Below, one piece after another: positions 1 to 64,000 of a stretch of 64,000 bases of DNA. Source of the DNA: Hirudinaria manillensis (taxonomy: Eukaryota > Annelida > Clitellata > Hirudinida > Hirudinidae); assembly GCA_034509925.1 (NCBI GenBank), contig CM067528.1, forward strand, positions 7,215,001 through 7,279,000. The letters are read 5' to 3'. Position 1 is the first letter of the stretch; every line of letters begins with the position of its first letter. Both the position numbers and the translations under genes were made by a program. A model generated the notes under the pieces. The model did no database searches. It was not told where the DNA came from and was given only the letters and a program-made list of their open reading frames with translations.

Positions 1-51
1 ATTCAAGAAGCTGCTCAGGATATAATTGGTCATGACAGTGCATTCATTTAA
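1..51 (+). CDS. Possible 3' end of an upstream gene (partial)
   Basis: The window opens in an open frame that reads IQEAAQDIIGHDSAFI and stops at TAA 49-51. The sequence then turns strongly AT-rich, as expected at a coding to 3' UTR boundary. Sixteen residues are too few to assign a family, and no polyadenylation signal was seen close by. It could equally be chance open sequence. Confidence 0.25.
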   Translation: MQEAAQDIIGHDSAFI

Positions 52-559
52 TTATGTTAATGTCCTCGTAAAATATTATTCGTGTTCCAGAAATCCATGA
101 TGTTTATCTCAATTTTATTCACCTGTGCAGCATTGCTATTTTGGTCACAATTACTTTCTATGTTTATGCATCTATTTGTCATCCACCATTTGCATATTTT
201 ATTTCAGAAATTTCACATAATTTGTTCACAAAGTATATTACCTTAAACTTGCGGATCGTATCTTAAGCTTTTGCTCAAGCATAATTTATGATAATGAGCT
301 GAATAAGTGCGTTAAAAGTTGTTTGTTTGCAATTGTTAACTTTTGAATTATTATTCGTATAAGAGAAGAATCTAACGTTTGGTACTTTTTTCCACTTTTG
401 ATCTGCATTTCTTATCATTTTGAGTTGCATTTACAATAATTATTGTAAATATTAATTTTAATAACAAATTTATTGAATTTTAATGATTTTAATTTAAGCA
501 ATTTATTTTCATTCAAAAAAATTAACTTTGACACATTAACGACGGCATGAAGTGAAGTC

Positions 560-586
560 ATGATGATGATGATGATGATGATGATA
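560..586. repeat. GAT trinucleotide microsatellite
   Basis: About nine consecutive GAT units in non-coding sequence upstream of CDT1. Confidence 0.85.
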
Positions 587-1724
587 ACATTACGAAGATG
601 ATAATGATTGTTGAGCTGAAGTTATGCTCAAAGTTTCTCTTAAAAGGTTATTCTTGCCTCACACGATGTGCCTTCGTTTGAACTTTTGGAACCGATTTTA
701 ATGATTTAATTTTTAATTGCTTTTAATTAAATAATTTCTGACTTGTCGCAATTGCCACTGATTAATTGCAACTCTGTTGATTGTTTTGCAGCCATCTAGA
801 ATTTGAATTTAATATTATTTTGCATTAATTACTTAATAGTTTGATTAAGCTTGTATGATGAGTTAATTCATTTTGAAAGTATTTCTAAGAAACTGATTGC
901 AAGAGTGTAGTTTTTTTTATCCATGCTAGAACGTGATATTTTTTTACTGTTCAGAATATTTGGGAAACTTAGCTTTTTAGATTTCAAAGCCTTGCTGTTT
1001 TCATTTGTTTGCTTGTTCACATTTTATAAAAAGAAAAATCGTTTAATACACATTTCCATTGTAAGTGTTTTCCTTCAGTTTCAATACAAAACTTTATTAA
1101 AACTTACAGTTAAAAAGTTAAAATTACAATCCTACTACAGTTTAACTGTTCAAAACCGTCTGTTTTGGGTTTATGTTCCAAAGTGAATAGCAGCAAAAAT
1201 TTCAGCAGCATTTTTAATTAGATTGATTAAGCGTTATTTTACGTCACTTATTTTAAAAGTGACGGGTCGACAAGCTCTTGCCATAATTATATATGAAGCT
1301 ACATTGTTGCTAAATGAGAAGGGTGTCAAAAGTATTTTCCGATATTTTCATATTTATTTTTCAAACTATTAAAGAAAAACAAATCTTGGTATTCAAATCT
1401 TAGGGGAAATATTGTAAACTTGCTTAACTTTTAAAGATACTGGGAAAGGGTTTATGAGTATTGGTTAAATTAAGTTGCCAGTATTTTAAATAGAAATAGA
1501 TTTTTAATGATTTTGTTGTTTAAAAAGTAATAGACATTGTCTCAAACATTTTGTATAACTAATAAAGAACTTTCTATCCAAAGCACATCACGAGTGTTTT
1601 AAAATGATATTTAAATTAAGTTTTAAATATGAATTAACATAGTTTATCCTCATTAAATAAAATATTTAAAAACTGGGAAATCATTGAATAATAATCGGAT
1701 TATTTTGTTTTGGCTTTTGTTTGA

Positions 1725-1731
1725 GCGCCAA
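1725..1731. promoter_or_regulatory. E2F-like site upstream of CDT1
   Basis: GCGCCAA is the reverse complement of TTGGCGC, which fits the E2F core TTSSCGC. It lies 29 bp upstream of the CDT1 start codon in an otherwise AT-rich stretch. CDT1 is a known E2F target in other animals, so the position is plausible. A 7-bp match alone is weak evidence. Confidence 0.4.
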
Positions 1732-1759
1732 CACGGGAATATTTTAATCGAACGTAAAC

Positions 1760-4700
1760 ATGTCGCAAACTAGGCTGACCGAGTTTTTTACAAGTCGCAA
1801 AAGGGCTGCTGATTCAATTGACGGAAATGTTTCTAAAAAGTCAAAAATTATAAACGAAGCACCTATTTCTCAAATTGACGATGTAAGAATAACCCGATCG
1901 AAAACAGCCTCTAGGGCAGTAAAAACTGTGCGCGTTAGGGCTCCTCCAAAAAATGCGAGTAAAACCGTAAAGACTCCAGCTAAAAATGTTCAAGATTCTG
2001 GATCAAAGATCGAGAAAACTAAAAAGGAGGACATTGTTCCCGTTTTTGATGCGGCATCCAAAGCTGATTTCTCAGTTTTTGGCGAGAAGGCTAAAGGTGT
2101 TTTTTTGTTAGATTTTATGTCGAAAAATATTTGATAGATAGAAATAATTACGATGAGCATATTCAGATGTCTCTAGATTGTCTGGTCTGATCTTAACCTG
2201 TTAACATAATACATTTTATAATTTGTAGCTCCGTCCACAGTTACCAAGAACCTCTTTCCAGAAGAAGAGAAGGCAAATGGTGGACAAAAAATTAAAAAAA
2301 TTGTTGTGGATGAGACCAGCAAGAAATCCATACAAGAAAAACTGAAATCCTCAAATTTGTTTGAGTTGAGGCAGAAGTTGTCTGAGCTCCATGGCAAGTC
2401 TCCCCTAAAGTGCCCCCCAGGTCTTTCATCTCCATCCAAGTCCTCAGTTGTAGGAAGGTCACCAATGAAAATGAATCTGCTTAGATCCCCAACTAAACTT
2501 CTGACACCTTTGAAGAAAGACCAACTTGCAACTCCAACGAAATCTCCACTGAAATACGATGCAAAAGAGTTGTTGACCTCCCCGACAAAGATGCTTCAGA
2601 GTATCCTGAGTTCCCCGTTTGTATCATTTTGAGTGTTGCGTTGTTATGGTTTATTCCAGTTTTATTTAATATCCTATCAAAGCCAAAATGTGAAAACCGA
2701 TCCACATTCTTAAGACAAAGAATGACGTTCTATTCTTTTAAGAGCTAAAACTTAAGTTATTTTTAAAATATGCAGAAAGACATATAAATAAATTAATCTT
2801 ATCCGACCAAATAAGATGTTACATTTTTTTGGCAATCTTTTCTAGCACCAAGGCAGCTCCCGAAGTCCAGAGAGAACCCTCATCCTCCACTGCACCTCTG
2901 TCCCTCCCAACTGCTTACTCCCATCTTCAAAATGTCTTCTCAAGTGTTGACCTTGTAGTCAGCATGTTGACCAATAGGCACGAAATCTGCACCTTTGACA
3001 AGTTGACGAAGGCCGTCAAGCAGATTACGAAGAGGTTGTTGTTGTTGTTTGTAATGGTTGTTGTTGATTATGATGCATTTGATGATTATGTCATTAATTG
3101 GTTTAAGTATTGGCCAATTGAGGTAACAAATAATTAATTAAGAACATAATGACATCAAGAATAAGATATGACTTGTCTTAGTTTTACTTCCTTTTGTGTA
3201 ATGTTTCCATGTTTTTACAACAAAAGGGACTTCACATCGAAGCACCTGGAGCAGATCAAAACGGTTTATCCGGGAGCCTACGTCTTCAGACAAGAAATCG
3301 GACTCCCGAGTTTCGGCCACGGAAGAACCACTCGGTACCAACTCACCATCGAAGCCAACTTTGACGAAGGCAGGTTTTTCTTTGATAATATTTTGGTACA
3401 GAATTTTGGATACTTTTGATGATTGTTATTTTATTACAAGCTAATTAATAATATTTGACTGGCTTTTTAATGATAGTATTTTATATATCTTAATCATTAC
3501 ATCATTGGTATCATACTAAAAAATATGTTATTATTTTCCTGCTTATGCAATTCTTTTGTTGGTCAGTTTCCATAATACTCGTCTCAAACTAATTAAATGA
3601 TGTCTCCTCAGACTCTGGTCCATCTCAACCTACTTCTCCACAAAAATCGATGAAATTTACGCCCGCAAAGATCACGGAACGCAAAGCTCTGTTTCATTCC
3701 AAGTTGTTGGACGTTGTCAAGAGACATCACGACGTCAGTTTTGTGAATCTGTGTTGTTGTTGGATCGATTTATCACCTTATATGATCGTTTATCATTTAT
3801 GGCCGGAACATTCCTTATCAATTGGTTGGCAATAATTTGATTATTCAAATAATTTGATTATTCAAATAATTTGATTATTCAAATAATTTGATTATTCAAA
3901 TAATTTGATTATTCAAATTATCCAAATTTAGGACTTCCTGACCAAGTTGAAGCTGAATGTGGACAACAGCAAGTTGACCAAGTGGCATCCTCAGTTCAAA
4001 CTCGAGGAAATCCCCGAGATTTTGTCGTCTCAACTTCCTTCGCCTCCGGAGTCCAGCAAACCTTTGCAGGCACAGGAGTTTCTTAAGCTGGCCAGTGGCA
4101 TGGATCCGAGGGTAGGTCGAGTGTTAAATATGGTTAATCGATTAACATGTCTGTTAAGTGGACTTATAATATTTATCAGAATCATTTATAATGCTTTACA
4201 TATCGTTATGTTAGTGTGAATATTATTACTTAATAATTTGGATTTAAAAGTCAGTTTTATTGTTAATATAATTTTTCTACTTTTGCTATGATAAGGGCTT
4301 ATCGTTAATGCCATTTTTTCTATTTTATTTGCACTGATAAGGTTAAGAAGGCATTGGAGGTCACAGCCAAATCAAAACTCACAGTTGAGGTCGAAGAAGT
4401 ACAAATTAAGGAAGAAATGTCGGACAGCAGCAACAACAACACGACAACCACAAATGTTGTTGCATCCGTCAAAGGCATATCTTCATCTCTCTTGGACAGG
4501 GTTGGTCTGAGAGATTCATTGCTTATTTTAAATTGATTTATAAATAATTTTGTTTTAAATGTTAATTTAAGTGGAGCCAGATATCTAGCAGTTATTATCT
4601 ATTTATCTTATAGAGTAATTCATAATAAATGAATAATATAATTTAATTGTGATTGAAGATCAGAGCCAAGGAAGCACAGAAAGTGAAGAAAATGATGGTA

Positions 4701-5326
4701 GAATCTCCTGAAGACATGCAAAAGAAGCACCAATTGCAGAAACTTCCTGAACTTTGTCGAACAATTTACCAGTGAGCGATTTGTTGATGTGTTGCTTATA
4801 AACTTGCCACAAAATATATTTCAGTCGACCAGGCATAAAGATGTCCATTTATGATAGTGATATCCATTTATAATTTATATCCATTATTCACTCTGATTAT
4901 CCAATTTAAGTGAGAGATTGCAATTTGATTGTCACTTTTAGTTCTTTTACAACTCACAAGAGGCCTGCCATGCCACAGGACGATGCAGTCAAAGTCCTCA
5001 CTTTGAGCGGTGATGGCTTTCTTTCTTCGAGTGAGTTCGACTTACGTTGTTCTAAAACTGTTCTAATATTTGGTCTTGATTCAACAATAACAGTTAATAT
5101 TAATATTAAACAATTATAGATTAATATTCAACATTGTTAGTAAATATTTGCTATGATTTAATATCATTCTTGAACATCAGAGGAAGCAGAGAACTATCTA
5201 AAGATGATGAGTGAAGTTTTGCCAGAGTGGTTGACGTTCGCCAGAGTTTCAAGCGGAGTTTACATTAGATTGAACAAAACTGTCGAAATAGGAGCAGTTC
5301 TTAAGAAGCTTGATGCACTTCTGAAG

Positions 5327-5335
<9 letters not shown>
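1760..5335 (+). CDS. CDT1: DNA replication licensing factor CDT1
   Basis: Loads MCM2-7 on origins in the nucleus; in this family it is inhibited by geminin and destroyed in S phase. Exons 1760-2096, 2229-2616, 2846-3034, 3227-3369, 3612-3733, 3932-4111, 4342-4500, 4659-4771, 4942-5030 and 5181-5335 join in phase to 624 aa. The N-terminus carries a PIP degron, QTRLTEFF at residues 3-10, followed by basic SRKR; TE replaces the usual TD. Exon 2 (residues 113-242) holds nine S/T-P-x-K sites. Exons 3-5 (about 242-393) form the geminin-binding winged helix, with IKTVYPGAYVFRQE. Later exons supply LTKWHPQF, and the C-terminal winged helix starts at LLDRIRAKEAQK (about 500). The exon 4 to 5 phase requires a GC-AG donor at 3370. 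Family assignment is very secure; that donor and the 2616 donor are less so. Confidence 0.93.
3831..3918. repeat. 17-bp tandem repeat in a CDT1 intron
   Basis: About five copies of a 17-bp unit (AATAATTTGATTATTCA) run head to tail in the intron between CDT1 exons 5 and 6. The copies are nearly identical, suggesting recent expansion. There are no spacers, so this is a minisatellite. Confidence 0.9.

Positions 5336-5370
<35 letters not shown>
5331..5370. repeat. TGAT microsatellite overlapping the CDT1 stop codon
   Basis: A run of about nine TGAT units begins in the last CDT1 codons; the TGA stop at 5333-5335 lies inside the array. Length changes would add 3' UTR but hardly alter the protein, because the first unit already supplies the stop. 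Confidence 0.9.
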
Positions 5371-5371
<1 letters not shown>

Positions 5372-6587
5372 CAATTGATTGCTATCAAACATTTTTTAAA
5401 TGCATGTCCAGAGTTTTTCAATGGAAACATATATTTGATAAATATATTATTTTATTAATTAATTCTATTTTCTGTTTGGTTTCATACTGGATATCACTCA
5501 TTGACATGTCCCTGTAACTGTAATGGTGTTTGATAGTCATATTAAGTTTTAAACTCTGCTGATTATGATGACCAAGAATTTATGAGGATTGTTTGTCTTT
5601 TAAAATGTTTGACTTGGTTTCTCTGTTGAAATCAATGAAAGGAAATGGAATTGGATTTGAAACTTAACACCGTTGGGCTCAGGTTTTGCATCTGAAGGCG
5701 GTGTTGTGTTTACTTTCTTCAACATCGCCAAAACGCATTTATTGAATACACTAAAAATGAGGCTAAGACCTTGAGTGTTGCATCGGTGGAGATAATTGAA
5801 AAGGATTCTAAATGCTCATAAGTAAGACTGGTTAATAATAGTTGTGGTGTTGTTGATATCTAGCGTCTAAATTTAGATTTAGCTAAAACGCTTTGTTTAA
5901 TTTTAGGTTGAGCGGATGTTATGTTGGTGCAAAGATAATATTTTTGAGAATACATGGTGAAAAAAAGTGGGTAGAATAATAATAGTTATGGCAAAATGAG
6001 ATGATGGGTTTTGTACAAGAGAATATCCTTACGAAAGTAGCTTATCTGATGAACTGTTGCTTCGAGTAATATAAATTGAAAAGCTCTTTTACAGGAATTG
6101 CACGGTGAGTTTAAGGTGCAATAAGCGCGAATTTGTGAAGTCAGTGGAGTAATTGGATACCCAAGGTAGGTTGAAATTTAATTGTGGACTTATGAGGGGT
6201 TGAAACAGTGTGTATGGCTGTTTTGTGTTGATGTTAGCGATCTGTGTTCAATATTGATGGAAATCATTCGGTATGAGTCAAAGGAGAATTTAAACAATTT
6301 GTTCGTGTTTTGGCAGACCATTCACATGTCATTGGATTGGAGAAACGTTCATTCCTTGTTGTTATTATTATAAGAGTTATTATCATCATTTGCAATCTTA
6401 TTATCGCTATTATTCTGCAAGATGTAAAGTTGCATCACTTCAGAAACACCCACTAACTACTACTGACGTGAGAAAGAAGAAAAAACATCAAAGTGGGTGA
6501 TCGAGTGCATATTTCTCAAAAAGAGAATGAAATTTAAAAGGTACAAACACGTCTGATGCAATATTTGCATCTCAAGAGACTTGTGCC
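5371..6587. other. CDT1 3' UTR and intergenic sequence
   Basis: No coding exon could be supported. Donor-like sites at about 6112 (ACG/GTGAGT) and 6164 (AAG/GTAGGT) could belong to untranslated first exons of the following small gene, but no start codon or frame supports this. Confidence 0.45.
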
Positions 6588-6595
6588 TATTTAAG
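6588..6595 (+). promoter_or_regulatory. TATA-like element before the small secreted-peptide gene
   Basis: TATTTAAG lies about 40 bp upstream of the first ATG at 6633, with a TCATCT initiator-like stretch between. It would put transcription start near 6610-6620. Single weak motif. Confidence 0.3.
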
Positions 6596-6632
6596 AAGCG
6601 GTTCATCTCAGATTTTTTGCCGAAGTTCAGGA

Positions 6633-7526
6633 ATGATTATCGAAAGCAAAAGTACGATTCTCACGATCCTTTTAATTCAGGACGACATCTGTCTGCAGAT
6701 CGAAATGGTAATTAGATATTCATCAATTGTTGCTGTCATTTCTGAACCATTTTTTTACATTTGCCAACAAATTGTGATAAATAATTTCGTTTCAGATTAT
6801 TATACATTGCTGTGCCGAACGATCGATTTTTACGGTGGTGACTGTGGTGATGATGACGATTGTCATGGTGACGTCACTGACCGTTTCTTCAGTTGATCTC
6901 GGCAGATCTCAAGTAAAAGGTGAATGGAATTGTCTTTATAAACTCAATGAACTTATGATAAACATAAGCTGTTATTTATAAAAAATAATATAATAATTAT
7001 ATAATAATATTTTTATTATTAATTATAATAATATAATAATAATGAACAATGTTTTAAAATTAAAATTTGATTAAATTTTACTAAAGAACGATACATCTGT
7101 AAAACTTATGAAGAGACCCATATTTAAATAGAATATGTATTATTTTCAAGTTGCTTAAAATTCGAAGCATAACATTATACATAACATGGTACACATTCGT
7201 TGTATCGATGCTCCGTTGTTTGTTGAAACAATGCAATATTTTGAATATTGTTTCGAGTTTTTAAATATTTTAAATATTAATTATAAGAACATTGCATGTT
7301 CTCTACGACAATTACCATGGATTAATTTGTGAAATCAGATGAAAAACACCTACCGTCCCTGAACCTAATTTGGAGGATGCTAGGGGAAGGCAGGATTGTG
7401 AACAAAAGATCAGTAAACGAAAGATCAGCAACCAACAGTATTTGCAAGGAAAAGAATGTAATTGGTCCTTGGAAGGAGTTCAGGAGGATCATTAAGTCGC
7501 CAAATTGTTTCAAAACTGCTTCGTAA
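6633..7526 (+). CDS. Putative small secreted peptide precursor, family not recognised
   Basis: Three exons join in phase: 6633-6707, 6796-6919 and 7339-7526, giving 128 aa from ATG 6633 or 104 aa from ATG 6705, which is the last codon of exon 1. Splice sites are good (AAATG/GTAATT, TTTCAG, AAAAG/GTGAAT, AATCAG). Exon 2 encodes a hydrophobic stretch, FTVVTVVMMTIVMVTSLTVS, resembling a signal peptide or anchor. The rest is hydrophilic with a Lys-Arg site (GRIVNKR), then a 38-residue tail with two cysteines 17 residues apart (SICKEK, PNCF) and an internal Arg-Arg. This layout fits a neuropeptide or other small secreted cysteine peptide. No known family motif or amidation glycine was recognised, so function is unassigned. 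Confidence 0.5.
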
Positions 7527-7889
7527 CAATTTCTACATCATTTGTTCTCCATTATCCAGTAATTAATTTTGTTATTCAGTAAATTGTAATTAATTTTTTT
7601 TATCCATAGAATTGTATTTAATTATATTATATCCAGTGAAATGTAATTAATTTTTTGGTTAATCCGTTTGATGAACGTCTTGAAATATCATAGTTTATTG
7701 AACAATGAGATTTTTAGACGATGAACCTCAACGTATTTGTACTACTAATAATAATATTATATTATTATTTATGAATTGTGGTGTGACCTTTTATGGTTTG
7801 CATGTTTTTTTGTGCGTTTGTTGACAAAAAAATAAAATAGCGCTGTTTGCCTGGCTTGCATATTCTGAATGGTGTTTGTACATTTTAAT
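7527..7889. other. Intergenic, AT-rich
   Basis: Short AT-rich repeats only; no exon-like sequence was found between the small peptide gene and the decayed fibrinogen-domain exon. Confidence 0.6.
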
Positions 7890-7965
7890 AGCATAAGACT
7901 TTCCAGCTTTGGTTAAGCAATGCAGATCTTCATTGCCACGTGTAAAATCCTTTGATTTACATCTT
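7890..7965 (-). pseudogene. Decayed duplicate of a fibrinogen-related-domain exon
   Basis: On the minus strand this segment reads GNEDLHCLTKAGKSYA, against GNEDLHCLTKTGKYYA in the functional exon at 9023-9271. About 50 bases match 9050-9100 with only a handful of differences, and the likeness then falls away on both sides. It lies beyond the stop codon (8347) and poly(A) signal of the neighbouring gene, and no matching partner exons were seen. Best read as a remnant of a tandem gene or exon duplication. Confidence 0.65.
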
Positions 7966-8307
7966 ACGAAATATCTAATTATTCATTTAAAAATAGCAAA
8001 AATGCCAATTAAACACATCACAGCACAATTTGATGTTTTCCCAACTGTTCCATTTTTTACTCCTGAAATGCATTCAAAGTGGTTGAACCGACAATTAAAG
8101 CTTCAAAAGCATTCGTGTGCCACAGCACGTTGATTGTATTTTTTGATTGTCATTTTTTACGACATCACTTTAATTTATATAAAGATTCAATCTTTATGGT
8201 GTTTAGGTTCAGAAGTTCGTTACGTTGCATCTGTTGATTATATTGTAATGTTCTTGCGATTAACTCCACTTATACACATTATTAAAGATTATTTTTCTTA
8301 AAGGTAT

Positions 8308-8313
8308 TTTATT
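8308..8313 (-). terminator. Poly(A) signal of the TSP1-fibrinogen gene
   Basis: AATAAA on the minus strand about 35 bases beyond the stop codon, the expected place for cleavage and polyadenylation. Confidence 0.6.
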
Positions 8314-8346
8314 CACTCTTTCATGATTCAATTAAATGTTAGCATC

Positions 8347-11300
8347 TTAATATTCCTCTTCAGGATAATAGGCTGGTGGCAGAGGAGGCACGGTCTTTGG
8401 TTTCTGATTCTGCTCGTAGACATCGGGTTTACCCTTCGGTTGATAGGGTGGTTCGTAAGACTTGCTCTGTTGCTTCGGGAGATATTGTTTCTGAATTTCG
8501 ACGTCGTCTACAGTGGGAAGACGTTGCAGTAAAATACGAGCCTTCACCAAATACTGATCAGGGGCGAGGGATTTCATCTCAAAATATCGTTTGTAATCTC
8601 CAAAGAGGTTGAGCTCGTCGTAGCATGAACTGTACCACCAACCACCGAGATGGACCTGAAATAATTCAAAGGTTTAATTAATTTAGCTTATGATAAATAA
8701 ATTATTTAAATGCACTGCAAACGATAGTTTTTTACTTTTGCACAGTTGCTGTAAAAGCTTTGGTCGTTGTCTCTGTCGTAAGTTGAGAAAGGAGTGCCAT
8801 CACTCTGTAAGACGATTTGGTCGGTGTTGAAATGAATGCCATAATTACGACCTTCCGAGGCCACTACAAACTTTGGTGATTCCACATCGAGCTTCTTACC
8901 GGCTAAGTAGTAATTAAATTATTGAATGAATTACAATTACATGAAATTTGAAATAATACTTTGAATAATACGTTGAACTTGAAATCATTGTTAATTTATC
9001 AATATTTTAATGATAAGTTCACCTTTAGTAACGAGTTCTATGGCAGCATAATACTTTCCAGTTTTGGTTAAGCAATGCAGGTCTTCATTGCCTATGTAAT
9101 AATCTTTCGCAGGATTTCCAAAACCAACTTTGAATTCATTCCAGTTCTTGTTCATGTTGAATTCAGGGCTTTCACGGTTGAAAACGACAAAGAAATTGTT
9201 GACGCAGGAACCCTTAATAGAACCGCAACCAGAAACATTCAGAGAATATTCTTTTGCTGGTTCAAAAATATCTGGAACACATACAAATCTTATAATAACT
9301 TTGTACAATATTTTGAAGAATTATAATAAGTTGTTATTAAGAGCGCAGGTACCACAAGATCCAAAACTGGGTATGTGGGATTGAATCAATCAATCAATCA
9401 ATCAGTTAATTAATTAACGATACTCACGCCTTGGTTTGGCACAGAACTTAAACTCCACTGGTTCTCCCTCGCAATATTCGATGATATTTTTTCCGTAGAC
9501 AACACTATTTTCCAGAAGGCACTGTCTGTTTCTCTGATGGAAAGGTTTGACGCCACAAATCTCCGTGCAATCGGACCAAACGGTCCATGCCGACCAGTTG
9601 TCTGCGTCGAAATTGTAGCGTTAAGAGCATTTAAAATAATTTTTAATAATTAATTTCATATTATAATTATCACAATCATTTACAACTAAATCTTAAAATC
9701 TTTAAATTGATTGTTGTATAGTCTCTTCACCATTTCCACGTCCTTAGAACCAAAACACCATCAACAATGAAAACATTGAAACGAAGCTATTGTTAACAAT
9801 TTCAATAAATACATAAATAAATAAGTAAATAAATAACCATCTCATGAAATTATTAAATCCTCGACTTGAATCTAACCGCAGTTGGTTTCGAAGCAGAACT
9901 TGACTTCAGATGCCGATCCAGAACATGGGTTTCCTCCGTACGATGCCTCGGGTTTGTTGCAGACTCTCGATCTGGTCGTACTTCCTCCATATCCACACGT
10001 CTTACTGCAGGCAGACCAAGTGGACCAATCTGCCCATCCCCCGTCCACCGCTAAACACAAAGAAATATTCAAAGTCGCGTTCGGCTTTTTTTTATTAATT
10101 TGCAGAAATCACATTATTTATGGCATTATTTTCTAGAAAAAAATTATATCATTATAGTATTTTTAATTATTATAATTTTAGTTCTAAGTTCCTCCTGAAT
10201 TATGAAACGATATTTATTATTTTTGAGGTTGGCACTAACCACATGGTGATGCGCTGCAATTTTTGGCTTCAGTGAAGGGTCCAATGCAATTCTTGCCAAA
10301 ATACTGAGGAGCAGGATTGTTACACTTTCTGTTTCTTGTACTAATGCCGTCTTCACCGCACGTGACGCTACATGTCGACCATTCTGACCAGTTGTTCCAG
10401 TTACCATCGACATCTAGTAAATCAAGTGATTTAATTAATGGATGCCAAGGTATAGTAAAGAAATGCAACTAATTTAAAAAATTAGGTAATTTTAATATCG
10501 AAAAAAAAATAAAAGAAATCTAATATCTTCATCGAAACATATCGCAATGAAAGAGACTTACCACATGCTCTCAGATTACAAGTTTTGCTTTCTGTGTCGT
10601 CACCTTCGCAAGGTCTGCCTCCGTGCGCAGTCACAGGACTCTGGCAGGTTCTCTTCCTGGTCGAAGTTCCCTCAGCGCAAGTGGCACTGCATTGAGACCA
10701 CTGACCCCAGCTTGTCCATCCACCATCGACGGCTGTTTCGCATCGACAAATGTTAGATTAATGTTTTAGGAGGAATAAATCTCCATTTGTGATAATATGT
10801 TAAGAACTTAGAATTAATTTCATACGCAGAAATGGTTAAGAACTAACGGCAGGGTTTGACATAGCATGATTTGGACTGAGAATCCTCCCCTCTGCACATG
10901 GCTCCACCATGGATAGGTTTTGGTTCATTGCACAGACGAGTTCTGGAAGATGTTCCTCCAGATCCACAAGTAATGCTACACTTTGACCATTCACACCACT
11001 GGCCCCAGTTTCCATCGACAGCTGAGTTGGACAACAAAAGTTGGAAATAAAATATTTTAAGAATTAACGTCATTTACATCTTAAAATTATAATAAACCAC
11101 TGCTTTATAACTGCAAAATTTTGTTTTGTTATTCTCGAAATATCTCTTGATGACCCAAAAATAAAAAAAAAAAATCTAAAATAAATCCTGTCTCCTCATG
11201 CACAATAAAACTCACGACATGGTTTAAGTTTGACAGCCTTAATTTCTGTATCCTCCCCTTTGCAATTCTTTCCGCTGTAAGCAGGTGCAGGGTTGTCGCA

Positions 11301-14300
11301 TTTCCTTGACCTCGAAACCACGCTTGGTCCGCAACTGGAAGATGGTTGACCCCAGTTGGACCAGCTGCTCCAACCCCCATCGACGGCTTAGTTGACATTA
11401 TCAATTAACTCGTTGTTGTAATTAATTATTTAATTCATGTTTTATCAATTAGTAAACATTTAAATACTCAAATACATTAAAGTCGTTGAATAGATTTAGA
11501 TTTGAGTTTTGTGAACAATGATTTCAAAGACTCACGAGCAGTAGGCAGTTGTACTTTCTTTGTCTCAACGCTGTCCCCTAAACATGGCTTGCCTAAGAAC
11601 TGGGGCTGTGGCCTGTCACAAAGTCTTGTCCTTTGGACATATGTTTCCCCATAAAGAACTGTTGGCCAGGACCAGACTGACCAATCGCTCCATCCTCCGT
11701 CGATGGCTTTAAATTAATTACAAATTTGTAGATTCAAGATTAATGTCTTACTGAATTCAGCTAATTCAGCTTGTTCTATTAATATAACTAATTGCAAAAA
11801 GTTAACAATTTAATTACTTTATTAAATATTTTATTAAACTTTTTATTAAAATACTTGAAACTAACCAATATCGACTAAAATCACAAAATTTAAACTTAAC
11901 AAAGTATTAGAATATATAACATAAAAGTGCTTATTTTCATAAATCCTTACGGCATGGAATTGAATAGCATTCCTCGGATTCAGACTTCTTTCCGAGACAT
12001 TCTTTTCCACCATTTGAAGGACTGGGACTGTCACAAGTGCGACTCCTGGAGACAGTTCCCCCAAATCCACAGCTGAGGCTGCACGTCGACCATCTTTCCC
12101 ACTGACCCCAACCTCCATCAATGGCTGAATGACAATAAAAACCAATCTATGTCATGCATTGTTTATCATAGGGACGACTTATTAAAAATGAAAGTGAAAA
12201 TTGAATTAACACTACCGAAATGATGGTGACATATTCAAGTATAAGTTAATTAATCCAGCAAAAGAAAACAAACAACAATAGGATGTTCAATGAATCATTT
12301 TTTGCCAAAATATCTTCAAATTACCGCAAGGAGGCGCCAATCCAGGCGCATATTCGGTCGCATGTCCCTGACAATTTCTTCCTCCGAAGTTTGGCGACGG
12401 TTGAGTGCAAGTTCTTGTCCTGGAAACAACTCCTCCTTCTCCACAAGTTACACTGCATCTCGACCAAGAAGCCCATTCAGTCCAGCCCCCATCGATGCCT
12501 GATGTTATTAAGTGTTGTATCATTATTAGTGACGAGATGCTGTATCTTTCATTCATCCTTTCATTCATCTTTCAGTCGAGTAAATCAAATTGCAATAGTG
12601 TACAACTAGGCTAACATCTGAGACTGTAAGTGTTAAGTAAGGTTTGTTATATTAACCAAGGAATTCATAAAAATAAGTTAATATAAAATTATCTCTAACC
12701 GCAGGGAGGTCCAGAGCAAGTTTTGGTGTCAGTGGTTCCCCCATCGCAGGCTTTTCCGTCGTATTGTGGTTCAGGATTGGCACAGCATCTGCTCCTCGTG
12801 GCCACTCCACCGTCTCCACACTTCACGCTACACGTCGACCATTCGTTCCATTCGGTCCATGCACCGTTGATTGCTGGAAAAAGGAGGAGAGACTACTTGA
12901 GTAACTTTACTTGATAACAATTTTAATTTCAGTGGAATAAAAATATTATCTAAATTTATTTATTTATTTCATAACGACCGCTCAACCTTCTATCTGCACA
13001 GTCAGTTAACGAAAACAGAAAAAAAATAAGTTTGTGTTACAAAAATAAATAAATAAATGAGTAAATTAGTTAGTTTATAAAAAAAATTCATGCAACTCAC
13101 GACACATGTGCAAGAGAAGATTCTTTGTACTCGACGATTCCCCTTCGCATTCATTTCCACCGCCAGAGGGAGCAGGATTGTCGCAGTTCCTTGTCCTGCT
13201 TACTTGGGCGTCAGGACCACAAGAGGCAGAGGGCTCAGACCATGAGGACCATTTGCCCCAATTTCCATCGACGGCTATTAATGTATTGCGGTTGTCAGTG
13301 ATGTCGGTGGTGATGATTTGAACCTTAAAATTTGGCTTTGTTTCAATCACTTTGGTTTGTACTTCATTCATAAAAATATCGAGTATTCTTTAGAATACAA
13401 TTAGTGATGAATTGTCATTTATAATGATCGTTCTTCAGAATGGAATCGATAATGAAGTCCAGATAATTATAATTACTTAATTGCTTTTTTTTATAACTGC
13501 GACTTAAATGAAATAACAAATCCAATATCGTGTGAGACCAAAGGTTTATGGTGACAACTCACGGCATGGAGGAGCAGCACAAGCTTGAACTTCAGAGGAT
13601 TTTCCATGGCAATAAGATCCCTCAAAGGACGGTGGAGGGTTGTCACAGGCTCTCCTCCTGTAGTGGACACCATTTCCGCAACTGACGCTGCAAGTCGAGT
13701 ATTCTGACCATTCACCCCAAGCTCCATTGGTTGCTGTGGAGTATCAAGACTTTTGTTCAATATTTGAAGTTTATGAATGTAGTGAATTTTAATTGATTTA
13801 AATTACTGAAGAATGTGGTCTTACTATTACTGAATTACTTGTTACTAATGAATTATGATAATTATGAGCCATTAACTGTTATAATATTAATTGATATAAT
13901 ATATATATATATATATCTGCCTATAATTTTCCATTACATTAAACTTTATTATAATTTAAAATCATTTTATAATATCATATTGTTGTCCAAATAATCCTGA
14001 CAAAAATTGAAACTTCTGCTCCAGCGTTTGAATTACTGTTGTGTGCAAGAAGCACAACTAACGACACGGAGGCACAGCAGCACTTCTGATATCCGTGTCA
14101 GGTCCGGCACAGGGGTGGCCAAAGTAGGCAGGCGCAGGCTGGGTGCAAGTTCTCGATCTTGAACTTGTAGAAGCAGTCCCACATGAATGAGATGGGGTTG
14201 ACCATTCAGACCACGATGTCCATCCTCCATTTACGGCTAAGAGAAGATGGGGAAAATCTTTTCAAATCTTTGCTTTTTAATATTTTTATAAGTAAGCCTA

Positions 14301-17300
14301 ATATCTGATTTTGATCTTATTAAATGTTTTAAATAGAATTTGTATCAAAGGATGTTAATGCAAGATACTGACGTCGTAAGTAACGCATTAATGCTAATGT
14401 AGTATTCAATAAAGCAACGGAATAACTTACGACACGGTCGAACTGTGATGTTCTTGTAACTGACAGCAGGTCCTTTGCAGAACTTTCCTCCATACGACGG
14501 CGCGGGGTTGTTGCACGTCCTCGACCTACTTGGGTACAGCCCATCACCGCAGGTTGTCGATGGCTTGGCCCATCCACCCCAGTTACCCCAGGTACCATCC
14601 ACGGCTGATGAAAGAAAAGATTGCAATTTAAATTATTAAGATGCCAATAATTAAACTAATTATTACATTTGTGACGGATCTTTTAAAGGATGTTTGCAAA
14701 AGAGAATTCACTGACGACAAGGAGATCCTGTACAGCTTCTGGACTCGGCAGGTTCTCCTTCACAAGTCGATCCTCCGTGTTCGGGTGCTGGGCTGTCACA
14801 GAATCTTTTTCTGTTGACCAAACCACCTTGTCCACAACTGGCGCTGCAACTCGACCATTCTGACCAGGCACTCCATCCCCCGCATACCGCTGATGAAGAT
14901 TGGAAAAATGGTGTCGTGATATTGGTTTTCATTTAAAATCAATAATAACGAGTGAAGAAATGTTGTTGAGGCAACAATTCGTTTAGAATCATTTAATTTA
15001 GTTTTGAAACGCGACTCGAAATTCAGAAATTATAAAAATGATTTTAAAAAATAATTAAAAACAAATTTCAAAACTTACGGCATGGAACTCCCGAACAGTC
15101 TTTGCTCTGAGAGGCTTCACCCTCGCAAGCATCGCCGCCATTGGCTGGAGCAGGATTGTCACATGACCTCAGTCTCGAGGTCACCCCGTTGAGTCCACAG
15201 GTCACACTGCATTCCGACCATTCGCTCCAAACAGACCACCCTCCACAGATTGCTGATTGGTTGTGCCAAAGTAATAAAGCAATATTTATAGTAATATTTA
15301 TTCAATATTAACTAAATAATAATTTCCATTTCTTGTATAGGGATCTATGCAATTTAATTTCACCATTTTATTTTGTTTTATACAATTTATTTCTAAGCAC
15401 TTTAAGCTAAAACGTTCGTATTAAATATCCTCACGACATTGAGGGAGTTGTTCCAATCTGGTTTCAAAATTCTTTCCCTTGCAATTGGCTCCCCCAAAAT
15501 CAGGTTTTGGATTTGAACATTCTCTCGACCTCAATGACAAACCACCCTTTTCACTGCATGAAGCCGCTGGTTTCGACCATTCGCTCCAAGCTGTCCATCC
15601 CCCATTGATGGCTGAAAAAGAGATCGCGAAAGGCAAATGCATATGTTGTAAAAGCTAGCACATTTTATCGTCATCATCATCATCATTATTATTATTATTA
15701 CTATTACTATTATCATTCATAATTTCCGTGTAAACATTTAATAATTGGCTTAGAAAATATAACGCTAGGCTGTTACGACGCGCAAGTGACAAACCGATGG
15801 GAAAATTAGAAATATGAACAATTTTACTTAAATTCGAACCACAAGCTGGCAACTCGACTTCGGCATGTTCGACGGCGTCTCCATCGCAACCTTTGCCTCC
15901 ATAGAGAGGGGACGGACTGTCACAATCTCTCCCCCTTGATTTCGTTCCCCCAAAACCGCAAGTGGCATTTCCGAACGACCATACCGACCATGCACCCCAA
16001 TTTCCATCGACGGCTTTAAATTACAATAAAATATAATTCAGTTACAATTGTATAACAGTAATCTCCAATTGGTATTAGCAAAATATCGAAGTTTAAGTGT
16101 ATTGCCGTTGCAATTAAATAATAATGTGATTAAATTTCTTAATAAAAACGTGAAATGTTTAAAAGGAAAAAGAAAACTTACGACAGAAGCTCAAGAAACA
16201 CGATCTCTTGTTGCCCGAAGCTCCTTCGCAAGGCCTTCCCTCAAAAACAGGCGTTGGGTGATTGCATTTCCTTCTCTGTACTTGAGTGCCTCCGAATCCA
16301 CACGAGGCACTGCATGTCGACCATTCGAACCACTTACTCCATCCACCGTCGACAGCTATCGTAATTATTTGGGGTTTAGAAGTTATTCAATTATTGTATT
16401 TGGAGCACATCTGTAATTGGAGAAGTTAAATTAATTGGTAATAAAATTAAATATAAATGTGATAAAATGTGAAGCATTTCACAAGTGACGGAGTGTTTAT
16501 ATGCGATGGAGATGTAAAATTTCGCGGGGAGAGAGATATATTGTTGGACTTAATCAAATAATATAAAAATACGAAATACTGCAACCCGGCTAGGGTTAGG
16601 ATTAGTGGTTAGAGTTAGGGTTAGGATCAAGGTCAAAGTGGGGATTGCAACAAGAGACGAAAGTTATTCAACTAACGGCAGGGCTTTGCTTTGACGACTT
16701 GCACTTCCACTGGATCACCGATGCAGTTCTTTCCATCGTATTGAGGTGCCGGACTGTCGCAGGCCCTCGACCGCGTCTGAAATCCTTCCTCGCCGCAGGA
16801 AGCAGTGTTCTTTGACCAATCACCCCAGGCTCCCCAACATCCATCGATGGCTTTCGTAATTAAGATTAACATTTAAATAATATTTCAATTTCATATTCAA
16901 CTTAAGGGATCAAAGTGTAGTATTTAACTAGCGTTAAATTGACTTTTAAAAATGCTTAAATTTTTCATTTTAAATGCACGAAATCCAATTCAAAATCAGG
17001 TGAAATAAATAACTGTCGAAAATCGGTTTGTTTGATTAATCGTTTTTTTAAATATTTTTCATCATTTATGGTGCATTTCAAATAATTTTTATTTTGCACT
17101 TCAATTTTAACTTTTTTTTTTTGGAAGACAATTCATATATTTAGAGTTTAAATCCACTCACGACATGGTGACAGAACGCTTGGTTTTGACTGAACATCCT
17201 TGCCCTGGCATGGTTCTCCCCCGTCGGAGGGTGGGGGATTATCACACCTTCTCGTCCTTCTGACCTGACCCTCAGATCCGCAAGTCTTTTCGGGGGCTGA

Positions 17301-20141
17301 CCATTCCGACCACCTACTCCACTTGCCGTCAACGGCTTTAGATTTTAAATTGATTTTAAACTAGTCGGAAAAAAATTATATTTACTCCTCGACAAATGCT
17401 AAGCACTAATTTATAATTCATATATATTTTTAATTTAAATTTCAAAATACCGTTTTTTTTTTCTGAGACAACTTTCGTTGAGATTCTATTTTGAAAAAAA
17501 TATGAAGCAGCTAACGGCACGGTCCTTCGCAGCACCCTCTGGTCTCAAGAGCGGCCCCGTAACAAGGACGACCTCCAAATTCATTAGGGGGATTGGAACA
17601 GTTTCTTCCTCTCGTTTGCACCCCTCCGAACCCGCAGCTGACACTGCATCTGCACCATTCCGTCCACGAGTTCCAGTTGCCAGCAACAGCTATAAAGTGT
17701 TGGTTTGGTTCATTGTTGGAAGAATTGAAACTTTTAGTCGACTTTGTTTTAAATAATTAAAAATTCGAAGGTAAAGGACGTCATCATTTTTTATGCATAT
17801 GTTTAAATTGCCTTTACTTTGGTTAACGTTTGTAATGTCGTATTTAATATTTACATTTAAAACTCATATTATATTTGTTCGTTTGTGAATTGTGAAGTGA
17901 ATTGAATGTCAGTTTTTGTTAATACGTACGACAAGGTCTGGGATGACTGCAGAGGTTGGTCTGTTGGTAAACTCCTTGGCACAACTTTCCACCGTTGGCG
18001 GGCGAGGGTTTGCTGCATTCCCTGGTCCTGCTCTGAAGTCCCCCATCCCCACAAGTTGCGCTGCAAAGGGACCACAAGCCCCACTTTGACCAACCGCCAT
18101 TGACAGCTGTTGAAGAAAATTCATTTTAATTTTTATATTTGGCTTTCTAAGCCAGAGTATTTATTGCACTTCAAAAGTGACAGATTGAGATTGTTTTCGA
18201 CTCACGGCATGGAACTCCAGTACAAGAATCAATCTGAACAGAGTCACCATCGCATTCCGAAAGCGGAGCATAAGTTTCGCTCGGGTAAAGGCCTCCTTCT
18301 GTTTCGCGTACGGGATCTCCTGAGATGAAAGTGTCGCCTCGGTATTCAGTTCCACGGTGTTCTTCGAACAGGTACTCGTTGGAACTGAGAACATGAGAAC
18401 AAATGAAGTGGAACCAACAGTTTGAAATGAGTAATATTATAACGCTGTTGGTATTTTAGAAACGCACCCTCCTTTTTTAGCTGGAGGCTCTGGATACAAG
18501 CTTCTGGCATATCTGCATCAAACATTTGAAACGTAATAGTTCCAGATGATAAATTAAAATATTATAATTATTAATATGAGGTCAAAATCATCGACGTGCA
18601 GGTAAGGGATTAATTAAAAAAAAAGAAATTACGAATCCAATTATACAACGTGGAACTATGTTGTTTACTAGGAACTGGAAGACATTTCAAATATTATACA
18701 TCAGGGCCGCCTGGAAGAAGATGAAATTGGACTACATAAGAAAATTGTTTTTGTCTATGAATAACAGATGTTTCGATATAATAGAAAAACAAGGAAATAT
18801 AATTTTATGTTGAATCATCTTTGGTGTCCAAAAAATAAATTTCAGACTTTATTATTGACTTTCATCGCCGAATTCCAATAAATTTTGGGCGCCCCAAAAA
18901 AGTGTTTTCGTTATTTCTTAATTAGTGTGAAATTAATACTCAATGAAATTTTATAAATAAATTTATAAACACTATTTATATAAACATAACATTCTAAAAT
19001 TTGAGTAATTGTTTAATATAACATGAGTTATCATAAAAAATCACTTTTTCCTATATATATTGGGCGGACTGTAATAGTGAAATTTCAACCTTCCTGGTCT
19101 AGATTCTTCAACTCCATTGCTGGGACCTGGTAAACAGGTTCTTGTTCTCTTTTTGATTCCAGTGCCACAAGTGACAGAACAATCAGCCCATTTGGACCAT
19201 GTAGTCCAGGAAAATTTGGCCTTTGTAACCTGGAAGGGCAGTAAAGATGGTTGCAAATGAACTGAAGGAAATTGTTACACTTGAAACCGAAAGCTCTCAC
19301 CGCAGGGTAAGTGGTGGGAAGGTGTTTGTAAGTCGGTGGTGTTTCGTAGCTTTTGGGGGTTGGATAGGTTTTGCCAACGTCTTTTTCAGGGTAGTGCGGT
19401 TTTCCAGTAGTTTTCGCAGTAGTTGCTGGATATTTTGGTGGTTCTGGGTAAGCAGGAGGAGAAGGGTGCTTTGGTTCTTCTGGGTAATCATCTTCATCTT
19501 CATTTTCAGGATACGAGGGAAGAGGAACATACTTGGTAGTAGGAGCTGGATAATCCTTCTTATCAGGGTATTTTGGCGGTTCAGGATATTTGGGTGGTTC
19601 AGGGTATTTGGGTGGTTCAGGGTATTTGGGTGGTTCAGGGTACTTGGGTGGTGCAGGATATTTGGGCGGTTCAGGGTTTTTGGGAGGTTCGGGGTAATCT
19701 GGTTCTTCATAATCATAATCGTAGTCATCTATCACAAAATGTATTTGTTAAATAATTATAATTGTGAGATAATTAATATATTTCGTAAATCTACCCTGCG
19801 GTACTGCCAGTGTCAGGGCACCTAAAAAGTGTCAATATATTATTTAATATGTTTGTATACCTAAATAATAATTAATTAATCAAATGCAAGTTCTGGATAA
19901 AATTTTATCAGAATGACCATAATTTAATTGAAAAAAGTAATGAAAAGGCAAATTACTTAGCATAGCCACGAAAATGAGCCTCATGGTTTTTGGATCTTAA
20001 AATAAATTAAATTAAAATGAATATAATTAGAATTAATTTATTATTAAAAATTAGACATTTAACTATCTAAACGTTGTCCAATCAGTTACCTACTATCAAC
20101 AAATAATTTATAATGTTTATATGTTAAGCAGACTCACCCAT
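8347..20141 (-). CDS. Secreted multi-TSP1 protein with PPKYPE repeats and C-terminal fibrinogen-related domain
   Basis: Thirty-three coding exons join in phase to about 1860 aa. Exon 1 (20141-20138) supplies ATGG, joined to 19995-19957; a second ATG in frame at 19984 would give 1855 aa. Exons 19995-19957 and 19821-19795 encode a signal peptide (MRLIFVAML, ALTLAVPQ). Exon 19728-19301 (to residue 166) is acidic then Pro/Lys/Tyr-rich. Then come 24 TSP1 repeats (about 167-1619), a fibrinogen-related domain (about 1620-1790) and a Pro/Gln-rich tail ending in PEEEY. TSP1 and fibrinogen-related domains act extracellularly in protein and glycan binding, adhesion and immunity; this combination suggests a matrix, adhesive or lectin-like protein (inference). 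No transmembrane segment was seen. Domain calls are firm, orthology is not. Confidence 0.87.
8520..9271 (-). other. Fibrinogen-related (FReD) domain exons
   Basis: Exons 9271-9023, 8902-8736 and the start of 8655-8347 carry the FReD core: FKVGFGNPAKDYYIGNEDLH, then GIHFNTDQIVLQSDGTPFST, then YDRDNDQSFYSNCAK (the acidic calcium-site region) and GGWWYSSCYDELNLFGDY. The N-terminal subdomain is shortened and diverged; the usual GGWTVIQRR-type segment is not evident. FReDs in invertebrates are mostly secreted lectins or immune recognition proteins. Ligand specificity cannot be read from the sequence. Confidence 0.85.
9428..19229 (-). other. Array of 24 TSP1 repeats, mostly one exon each, phase 1-1
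   Basis: Repeat 1 is split over 19229-19090, 18512-18468 and 18384-18206, with a long insert. Repeats 2-24 each occupy one 171-177-bp exon: 18106-17930, 17689-17516, 17335-17162, 16850-16677, 16355-16182, 16013-15840, 15611-15435, 15252-15079, 14889-14716, 14604-14431, 14236-14063, 13733-13563, 13274-13101, 12873-12700, 12498-12325, 12124-11951, 11706-11536, 11386-11216, 11021-10848, 10732-10562, 10413-10240, 10050-9877 and 9601-9428. A typical unit starts PVDGGW, has a WxxWS motif (C-mannosylation type), CSxxCG, SRxRxC, PxPxxGG and ends PC. Symmetric phase-1 exons of near-constant length show growth by tandem exon duplication. Repeat 24 is the most divergent. Confidence 0.9.
16590..16625. 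repeat. Degenerate interstitial telomere-like TTAGGG repeats
   Basis: Several TTAGGG-like units with interruptions lie in the intron between TSP1 repeats 5 and 6. GGGTTAGG also occurs near 50409 and 57571. Too short and diverged to mark a chromosome end. Confidence 0.5.
19301..19728 (-). other. Pro/Lys/Tyr-rich region with PPKYPE hexapeptide repeats
   Basis: This exon encodes an acidic start (DDYDYDYEEPDYP), about seven tandem hexapeptides of the PPKYPE/PPKYPA type, and then looser Pro/Tyr/Lys/Thr sequence (PATTAKTTGKPHYPEK). At DNA level it is an 18-bp minisatellite at roughly 19565-19690. Such extended PKY-rich stretches resemble structural or adhesive extracellular proteins and could form polyproline helices; no orthology to adhesive proteins is claimed. 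Confidence 0.8.
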
Positions 20142-20193
20142 GGGCTGAGGTTCAGAGCATTTGAGTTGATCTGAAAACCTGAGTCGAACTGTG

Positions 20194-20200
20194 ATTTATA
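20194..20200 (-). promoter_or_regulatory. TATA box of the TSP1-fibrinogen gene
   Basis: TATAAAT on the minus strand lies about 53 bases upstream of the first ATG (20141), leaving room for a short 5' UTR starting near 20165-20170. The first exon would end just after its start codon, at a strong donor (CATGG/GTGAGT). Confidence 0.5.
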
Positions 20201-21794
20201 TTACATCGCTTTTAACTGCAAAGTCATTCATTTAAGCAGGTCGACGGAGCAAAAGTGATAGAAAAATCTGTCTTCCTGGGGTCAACAAAGACATTTTTGA
20301 CAGTTCTCGAATGGTTTGCCATCCACGCGGATAAGGTCAGACTGCTGTTGAACCCGTTGTTGTGAAAAGGTCGAAAATAATTCAATTCAAACTTAGCCAA
20401 GCTTGAGTTCATCTGGTTGTAGTTAATAACCACAAATTATAGTCGAGGATGTGAACGTGATTAGGAGTAGAGTTACAAGGGACGTTCTCTTTTAGTCTTC
20501 GGAATGCTCAACTGCCATTTATGCTGGATATGGTATAAGAAACCTTTGCAAACCGCGATTTCCAGAAGTGATTTTATGGTTCGTTGCATATATTCAATGG
20601 ATGACTGATAATTAGATGAAATTATAAGTACAAGGTAAGTACTGCTCCTAGTAATTATTAATGCAGAATAAACTTAGGCTTGCAAATCCTGGAAGTTCAA
20701 GTCAGAAAGAGAAAACACATGGAAACTGTTTAATGTTTCTCGTGGCACATCAATGAGGGAGAATTCTCCTTTCGACGTTGATTATAACTGATTATGTTTA
20801 ACAACTTTCTTTGATTTGATTTGATTAAAACTGTGAAAAATGAAAGAAGAAAGATGAAGGAGTTTTTTGGGTGACATAGGAAGCGCATTTAAAAGAAAAA
20901 GACGTTCACGGATTTCCGTAAATTACGATTTTAATAAATTAAATGGTTGTAAAAGTTTTATTCGACCCCTGATATTGGAGAATGGTAGACGTCTAGTTTT
21001 AAAATAGAGCTGGGATTTTGACTATTATCATTTATAAACTTTTGTTAAAATAAGCGTATGAGAGGTAAAACGCGAATATCCGCACGAGGAGGCTTAATAA
21101 TCAGCATAAGAAGTTGCACTGCTTGACATTTTGAACGTCGAAGATGCTTTGATTTCTTGTCATCGCTAATCAACATCCGTGTTTGTTCAATTATATTGTT
21201 TATTCATGAAATAACAAGCAATTAAATCATAGAAACAAAGAAAGCTGGTAAAATTGCTTTCGACGTGTTCAACTAAAAATTCGAAATTTTGATACCATTC
21301 TAGCAAAACTACAAGCAAAACCTTTTGAAGAAATTTTCATCGACTTAAAAATCTTCAGGTATAAAATCCAAAGATCTTACAATTTTTTTCCAATTCTGTT
21401 TAAAAATTTGAACAAGTTCAAAGTCAACGAGGAACATACTATTTCCAAAAGCATCAGTGTTTATAAAAATTTATAAAAAAAAAAAACTATTTATAAGTAG
21501 TTTTTGAGAAAAGCTCTTGAAAGAATGGAGGCCTCCAAAGATTAATTGAGAAAACAGATTTTATAAAGACCGAGATATTTTGTCAGTTCAAATGATTGAT
21601 TAAAGAATTTGGAAAGTTTAGAGTTTTAATCATAAAGACATGGTAATTCGTTTGTTTACGTTATTTTTTATATTTTCTTATTTTGGAATTTTGCTTAAAC
21701 TTTCACAAAATGTTAAGAATTTCATGGAATCATAGTGATTATGAAACTGCGAAAGTGATATACCAAGGAACCCATCTTTTCAAAAATTATGTCG
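20201..21794. other. Intergenic, no supported gene
   Basis: AT-rich sequence between the TSP1 gene promoter and the retrotransposon fragments. Frames here are short and without exon context. Confidence 0.6.
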
Positions 21795-21836
21795 ATATTA
21801 ACATTTCTTTTTGACTGAATTTTTAATCCTTGAGTT
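21795..21836. repeat. Target-site copy T3 flanking retrotransposon fragments
   Basis: This roughly 41-bp segment recurs almost identically at 23333-23373, and its inner part again at 23235-23258. The three copies bracket two retroelement fragments, as expected of target-site duplications from two insertions. Confidence 0.75.
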
Positions 21837-23234
21837 GTTTGTTTTTTTTTTCTTTTATTTTCTCGGCCTCACACGCAAAACACAAACAACAAAATTCCGA
21901 CGGCCTCTCCAAAGTTTAGTGTCCGACTAGGGCCCGAGATCACCCTGGACATTCGGTTGGAAGGTGAAGTCATGATCGAACGCGCCGAGTACCGTCAACT
22001 GCCAATGTCACTGAGCATTCGCAGTCCGAAAAAGTGCGATTGCCCTCGGAAGAGGGCATCTGTGAACCCTCCAGATTTTGTAACTGTGACTGAGGACCGA
22101 AAGTACATTAAACTCGTCTTGGAAGCGCTGCACTCTCTCCAGAATCTGTATGATTCTGCACTCATGACTCCTCTCCAGTTGCAAACGCAGGCGCCAACCT
22201 TCAGAAGCATTCTTTGGACGCCGGCTGGGGCATTCCTCAACATTCAATCGTGAACATCTTTAAAGTCGTACTTGGAAACCTTGCTCTCGTGACACTTGCC
22301 TAAAGCATAATCATCGGATGCAGCAGCAACGTCAGACACTATGCAGAGGTCGCCTCTCCATGCACAGAAATCATGAATTTTGAGTCCCTTTTTTGTGGGA
22401 ATACGGGGATCTGTTACCGTAGTATAGCCCCGTTTTTGTAGTTCCCGTTCTAATTCCCTAACCAAAGTGTTGTGTCTTTCATGCCTTAGGCCATCAGTTC
22501 TCGGGCATCTCTGGATCATGTGTCCCAGCGATTCGAAAGAATTGCAGCCCTCACCGCATCTCCTTGAAGCCAGAGGATTCCATCCCGATGATCGGAGTCT
22601 GCAGTGAAGGGCAGCCGCTCGGACCTTTATGCATTTGATATATTGGCCAGATGGAACTCTTGGTACCGCTGCTGAAATCCAATCGCTCATTCCAACTCCC
22701 CTGGTAAATGATCTTAATCCATAACCGTCTGCAGTTTTGTATAGCTCTCTGATGCCGCCGCATTCCAATCTAGTTTTGATTGTTTTGCCTCCGACGTTGC
22801 TTTGATATCCTGGTATTGAAATTTAATGTAGGGCGTAGGATTGACTATCCAGCGTTTTTCCTTCCAATAAGTTTCCGTTCTGAGTGTAGTGCACTTGTTT
22901 GGATTGATTTTTAGTCCTGCGCTGCCCATTGCAGTCTCAAGTTGCTCCATCAACTTCTTCATTCCGATGTCAGTTGTTGACATCACTACCACATCATCAG
23001 CGAATGCTGCCATTTCTTCCAGCCGTGACATCAATTGATTGGTCTAGTTCGCTGGTTATCATATCCATGACCGCATTGAATAAGTAGGGAGACATCGGGT
23101 CTCCTTGACGAACTCCTCTTTTCACCTGTACCTTTCTACGAAGTACCCCCTTGGCTTTCAAGTGGACCTAACTTTCTTTGTAGAGCTCTACCAGATAGTT
23201 TAAGAGAAGAGGTGGAGTGCCGAGTCTGGCAGCA
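21837..23234 (-). mobile_element. 5'-truncated, inactivated RLE-type (R2-superclade) retrotransposon copy B
   Basis: On the minus strand it encodes RT palm pieces (RGVRQGDPMSPYLFNAV, then AAFADDVVVM) and the downstream zinc-knuckle and restriction-like endonuclease region (RCGEGCNSFESLGHMIQRCP, IHDFCAWRGDLCIVSDVA). These align with the intact element at 59776-63264 but are clearly a different family. It is dead: a stop interrupts ELYKES-VHLKA, a frameshift precedes AAFADD, about 160 residues of the thumb region are missing after YIKFQYQDIK, and the N-terminal part is absent. The 3' UTR is about 90 bp and ends A-rich next to the target copy at 21836. Confidence 0.8.
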
Positions 23235-23258
23235 GACTGAATTTTTAATCCTAGAGTT
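23235..23258. repeat. Target-site copy T2 between two element fragments
   Basis: A 24-bp copy of the inner part of the target duplication, sitting exactly between the 3' UTR-only fragment and the RT/endonuclease fragment. Confidence 0.7.
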
Positions 23259-23332
23259 GTTGTTATTTTTTTTCTTTTATTTTCTCGGCCTCACATGCAA
23301 AACACAAACAACAATATCCCGACGGCCTCTCT
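23259..23332 (-). mobile_element. Retrotransposon copy A: 3' UTR-only insertion
   Basis: This 74-bp segment matches the 3' UTR of copy B (21837-21912), including the GAGGCCGTCGG start, TTGTTTGTGTTTTGC and the A-rich end. It has no coding sequence and is bounded by target copies T1 and T2, so it looks like an extreme 5' truncation during target-primed reverse transcription. Confidence 0.7.
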
Positions 23333-23373
23333 ATATTAACATTTCTTTTTGACTGAATTTTAATCCTAGAGTT
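23333..23373. repeat. Target-site copy T1
   Basis: Outer target copy matching 21795-21836 apart from a one-base indel and a substitution. Confidence 0.75.
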
Positions 23374-23421
23374 ATTATTAATATTATTATTATTATTATT
23401 ATTATTATTGTTATTATTATT
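23374..23421. repeat. ATT trinucleotide microsatellite
   Basis: ATT units with one GTT interruption, immediately 3' of the WSC-protein stop codon on the opposite strand. Confidence 0.85.
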
Positions 23422-23424
23422 ATT

Positions 23425-24132
23425 TCAGATACAATGTTTTTCAAAATTACCTTCACAATTGGCCCACCATGAATATTTATCAAATCCCTTTTTACAAATG
23501 CATTCTGAAAAAGCTTTACTTGCTTCCATCCGCCTACACAGGTGTTCTCCACAACCACCATTTTTGACAGAACAATCTGTTGTTATTTTTTTATATATTT
23601 AATTGTTTATTTATTTAATTAAACAATTGCTAAATATCTAATATGAGACTAATACTAATAATAATAATAAATACTTATTAATCAAATGGATAACTAATTC
23701 AAATTTCAATAAAACGAAAGACATGCTTAAATTCAAATTAACATTTAAGCTGGTTTTGAGAGGGATATTAATAAAATTAATTTTTTAATTTATCGGCAAA
23801 CAAAAATAAAAGTAATTCTTAGCCCCTATAATCTTAACTAGCAACCTCTTAATGTACAATCCTCTCCAGTCCATCCATCTTCACATCGTTTGGTTGCACA
23901 AAATCCGAACGAATCCAATTTAGATCCGCCCTTGCAATTGCGTTCTTTTGGATCGTATTTAAAACTCTTTTTGGCTGCTAAAAATCAAAACCTCAGATAA
24001 TGAATTCGTGATAATGTCTTAATTTATATTTATATCGTTATTTTACTAAATATAATAATAACAAAAATATATATTAAAAAATATATTATTATTATTATTA
24101 AATAATATTATTATTAAATAATATTATTATTA

Positions 24133-24163
<31 letters not shown>

Positions 24164-27100
24164 ATAGGTATCTTGGAATCTGCGAGTTAAGATTAATAAT
24201 ATTCATATCACATTAGATACTAGGAAAGTAAATTTACTAACAGCTATAAACGCTCTGAAATTTTTCGCCTCCACACATTTGAGATGAATTTCCAGTGCAT
24301 GGAACGTTACAAAATGTTTCTTCAATTCCTTTTTGATCCAAATGAATATTCTCACAATAACACTTATTTCCATTCTGATTATTAAAGATTTATGTAAAAT
24401 TATTAATGATAATGTAAAGCTATTAATGATAATGTCAAATAAAATATTGCGATAATTTTGATGCAGACAAATTGTCACAGCAATGCAACAAAACATGACA
24501 GCAAAATATTTTTGACCATGGTCTCCCAATTATTTCAAAATTTGTTAAAATATAAGGCATTACCTGTAATGTAGGGAATATAAAATCCCAGTGTTGAGGA
24601 CTATAACAGTAATTTAAACATATTTCTGTCGTCATGGATTCCATCTGCATTGGGTTGACGTGTTGGGTTGATGTAGTTTTAGCAAAGCATCCGATGTATT
24701 CGTGCTGAAATGTTGTCAGACTCTCTTTGGATAAGACTGAAGAAAATAAACTTTTACATCCTCTGTACTTGTTCAATGGTGAATTGTAAATTTTATTGCA
24801 ATTCATATTTCAAGTCCATCTGATTCTCAATGCGATCAGTTAAACCCTTGTAAGTGTTTAGGTTAAGGTTTTTTTTTGCCTGTAAGTGATTCTTTGATCG
24901 TTAATTCCACATTTAATCACCCGTGGTTTTTACCTTTTAATACTAAAATTATCATGGGTGTCCATTGGACCCAGATGCTACCTTTACAGTGAAATAAATT
25001 TAATAACATTTTCAAAAATTCTGGCTTTTTATAAATAAATATTTTCGATAGAAAATGAAGCATAAAAAGATATTAATTAGCATTTCCAGAAAAAAAAGTC
25101 ATGCGCCAATTATAAAATGGGTCTGTTGAACTTATAACATTTTATAATGCGTGTATTTTTTATCCAGGTTCATTTCTATCCATTATGATTATCCAAAACG
25201 ATTTTGCATGAAAGAGGATATTAGTGAAGAGTTTAAATAAGATGATGACACAGAAAAATATTCTGTTGAAGAAGATTAAATTAGTAGGTTAATTTTTGAT
25301 GATTACTCAAAGTCTAATATGTTGACTAATAAAATGAAAATAAATAAAACGACAGAGGAAACTTTTTTTGAGTGAAGAAATTATTTGTCATTCAACTCCA
25401 GCAAAAGTGTCAAAAGTGTGTTGCCAAAAGTCTTCAAAGTTACGGAATATTCCGGTTTTAACAGTTTAAAAAAAGAGAGTGGATTACTTTTATCTTCATT
25501 TTTCATATATTTTAGATATCGTTAAATATGTCTTTGGACAAATCAAGAAAGTTTTCAAAACTTTCTTACGAGTGTTTCATTAGCTGTGAAATTGCTGAGA
25601 AAGAATCGACTAGAGAATCGTATTCCTCGTTATTTGACTTCAGTGAGAACTTCACCATTGTTTCTTCTATGGCCAAGAAAAACGAAACTGTCATTCAACG
25701 CTTACAATGTTTGATGCGAGGCCTAATTAGCCAGAATTTGATAAAAAATAATGATAAAATAAACCTGATAAAATATTTTATTATAACAAGGCACAAGGCT
25801 GAAATCGATGCCAGGAACAGATGACAAGAGGGAATAGCACTAAATGGATGGCAAGACGATAGCCTCTTGTGATTTTTATGACATGATGGAAAGTGCATTA
25901 TAACTTATATATAATATAATATAATGTACAAATTTTTGAAATAAATATATCTGAAATTCTTTTAAAATTTACTAGTGCATTAATTTAGAAATTCAGACAG
26001 TTCATTCGTTACTTTGCAAAATAGCATAAAATTATTATATATACATAAAATTATTATATATATATATATATATAATTTAGAAATTTCCCCGCATTCTAAA
26101 TTCTCTGTCAAAGTCAAAAGAATGAAACAACTGATTCCAACGCTAAATCTTAAACACACCTTCGTATACAGAAAACTTGTCTGAACTTCCACAGTAATCA
26201 AGTGTTCCATTGCAAGTAACATTGCATTCAGATAGAGGCGCATAATGTTTTCTATCTTCTCCGCAGAAGCAATTATTTCCCTTCAATTTACAAAATGAAA
26301 ATAAAACAATTTGATTCGCAAAATTCTATTAAATTGATTGCATACCTTAATTAATGATTAATAAATAAATATTCAACCTTAATTGCAGCAAAATCTTTCC
26401 TTAATTCCGAACAGGTGAAAATACATTTCATAAGATTGGCTCCAGGTTCAACGAAAACATTGTTAACCAAAGTCGTAAAACATCCCACATAATTAATATC
26501 TGGATGTGAAATTAAATGAGACTAAAATAAATAAATAGATAAATAAACAGTTGGAACCAAAAGCACTCACCCGTTCCTACGACTATTACTTCATTAATAG
26601 TTAAATTACTGCCAGGTCCACCTTGGGGTGCAATCGTAACGAAGCGAAAATATGGATAAACGTTCGCACACTTGTACATTATAAATTCGTCAACCACATC
26701 TTGATCCGAACAAATCGTGTAATCGTCTTGCAATGTTTTGCTGGGCTCAAAATAATTCGAGAGTCCGACTTCAAGAGAATTCATGCTGGCATTTTCTACT
26801 TCAAAATATTCATTTTCATTGCATTATTTCATCAATTTATAAAAAAAATCAATATAATTAATTTACTCACTGCATCTTTGACAATCTCTCGGGTAATAAA
26901 TCAAAGTTCTTTCAATATAATATGGCCTTCCGAGATCCACAACAACCCAAGCCTCACCTCGTACACCTGTGACTTGGACGTCAGGCAAAACGCTGTAAAC
27001 ACCGTCAACGACACGTTGGATGTCGTATTCTGTGGTCAAAGAACTAAGATACACTTTCTTTCTGTATGCAAGGTTAACCAGTTGACTATGGCCTGCAACA

Positions 27101-27236
27101 TAATAATTTAAATTAAATTAATAACTACTTTGACCTGATAATGCTTTGGACCTTTATATTATTAATAATCGTATGTAAGCAAACCTAAATTAAAGCAGAA
27201 GACAATCAAAAGGAGCATCCTTTTCGTTGTCATCAT
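23425..27236 (-). CDS. Secreted fucolectin-like, double WSC and EGF-like domain protein
   Basis: Nine exons join in phase to 443 aa: 27236-27185, 27092-26871, 26795-26571, 26499-26378, 26280-26160, 24736-24564, 24374-24242, 23977-23846 and 23576-23425. A signal peptide (MMTTKRMLLLIVFCFNLG) is followed by a fucolectin/F5-8C-type lectin module (EAWVVVDLGRPYYIERTLIY to LTINEVIVVGT). Two WSC modules follow (YVGCF to NCFCGEDRKHY; EYIGCF to KCYCENIHLDQ and CNVPCTGNSSQMCGGEKF), then two cysteine-rich EGF-like segments (CATKRCEDGWTGEDC and NGGCGEHLC to ECICKKGFD). WSC and fucolectin modules are carbohydrate-binding in known families, so glycan recognition outside the cell is likely. No membrane anchor was seen. 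The 1.4-kb intron at 24737-26159 is unusually large for this gene. Confidence 0.85.
25528..25824 (+). CDS. Hypothetical 98-aa ORF nested in the WSC-protein intron
   Basis: An ATG-started frame of 98 codons lies on the opposite strand inside the largest intron of the WSC gene. The first 65 residues (from MSLDKSRKFSKLSYECF to ETVIQRLQCLMRG) use balanced codons and look helical; the last third becomes AT- and Asn/Ile-rich. It could be a small intronless gene, one exon of a broken gene, or a retrocopy remnant. A faint likeness to the N-terminal domain of exosome Rrp6 proteins was considered but is not claimed. A 3' AATAAA occurs near 25940. Confidence 0.35.
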   Translation: MSLDKSRKFSKLSYECFISCEIAEKESTRESYSSLFDFSENFTIVSSMAKKNETVIQRLQCLMRGLISQNLIKNNDKINLIKYFIITRHKAEIDARNR

Positions 27237-27281
27237 TTTAAGCAAGACTAAGACTGCTATTAAGTTTCATTGGTTCACCCA

Positions 27282-27290
27282 TTTATATAA
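27282..27290 (-). promoter_or_regulatory. TATA box of the WSC-protein gene
   Basis: TTATATAAA on the minus strand, about 46 bases upstream of the start codon, predicts a 5' UTR of roughly 20 bases. A CCAAT lies between it and the gene. Confidence 0.5.
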
Positions 27291-28948
27291 ACTCAGGAAC
27301 CAGCAAGAACCGCCTAATTGAATGTCCTGCACTTCGAATCATGGATGCGTTGCTCCTTATAAGATGGAAATCGATTGGAAAATAGTTACTGATTATTGAT
27401 CAGCTACAACATAGAACGTTTTACAACTAACCTGAAGTATCCCTGATTGCGTTATTATTATTAGAACTGAATTTTTTTATATGTGAGAATTGTTACATGT
27501 GAGAAACTTCACCAATTATATTTATTAACATAATGTGTATACTTAAAAATTATACATCGACATTGTCAGGTAATTTTAATCGGCCCATTTGCAAAATTAT
27601 CGAGTCCAAAGTAAAATGAAAGTAATCTTGCGTCACAAAATGTAACGTTTGCGGGTAAGCTATTATAAATTCACTTAAGAAATTATTTTGACAAAGGCCA
27701 AAAATAGAAAAAACAAGCCAAAATTACTGAAAACAATAATTTATTATTGCACTAAGTTTTATTACTTAAAATATTAAGTAATTAAATTTTATATAATTCA
27801 TTGCATTTATTTGTTGTTGTTATTAATTTTAATCCTTTTAAATCCCTTATTTAAAATTAAGTGTCAATATTAACAACAAAAGAGCGTAATTACCGTGGAT
27901 GTTTGTGCAGAGAAATTTAAAATATTATTACAATATCAAAAAATATATGTTTTAATTTGATTAATTTATTTTGTGGGTGAATATTTTTTATTCCCACGAT
28001 TTTCTTCCCACGACTGCATTTCTCCCAGTGCTGCCATTGTTTTCAATGTCGTTGATGTCAGAGGTCAACTAACAAGTGGTCATTTAAAAACTCGCCCCGT
28101 AAATTTTAGGATTTGTGGAGGCTTATATTTAATTAATTCATTACTTATTTATTTTATTTATTTATTTGGCATTCGAATTAAATTTTCGCTTTAATTATTT
28201 CACTGGAACAAATAGGGCTGTGAAATGTAGCAAAGATATGCTACTACACAGTATGAATAAGAAATGCTAATCAATTACGATGTTAGCAAACACATCAAAT
28301 CCGAGCATCTTAAAAAAAAAAAACTGGCCTTCAGAACAAAATCTTGATCTGACCTCGATATTGCTCGAGTCCATTGTTCTTCATTCATTGTTTTGAGATA
28401 TGATGACTTAAACTTGTTAAATGTACAAGCGCTCGTATAATTGTTAGCAGATGATTCCTTCAAAAAGGAACCACTGCGTCACCTTTGGCCAAAGTTTGCA
28501 AATTCAACTTTTAGAAGATGGCATTGAAGGGTTTTATAGACACAAGGTTTCTGTTTTATTAAAAAAAGAAATCTATCCTTTATTTGAAATATGAAATGAC
28601 GTAACAAACTAAATTTATTTTCAAAAGATGAATATAATGAATACACAAGTATGTTGTGTGCGGTCTCTGAATAACCAAATTTGTAATCTTCGGATGCTAA
28701 GGCTAAGAAAACGCGCATAAAGTGATATTTTGTACAAGATTACTAAGATGAATCCCTGATCTTTGTTGCTAGAACAAATGGCATTCAGTCGATCAAGTGA
28801 TAAATTCAAGGTTTCTTTGCTCCTTTTTTGATGAAGCGCTCGTCATACTGGAATTACAAAATGCGATTTAACAAACACGCAGGCATTCAAGCGCTAATTA
28901 AATATTTGTAAATAAATGAAGTCATAAAATGCATTCTAGTACAGTATT
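27291..28948. other. Intergenic, no supported gene
   Basis: AT-rich sequence. Frames at 27973-28194 and 28275-28809 are short, low in complexity and lack splice or homology support. Confidence 0.55.
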
Positions 28949-28958
28949 TAATAAGTAC

Positions 28959-28964
28959 TTTATT
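28959..28964 (-). terminator. Candidate distal poly(A) signal of the protocadherin gene
   Basis: AATAAA on the minus strand, 20 bases beyond the stop codon of the candidate terminal exon 28984-29073. Confidence 0.45.
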
Positions 28965-28983
28965 TAATTTGTACATCAATTTA

Positions 28984-29073
28984 TTAATTCATTAAAAATG
29001 TCTTCTTACTCTGAGACTCTGATTGTCTGCGGTCATTGATGGTCGAAGGATTCCTCGTGTGTCCGAACACATC
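28984..29073 (-). CDS. Candidate alternative terminal exon of the protocadherin gene
   Basis: After a good acceptor (CCAATCCAG) the minus strand is open for 29 codons in one frame (DVFGHTRNPSTINDRR, ending KKTFLMN and TAA), and a second frame is also open nearly as long. Base composition is much less AT-rich than the flanks, and an AATAAA follows closely. A strong donor (ATT/GTAAGT, just after the CA-repeat-encoded stretch near 29483) could splice into it. Which frame is used cannot be decided here. Confidence 0.4.
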   Translation of the reverse strand, partial: DVFGHTRNPSTINDRRQSESQSKKTFLMN

Positions 29074-29479
29074 CTGGATTGGCAAAAAATGTTAATCGGT
29101 GTTTTTATTTATTAATAAACAAATAAATATAATATAATAACTTAATTACCCATCCAGCTCACACATTAACTTCAATTAGTAATGAAGGTAGTGATCGTGT
29201 TTATAATAATATCATTTGCGTAATTATTTATTCTTACGTAATTTTTATTATTTTTTAATATTCTGTATTTTCATATTAAATGTAATGATTAAATATAATT
29301 TAAATTTTAAATAGCAAAACATTTTTATAACAAATTTTAAATGAATGTGATTTCACTTGTTTTAAACTTTTAAGTTCAATTTGTTTTAAAGTTTCAAATG
29401 AAAAAGTTTCTGCCCCACAAAGATTCATTTGCACTCAAATGCACTCTACATTCCCACACACGCAAGCACTCACACACAC

Positions 29480-32400
29480 TTACAATCTCAAGCACACGCA
29501 CACACACACACACACACACACAACAGCACACGATCGTGAACGAACTTTTGAGCTGCAGTTGTTGTTGATGTAGTTGAAACCGGAAAGAGAAGAACCTTGG
29601 CACGATGTCATGTGACCAGAGCACGTGATTGGGAAGAAGGAAGTGGGACTCAACTGCCGAAGACCAGAAGTTGAAGACGGCGGTCTGTCTATGGGTGATG
29701 CCCTCAATGGTTTGAATGACTTGAGTTGATTTTCGTCCGGCAGAGACTTTTGGGTGCTGTAGAGGCTGGTCGTCTGAGTTGAAAAGACTGGAAGGTTGTA
29801 GAAGTCTCTTTCGTTCAAGTAGCTCATCTCGTCAAAATCGCTCGGTACAAAAGGCTTGTGAAGAGAACAGTTGTCTCTGAACTGGAACATTAAATAAAAT
29901 AATGACTGCCTAAAAAATACCAATTTCAAAAAGCTATTAAAAGCTATAAATAAAATTTAAGAGCTATCATACATTCAACCTATTGAATACCTACCGGGCA
30001 AGCGCCTCTAGGGTCTGCTGTATGGCAGGACAAGTCATCGTCGACGTTGAAAGAGACGAATCTGTTGTTGAACTTATTCAACGAACTGGCTGCGTCCGAA
30101 TTCTGTTCTGAATCCTTGAAAGTCGAGCATGCGTTCAAGTCAGGAGTCATGTAGGCCCCTTTATTCAGACTACCATTAGAAGCAGCTTTGACGGTTTCCA
30201 AGCGACAGTTGTATCTTCGAGGACGTCGCCTGCGTTTCGAGAGGTGACAGCGGATGACGAAGACGGTGATGCAGAAAATGATGAGGAAAGCTGAACAGGC
30301 GATGAGGATTGCAATTAAGATGCTGTGGTCCAAAATCGTTGCAGCCAATGAAGATTGGTCGGATAGTATGGCATCGTGCTTGGTGACTTGAACCACGAGC
30401 ATAGACGTGGCCTGATCGTGATTGTTATGAGGGTTGTAGGCCGACACGTTGAGTATCAACTGCCCTGCCGAGTTGAGGACCGATGTGGTTTTTATCCAAC
30501 CTGTGCTTTCGTCTATGGTCAGTAGACCTTCTTCGTTGCCCGATAAAATTGAGAATCTGTAAAGATTTTTGCTGCCCGATCTCATCAGTTTCCTTGCTCT
30601 TTCGATACTGCTATTTGTCAGTTGGAGCTGGCAGACAGTAGTTCCATTGTCACTTCCTACCGTCAAAACGACCGAATTGTTGGTGTCGTTTGGAAAGTGG
30701 AAAGTAGGTGTCACTACAGGAGGTTTCAATGATTCTTCGACAACAAGTCTAACTACGACGTCTACTCTCGATTTCGGAAACCAATTCCCGGACGGATTAC
30801 CGGGGAGAACAGAAAACCTTACACTTCTAGATTTATCCAGTTGAACTCTGGAGCGTATTTCGCCCGAGTTCTTGTCCACATAGAGCAGATGTTCGACGTT
30901 TTCTCTAAACGTGTCCTCGAGCCTGTAAATGACCTTGCCAAATCTCGTAGAACAATCTTCGTCGATGGCTCTCACTTGACCTAAGAGAAAGTTCTCGGGG
31001 ATCTTGGAATGTATCAAGAACTCGTAGGAGGTTCTATCGAATATGGGAATGTGTTCGTCCTTGTCCCTGACTGTCACTTCGAGTCCTGCCTCTCCAATCA
31101 GACTCGGTGTTCCAGAGTCCAAAGCGCGTGCCATGAACATCATTTGGGAGTTCTCTTCGCAGTTGATGTTGTTCAATGCGATTACATCACCATTCTCATC
31201 TACTCGCAAAATATCCTTCCATTTGGCTTGTTGAGGTTCGAGGCTGTAACTGAGTTTCGAGTTTAATCCCTCGTCTGCATCGTTTGCCTTGGAAATTAAA
31301 ACAGAATGGTTTTAATATTTTATTTTAATAAGATTGCTTCCAGCAACAAATCTCTCAAATGGGCCACTTACTTTGATTTGAAATATTTTGGTTCCTATGG
31401 GAGTATTTTCGTCGACTTCCATTCTGTAAACATTTTTCTCAAAGACTGGAGCGTTATCGTTCTCGTCGAGAACTCTCAATTTGACCATTTTGCTGGTTCT
31501 CAACTGAGGCTTCCCATCGTCAGAGCAAGTGATTACGATGTCGAATTGACTGCTATTTTCCCTGTCGAGTGAAACTCCAGTGCGCAGATCGTATTCTATA
31601 CTCGAAGTAGTAACGGGGTTGGATCTTTTGGGGGAGGAAGGAAAAAGAAAGAATATGGGTGGGTGGACTGTGCATGTTACTCTCCCGTTATTTCCTTGGT
31701 CCTTGTCGGATACCAACATCTTAGCGAATAGCGTCTCTTGTGGTAAGTTCTCGGATATCTGAAATGAATGATCGAATTTCGGTATCGCAAATAAACTATT
31801 ATCACCTGAAATCCGTTTGAAAGAAAGTTATGTACAATTCATCAAATCCAAAAAAATCATTGCAACTCCAAACGGATCAAATTATCAAACCTCTAGGATG
31901 TCGGTGATTTGTCCATTCGTGGATCTGAGAACAATTGAAGGTGGATTGTCGTTGACATCTCTGACGTTTACTGTGAGGAGAGCGTGAGAAGACAGAGACA
32001 GAACCGCTCCAAAGTCCGAGGCGATGGCAGTCAAGTGAAATGTTGGTTGTTCCTCGCGGTCCAAATTGGATTTCAATTTCACCGAACCCGAGGTTGGATC
32101 GATGGAGAAGAGACTTCCGTAGCTTAAATTGGAGATTGAAAACTTTTCAATGCTGATATTTTAATGTAATGAATGTAATGTAATTTATTTAAATGTATAT
32201 TTGGAAGTAAGTTAAAGTCTTAAACATTTCGCAATTCATCTAACATCCTTACGGGCACTTTCATTCTTTTCGGAAATTAAGAAACATTGCTCAGAAAAAA
32301 TTTTTAATTTAAAAAAAGTCTTAGTCAGTTAAATCCCAGTTTGTTATTTCAAAATAATCAATTAATTGATTGATTCCTAATTATTAATTAAACTATTTCT

Positions 32401-34796
32401 ACCTCCTCGATGTCTCATCACTCCAAGCATACTTGACCCTGGCATTTTCACCCTGGTCAGCATCTGAAGCCCTGAGCACCACCAATTCATTCCCCACATT
32501 GAAATCTTCGTTGACATCGACAGAATAATAAGGCCTTTCGAACTGAGGGGAGTTGTCGTTATGGTCGAGAACTTGAACTTTGACCTGAAGAGTCGATGAC
32601 CTGCTGGGTGTGCCCCCGTCTTCTGCCAAGATTGTTAGGCTGTATTCCTGAGAAGTAGTTGTGCTTTCTAGAAATTTCTTGTTTTTGTTCACTCCAATGT
32701 TTTGGTGACATAGCGAATTAATTAATATACTGGTCATCGTAGTTGAAATATAATAGAATTAAGTAACGTTTTAATGATTTCAAATTCGAAATCTTTCAAT
32801 AATTTAGCAGGTAATGTAAATGTATGCTCTCCCGTATGCCATTAATATACATTTACGTAACGCATTACTTTACATAATTTATTTAATTGTCTTTAATGTC
32901 AATAATATTATCGTCAAGACAACAAATATTGATCCGCAAAAGAATCAAAACACTTAAACAACAATCCAAAAATATCTTACATCTTCAGTCTCTCTGTCCA
33001 GCCTATCATTGAGCGTGAGGGACAACACGTGGGTGACGTCATCGATGACGTGTTTGGCAAGAGAAAATTTGGCCATCGCCTCTGGTGACGTCTTGGAAGA
33101 CAGGAATGAGTAAGTGATGTTACCATTGGTCCCCTGATCAAGGTCTTCGGCGTTCGGAAGTCTGTGACCTTTTGAACCGGGGTTAAAAGTTTCTGGAATA
33201 CTGATGACGAACGGTTGTGCGAGATTCGGCGGAAATTCCGGGGTGTGGTCGTTAATGTCGCTGATGATGATACTGATCCTAGTCAGGAGCTTGTAATTGG
33301 GGGAATCGGTCATGACGTCATAAAGCATTAGGCATACGTCCTGCATTAAATAAAGTTCCGTTTAAATTAAGTTACCTATTAAACAGAGCTCTGAAATAGG
33401 TTGTTTTTACTAGTAATTAGCAAAATAATGATTTTAATTAGTTTAAACAGACGCAAGTGATGTTTAACAATTTAATTGTTAAGGAACGGAGGGAAGGAGA
33501 CATGATTTTTGTCTGGCATATTTTATGTCTATTTTTGACTCAACTTCTAATTTAGGATGTTGTTCGTCTCTTGTTCAAGCAGAGTCAGTGCTACTTAAGA
33601 ACATACGTTTACGAGAGAAAAATGCCTCCATCTGTTGTCATTTATATTTCTTGTTTTTGTGACTAAAATATTCAAAATAAATTCATCTTCAATGCTGCCT
33701 CTCTTTATTATTAAGTTATTATTATTTATTAAATCTAATGACACTGAATGTAAACGATCTGCTTGCTTGCACTTCCCTCAAACAAGATTATAGTTGAGCA
33801 ACTGTTTTTCAAAAATGGCTTAAGAGTTCCGAAACGGATATTACGATTTTAATTTATTTATAGTAATTATAGCTTGGCTATCATTTTCGTAATAAAAAAA
33901 AATTAAACATTTAAAAATTCTGAGTGAAATCCTCAAAAGCACAAATCTTTGAACACTCCCAGCGAATAAAATGAATTAAATTCAACAAGAGAAGCAAAAG
34001 CCGACGATTATTTTGGAGTTTATAAAAACATTTACTACTGACTTGCTCAAACTTAAAATGGTTTTGTCTCTTGAAGTCATTCAAAAATAACTTGAAACGA
34101 AGCCTTTTGAAACTCTTTCATTTCAGCAGATGAGATTTGAAATGTGATTGTTTTTGTTTTTGTGTTTTGTTTTTAGCTTTATTATTAAATTGTTTCAAGT
34201 GAAAATGTAACTCAGATAATCATCTGTCGTCCTTGTTCCAAAACTACGCTACAATTGCTCAAAATTCGTAGCAATCGGTCAAGTGCTGTCCACTTTTGAT
34301 ACTGGCTATATATAGTAATAATGTCAAAAATCGAGTCATTGTTTGTTTACAATTTAATTTTAAGAATACGTCACCATCCTAACGCAACAATAACAACCTA
34401 ATTATTAATAAGTTGTCCCCCTTTTAAATCTAGTTTTAAGTTAAATAAACATTAGAAATTATTAACAACTTAATTATGAACATAATTTCACTCGGCCATT
34501 CGATCTGTAGATCGAAATGTAGCATAAAGAGGTTGTTATCAACAAACCTGATAAGGACATAGTTCTTCCTTGTCGATGCTTGAATTTGTCACGATCAGAG
34601 ATGGTTTCATCTCACTGAACTTAAAAAGTCCATCACGTGGCTCCAAGTGATAAGCTGATCTTTGGTTACGACCGTCGATTATGAAACCGACGCTGGTGCC
34701 TAATGGTACCTCTTCGTTGATTGAAAATGTTAGAGAGGAGCAAAGTGGGATTTGAACCATCAGAGTGAGGACCAAAAGCAAATAATGGGGTGGCAT
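29480..34796 (-). CDS. Protocadherin-type cell adhesion protein
   Basis: Exons 34796-34548, 33340-32981, 32677-32403, 32122-31891, 31758-31372, 31287-29995 and 29881-29480 join in phase to 1065 aa. A signal peptide (MPPHYLLLVLTLMVQIPLCS) precedes about six or seven extracellular cadherin repeats with calcium motifs DINDHTPEF, DHNDNSPQFERPYY, DVNDNPPS and DENDNAPVFEKNVY, plus DADQGENA and LDRE motifs. A single membrane span (ILIAILIACSAFLIIFCITV, about residues 818-842) is followed by a basic stop-transfer KRRRRPRR and a cytoplasmic tail of about 220 aa lacking the beta-catenin site of classical cadherins. Calcium-dependent adhesion at the plasma membrane is the family role. The acceptor at 32677 has a poor pyrimidine tract. 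The read-through C-terminus ends in CVCVCVCVCLRL encoded by a CA microsatellite; see 28984-29073 for the alternative end. Confidence 0.88.
29493..29522. repeat. CA microsatellite in protocadherin coding sequence
   Basis: A CA run of about 12 units, in frame on the minus strand as alternating Cys-Val at the end of exon 29881-29480. Length changes other than multiples of three units would change the reading frame. Confidence 0.85.
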
Positions 34797-35200
34797 CTGT
34801 CGAATTTAATTTAAATTTTTGATAAAAAAATTATTGGTTAAAGTAAGAAGTCGACATATTCACTGTTACTGTCAGTTATTATTTCTTGATTTATTAGTAA
34901 TAATAATTATTATTATTAATGATAATAATATTATGATTAATAATATTATTATTACTACCACAACTAATTATTAAATGTATTATTATTCCGATTCTTGTTA
35001 AAAGTCTATTTATTTTATTCAAAACTTGAGCATACAATGCCATGACCATGCAGTATCAGTCGTGTGACGCTAACAGCCCATAAACACGTGAAATATAAAC
35101 ACATTAAACGTAAATATTACAAAAACAATGTCAATTCTAAATCTAAAACGGTTCTAATGAAATCGTAATTAGGGACTTGCATGGGAAGATTGACTGATTG
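34797..35200. other. Upstream region of the protocadherin gene
   Basis: AT-rich with small ATT runs near 34900-34960. No TATA box or untranslated exon could be placed with confidence. Confidence 0.4.
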
Positions 35201-35330
35201 AATGGATGAATGGATGGATGGATGGATGGATGGATGGATGGATGGATGGATGGATGGATGGATGGATGGATGGATGGATGGATGGATGGATGGATGGATG
35301 GATGGATGGATGGCTGAATGGATGGATGGA
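35201..35330. repeat. GGAT tetranucleotide microsatellite
   Basis: About 30 GGAT units with a few imperfect ones. The apparent proteins in all frames (IHPS or MDGW repeats) are artefacts of the repeat. Confidence 0.95.
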
Positions 35331-36340
35331 AAAGTACAGAGACTTTTGACAAACCGAGGTGACTCAGATTCTGGTTTCAATAAAAAAGCAGGCAGCAACT
35401 GCTACCTTTTGCTAATTAAGAGCTTTTCACCTCAGCTGAGCTTTTCAACTCACACGACACCAAACCTGCACCCTGGGGAAACTGAGAACCTCAGCCGGTG
35501 TTTCCGATGTTGTTGTTGTTGCTGTTGTCGCTAAACTAATTATGGAAGTCGTTACTGTTGCTATTGTTAATGTCGTCATTCAAGTTGCTTTGTGGCTTTG
35601 TTGTGGGCTGTAGGTTGTGATGTTGTTTTTGTATTTTGTGACTCATCTTATGAATTGTCCGATTCAAATGTTGAAGGTTCTTCTGGTAAAGCCCCTTTGT
35701 GGTGTGAAATTATTAAAAGTTGATGATATTCCACACGATTTCTCAATTAATTATACGTCAATAATAAATTTAACAACCGGTTTGTGATGCTAATGAACGA
35801 TTATAGATTCTCTAACATAGCTGATTATCTGATTTCAACAGAAATACCACCACCATCATCATCATCATCATAATATATGGTCCCGAACAATAAAGTTCGT
35901 CAGAAAATGTCACAAATAATTGAAGGTCAGCATATAATAATTAAAAAATAATATATAATAAAGTTGTAACCCTTACAAAGTTATCATTACAACTTCCTTG
36001 TTACAATATTTTCGTCCAAGAAAAAAAACTCAGATTGACTTAAATTTAAACGCCTGGACGATCATTCATTTGACTTTCAATGGAAATCAGTCGAGCGGAA
36101 CGGGTCCAACAAGTTACGCTTCATTGATCAGAACAAAGTCCTACAGTTTCATTGCGATTCCGAGACAATACGAGGCCAAACAATTACTCGATGAGCTGTC
36201 ACATATTTGGTTTAAATGTTCTTTAGTAACTTTATTATTACTTAAACATGGCGTTACTTTTTAAAATAATCTTGCGACAAAAATCTAGGCTTTTAACTTT
36301 CATTCATTCCTTCACGGTCATTAAACATACGAATATATCT

Positions 36341-36455
36341 TTATACATCATTTATACGTCTTTATACATCATTTATACGTCTTTATACTTCCTTTATATA
36401 TCTTTTTACTTCCTTTATATATCTGTATACTTCCCTTATATATCTTTATACGAAG
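36341..36455. repeat. Diverged tandem repeat, about 18-22 bp unit
   Basis: Repeated TTTATA-C-TC-TTTATA units (TCATTTATACGTCTTTATAC, then CTTCCTTTATATATCTTT) with drift along the array. Non-coding. Confidence 0.7.
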
Positions 36456-38033
36456 AGAATTGAATTCGTTTCTTTCCCTTCAACAGCCAAAACTCGGTAC
36501 TGTTTATCTCAGTGACCAATTCCCGAAGATGAAAATCGTCATCAACAACATCTACGGCTGTGTTTCAACTGTCATCAATTTACATTTAAATTATAAATTA
36601 TAATAAATTACAATAATTTATGCAGCGTTCAATTTGCTGTTTCGCCATTTCGGTCCTCCATTTTGTGCTGAATGAATGTGTTGAATGTGCAACAATAAGA
36701 GATCAATATGGCATTTTATGGCTTAATAATAACCAATAAACATTAATTGTACATTAATCCAGCAATAAATTAATTTATTATCAACTGCACATCGATCGGT
36801 AATTAGAGAAATTCAATGGAAATAATGCTTTCCTGAATCCATTGTCGGTGTGAAGTTTTGACTTAATATTATATAAAAAATTAATCAGAGTTAATATTAA
36901 ATAACAAATTAATATTTACAAATCTTTATAAATGTTAACAGTACTTTTTATAGAATTCCATTGAAATATTCATATTAAATTCATACGTGGTGCCATGTTC
37001 TGCTGTTTAGATAAGTCATGTTAAGTCTTGACCATTTTCTTTACCCTATAGGACTATAAATCCATCATCGTCGTCGTCATCGTCATTACACGCGTCATCA
37101 GAGAGGACATGAAATTCGAATTTGTGGTTTCAAAAATTATACTGAAGAACAGATCGGACAAGCAAGGCTTATTTTGGTTGCATTTCACTTGGAAACGAAA
37201 GAATCGACGAAGGTTGTTTAATAAGTTTCAAATTAACTTTAAAAATTATTCCGTATTCCTGAGATTTTGGATCGAAGTTAGATCGTTATCACTAAAATCC
37301 ATTGTGGCCGATAATGAATGATTGTGGTGATGATGACGAAGAAGATGGCCTCGTGGCTCCCCCTAACGACAAGTTCGTCTGAATTCAAGGATGCCCTAAT
37401 AGTCGAACTAATCCGTGATAGGTTGAGAATGGTGTCAGAAATTGAAATTAGGATGACAAAAAGGTGACATGCACGAGTTTGTCTTTCTTTCTGAAGAGTT
37501 TCATTCTTCAGCCTTCATTCATTCATTCATCCAAGCTTTCCTTTGCTACATATTCATGGAAAATCATTTCACCTGGGGGCACTCTAAGCGTCGCCGGTGT
37601 TCCGTGGTGAATAATAAAATGTTTATTTGGTCTAAAATTATAATAAATTCCTTGTTATCTCGTTAAATTTATCACTTCCATGCTTAACAACTTATGTTGA
37701 TGACCAACCACAGGAAATTGAAGCTACTACTATAAAAAAATAGTTTTGATTTTGTCGTAAATATTAGCATTTAAAAATAAAAGATAATTAGAATGTGTTT
37801 TTAGATTAACTCATACTTTAGATTTTAATTATTTCCTCTTTAACATAGAAATAGGTGATGATATTTAGTCATGATAGCATTACAATAACATACATCCTAA
37901 TTAATGCCTGTTTATTATTGAAAGTAATGGTAACTACATGATGATAAATAAACAAATTATGGTTGCCTAAAAACAACGTGTTCGAGCATCAGATTTGATG
38001 GCATCAATTGGGCGATGAAACACGTGGGCGTAC

Positions 38034-38110
38034 GCTGAATTGCACTGAATTACGCTGAATTACGCTGAATTACGCTGAATTACACTGAACTACACTGAAT
38101 TACACCTGAA
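38034..38110. repeat. 10-bp tandem repeat (ATTACGCTGA)
   Basis: About seven head-to-tail copies of a 10-bp unit with single-base changes (GC to AC) in the later copies. Confidence 0.85.
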
Positions 38111-38686
38111 TTACTCTCATTTAAGAGTATCAAATGACCTCAGCATGACTTCCCATTAAACCCTTGCAAACTCACTCGAACAACAATCAAGCCGTCGAAA
38201 CGGAAGATGAAAAGATCTTCGAATGATCGATTGGTGAATAACAGCAATAACAATCATCGTCGCAATGCAACTCATTTGCATATCAATGCCGCATCGGCCA
38301 CTGATATCCGTGGTCTCCTTCTCTCCACGCTCGAGTGAACAAAAGCGAGCACACGCTGTACGCAGAACATTTTGCCATTAAAAATCCAAATGCAAGCCGA
38401 ACTGGAGGCCTCCATTTCCTTTGAAATCGCAGGACAAAACAGTTGGAATGAATGATAAATGAATGATAAAATCTCTCATTATTTCCTAACAACCCTCGGG
38501 ACATTTCCCGCTTCCTTTGCGTTTGTTTTGTTGAAATGTTTTAATATTTTTATTTTACAAAGTTAAGATTTATTGACAAGTTTAACCAATCATGCACATG
38601 TAACCGAAGTAATGTATTCCATGGCTAATGAAGATCCACCATTAAACTGTAGGTATATTATTTTAATTCAATAAAATGGTAACATA

Positions 38687-38718
<32 letters not shown>

Positions 38719-40098
38719 GTATCAACAAAAGATAATCGTTTGTTAAGTCCAGAAGTTGATAATCTTATCTGAGGATGCTTTAAGTTTGCTTAAAGATTGA
38801 AAAGACAACCGACCCTGGCTTCTGTGATAAGAAAACGTTTGATGGATGATAACATTGCCGACGTCCATGATGATGATGATGATGATGATGACGACGATGA
38901 CGTCATTATTATCTGATGATGACGATGATAAGACTATCCATCGAAGTAATGGTGGTGCGACTTTATTAAATATAAGTGCCTGGGGATGTTTCCATGGATA
39001 AGCTCGTGATGTTGATGATGATGATAGTGATGGTGATAGCGATGATACGCGAATGAAATGCCAATTGACTAGGATCTGGCTACAATAAGCGCATTTATTA
39101 GTTTTAAAATAGAATATTAAACTTAAAATATAAATTAAATTAAGTTTGTAAACCAAAGTTTCCAATTAAAATTGGAACCACTCGAGTTGTGCTCAGTTAC
39201 TTTCATTAACAAAGTAAACAGGGATTCAGACGACGCCAACGGACTGATAAACAAACCCAGGGAGGTGTCTGTGATAAGGAGGCGATGCTTATGAAGTCGT
39301 TCAAAATATCTCCTTATTAAATATATTTTGTCATTAAATATATCTTATATTAAAAACATTTATCTTAGCCTTAATTATTATTTTGTGAAACATTAATATT
39401 AAAAACAACTTAAAGAAAATAGTATCTTACGTTTGGTTTAGAAATATATTCTATTTTTAACTTATATATCACGATTATCCAGAATAATTTAATAAAATAA
39501 TTATACCATGTTTTTCAAGGCCATCATGGAATTTCATTATTCATTTATTAACATTAAAATAGCCAAGCAGAGCCAAATAGTCTCGACTTAATCTTAACCA
39601 GTTTCAACCGACAAAACCGTTCAATCAAGCAAGAAATCGATCAATCAATCAATCAATCAAAGCACGGAAGGGGTTAATGACCAACAAGTAGTTTGTATTA
39701 CGAGGTGTTAACATTTCCTTTTAACAACTTTTCATTAATTAATTTCATTAATTAACAATAATCACAAAATAACATTTGGTAATGAAAACACAATGTTGTT
39801 AAGTAATATTTCTTTTAACAACATTCATTCGTTCGTTTATGTATACATTTACATTTTTCATTTAAAAACAATAAAAATATTTATCTAAAATTCATTTAAA
39901 ATGTTATTTGTTAAACATTGATGTAAATTAAAATTAAACGATATTCAAGTGTATTTTTTTCCGTTTTCTGGGAAATTAATTTTAATGTTTAAATGTTTCG
40001 AGCAACTGGTCAAGAACACCTGATTACACTATAGACTTTCTAAGTGCTTACGAGTTGCAGGTATAAGATACATTTATGACTATTTTCGAGCGATGTTT

Positions 40099-40127
40099 GA
40101 CTTGGATGGATGGATGGATGGATGGAT
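40099..40127. repeat. GGAT microsatellite, short
   Basis: About six to seven GGAT units in gene-poor sequence. Confidence 0.85.
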
Positions 40128-42655
40128 GAAAGATTGTCTCCTAAAAATATTAATTGGAAACAACACGCAGAGTACAAAGGTCGTTGACATGGCATCCCAC
40201 GAGGAGGTTGCAAGGGTTGCATTGTGAACCTGGTGTTAAGTGAACGAGTGAATGATAAATGAATGGTGAATGAATAAACCGAGAAAGTGAAGGAAGAAAT
40301 GAGTGAAAAGAAATGCACATTAATGTTCATTGAACAGAGACAATTGAATGATGATTGAACGTTTCAATGTTTATATTCATTTCAACAACCGTCAAACTGC
40401 AGAATAAGACAAAAACGGTGAATAACTTCATGTAATTTCATGTAAACATGCAGTTTAAAATAGGATCAATGATCAATGAAATATTGCAGTAAGTTATAAA
40501 CGAGAGAGTCAATTTAAAAAAAAAAGTTAATTTAAACTCGTTCAAAAAATTGTCCGCCAAATAAACAAATTCGAAAATGAAACCAAAATTCAGCACGGCT
40601 TATAAGGAGATGCTAACCTCTTCTTCTGTACAAAAGCCTCAGAATATTCTCTTGTTGGGGAACAAATAAATAAAGAAAATCAAAGAAGAAACCGAAGAAC
40701 GTTGCTGCAGAGAAACTGCAAATCCATAGCAACTCGGTCAACTTCGTTCGATGCCCTCAGCGGATGTCAATCGGATGCTTAATGGAGACGTGATGTATCT
40801 CATTAATATTCAGTAGGTCGTTAAATTATGATAAAATATTCATCGACGCCATCAGGAAGTGGACTGAACTAGATTTCCATCGTCTGACTTGACCAGTAAT
40901 ATTCGCACGCTGCTTATATATATGCAAGGTGATATGTGCTTCGTGCGTGTTAGTACATAAAACGTGCGTGTGATTCATGCGTAGCCAATTACTTTACAAT
41001 ATTCAATCGAGTCTTAACATTTATTACGAATGTTTATTTAATATTTTAGATTTAGATATTACTTTCTTATAAATAGTACTTAATTCGAGATTTTGATCTA
41101 GGAATTTGAACTGTTAACCGTTATCATCATTATCATAATCATCATCATCACGAACAGAAACGGAAGAAACGCCAACGCTTTCCGATTTGAGGAGGTGGGA
41201 AATAAAATAGCGTTTAGAATTGTTGACGTGTTCCTGTTCTTGTTCTTGTTGTTGATGATGTCGTTGTTCACAACGTTGAAAAGAGGAAACGATTCGTAGA
41301 AACAGTGGAGGTGACTGATAGCCATTCAATCATTCGCTTATTCATCTCTCCAATGTTCGATCATCCATTCATCCATCCGTCCATCCGTCCGTCCATTCAC
41401 AAGAAAATTATTCGTTGAAACCACCCTTCATCTTGATTTATCATCGATTGCACATAGTAAATTATATGTTGATTACATGTATTGATTAACTTGCAGTCAA
41501 CCAATGCGACACCAACTTCAAAATTCAGCAATCACGACGCATCGCGTCAAAATTCATGCTTTGCTTGAACCGCCAATCTTTCTGAAAGTTTAATCGCTAA
41601 GTTAATGATTCTATGACATTGAAGCCTTTTTTTCATCGGGATCACATATTAATTATAATTATAATCATGTATATACGTAATAATTATTATAACCAATTGC
41701 ATTGTTACATCCGTGCCACCTTTGGTGAATGCAAAACTTGAGAACGTAGATAACCTTGACCGCTTAGTTACGTAATGAAGGTTAATTAGTGCATTGTGCG
41801 CTGAAGCTAATCAACAGTTGCTTTTAGAAGGTGCACTTTTCTGGCGTTTCATTCCTTTTCTTGTTTCTCGTCATTTATCAATTCATGAATTTAAATGAAC
41901 TTTTGGGGGTTTTTGTAACTTTTGAATGTCTTTTACATCGAAACATTTAAACATTTAAAGTTCGATAAAATTGCTTTAAAATACATTAAATTAAAAAATG
42001 TAAACAAATTTGTAATGTCCCAATTATGTCTTCACATTGTGTCCTTTATCCCTTATCGCGAAAGTTAAACAGATACTGCTCTGATCAATATAATCAATCT
42101 CTAAGTTAAACAAAGCAGTAATCAAATTGTTCAATCTACAAGCTTGAAAAACGTCAAATTCAACTAGGAGCTATTGACGCCGAGGCAGAACAAAGTTAGG
42201 GATGTAATTCTCAATCAGAAACTCTGACAGTCTCTTCCTTTAGAATCACCCCTAACAATATTTTAGCAATCCAAATCATAATTGAAAATTATCCAAAGCT
42301 CAGATTGCCAAACGTTACAAAACAGATTTTTTAAAAGTTAATCAAGAAATATAAATATTATAATTTGATAGCTAAACAAATAATTCATTCTTTGACAAAA
42401 AAAATGCAACAAATCAACTTCTTCAATTGCTTGACATACCGTTATAATGAACAGAATAATTTAATAAAGTAAAATTGCATTGCTTTGAATAATATGTGAT
42501 ACAAATAATGTGTTTTATAAAATATTTGAAATTAAAATATAAAATTTAAATATGTGACATAAATCTTTTGATTTGGTTAAATGATTCCCATTCAATTACT
42601 TTCCGAACAAGTTATCAGCGAACTCTAGTCATCGAAAGATCAAAGAACATACAAC

Positions 42656-45600
42656 ATGGTGAGATTATTTTATGCATACATGCTTGTTTTTTGCCGACAT
42701 TGGGCATTAGTGCCAACTTTACGGCATCCATTTTCAGGGCGTTTGCCATGCAGGATAGGGTTCCCAATAAACATTCTATTAAATGCTGCTATATTTTAGG
42801 TCAACTTCACCATAGACGAGATCCGTGGCATCATGGACAAAAAGAAGAACATCAGGAACATGTCCGTGATTGCCCACGTAGATCATGGAAAGTCAACTTT
42901 GACGGATTCTCTGGTTAGCAAGGCAGGCATCATCGCCAACGCCAAGGCAGGTGAAATGAGATTCACCGACACCAGGAAAGACGAACAAGAAAGGTGTATC
43001 ACCATCAAGTCCACTGCCATTTCCTTATACTACTCCCTTCCAGAGAAGGATCTTCAACATATAACCCAGCCACGTGAAGAAGGATGCGGTTCCTTCTTGA
43101 TCAATCTCATTGATTCACCGGGCCACGTTGACTTTTCTTCTGAAGTCACTGCTGCCCTCAGGGTCACTGATGGTGCTCTTGTCGTCGTCGACTGTGTTTC
43201 AGGTATTGTATTTTTTTCGGTAGCTTCCACATCCTCTATGTTGTTCTAATTCTATATATTCGTCCGCAGGTGTCTGTGTTCAAACCGAAACTGTCTTGAG
43301 GCAGGCAATTGCTGAGAGGATTAAGCCTGTCCTTTTCATGAATAAAATGGATCTGGCTTTGCTTACCCTCCAGCTCGCTCCAGAAGATCTGTATCAGACT
43401 TTCCAGAGAACCGTTGAAAACGTGAACGTCATCATTGCAACCTACGGTGAAGATGGCGGACCCATGGGTGATGTCATGGTTGACCCTTCGAAGGGAACTG
43501 TTGGTTTCGGATCGGGTCTTCACGGATGGGCTTTTACTCTCAAACAGTTTGCCGAAATTTACTCTGAAAAGTTTGGAATCGAGACTCAAAAGTTGATGAA
43601 GCGACTCTGGGGCGATCAGTTTTACAATCCCAAGCAGAAGAAGTGGGATAAGGAGTGCAAACCTGGATATGTTAGAGGTTTTACTCAGTACGTCCTGGAT
43701 CCTATCTACAAGGTCTTTGAGTTTTGCATGAGGAGGCCCAAGGAAGAAGCTTTGGGACTCTGCGAAAAGCTTGGCATTAAGTTGACAACAGAAGAAAAGG
43801 AAAGCCAGGAGAAGCAACTGATGAAGACTATTATGAAGAAATGGCTTCCCGCAGGTGATGCCCTGCTTCAGATGATCACCATCCATCTGCCTTCTCCAGT
43901 CACTGCACAAAAGTATAGGATGGAACTTTTGTATGAAGGGCCTCACGATGATGAAGCCGCTCTTGGTAAGCCGTAGTAAAAGATGTCTTTTTCATTGTGC
44001 TATTAATGATAATAAATATAACAATCCTTTTTAGCCATCAAGAACTGCGATTCAAAAGGCCCCCTGATGATGTACATATCGAAGATGGTACCGACATCAG
44101 ACAAGGGTAGATTCTATGCCTTCGGTCGTGTCTTTGCTGGTGTTGTTGTCACTGGTATGAAAGCAAGGATCATGGGACCAAATTATGTCCATGGAAAGAA
44201 GGAAGATCTTTACATTAAGAGCATCCAGAGAACAATTCTCATGATGGGAAGATACACTGAGCCAATTGAGGATGTTCCCTGTGGTAACGTTTGTGGTCTA
44301 GTCGGAGTTGATCAGTTCTTGGTTAAAACCGGGACCATCACAACTTTCGAAAATGCCCACAACCTTCGAGTCATGAAGTTCAGTGTTAGCCCGGTTGTCA
44401 GAGTTGCTGTCGAGTGCAAGAACCCTGCCGATTTACCAAAATTGGTTGAAGGACTTAAACGTCTTTCCAAATCTGATCCACTTGTACAGGTTAGTGTCTC
44501 ATAAAGTTTTAAGGCTTATGTTATTATTTAATGATCAATAATTTAATAATTTAACAGATAAGCATCGAAGAATCTGGTGAACACATCATTGCCGGCGCTG
44601 GAGAGCTCCACCTTGAGATCTGTCTCAAAGATTTAGAAGAAGATCACGCTTGTGTTCCAATTAAAGTATCTGATCCAGTCGTGTCATATAGAGAAACAGT
44701 TAGTGAAGAGTCTGATAGGATGTGCCTATCCAAATCTCCGAACAAGCACAACAGGTTGTATATGAAGGCGCGACCCATGCCCGACGGTCTGGCTGAAGAC
44801 ATCGACAATGGCAAGGTCACTCCGAGACAGGAAATGAAGGAGAGGGCTAGGTATTTGTCCGAAACATACGATTATGACGTGACAGAGGCTCGTAAGATCT
44901 GGTGCTTCGGACCAGAAACAACAGGGCCAAACATCGTCGTCGATTGCTCCAAGGGAGTGCAGTATCTTAACGAGATCAAGGACAGCGTTGTTGCTGGTTT
45001 TCAATGGGCATCGAAAGAGGTTTCTTTTTATTTGTTTTTTTTTGTTTGTAATCTTAAACGCTAGAACTAATTTCGAATTTCGATCAATAGGGAGTTCTTT
45101 GCGATGAGCACATGAGGGGAATCCGTTTCGACATTCACGATGTGAATCTCCACGCTGATGCCATCCATCGTGGTGGAGGTCAAATCATCCCAACAGCCAG
45201 GAGATGTGTCTATGCTTCGGTTCTCACTGCTGCACCGCGCCTTTTGGAGCCCGTTTACCTTGTTGAAATCCAATCTCCGGAAGCTGTCGTTGGTGGAATT
45301 TATGGCGTGTTGAACAAGAGACGTGGTCACGTGGTTGAGGAGAGTCGCATTGTTGGCACTCCTATGTTTGCTGTCAAGGCTTACTTGCCAGTCAATGAGT
45401 CGTTTGGTAAGCCACAATTTACTTTGGTATATGATTATTGGTAATTGTTACTTATAAAAACAAAATGATCATCTTTAAAGGTTTCACCGCTGATCTGCGT
45501 TCACACACTGGTGGTCAGGCTTTCCCGCAGTGCGTGTTTGATCACTGGCAGATTCTCAGCGGAGATCCTACTGAGAATGGAACTAAGCCGTTCCAGATCG

Positions 45601-45674
45601 TCAATGATATCAGGAAGCGCAAAGGACTCAGCCCTGGAATCCCTCCGCTTGACAACTTCTTGGACAAATTGTAA
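42656..45674 (+). CDS. EEF2: Eukaryotic translation elongation factor 2
   Basis: Cytosolic GTPase that translocates the ribosome. Exons 42656-42658, 42800-43202, 43270-43965, 44035-44489, 44558-45019, 45091-45406 and 45481-45674 give 842 aa, the usual length. Exon 1 contributes only the ATG, followed at once by a GTGAG donor; exon 2 begins [15 protein letters not shown]. The GTP-binding loop is AHVDHGKST (residues 26-34), switch I includes [12 protein letters not shown] with the eEF2-kinase threonine (Thr57 counting Met1), G3 is DSPGHVDF and G4 NKMD. The diphthamide histidine is His699 in [12 protein letters not shown]. The C-terminus is the conserved [10 protein letters not shown]. It is the most GC-rich gene in the window, as expected for a highly expressed gene. 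No oddities or broken motifs were seen. Confidence 0.98.
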
Positions 45675-45694
45675 AATTTATGAAATCGTTGTGA

Positions 45695-45700
45695 AATAAA
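45695..45700 (+). terminator. eEF2 poly(A) signal
   Basis: AATAAA 21 bases after the stop codon, followed by a TG-rich stretch (TTTTGTCTGG). Confidence 0.75.
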
Positions 45701-46304
45701 TTTTGTCTGGATTTTGAAGTCTGTCTTATGCTGCCGTATTTGGGAATCCACAATATGAGCTGCCAAAGTAAATGAAGCTATGATTAATTAATGCAACCCT
45801 CCAATGATAGTGCAACGTAAGGGCATGTCGAAACGAGCTGATTAGTCAAAATATTTAAGGCCGCAAATCTCCGAAATACTTGCGTCTTTATTACTAGCTA
45901 CCTTTTGCAGTTGTGTCTTTTTACTAAATCAGTATAAAACTCTAAATATTGTTTTTCTGATTAAAAAACTTCTTTTGCAAACACTTTCATCCATCATCTA
46001 TTTATAAGTGACCTGACAGTCTTTTCACAATTGAAAACATGAAGAATAAACGACCTGATTATTCACAATCTACTAACCCAAGGTAAAAACATAAAGCTGC
46101 AGTAGTAATCAAGTGTTTGTGCAAATGAATGACAAATGATCAGCTCAACAAAAAGTCCACAAAGAATATCCATCCAAGTCCAATGTTTCAAATCAAATTT
46201 TAACAGTTACCATGCCACCACCACTACCGCAAATTCAGAGATTTTGATTTGAAATAATGTGAAATTGAGCATATGTACATTCCACAGAACAATTTATGTG
46301 CAAA
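45701..46304. other. Intergenic between convergent eEF2 and MAP3K genes
   Basis: About 600 bases separate the two stop codons; the segment must hold both 3' ends. No additional exon was seen. Confidence 0.6.
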
Positions 46305-49300
46305 TCAACCTTGTTCTGAATCAAAAAAGCCCAAAGATTTGACGAAGGAATGAAACAGAAGTTGCGACGACGTGGGGCGATAGGACGGATTCCTCTCGAA
46401 ACACAGATTGAGAAAATCCTTGGCATGCATAGAAATATTTTCAGGAAGCATGTAACCAGGTTCGTTTGAGGTAACTATTTTAAATATGGCTGCCAGTCCT
46501 TCGAGTTTATGCCAGGGAGGATGGCCAGTCAACATTTCCACCACTGTGCATCCCAGACTCCTTAGGGGGAGATTGTTTTAAGTTATAATTAGGATAGTCT
46601 ATCAAATGCTTGAAGGGATTAGATTATAGAAATATAAGTTTATTATTATTACATTGCAGCAACAATAACAACAGGCAACAACTACAAAGAAATACGAACG
46701 ACTACCAAATATCAGTTTTCCTTCCATATCCGTTCCCATCAAGAACTTCTGGTGACATGTAATAAGCTGTGCCAGTTTGGGTTTGCATCGTTGAAATTGT
46801 TTGAAGTCTCTTTGATGCTCCAAAGTCACTCAGTTTAACATTGCCATCATGATCTCTCAGTATGTTGGCACCTTTAATGATCATTTCTTAATTCATTTAA
46901 ATAATTTATTTTTTATTAAAACAATTTCACAAAAAAAGTACAAGTTTGAAAAAGTTAAAAATCCCAACCTAAAACTCTGGAGCTCACCTTTGATATCTCT
47001 GTGCACGATTGACTTTTTATGGAGATATTCCAGTCCTTCGAGTACCTGCCGAGTGTAACTGGCAGTGTTCCTCTCCGTCAGAGGTCCGTATTGCTTGATC
47101 TGACTCTCGACCGAACCCTAAGGTATGTTAGTACATTTGTTTTCGTGACAAACTTAAAAATATTTTTTAATTTCATTCATTTATAGCTCCACTAATACAA
47201 TAAAATACACGTGCATGACTTAGCTAACTGCCCGTATTGTTATTACTTGATCTAACAAGTGTCATTGCTTAGGTTAGCAAAAGATAAAATGTAATCCTAC
47301 TTAGTTAATGCTTCAAAATAAAGACATCGATTAGCATTAATAACACATTAATAAATTCACTTGAAAACCTAATCGATGAATAAAACTTGACAAGATGATG
47401 ACAACTAACTCCAGGCATATATTCCATCAGGATGGAAAGATCCACTCCGTCGTCATGGAAACCGTAGTACTGGACAATGTGAGGGTGGATGATATTCTGT
47501 CTGAGAAAGTTTATTTCCTCTCTCAATGCTTTCACCTCCTGAAATATAATGTTATAATTACAATGTTAGTTATTAATAATAAAATTAACTCACAGCACGT
47601 TTCAAGCAGATGCTATCTAGAATTTGATCATTCCAAAATAACTACTACTTGCAACTCAAATCCAATATATTTACATTAAAGAGTTTTTAAAACTATATCC
47701 TACCAAGATGCAAAATGCATTACAGCAGCACTTCACTTTTTAACCTATTTACAATATTTCAACAATTAAAACAATTAGGAAAAATTGAGACCGTGGAAAA
47801 TTTGAATATTCAAATTTCAATCGAGCGACGAGCTACAAGTAGAAATCTACTCCTCTGACCCGAGAGGCGTGTTGGGAGTTTCGACCCACGACTTGCACTT
47901 GTTTCACAGCATATTCTCTTCCGGTTTCGACGTCGTAGCACAGGAAAACCTTCCCGAACGAACCAGAACCCAACAGTCGACCTTTCTTCCACTCCCCCAA
48001 ACAGACCCCGGCTGGAGGACGTTCGTTAATCAATATGTTATGTAATTTTATTGAGATTATCTTCTTTATATAAAATGGTGAAAACCTAAGAAGAAATTAC
48101 ATAGCAACTGAGATTAATTGATTGACAGATTATTACCCTTACATTTAAATTATTAATTTATTAATACATTAGGATTTAAAGATTAATCCATTTACATTTG
48201 CTTTTGATGTTGGGATACGTGTTCAGTTGGTTCATGGAGATGAATTTCATTCCGAGCTCAGAATTGCTCGAAGTCCTCAACGACCTGCTGGTCTGAACTT
48301 GACCTTGACCTTGAGGACAGTTTTTCTGAAGGAAGTCGTTCGGTGCATTGTCATCTGGAATTAAATTTAAAACATAAAAGTTCTGTGCTTGCATTTAAAA
48401 TTAAATAAAACTATTAAAGTCCCCAAAGTTTGTGAGACCAAAAAAAAGATGAAAAAGAATTTAATAATTGAATGAATTAAGTATTGTTTCGTATTAAAAA
48501 TTGAAACAATTGTTAAAGACAACAAACTTGGTGATATGGTTGATAAGGAGGCAAACTGTCTTAATATGTGATTGCTGACATCCTTCTTAAATGTTAAAGC
48601 AAATCTTAGCAAATATCACCGAGCATGTTAATAAACACAATAATCTTAATAAACAATTTTATTATAAAATTAAGTATAAATCTGTAACAGTAATGAAATA
48701 TTGTGCTTTAAAAGTGAAGTTGAAGTGGATTTTATAAATTATTGTACCTGCTTCAGTGGATCTTCAAATTTGAGAGAGTCAGGTGAGGTTTCAAACCCTG
48801 AATCCTGATTTTTTAAAAATCACAAGTTCTACAAAATTTGCCACATATTTTCTTGCAAATACAAATTTTTTAGCCAAAATATTTAATTTCAATCAGGTTT
48901 TTATTCCCAATGAATTTCAGTCTTTCAAAAATATTTAAACAAATAAAACAGTATCAATACTGTTCATCTTCAAATTCAATACGAAACGATCATTAAATTG
49001 ACATCTATTTTTTTTTATTTACAGCAGTTTTTGGAGTTTGGTTTGTCATTTAAATGCTTCCAATCTATAAAACTGAATACTTCTAATGAGAACTTATTGC
49101 AGTTGGTACTCAGTCATCTGATAACAAATTCTTTGGAGCTCATATAAATGATAAAAAGATTTTCAAAAATTTTCAGCAGGGATCGGCATATACTATCATC
49201 ATATACTATCATCATATACTATCATCATATACTATCATCATATACTATCATCGTATACTATCACCATAGTTTTGAAACCTTTGCTATTTTTCAGAGCCAG

Positions 49301-50671
49301 ACTCCTTCAAAGTAGATTGTTTAACATTGCTTACAAGGTAAACAAAGTATAAAAATTATGCCACAACTAAAATTGAGATTTCTAATAAATTTAATTATTT
49401 ATTTGTGCTATTTTTTAATTTCCCTTCAACAGGGTCTCTAATATTATAATGTATATGTGTTGTATTGCATTATACGTAATATAATTATAATAGGCCAATT
49501 ATAATAACAGAGGAAAGAGAAAGTGAAGACAATTGAAAGAACCAAGCATAAGGGAAACCATTAACATATTAATTATTATTATTAATTAATTAATTACATT
49601 ATTCTAAAAAATACCCTGTTAAAGATCCTGATGATAGAGGAAGGAATGATGTCATTGAATGCAGAAGACATGCAAGGAATGATGCGAATGAGGAAGCAAG
49701 GATTGTTGGAGGAGGTCCTGTCCATCAGTTTTATGGCATTGTCAAGGTCATTTTGATCTTTCAATATGTAGAACACCTGCAATTGGTTATTAACAAATTA
49801 ATCATCAGTGTCAATTATACGAAATTTTTGAATTTATCACAACATCACTAATTTCAATAAAAATCTGGAGAAAAGTTTGAAAAATCTTAAGCAAGCATCA
49901 TGCCAGACCTTCAATGTTTATCATAAAATGAAAAAAGAAAATTAATAAAGAATTGTTTAATAACCAGGCAACTAATGCCTAAAGATTAATACCTTATTTT
50001 CTTTGGAAACTAAGCATTTCATGAACACATTTGCACCAAATTCCTTGGTGACTCTCTTTAGCAAGTCCTCATAAAGCACTGGTCTGGACAACTGCACAGC
50101 CCTTGATGGCACAAGACTTCAATCAATGCCAGAAGTCAGAAATTAAAAATCACAATTAAATACCTGATTTCATCTTCAAATTCAAACTTGACACGAATAG
50201 ATCCCAGCTAAACAAATCAAGCTTTTACATTTAAAGGCTAAAATTTATATATATGTATCATAATACTATAATGCACTGGCCATTGTTCCATCCAGACCAA
50301 TAAGATAAAGTTAGATTTCCATCTATATGTTGGTTATACTTTTAGGATTCAATTGAGAGGAAAAATGCTTTGTCTCCTTTTATGGACAGGGTTAGACTTA
50401 AGTGAGTAGGGTTAGGATTACCCTGATATGTCATGTTCTCGGGCTAAGTTTAGCCATCACGAAAATATAAAATGCAATACATAAACTAAAAGTGTGAAGC
50501 TAATTTGCACAAATGTGAAAAAAAAAATTTATGTAGACGGAAATCTAACTTTAATTCTGGAAGGTACTATAGCAGTAACTTAAAACAAACTTTGCTATTT
50601 CCTTCAACTTTTTCCAGTAGTGCTTTTCCAAGCTCACTGAATATAGTATCCCGAATTTCGAGTGGATCCAT
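46305..50671 (-). CDS. MAP3K2/3-like (MEKK2/3) protein kinase with PB1 domain
   Basis: Twelve exons join in phase to 503 aa: 50671-50591, 50207-50164, 50101-49993, 49776-49615, 48804-48748, 48585-48528, 48354-48196, 48011-47851, 47538-47410, 47117-46988, 46871-46706 and 46560-46305. The PB1 domain (about 28-120) runs from [20 protein letters not shown] to the OPCA motif [14 protein letters not shown]. The kinase (about 228-495) has the glycine loop [20 protein letters not shown] lysine, REEINFL glutamate, [23 protein letters not shown] and [11 protein letters not shown], so all catalytic residues are present. PB1 plus this kinase subtype is the MEKK2/3 signature; these act upstream of MKK5/ERK5, JNK and p38. 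The linker is about 100 residues, shorter than in vertebrate relatives. The exon at 48585-48528 rests on phase and splice sites only. Confidence 0.87.
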
Positions 50672-51463
50672 GTATAAGATCACATGACAACTTGAGAAAT
50701 AACAAAAGGTATGCTATTTCTAGAGGCTAGTACATTGACTTCCATCAGAACATTTAACAAAATTCTAAAAAGACGACGTTTGTCAATAAATAAGTTCCAA
50801 GTTGAACGTTTTAAATCATTTGCTTTCACCACAAAATATATTTACGAACTCCAGCCAAACCATCAAAAATTTGAAAATTCTCATCAACCCATAACAAACT
50901 TTTACGGTTGACACAAACAAAAACTCGAATACCTTGTTGATGGGACCCTCAATTAGAACTTGATTTAGATTCAAATTCATATAATATAAATTTAATAACA
51001 AACCTTTAACATTCAGCTACGTGATTTACATAAATAATTACAATTATAATTAATGATAAATTAATTCTAATATTTACATTGAAATAATGATCCACACTTG
51101 AAAGTGAAAAAAAAATTGACTTCAAATACTGTGGGATAACTAATGAGTTAAAGAAAGAAGCTTTGAAGGCATATATTGTAAAACAGGCGACGTAAAATTT
51201 GACCTGGAGATCGAAACTTCGCTGAACTAATTAATGATTGAAAGTTCAAGGAAAATATCGATCCTCAAATATTTTTTAGATGTGACTGTACAGAAGCTGT
51301 TACAATTTCGAGATAACAGGCTGTAGAGCTGCAACCGTAAGAGCAACAAATTATTGCTCAAGATCACATGGTTAATATTAAATATGCTCTCCTATTGTCA
51401 CAATTTTTGAATATTTATAGTTCTGTTTCAAATTTATGTTTATCAAGTTCACTTTTGACTTAC
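50672..51463. other. Upstream of the MAP3K gene, no coding exon supported
   Basis: AT-rich; frames are short. Probably contains a first intron or the promoter of the kinase gene. Confidence 0.45.
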
Positions 51464-51540
51464 CTAAACTTTCATACTCCTCATTTGCTTTTCCATTTCG
51501 TCCAGTGTCATTGTCGTCGTCTTAAGAAAGACGTTAAGAG
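51464..51540 (-). other. Possible untranslated first exon of the MAP3K gene
   Basis: On the minus strand a GC-richer segment ends at a strong donor (TTTAG/GTAAGTC, boundary at 51464). It holds no frame that continues into the kinase start, so a 5' UTR exon is the simplest reading. The extent of its 5' end is arbitrary. Confidence 0.25.
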
Positions 51541-51564
51541 GGACTTATTTGTTTCGGACATTTT

Positions 51565-52300
51565 TTGTCTGAAAAAGGTTTAATGAATAAACATTTTTGT
51601 TTTTACACTGGAGGTGCTTGTGAGCAGATTCCCTTTAGGCTGGAATCTAAACAATTGACTGACATTTCGGATGAGAAGGGTTATTGGAGTTTTGTTGAAA
51701 TCTATTTGTCGAATGTTGAAGGTCGACTTTCAGATTTTCTGCCCTCCTTAGAGACATTGGGAACTGCACTCGGATATGAGCAACGCGTGGCAGATCTAAC
51801 CCGATGATTAGTTTTTTTTCATTGCAGGTCACTGGTGGAGCGCACGAGTGTCATCAACTAGAGGACTTCAAGGAGAGAAGATGAAACCGTGAGTTGCACA
51901 TTCGGACATGGAAGAGAGACAAAGGGATTCAAGAGGAATTGATTTCAGAGAAGACTGGCAATATAAGGGAAAGAAGATTGAAATCCAGGAGCAGATGAGA
52001 TTTCTACTTAAGCTGCTATAGAGAGTATCGTCATCAATTTCTTTTGAAGGGGTCTCTTGACAAGAACCGACAACTATCATTAACAGTACATTATTTAAAT
52101 ATTTATATTGTAATTTGTTAATTTTATTATTTCTTTCGGACACTTTTTTGTTTGTTTGGTAGCGCGTTTAGGACTTGATTATGCAGAGGTGAGGAGTCTC
52201 TTGAGACATATATAATATCGAGGACTTTTCCGTTGGAATGTCTTGCTAACTTGAGTCGAGTTTGAATTTTTGTGTCGAATAAAGCTTTTCTTCAATCCTG
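51565..52300 (+). pseudogene. Degraded coding or retroelement remnants, not identified
   Basis: GC-richer than the flanks. An open plus frame at about 51600-51807 reads coding-like sequence (GYWSFVEIYLSNVEGRLSDF to GYEQRVADLTR). A 37-codon ATG frame at 51909-52022 (MEERQRDSRGIDFREDW...) follows, and an LTR-like stretch with a TATATAA box near 52210 and AATAAA near 52279 comes last. Two similar segments, TTTCGGACATTTTTTGT (51552) and TTTCGGACACTTTTTTG (52134), suggest duplicated ends. No conserved domain was recognised. Confidence 0.25.
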
Positions 52301-52477
52301 TGCCAATTTTTCATCAAAAGATTGACAAAACAAATAAACATTTAACCAAAAACTGAATGAAATTGTAAAATCAACAGCATCGTGACACAAAGTGACGCTT
52401 AATTTGCAACTTAAGTTGAAAAGCGGCGCTTGCCATAGGACAAGCACCGGGTCGAAATATCGTCTTAAATGAGTCAC

Positions 52478-52582
52478 TCATTTTAAAGATTTGATGGGAC
52501 TCCACAGACTCCACAACGACGAATTTTTAGGTCCTGAGGGATCTTTGTCAAGGAGGCTATTGAACTCCCCGTAGCTTTCCAT
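52478..52582 (-). pseudogene. Short ATG ORF of 34 aa, origin unknown
   Basis: The frame begins MESYGEFNSLLDKDPSGPK and ends WSPIKSLK with TGA. Composition is coding-like compared with its surroundings, but there is no upstream promoter or partner exon. Probably a remnant in the same degraded region. Confidence 0.2.
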
Positions 52583-53551
52583 TTTTTTCGAAATCACCAC
52601 AATAGGAAAAAAGTGAATGCCTGGCTTCATTTGATGCCGAAAATCAGATTATTATTTCTCAAGTCTGTGACTAGTTTGACCACTTTACATGTCGACGGTT
52701 TATCAAATTTGGATCCTCGACTGATCATTTCAAGAATCCAATGCGATTATCCTGATTCTTCATTATGATTATCCTTGTATTAACTTGTATTAATCACTTT
52801 TTCTGTCTTATTTAGCAGTATGGAAGTCACCAAGGAAAGACTTTTGTACGCCATCCGTGAATGCAATAATTCATTTGAATTTGAATTAGCATGATTTGAA
52901 ATATTTTGCATGGTCTCCACATAATTTCACTAAAATAAGCATGAAATTAAATTTGAAAGTAAATGAAGATCACGAATTATAAAATCATTTGCTATTATAA
53001 ATCACTATTTTCATGAGAATCATGAATAAAATTCGAAAAAAAAACCCCATAAATATTGAGAACGTAGTTAACAAAATAAATTAACAAATAATATAAATTT
53101 TATGCAAAATCATCTTTCGAAGAGTGTAAATGTTATGCAAAGTATTCAATCGAAGGTGACTGCTCTTGAACCACCATCCCTGTCACCAACTTCGGTGTCA
53201 ATAAATGTTCTACAACTTAGAACAATTTCCTGGTCAAACATCAAATCCAGATGCATCAGCGGATGAATATCTGCATATTATGCCATGTTTATTATGCATA
53301 TTATGCCATGTACAATTAAGACACTTAACCCTTAAATCCCCGGACACCAGATGGCACCTTTTCCATTGTATTTGACGTCTGGAGTGCATTAGCCTGCCTA
53401 GGAGAAGTGGTCGTCATATTTTTAAGCGGACCACATTTTTTTGCATAACTTTCGTAAATATTAATTTTCTATTATGAAATTTGGCTATGCACTTTTAAAT
53501 ATGCATTTAAAATAAATGCTAGCATGAGATCTTATTATAAACTTAGAAACG
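52583..53551. other. Gene-poor sequence with faint coding-like scraps
   Basis: After a good acceptor at 52817-52819 (TATTTAGCAG) a short plus frame reads MEVTKERLLYAIREC then stops. Near 53160-53290 two plus frames hold VTALEPPSLSPTS and PGQTSNPDASADEYLHI, joined only by a frameshift. These may be transposon debris. Confidence 0.3.
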
Positions 53552-53655
53552 AATGTTGGATCCCTGACATTAATTAATTAATTAATTAATTAAATAAATA
53601 AATAATTAATTAATTAATTAATTAAATAATTAATTAATGTCAGGGATCCAACATT
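53552..53655. repeat. 104-bp near-perfect palindrome
   Basis: AATGTTGGATCCCTGACATT followed by TTAA/AATT repeats, and the exact reverse complement at the right end. Arms of about 28 bp pair perfectly and the AT-rich centre extends the pairing. A long hairpin or cruciform could form. It could be a terminal-inverted-repeat mini-element or simply an unstable palindrome. Confidence 0.85.
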
Positions 53656-56600
53656 ATTATGGCGGTTTAAAGATGAAAGACGAGATCAAAGCGAGACTTA
53701 ACAGTTCCAAGATGGAGACAATGCATGCCCTGCTTTGAAGCGAGACAATGTCTCAAGTCCTGAACCACAGCCCTGAACGCCATCGTCGTCGTCTTCAACA
53801 TCGTCACGCCAAATAAGACATCATTATCAACAACTTTGGCGGCATCCATCGATGGAGGTGCAGGTGGTTGTGGAAACGAAAAACTTGGCGCTTGCTGAAC
53901 GTCGCCTTGGTGACCAAATTTAACAATTTAAAAATAATAATTTGATCTTAAATTTAAAGTTAAATTCGCTGAAATTACCGGCGATTTTGACTTTAGTAAA
54001 ATTTTGGAAGAAATGTATTTAAGGTCATTTATTGACATTAATTGATAATAATATAAATTAAATTGAATTCAATTGAATTAACAAAGGTAATTCTAAAATA
54101 AATGGAAAGATATTTCGGATTAAGGATTGGTTTCGTTGTGATGATTTCGCTTGTCGAGAAAAGTGAGTTACATTTCTTGAAAAAATATTTCTTAAGTTGA
54201 TATTTTGTAAAGAAATCTTTGAACGAAACTGGCACCCAATCCAAGTGGTTTCTATTTTAAACTCACTGATGTTATCATTCTGTTATCATTTTGTTAACGT
54301 TCTGTTATCACTCTGTCATTATTCTTGCATTCAAGTCACATCCCACATTTATTTTCCATCTCGTTATTGGATTAAAATTTACATTTGTCGTGCATTACTT
54401 GATATTAATTTTAAAAACACTCTCTATGAATAAAGATTAAACATTAATGATTAAGGGTTAAAAATTAAACTTATTATTTCTTTTTTAATTGCACGAATTA
54501 CGTTAAAACTTCTCTTTTTAACATATTCACTTTTTGTGTGTCCTGCTAAAGTTAAAAAACACTCTCAAAAGCACAACTCAAAGCTATGAGATTAAAAGAA
54601 CGATCATTCTGCTTTCAACATAACACGGAAATAACTTTGAATTATTTCAATCGAGTAAAATTATTTATTTAATTCCCTTGTGCTGCATAATATGGAGTAT
54701 AGTATATTATGAACATATTTCATTAACTATGCAAATTATAAAAATCCATCATTATTTTCTCAAGTATTTCAATTAAACGACAATATTAGGAATGACTGAT
54801 GCAAGCAATGACTTTGTATTATGAAGCCTTTAAAAAACTCATTTGTATAAATTTATATACGAATATACAAAGCATTTATTTCACACTTAGTATTTTTTTA
54901 ATTTTATTTTTATTTTTCAAAAGTTTCATCACTCACTCGCGAATTCGCAAGATCATAGAATCGCCTTTGCCAAATCCACCGTTAAACCTCCATTCTTTGC
55001 TTTGGACCAACAATGTAATCTAATACATCTGTAACAATCTAATAATGCATTTCAATTGACAGGACCGATCAGCCAAATTAACTCACATTCAAATCCCTGC
55101 TAAAACAGATAATCATCTGCAAACAAATTATTCATAATTTATTTCTTATTCATTTAACATTTATTTCGCTTAACTAATTAAATTCATGAATCACGTATTG
55201 CCTCCGTCAGCAGGAAGTTTTCCCTGGGCCGTTTCTTCTTATTCCTGTTTATTATTTCGATTAATAATAATAATAATAATAATTTATTAATATTCCTTGC
55301 GACTGATCTAAATATGTTTGAATATATTCTTGAATAATTATCATAAATCGTGGTTTATGTTTTTTTTTTATCTTGAGTAAAGTTTCTGCTATTGAAACAA
55401 AAAGAATGGATTCCAATAAAACTTTCGCTTTACGAGAGAAATCCCCACAATTAAGTTTAAATTAAATTTATTTATAATTTTGTAAATGCTTTAAAAATAA
55501 ACGTTTAGCGAACAAAAATAATCAAATTTATAATCTTTGTTTATCACTTTCATTTTTGTGTTGATCGGCCAAGGACTCTTTTCACATAAGAAAAGTTACG
55601 AATTAACAAATTTAGCAAAATTTTTAAAATGAAAAATGAAAAGTGAATTTCAGTCATCAAAAGTTTATAAATTAAATTTGAACGTGAACACCGCACGAGC
55701 GACCCTTCTATCGTCTTCATCGTTGCAGTCCTGGACGATTATCCTCACCAACATCGTCATCATAACTGCCGAAGATCTTGTAACGTACTGCAGTACTTGA
55801 AAGTACAATATCCATAAAGCCGGTCTTGCTTTTATGACCTGCCTGATGACTTCTAACCCGACCTAATTTATAAGGCCTTGACCTTTCTAGAGAGTATCAA
55901 CCTCGTCATAAAATAGACAAAGTGCTTTCGAAGTATTAAGGCGCAGTTCAGTTGAACTTCAAGAAATTTGACTTGATTTACTTATCCATTATTTATTCAT
56001 TATATATTATTTATTTATTTATTCATCATTTATTATTTATTCTTTCATTATCCAGTATTTATTTATTTATTGTTTATTAAATGTTTTATTTTCTATCTTA
56101 ATATCCTTTATTCACTCAAGGAACTACTATTAGAAATGAGGCTTAATAAGGTTCTTTTTTAAAGTTAGCAACACATTTTAAAGTTATTCATAATAATCCA
56201 ATCCAACGTTTTTTTTTTAAGGTTTTTGTTTTGTTCCTAACAAGTTATTTTGTATTCAAATAAACGAAAATGATTTTTGATTATTTTCTGTTTTAAGATA
56301 ATTAGCTGACGATCGAAACAATATCGCAAAAAAAAAACTGCTTTTTAAAAATTATATTTACCATTATAATTACAAAAATTATTATCATTGAAAAGCGTCA
56401 AAAACGTCAGTGATGTTGTATGATATTAATTAATATTAATTACAATTTTTTTTTTAATATGCACCAACATCTGCAAATAAATTGGATCGTCATCATTGTT
56501 TCTTGGTTAGTTAGGTAATAATTTATGAATTGGTTTGTTGTTCAGGTTGTTAGCAAATTAATAACGGTCAGCATTTGGTCCACCCCCTGGTATCGTGATA

Positions 56601-57205
56601 GATCCATAAGTTAACAGATGCACACATCAGCAGATGCTCAGCATGTACATTAGGCATATGAGGAGCCTGAAACTCTTTATCAGATTGTTATGAGATGTTT
56701 TTTCAATCCAGTTCTGTCGTGGCAATCAATTTTTAGGTTATCTCGCGCCAAAACATCAAACGTCATCCTCGTCGTCGTCGTCTTCCTCATCCTATCCATC
56801 TTCGGGGCATGACGTCATCAGGGATGGTTTGCTCGCCATCATGTTTTATTTTCATTTATTATTTTTTATCAAATATTTCTCAAAAATACATTTAATTATC
56901 AACGAATTAGGAATTTAAAAAACAAAAAATTACAAGTCAAATATGAATCTTCTTTTCAATTATTTTTTATTAAATCATACAAAAAAGAAGATATTCACTA
57001 AAAATCGTGATTATTGTTATTCACTAGACCGCTTTTGGACGATAACTCAGAACATAAATATCACATAAATTAATAAATTATGCAAACGAATCCAGTAGAG
57101 TTTCATCCAACATTCGTTCGACAAGGAACTCATGAATATTCATCAACTTTAAACACTGGCAAGGCGATGGTAAATTTCCATCAAACAACATCAGCTTAAT
57201 TTCTT
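53656..57205. other. Gene-poor AT-rich interval
   Basis: No exon supported. A slightly GC-rich piece at 53670-53900 and short ATT or TTTA microsatellites (55266-55290, 55990-56070) are the only structures seen. Confidence 0.5.
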
Positions 57206-57859
57206 GTAACCATGGTTACCACGGTTACCATGGTTACTAAGGCTGCATGATTACAGAGTCGTTAGTTATTGGAGTGGAATTATAGTTCTGAAAAGGTTAT
57301 TTTAAATGTTTTAATGATAATGATTTTTAATAATATTTCATATTATATTTATATAATATTATATATATTTATAGTTTAATAATAATTTTAATCTAATAAT
57401 GAGTTTAAGCTGATTTATTAGTTGACTCTAATGAAATTATTTACCTTAAAAAAGTGAAATATTGCAACCAGGTTTATTCATTCATTAAAGTATTTGATGT
57501 CATTCGTAATTCAAACTGAAATTCTTTCAATTTCTTTTTTAGTTTAGCTTCAGGAAGTCTTACAAGACTTAGGGTTAGGTTATAATGAGAAGAATTTTTA
57601 GGATTTATGTGGTTATTTAAAATTTAAGCCATATAGGTTTTAAATAAATTTTAAATAATTTATTATTTAATGAATTAATTACAAAAATAAAGGTTAATTA
57701 ATTAATTAAAACATTATTAAAAATATAAATAAATATTTCTTCTTTTTTTTTGTAATTTCAGACGCTTATTAGTTCAATGTCAACCGTTACATGATCATTC
57801 ATCATCGCTTTGCCATGGCAATGTAATCGTAATTCAATCGATTTCGTTGCCATGGCGAC
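57206..57859. promoter_or_regulatory. Cluster of four RFX X-box-like palindromes
   Basis: GTAACCATGGTTAC (57206-57219), GTTACCATGGTTAC (57224-57237), TTTGCCATGGCAAT (57809-57822) and GTTGCCATGGCGAC (57846-57859) all resemble the RFX consensus GTTGCCATGGCAAC. Four such 14-bp near-palindromes in 650 bp of AT-rich DNA are unlikely by chance. No adjacent coding exon was found, so a distal enhancer is possible. Confidence 0.4.
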
Positions 57860-58702
57860 CGGTGATTGTGTTTTCACGAGCCACGTTTGCACACAACTGT
57901 TTCTACAACTGTTTCCAGCAACAACACTGTTGCCATTGGGACGTGGATGTTGTTGTTGTTGTTGATACCTTATAACCTAATGTTTTCCATGATAAATTAT
58001 CAACTGCTGGTCTCGAATTGAGTGAACGATGGAATGAAATTGCAATGAAATTGCGATGAAATAATTATGAAAATAATTTATTATTGTGGTGAAATAATTA
58101 TTCATTGCTATTAATAATCGATCAAAGGTTAAAAGGTTAGAAGTGCAGACAATTTAACAAAGCTATTTAATAATTGATAATATTTATTTATTTATTTTTT
58201 GGAGCTAATAAAGAGAACGCTATTGTTTTTGTTTTTAAACAATTAATTTCTTATTCAAATTATGTTTATAAATATTTACAATGTATTTACCTGCACATAA
58301 TTGCTCAATGGCATCTTCGGAACGTAATTTCCGTGAATGATTTTCTTCGGTTTCACATCGTTAATGTACTCTAAGTTAATGTACTCCAATTTAATCCATT
58401 TATAAGCGAGATTATTTTATCTTTTTTACACGAAATTCTACACGATGATAAGGTAACCACAACTCGTCGCACAACAAATGTGGACCATCAAACTTTTTTT
58501 TTAAATTTTTATTATCACTTATTTATTTTATTTACTTATTAAAAGCTCACTTTGACAGACTCGGCGAAACTCTGTCACAATTATCTAAACACTTTCAATT
58601 TCACAAATAAAACTTTATTTTGTTTTTTAAATTGTTAAAAAAACATTTGTGTATAAATCTTAAAACAACATGAAATAACACAACAATGTTGGATAACGTT
58701 TT
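57860..58702. other. Intergenic, AT-rich
   Basis: A GTT run near 57947-57963 and AT-rich sequence; no exon. Confidence 0.5.
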
Positions 58703-58880
58703 TCAGGTCAGGGCGATGCCGAATATAGGTTGATAAATGACCTCATGAAAGGTTATGACCCTCGGGTTCGACCTTCGACGAATCATTCGCAGCCACTCAA
58801 CGTCACCTTCGGATTGGCACTTTCTCAAATTATTGACGTCGTGAGTTGATTTCTGCCATTTGCACCTGCGTTTACAGTTG
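58703..58880 (-). CDS. Hypothetical terminal exon of an unidentified gene
   Basis: On the minus strand, after a good acceptor (TTGCACTTCAG), a 58-codon frame reads NCKRRCKWQKSTHDVNN to VIYQPIFGIALT and stops. It is much more GC-rich than its surroundings. Upstream partner exons (higher coordinates) were not identified before the retrotransposon at 59577. It may be the last exon of a gene interrupted or hidden there, or a fossil exon. Confidence 0.3.
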
Positions 58881-59576
58881 CTGAAGTGCAAATTTAAGTC
58901 AATATTTACTTTTTGGCAAATAATTTGGTTTTATTTGTTAAAGTAATAAATTAAAGTTTTTGGATAACTATATTAAAATATATTATTATGATGATTTCAA
59001 GTAAAATATTATATAAAGAACCAGATTAATAAGATTAATAATAAATAAATTTAAAAGTGATTTTTGTCTGATTTAATTATATTAAAATAAAATCTGATAA
59101 AATAGGCAATTGCAGGAGAAATTCCAGAAGATTTAACACGCTTAGTTTGGTTTCGATCCAGCTCAGAACCTCTTTGGACAGATGGATGGGAGAATGAATG
59201 GATAAAGGAAAGACGGATGGATTAGCGGATAACAGGATGGATGGATGGATGGAGGCGTATTCCATTGAAATATCAATTCCAACCTTCGAAACCTATATCG
59301 TGTTGAATCCCAAGACGATGAGGATTCTGCTGATAAGTGGAAGGAAATATCTCAGCGGACAGCTGGGATATTTGAGATCTCACAAGGAGATAGGAGTCTA
59401 ACCTCTGGAGAAGCCGTGTATGTTATTGGATAACTGAAGGGTTTTTCGTTTAGGATTTTTTGATCCAATGGTTTTAGATGGAATTACGACGTATTTCAGA
59501 TCCGTAATTAAAATAATTCTTGCAATTATCTAAAGCAGATTTCCAGCAAATATTCTAATCGTTAAATTGGGTTACG
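58881..59576. other. Flank of the LINE insertion; ambiguous coding-like frame
   Basis: Contains an imperfect GGAT tract (59181-59252). The plus frame at about 59261-59430 (NLRNLYRVESQDDEDSADKW to GEAVYVIG) looks hydrophilic and coding-like but has no start, domain or splice support. Confidence 0.3.
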
Positions 59577-59618
59577 TATGATATTATTATTAATATTACT
59601 ATTATTATTATTATTATT
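59577..59618. repeat. Left 42-bp target-site duplication of the LINE
   Basis: Identical over 42 bases to 63552-63593: TATG followed by ATT-type repeats with the same internal AATATTACT interruption. The shared interruption shows this is a true duplication and not merely two ATT runs. Confidence 0.85.
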
Positions 59619-62600
59619 TTTCAAAACTTTTATTCAGCCCAGATTACGTCCGCAAAACCATCACGCAAATCGGAGAACCTCATCGATGTTTTTAGAGTCC
59701 TCAGACGGGCCCGGGAAAACCCATGGACTGTTAACAGTAGCCTAAATATAATATTATAAATTAGATAAAGTACAATCAAATAAATATTCTTCTCGGCCTT
59801 CTTCTTTTCCTTGCTTTCCAAGCGTTTGCTCTGAATGTTCTCCATATTCTATGGGTTTCTATCAGAGTCTTAATTGATGTCCACGTTAGGAACCGCTTAG
59901 ATATGCCAAGCTTCTTCCACGAGGTCCAAGTTTCCATGGCGATTGCTCCTCTCCAATTGATTATGTAGGCTGTGGCAATCGCCTCCATTTTGCCCTTGCC
60001 CTGATTTGGGCTCTTTGCCTTCATCCAGCGATGAATGTCCGTGGTGTTATATTTGTCTATCTTGCTTTGGTGGACTCTATCTAGGTCCACGTTATCGGAC
60101 ACCACGGCCACGTCACAAATTATGTAACGTTCATCGCTCCAGGCACAAAGATCGGGGATTCTGGTCCCGCTGACGGTTGGAATACGAGGCTCTCTTGTTG
60201 TTGAGTACCCCATCTGTGTCAAGACCGTCTCAAGCATCTTCGCTATACAGTCGTGCCTTGCATGGCGGGGCCCGTCGGTACTCGGACACTTTTGGATAAT
60301 GTGGGCGAGAGATTCCATTTCCCCACATCTGGCTGCGCAGGCTGTGTTGAACAGGGGTGTTTTTCTGGAAGCCCGCAATCTATTGAAAAGTGTTGCTGAG
60401 CGGACTTTGACACAGCTTATGTATTGGGTGGATGACATTCTGTTGATGCCATCCACCAGCCATTCACTTGGGGCTATTGCTTCCGGGAATCTCATCAGCC
60501 CGTGTCCGTCGACCGTTTTATAAAGTTCCCTCGCGGTTGATAGTCCACGAGGAACGTTCGGGTCATCTTTTTCCTTTGGCCTCCCAAATCTTTTGACTTC
60601 GCTGGCGATCATTGTGTTTTCGCGCAATGCATCCATCAGGATGTTGCTCTCTTTGGCCTGCTGTAGAACTTTTGTCATTCTACGTATTCTAATTTCCGGA
60701 ATCCATCGACGCAGTTGAAGGATTCCCATTCCTCCCGTTCTGATCGGGGCATGAAAGAATGCATTTGGGGTGTCTCTTGGCAGCCGGAGCCATTTTCGAA
60801 CAGACCTCCTTATTGCGACATCAGCAGAATTCAAGGACTTGAGGCTGATCGCTTCGAAGGTGAGGAAGTGAACGAGACTAGGGAGAAGATGAGTCCTTAG
60901 GACATACACTCTCTGGCATGGCACGAGCGGAGCCCGCGAAATCGAGTGAAGGCCTTTTTGAATTTTGTCTGCAAGCGAAGCAAATTGCATTCGAGGTCCG
61001 ATTCGAACTCCTAAATACTTATAGGTGTCAACTATGGAGAGTGCCCTGATATCCTTATCTTGCAGTGTCAGGTATGGCTCTGGGTTGACGATCCATTGTC
61101 TTTTACGAGTGATGACCTCAGTTCTCATTGAGGCACACTTGGATGCGTTCATGATGAGTCCAACTTTGGCCATCGACACCTCCAGTTGTCGCAACATCAC
61201 TTTCATTCCAACGTCTGTGCTGGACAGTAAAAGAAGGTCGTCTGCAAAGGCGATGTAGTTGCATTTTTCGGAGGATTTGCCTCCTCCCGTAACCCCAATT
61301 GATCTGTCAATGTCACTGACAACCATGTCAATGACAGCGTTGAACAACATCGGGGACATGGGGTCGCCCTGCCTAACTCCCCTGCCGACCTGTATGGATC
61401 TGCTGAGCTCTTTTCCCATCCTGATGTGGACCTGACAATTACTGTACATTTCTGACAGATATCTTGTTAACAGGGGTGGTGCGCCGAATCGTGAGGCTGC
61501 CCTGATGATCGATTCGTGGGAAACGGAATCGAACGCCTTAGACACGTCTACAAATGTCATGTTGAGCTTTTTTCTGTCTTGTCTACTTTGGGCGACAAGA
61601 GCCTTTACAAGCCAGATGTTGTCGGCCAAACCGTCGCCTGATTGGAACGCCTTCTGTCTCGATGATAGTGGCCAATATACGGACATGCGTTTATTCATCA
61701 CTCGATGGAAGAGGCGACTCATGAGCGGACTCACAGTGATTGGTCTGAATTCACTTGGATCGGCTGTTCCTCTCACCTTTGGAATAAAGCTGACGACGCC
61801 AACTTTGAAGGGAGATGGTGGCAGGCCCGTCAATAACCAGAGGGACATGTGCACAGCAAAGTCGATTGGTTTGATGTTTTCCAAGTGTTTCCTTTTCACT
61901 CCATCCAGACCGGGAGCACTGTCTTTAAGACCTCGCAGAGCCATTTTTACTTCAGTGCAGCTGACGGGAGCCTCCAAATCATGACAAATACCGCAAACTG
62001 AAACCACCGATCTATCGTCTGTAATTGACTTTTGAGAAAAAATTGGTTCCCAAAACTGGAGCAGTTGTTCGTGTGGTATGGGTTTAACTTCCTCGTTATA
62101 TTCTTCATTCAAAACCGAACGAGCTCCTGAAGATCTATTCTTCCTGAATAACCCTTGGACCTTTGCTCGTTTCATCTTTCTGTCTTCCCTTCTTATCTCC
62201 TTCTTGGATGGTCGGATCTTCGTTGTCCGAAATGGTCTGGTCAGATTTCCCGCTTGACTTTGGTCAGATGCAGCATAGGAAGTAGTCTCGACCTTCGGAG
62301 GCCGCTTTTCATATCTGTCAGCTCCCTTCTTTCCACTGTGCACTTTCAAACCCTCCATCCATTGTATGTATTCCTTGTCTATCAAACGGCGCTTTGAGTC
62401 CATGTCATCAACTTGATTTCTCAACAGTTCGGAAAGTTCCTCGCATGGCAGACTTATGTATTTGTAATTTGCGAGTATAAATTGCTGCAGTTGAATGAAG
62501 CTATTCACTTCCGCTTCGACTGGAGATGCCGTGAGTGTGGGAATCGCAGTACATTTCGTAGGCTTGCCAGAGCAAGTTGTCTTTTCAATGATGTAGTTAT

Positions 62601-63551
62601 TTAGATACTTGCGATATCCTGGCTTGTTCCTAACTTTCCTAATGGTTTCAACTGGGACGGTTGGCAAGTATCGGTGAAGGGCAAGGTTGACCTGCTTTTT
62701 CTCAAGTGAATTCAGCCTCCATTCGGCGCTGGCAATCTCGTTCCATAGGCTGTCCACCCCTGAGAGAGCAGAAGTAATTTCACGGTTGGATGAACGTTCA
62801 ACTTGACTCTCTGATCCACCAGATTCTATTTTAGTCTGGTATTTCTCCAAGATGATCCTATATTTGGGCTGCCTTCTGTGAGACTTAATGGCATTCAGTG
62901 ACCTGTGTGGGAAACCTTTCTGTGCCTCTATGTTGATGTTTCTGATTCCTTTGCTTTTCAGTTCCAATTCAAACTTGGCTAACAGTGTGGATTCTTCCTC
63001 AGTCCAAACACACTTTGAATAACTTTTGCCAGCTCTTTCTTTGTGGTATTCCTCTGGGTGAGCATGGTTCTGATGGATTCTAAGACCTCGTACTGTTTTG
63101 AAGACAGCTTCACAAAAACAACAGGTTTCTTGCTTTTCCTCATTGCTTGTGTCTTTCACAACTGAATTTGTAACTGGAGGCACAGCAACGCTTTCGCCGG
63201 AGGAGTTCTTTTCAAATATGGCTCGAGAACGAAGAGTTCTAACTAGGTTGTCGGAATTGGACATTCCGAAACGGTGAAAGCTACAAGTTTTCAAGAAGAC
63301 TGCGAGTCCGTAAACGAAAGTCAACAGACACGACGATACGGAAGGATTTTCGTTCGCAAGTCTTCAATTTTCCCCTTTTCTTTTACAGAAACAGTAAAAT
63401 GATTTCACCTTCAGACAAAACGGAAGGTAGGGGACACGAATAAGCTAAATTCGGAGAAATTCGATAATTTCCGAGCGAAATTAACATGTATTTAACACGA
63501 AAACACGCAAGAAAAACAAATCGACCGCTCCTTAGCTTACTCGCTCGAAAC
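59619..63551 (-). mobile_element. Full-length R4/Dong-like LINE (R2 superclade, RLE type)
   Basis: About 3.9 kb: a 5' UTR of 287 bp (63551-63265), one ORF of 1162 codons and a 3' UTR of about 157 bp with AATAAA near 59627, directly abutting the ATT target. Flanked by 42-bp target duplications. A single ORF with N-terminal zinc finger, central RT and C-terminal restriction-like endonuclease defines the R2 superclade; insertion into a TAA/ATT microsatellite is the known habit of Dong elements of the R4 clade. The absence of any break suggests a recent insertion. Confidence 0.85.
59776..63264 (-). CDS. LINE ORF: zinc finger, Myb-like, reverse transcriptase and restriction-like endonuclease
   Basis: The 1162-aa frame is intact from the ATG at 63264 (MSNSDNLVRT); upstream residues in the same frame lack an ATG. 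A C2H2 finger (C48-x2-C51-x12-H64-x4-H69) is followed by a Myb-like segment beginning WTEEESTLLAKFELEL and a second similar segment near 200-240. The RT has SAPGLDGV, FRPITVSPLMSRLFHR, FVDVSKAFDSVSH, GRGVRQGDPMSPMLFNAV and the catalytic FADD near residue 674. A zinc-knuckle (RCGEMESLAHIIQKCP) precedes the endonuclease core (IPDLCAW, then YIICDVAV near 1035-1055). It nicks DNA at the target and primes cDNA synthesis there. All catalytic residues visible are present. Confidence 0.92.
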   Translation of the reverse strand: MSNSDNLVRTLRSRAIFEKNSSGESVAVPPVTNSVVKDTSNEEKQETCCFCEAVFKTVRGLRIHQNHAHPEEYHKERAGKSYSKCVWTEEESTLLAKFELELKSKGIRNINIEAQKGFPHRSLNAIKSHRRQPKYRIILEKYQTKIESGGSESQVERSSNREITSALSGVDSLWNEIASAEWRLNSLEKKQVNLALHRYLPTVPVETIRKVRNKPGYRKYLNNYIIEKTTCSGKPTKCTAIPTLTASPVEAEVNSFIQLQQFILANYKYISLPCEELSELLRNQVDDMDSKRRLIDKEYIQWMEGLKVHSGKKGADRYEKRPPKVETTSYAASDQSQAGNLTRPFRTTKIRPSKKEIRREDRKMKRAKVQGLFRKNRSSGARSVLNEEYNEEVKPIPHEQLLQFWEPIFSQKSITDDRSVVSVCGICHDLEAPVSCTEVKMALRGLKDSAPGLDGVKRKHLENIKPIDFAVHMSLWLLTGLPPSPFKVGVVSFIPKVRGTADPSEFRPITVSPLMSRLFHRVMNKRMSVYWPLSSRQKAFQSGDGLADNIWLVKALVAQSRQDRKKLNMTFVDVSKAFDSVSHESIIRAASRFGAPPLLTRYLSEMYSNCQVHIRMGKELSRSIQVGRGVRQGDPMSPMLFNAVIDMVVSDIDRSIGVTGGGKSSEKCNYIAFADDLLLLSSTDVGMKVMLRQLEVSMAKVGLIMNASKCASMRTEVITRKRQWIVNPEPYLTLQDKDIRALSIVDTYKYLGVRIGPRMQFASLADKIQKGLHSISRAPLVPCQRVYVLRTHLLPSLVHFLTFEAISLKSLNSADVAIRRSVRKWLRLPRDTPNAFFHAPIRTGGMGILQLRRWIPEIRIRRMTKVLQQAKESNILMDALRENTMIASEVKRFGRPKEKDDPNVPRGLSTARELYKTVDGHGLMRFPEAIAPSEWLVDGINRMSSTQYISCVKVRSATLFNRLRASRKTPLFNTACAARCGEMESLAHIIQKCPSTDGPRHARHDCIAKMLETVLTQMGYSTTREPRIPTVSGTRIPDLCAWSDERYIICDVAVVSDNVDLDRVHQSKIDKYNTTDIHRWMKAKSPNQGKGKMEAIATAYIINWRGAIAMETWTSWKKLGISKRFLTWTSIKTLIETHRIWRTFRANAWKARKRRRPRRIFI

Positions 63552-63883
<332 letters not shown>

Positions 63884-64000
63884 CAATCCAGAATATCGAA
63901 CTCTCACTTCAGGCTGGGCGACGAAACACAAATCGGACTGCAATCGAGAGATAAAAAAATCAAATTCCAAGCCTCTGATACTTTTCCTTGAATATAAAAT
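63884..64000. other. Flank beyond the ATT array, unassigned
   Basis: A GC-richer 117-bp stub at the window edge. On the minus strand it reads toward the array as FDFFISRLQSDLCFVAQPEV and could be the 3' tail of another repeat-tailed element or a coding exon; too short to decide. Confidence 0.3.

Follow-up and report, generated by a model that had tools for sequence, protein, structure and literature searches.

Joint absence of cysteines C1 and C5 marks position-conserved repeats in a TSP1 array of Hirudinaria manillensis

The window, a 64,000-nucleotide stretch of the Hirudinaria manillensis genome (GenBank assembly GCA_034509925.1, contig CM067528.1, positions 7,215,001 to 7,279,000), carries on its minus strand, from about position 19984 down to about 8350, a gene for a large, animal-type protein that is predicted to be secreted. 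The protein begins with a putative signal peptide and a Pro/Tyr-rich segment, continues with 24 TSP1 repeats and ends in a fibrinogen-like domain. Splice signals suggest that a first coding exon contributes the ATG and the start of the signal peptide (19957..19984) and that a second contributes its remainder (19795..19821); joined to the Pro/Tyr-rich exon (19302..19728), these putative exons read MRLIFVAMLSALTLAVPQ-DDYDYDYEEP.... The PPKYP repeats of the Pro/Tyr-rich exon are reminiscent of adhesive proteins. The fibrinogen-like domain (8350..9320) spans three open frames, 9320-8994, 8918-8709 and 8673-8350; the first matches Pfam Fibrinogen_C over the cut-off (E 2.1e-10), the second matches it below the cut-off (E 0.0021), and the third has no Pfam match. 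Elsewhere in the window lie a minus-strand gene that by eye is protocadherin-like (29980-33361), with a Cadherin domain match in frame 29983-31209; plus-strand frames that by eye resemble elongation factor 2 (42800-45444); and a minus-strand retroelement (59776-63363), seen as a 1195 aa open frame with a reverse transcriptase domain (RVT_1). Spliced genes mark the stretch as eukaryotic, and its TSP1, fibrinogen-like and cadherin domains would fit an animal.

The initial annotation had placed 24 TSP1 repeats at 9428..19229, and the minus-strand exon structure agrees, with the first repeat (R1) starting at 19229 and the last (R24) ending at 9428. R1 is split over two exons, one encoding C1, C2 and C3 of the six cysteines that we number C1 to C6 (19090..19229, 3' end approximate) and the other encoding C4, C5 and C6 (18206..18384, both boundaries approximate). 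Each of R2-R24 occupies a single exon of phase 1-1, and all 23 of these exons have an AG acceptor and a GT donor. The donor of R7 is weak (GTTCGA) and its 3' end uncertain. In seven of the 23 repeat exons (window 9877-17689), GTTAG donors are found in place of GTAAG or GTGAG. R1, in which all six cysteines can be recognized by eye, was excluded from the cysteine counts.

Repeats of class I retain C1 and C5, and those of class II lack both. All six cysteines are present in 12/23 of R2-R24, namely R2 (17930..18106), R3 (17516..17689), R6 (16182..16355), R9 (15079..15252), R10 (14716..14889), R13 (13563..13733), R15 (12700..12873), R17 (11951..12124), R20 (10848..11021), R21 (10562..10732), R22 (10240..10413) and R23 (9877..10050). 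Two more repeats are each short of one cysteine: R16 (12325..12498) has C1 but Gly at the C5 site, and the divergent R24 (9428..9601) has C2 but has lost C6. Nine repeats had been named in the initial annotation as lacking both C1 and C5, and all nine do: R4 (17162..17335), R5 (16677..16850), R7 (15840..16013), R8 (15435..15611), R11 (14431..14604), R12 (14063..14236), R14 (13101..13274), R18 (11536..11706) and R19 (11216..11386). Tabulating the two sites over R2-R24, as had been proposed, upholds joint loss. Both cysteines are kept in 13 repeats and neither in nine, C1 is never lost alone, and the sole exception to the accompanying claim that nearly all other repeats keep both is R16, which has lost C5 alone. 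The joint state of the two sites is significant by Fisher's test (p 1.2e-5, n=23), a value that overstates the coupling because the test assumes independent repeats and these share descent.

When all 15 pairs of cysteine columns were tabulated, recurrent joint loss was found for C1-C5 only (nine repeats), every other pair being lost together in zero or one. C1 and C5 also go together in 32 full-length repeats from other genes of this genome in the same alignment, which have both cysteines in 24 cases, neither in eight and a mixed state in none. C2 and C6 are both kept in 21/23 of R2-R24; both are gone from R18 and C6 alone from R24. C3 and C4 are kept in 23/23, on which ground we rejected pairing via an N-terminal cysteine of the kind seen in group 2 TSP1 repeats (F-spondin type), where such a cysteine substitutes for C3. 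That the array interleaves a three-disulfide and a two-disulfide form, as had been suggested, stands insofar as the two forms alternate along it, but R18 is also without C2 and C6 and could therefore form one disulfide pair at most, hence the array has at least three states rather than two. The expected pairing, C1-C5, C2-C6 and C3-C4, has been reported for Sema5A TSR3 (PMC10978931), and by analogy with such relatives the repeats of this protein would share that bonding and fold.

Comparison was by paralogues of the same genome, of which we searched 148.4 Mb in 23 contigs. Three further co-linear 24-repeat arrays were found, one on the contig of the window (L009) and two on contig C11 (L011 and L012), and these also carry a similar Pro/Tyr-rich exon and the same three fibrinogen-like pieces. 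L011 and L012 (C11:4940000-4962400) form a near-identical inverted pair a few kilobases apart, with a dS of about 0.02, and may stem either from an inverted duplication of recent date or from the assembly itself. We refer to the window array as A, to L009 as B, to L011 as C and to L012 as D; D, a near-copy of C, was excluded from the tallies and from the 101-row tree discussed below. Among A, B and C, amino-acid identity is 78-89%, dS is saturated (about 1.7 or more, or not computable) and dN is 0.065-0.149. At the nine class II positions, both C1 and C5 are absent in 27/27 repeats of the three arrays, and at the 13 class I positions both are present in 39/39. The class, which the initial annotation had proposed to follow by position in orthologues, is thus conserved by position in these paralogues. 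The residue at the C1 site of class II positions varies (P, N, S, G, T, A) and is never Cys. Because the pattern is common to A, B and C despite saturated dS, it is older than the duplication of the whole array, and the low dN between the arrays points to purifying selection. The dN of class II is about 1.5-1.65 times that of the class I set, in which R16 was included, an excess that would fit relaxed constraint or a special role.

Class II repeats have sequence traits in common beyond the missing cysteines. The C1 site is Pro in 14/17 class II repeats. At the C5 site, V, I, L or M is found in 12/17 class II repeats versus 0/37 class I repeats, and two residues further on, in 15/17 versus 14/37. 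The O-fucose sequon, C-x-x-S/T-C (PMC9198472), is present in 11/13 class I and 0/9 class II repeats of the window array, so that class II falls outside the sequon of POFUT2, and the Ser/Thr preceding C2 is retained in 16/17 class II repeats. O-fucose is described as protecting the C2-C6 disulfide (PMC9198472). The genome has five matches to the generic O-FucT family of O-fucosyltransferases, four of them over the cut-off. The C-mannose motif WxxWxxW occurs in 9/9 class II and 12/13 class I repeats of the window array.

All five repeats that were given to Pfam TSP_1 (PF00090, gathering cut-off 21.6 bits) pass, with scores of 37.6 bits for R4, 23.5 for R18, 33.8 for R19, 55.3 for R22 and 24.4 for a class II repeat of another locus, L025. 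AF2 models, from 29 rows each, have a mean pLDDT of 65 for class II, a weak model, versus 82 for class I. The class I model aligns to thrombospondin-1 TSRs with a TM of about 0.8. VIA-align 2 was applied to the class II model alone; the best structural matches of this weak model are TSRs, none of them at E <= 0.001.

Six solitary cysteines, in R5, R9, R10, R16, R20 and R24 (window 16850-9428), recur in each of the arrays A, B and C. Those of R5, R9, R10 and R20 are one extra cysteine apiece, in all three arrays, N-terminal in the first three repeats and within WCEW in R20. The six are candidates for inter-repeat or inter-chain bonds. R24 of array C has one further cysteine. The unpaired states of R16 (C1 without C5) and R24 (C2 without C6) are identical in A, B and C, so that lone cysteines can evidently persist. 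R3 has two extra cysteines in all three arrays, two residues before C1 and one after C5 (window 17689-17516), and these may be a gained pair. R15 has an extra cysteine beside C3 in A and B that is absent in C.

Searching the genome with a class II query led to additional arrays outside the window, at C3:11894000-11907000, C3:11927000-11931500 and C4:7598500-7606500 (L038-L041). Their repeats, which we term class III, are related to TSP1 by alignment. We tallied 62 of them (19, 18, 11 and 14 in L038, L039, L040 and L041, respectively), leaving out two halves of one repeat. As read from the alignment, C1, C2, C5 and C6 are gone and C3 and C4 are kept in 62/62, the state also found in R18, and the Trp motif and RxR are recognizable in most. 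Two cysteines are present in 54 of these repeats, three in six and four in two, and all eight with extras belong to L041. There, an extra cysteine at the start of some repeats is accompanied by another in the C4-C5 loop of the preceding repeat (3097 with 2862, 2273 with 2038). Such pairs could bond neighboring repeats to each other; the other extra cysteines of L041 do not fit this arrangement. None of the six class III repeats tested reached the TSP_1 gathering cut-off of 21.6 bits (best 19.3), and the four arrays are not among the 150 of 239 TSP_1 candidates scored in the Pfam genome search, an absence that may stem in part from that scope. A search with a single class III repeat gave R14 class II repeats as the nearest sequences outside the class III arrays, at 52-56% identity. 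Candidate donors could be proposed for 46/62 class III repeats, and many of the exons end 2-3 residues past the C5 site; C6 therefore seems to have been lost with a shorter exon end, unlike in R18, whose exon is of full length and has Ala at the C6 site. Longer and shorter repeat types alternate in L039. The loci that flank the class III arrays (L042-L045) contain, by eye, Trp-rich repeats that are shorter again and carry RKRxC...CRG. Exons resembling C-type lectins, adjoining the arrays, were likewise noted by eye in L042 (4882-4207) and L045 (4099-3539).

Across the 101-repeat alignment and the 62 repeats of class III, joint loss of C2 and C6 occurs only where C1 and C5 are also gone, C3 and C4 are never lost, and R24 is without C6 alone. 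Another 50 TSP1-like hits outside the alignment (L016-L022, L029-L037 and partial hits) were read by eye. One repeat of L027 seems to have C1 and C5 and to lack C2 and C6, contrary to the nesting; one of L037 has C1 and C6 without C2 and C5; and one of L024 has C1 without C2. Because of such exceptions, the nested order is a strong tendency of the tallied set and not a genome-wide law. Likewise, group-2-like repeats without C3 are seen by eye, for example in L019, L031 and L035, and the constancy of C3-C4 is therefore limited to the tallied repeats. An order in which the disulfides were lost in time would reach beyond what the tree supports. L016-L018 resemble copies of one locus.

The number of losses was approached with a tree of the 101 repeats, for which 54 columns of the alignment were used, the C1 and C5 columns were removed, R1 of each array and array D were excluded, and the rows of other genes were the full-length hits of L013, L014, L015 and L023-L027. 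The best tree is poorly resolved; on it the C1 state changes 10 times and the C5 state 11 times, but the starred branches, those with support, force only two state changes. A constraint that unites all 35 class II rows in one clade lowers the log-likelihood by 26.4 units, yet the AU test does not reject it (p 0.215), so that nine independent losses cannot be claimed. The coordinated loss described in the initial annotation is borne out as the joint absence of C1 and C5 but should not be read as nine separate events. A quick second tree that takes in class III rows (41 columns, 113 rows) has 3/110 inner branches starred; arrays B and C were excluded from it and the long-branch rows L015m2, L014p1, L024p2 and L024p3 dropped. 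In L025 (C2:8127000-8136900) the full-length aligned repeats are class II in 5/5, and in L027 (C4:7655000-7664900) in 3/3, with partial hits also present at both loci.

An alternative explanation, in which a single ancestral loss of C1 and C5 spread by exon duplication and has been kept solely because regain needs two simultaneous changes, with no role for individual positions, has in our estimation a little less than an even chance of being correct. It accommodates the unrejected class II clade, the mere two changes that supported branches force, the Pro and V/I/L/M residues that class II repeats share at the C1 and C5 sites, and their higher dN. It sits less easily with the 10-11 changes of the best tree and with the likelihood cost of uniting class II, and R18 (a residue swap in a full-length exon) and class III (short exon ends) apparently lost C2 and C6 in different ways, a hint that paired loss happened more than once. 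A different reading would make the missing disulfides a means of assembly. If R18, and perhaps class II, are without ties between strands A and C, strand C could swap between chains, and the solitary cysteines could lock the resulting dimers or higher assemblies. There is a precedent in Sema5A TSR4, reported to lack inter-strand disulfides and to dimerize by domain swapping, with a disulfide between the two molecules (PMC10978931); both A-C ties are missing in R18, and the six solitary cysteines are common to arrays A, B and C. Yet class II retains C2 and C6, which would join A to C, fewer disulfides may simply mean lower stability, and R24 of array C has one more cysteine; we regard this explanation as unlikely. 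Finally, the divergent R24 and the weak donor of R7 could hint at decaying pseudogene copies or an assembly artefact as the origin of class II, an idea that we judge refuted: none of the 23 single-exon repeats has an interrupted frame, each is bounded by AG and GT, and every position is kept in arrays A, B and C, with dS saturated and dN low.

We consider it likely that class II repeats are group-1-type TSP1 repeats minus C1-C5, whose paired loss was coupled, was fixed before the array duplicated and has been under purifying selection. By this account, class II would have lost the disulfide that links strand A to strand C, and in R18 and the class III arrays C2-C6, the other link between these strands, would be gone as well. 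Secreted domains usually suffer from an unpaired cysteine; once one partner goes the other would therefore tend to follow, and regaining the disulfide would require two concurrent changes. Proline now prevails at the C1 site, and aliphatic residues at the C5 site and again at +2; these residues probably pack at the former disulfide site, while a tryptophan-arginine ladder would keep the domain together. With its pattern set before the whole array was duplicated and held by purifying selection since, the protein would likely be rod-shaped, its three-disulfide modules, open to O-fucosylation, alternating with two-disulfide modules that have the C-mannose motif but no O-fucose sequon. A more general proposal is that one lineage graded its TSP1 repeats by paired removal of disulfides, mostly in nested fashion (C1-C5, then C2-C6, with C3-C4 retained), with mixed arrays placing the grades at fixed positions to tune local stiffness and glycosylation, and the giant class III arrays, which score under the Pfam cut-off, as a new subfamily whose modules may stretch or swap strands; in this extended form it is unlikely to hold.

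Thrombospondins proper have EGF, type 3 and C-terminal lectin-like modules, whereas the C-terminus encoded by the window gene is fibrinogen-like. The window repeats are like group 1 TSP1 repeats (thrombospondin-1 TSR2/3, properdin, UNC5) in their Trp motif, RxR, CxNPxPxxGGxxC and length of about 57 residues; relative to these, class I has all six cysteines, class II is without C1 and C5, and R18 and class III are without C1, C2, C5 and C6. That bonded cysteines tend to be lost in pairs is a general rule (PMC7456536). A TSP1 repeat without two of the six cysteines is known from TSR1 of C. elegans MIG-21 (PMC6954052); this is one repeat of one protein, whereas the window gene has nine such repeats among 24, at the same positions in its paralogues. 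The malaria CSP C-terminal domain is described as having two disulfides (PMC11053680). Semaphorin-5A TSR4 resembles R18 and class III in having no inter-strand disulfides, but it is domain-swapped and has extra disulfides of its own (PMC10978931). In the potato proteinase inhibitor II domains Pi7C and Pi6C, one or two bonding pairs of a repeated domain have been lost whole, leaving no free cysteine (PMC3073943); these belong to an unrelated plant inhibitor for which positive selection is reported, in contrast to the purifying selection on the window array. Macrostomum ap1 and ap2 are likewise very large secreted proteins, with TSP1 in ap2 and a C-type lectin domain in ap1 (PMC6410801, PMC8621496), but they also have vWD, C8 and TIL domains, and the likeness to the window gene need not mean kinship. 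Our literature searches, not aimed exactly at one-disulfide TSP1 arrays, found none described, which is no proof of absence; such arrays suggest that Pfam-based counts can overlook entire TSP1 arrays. The principle of paired loss is known from these systems. We have come across no earlier description of repeat classes mixed along one array at conserved positions, or of TSP1 forms with three, two and one disulfides within a single genome. With the first two forms conserved by position, this is a natural series for the roles of disulfides in TSP1 folding, O-fucosylation and stiffness.
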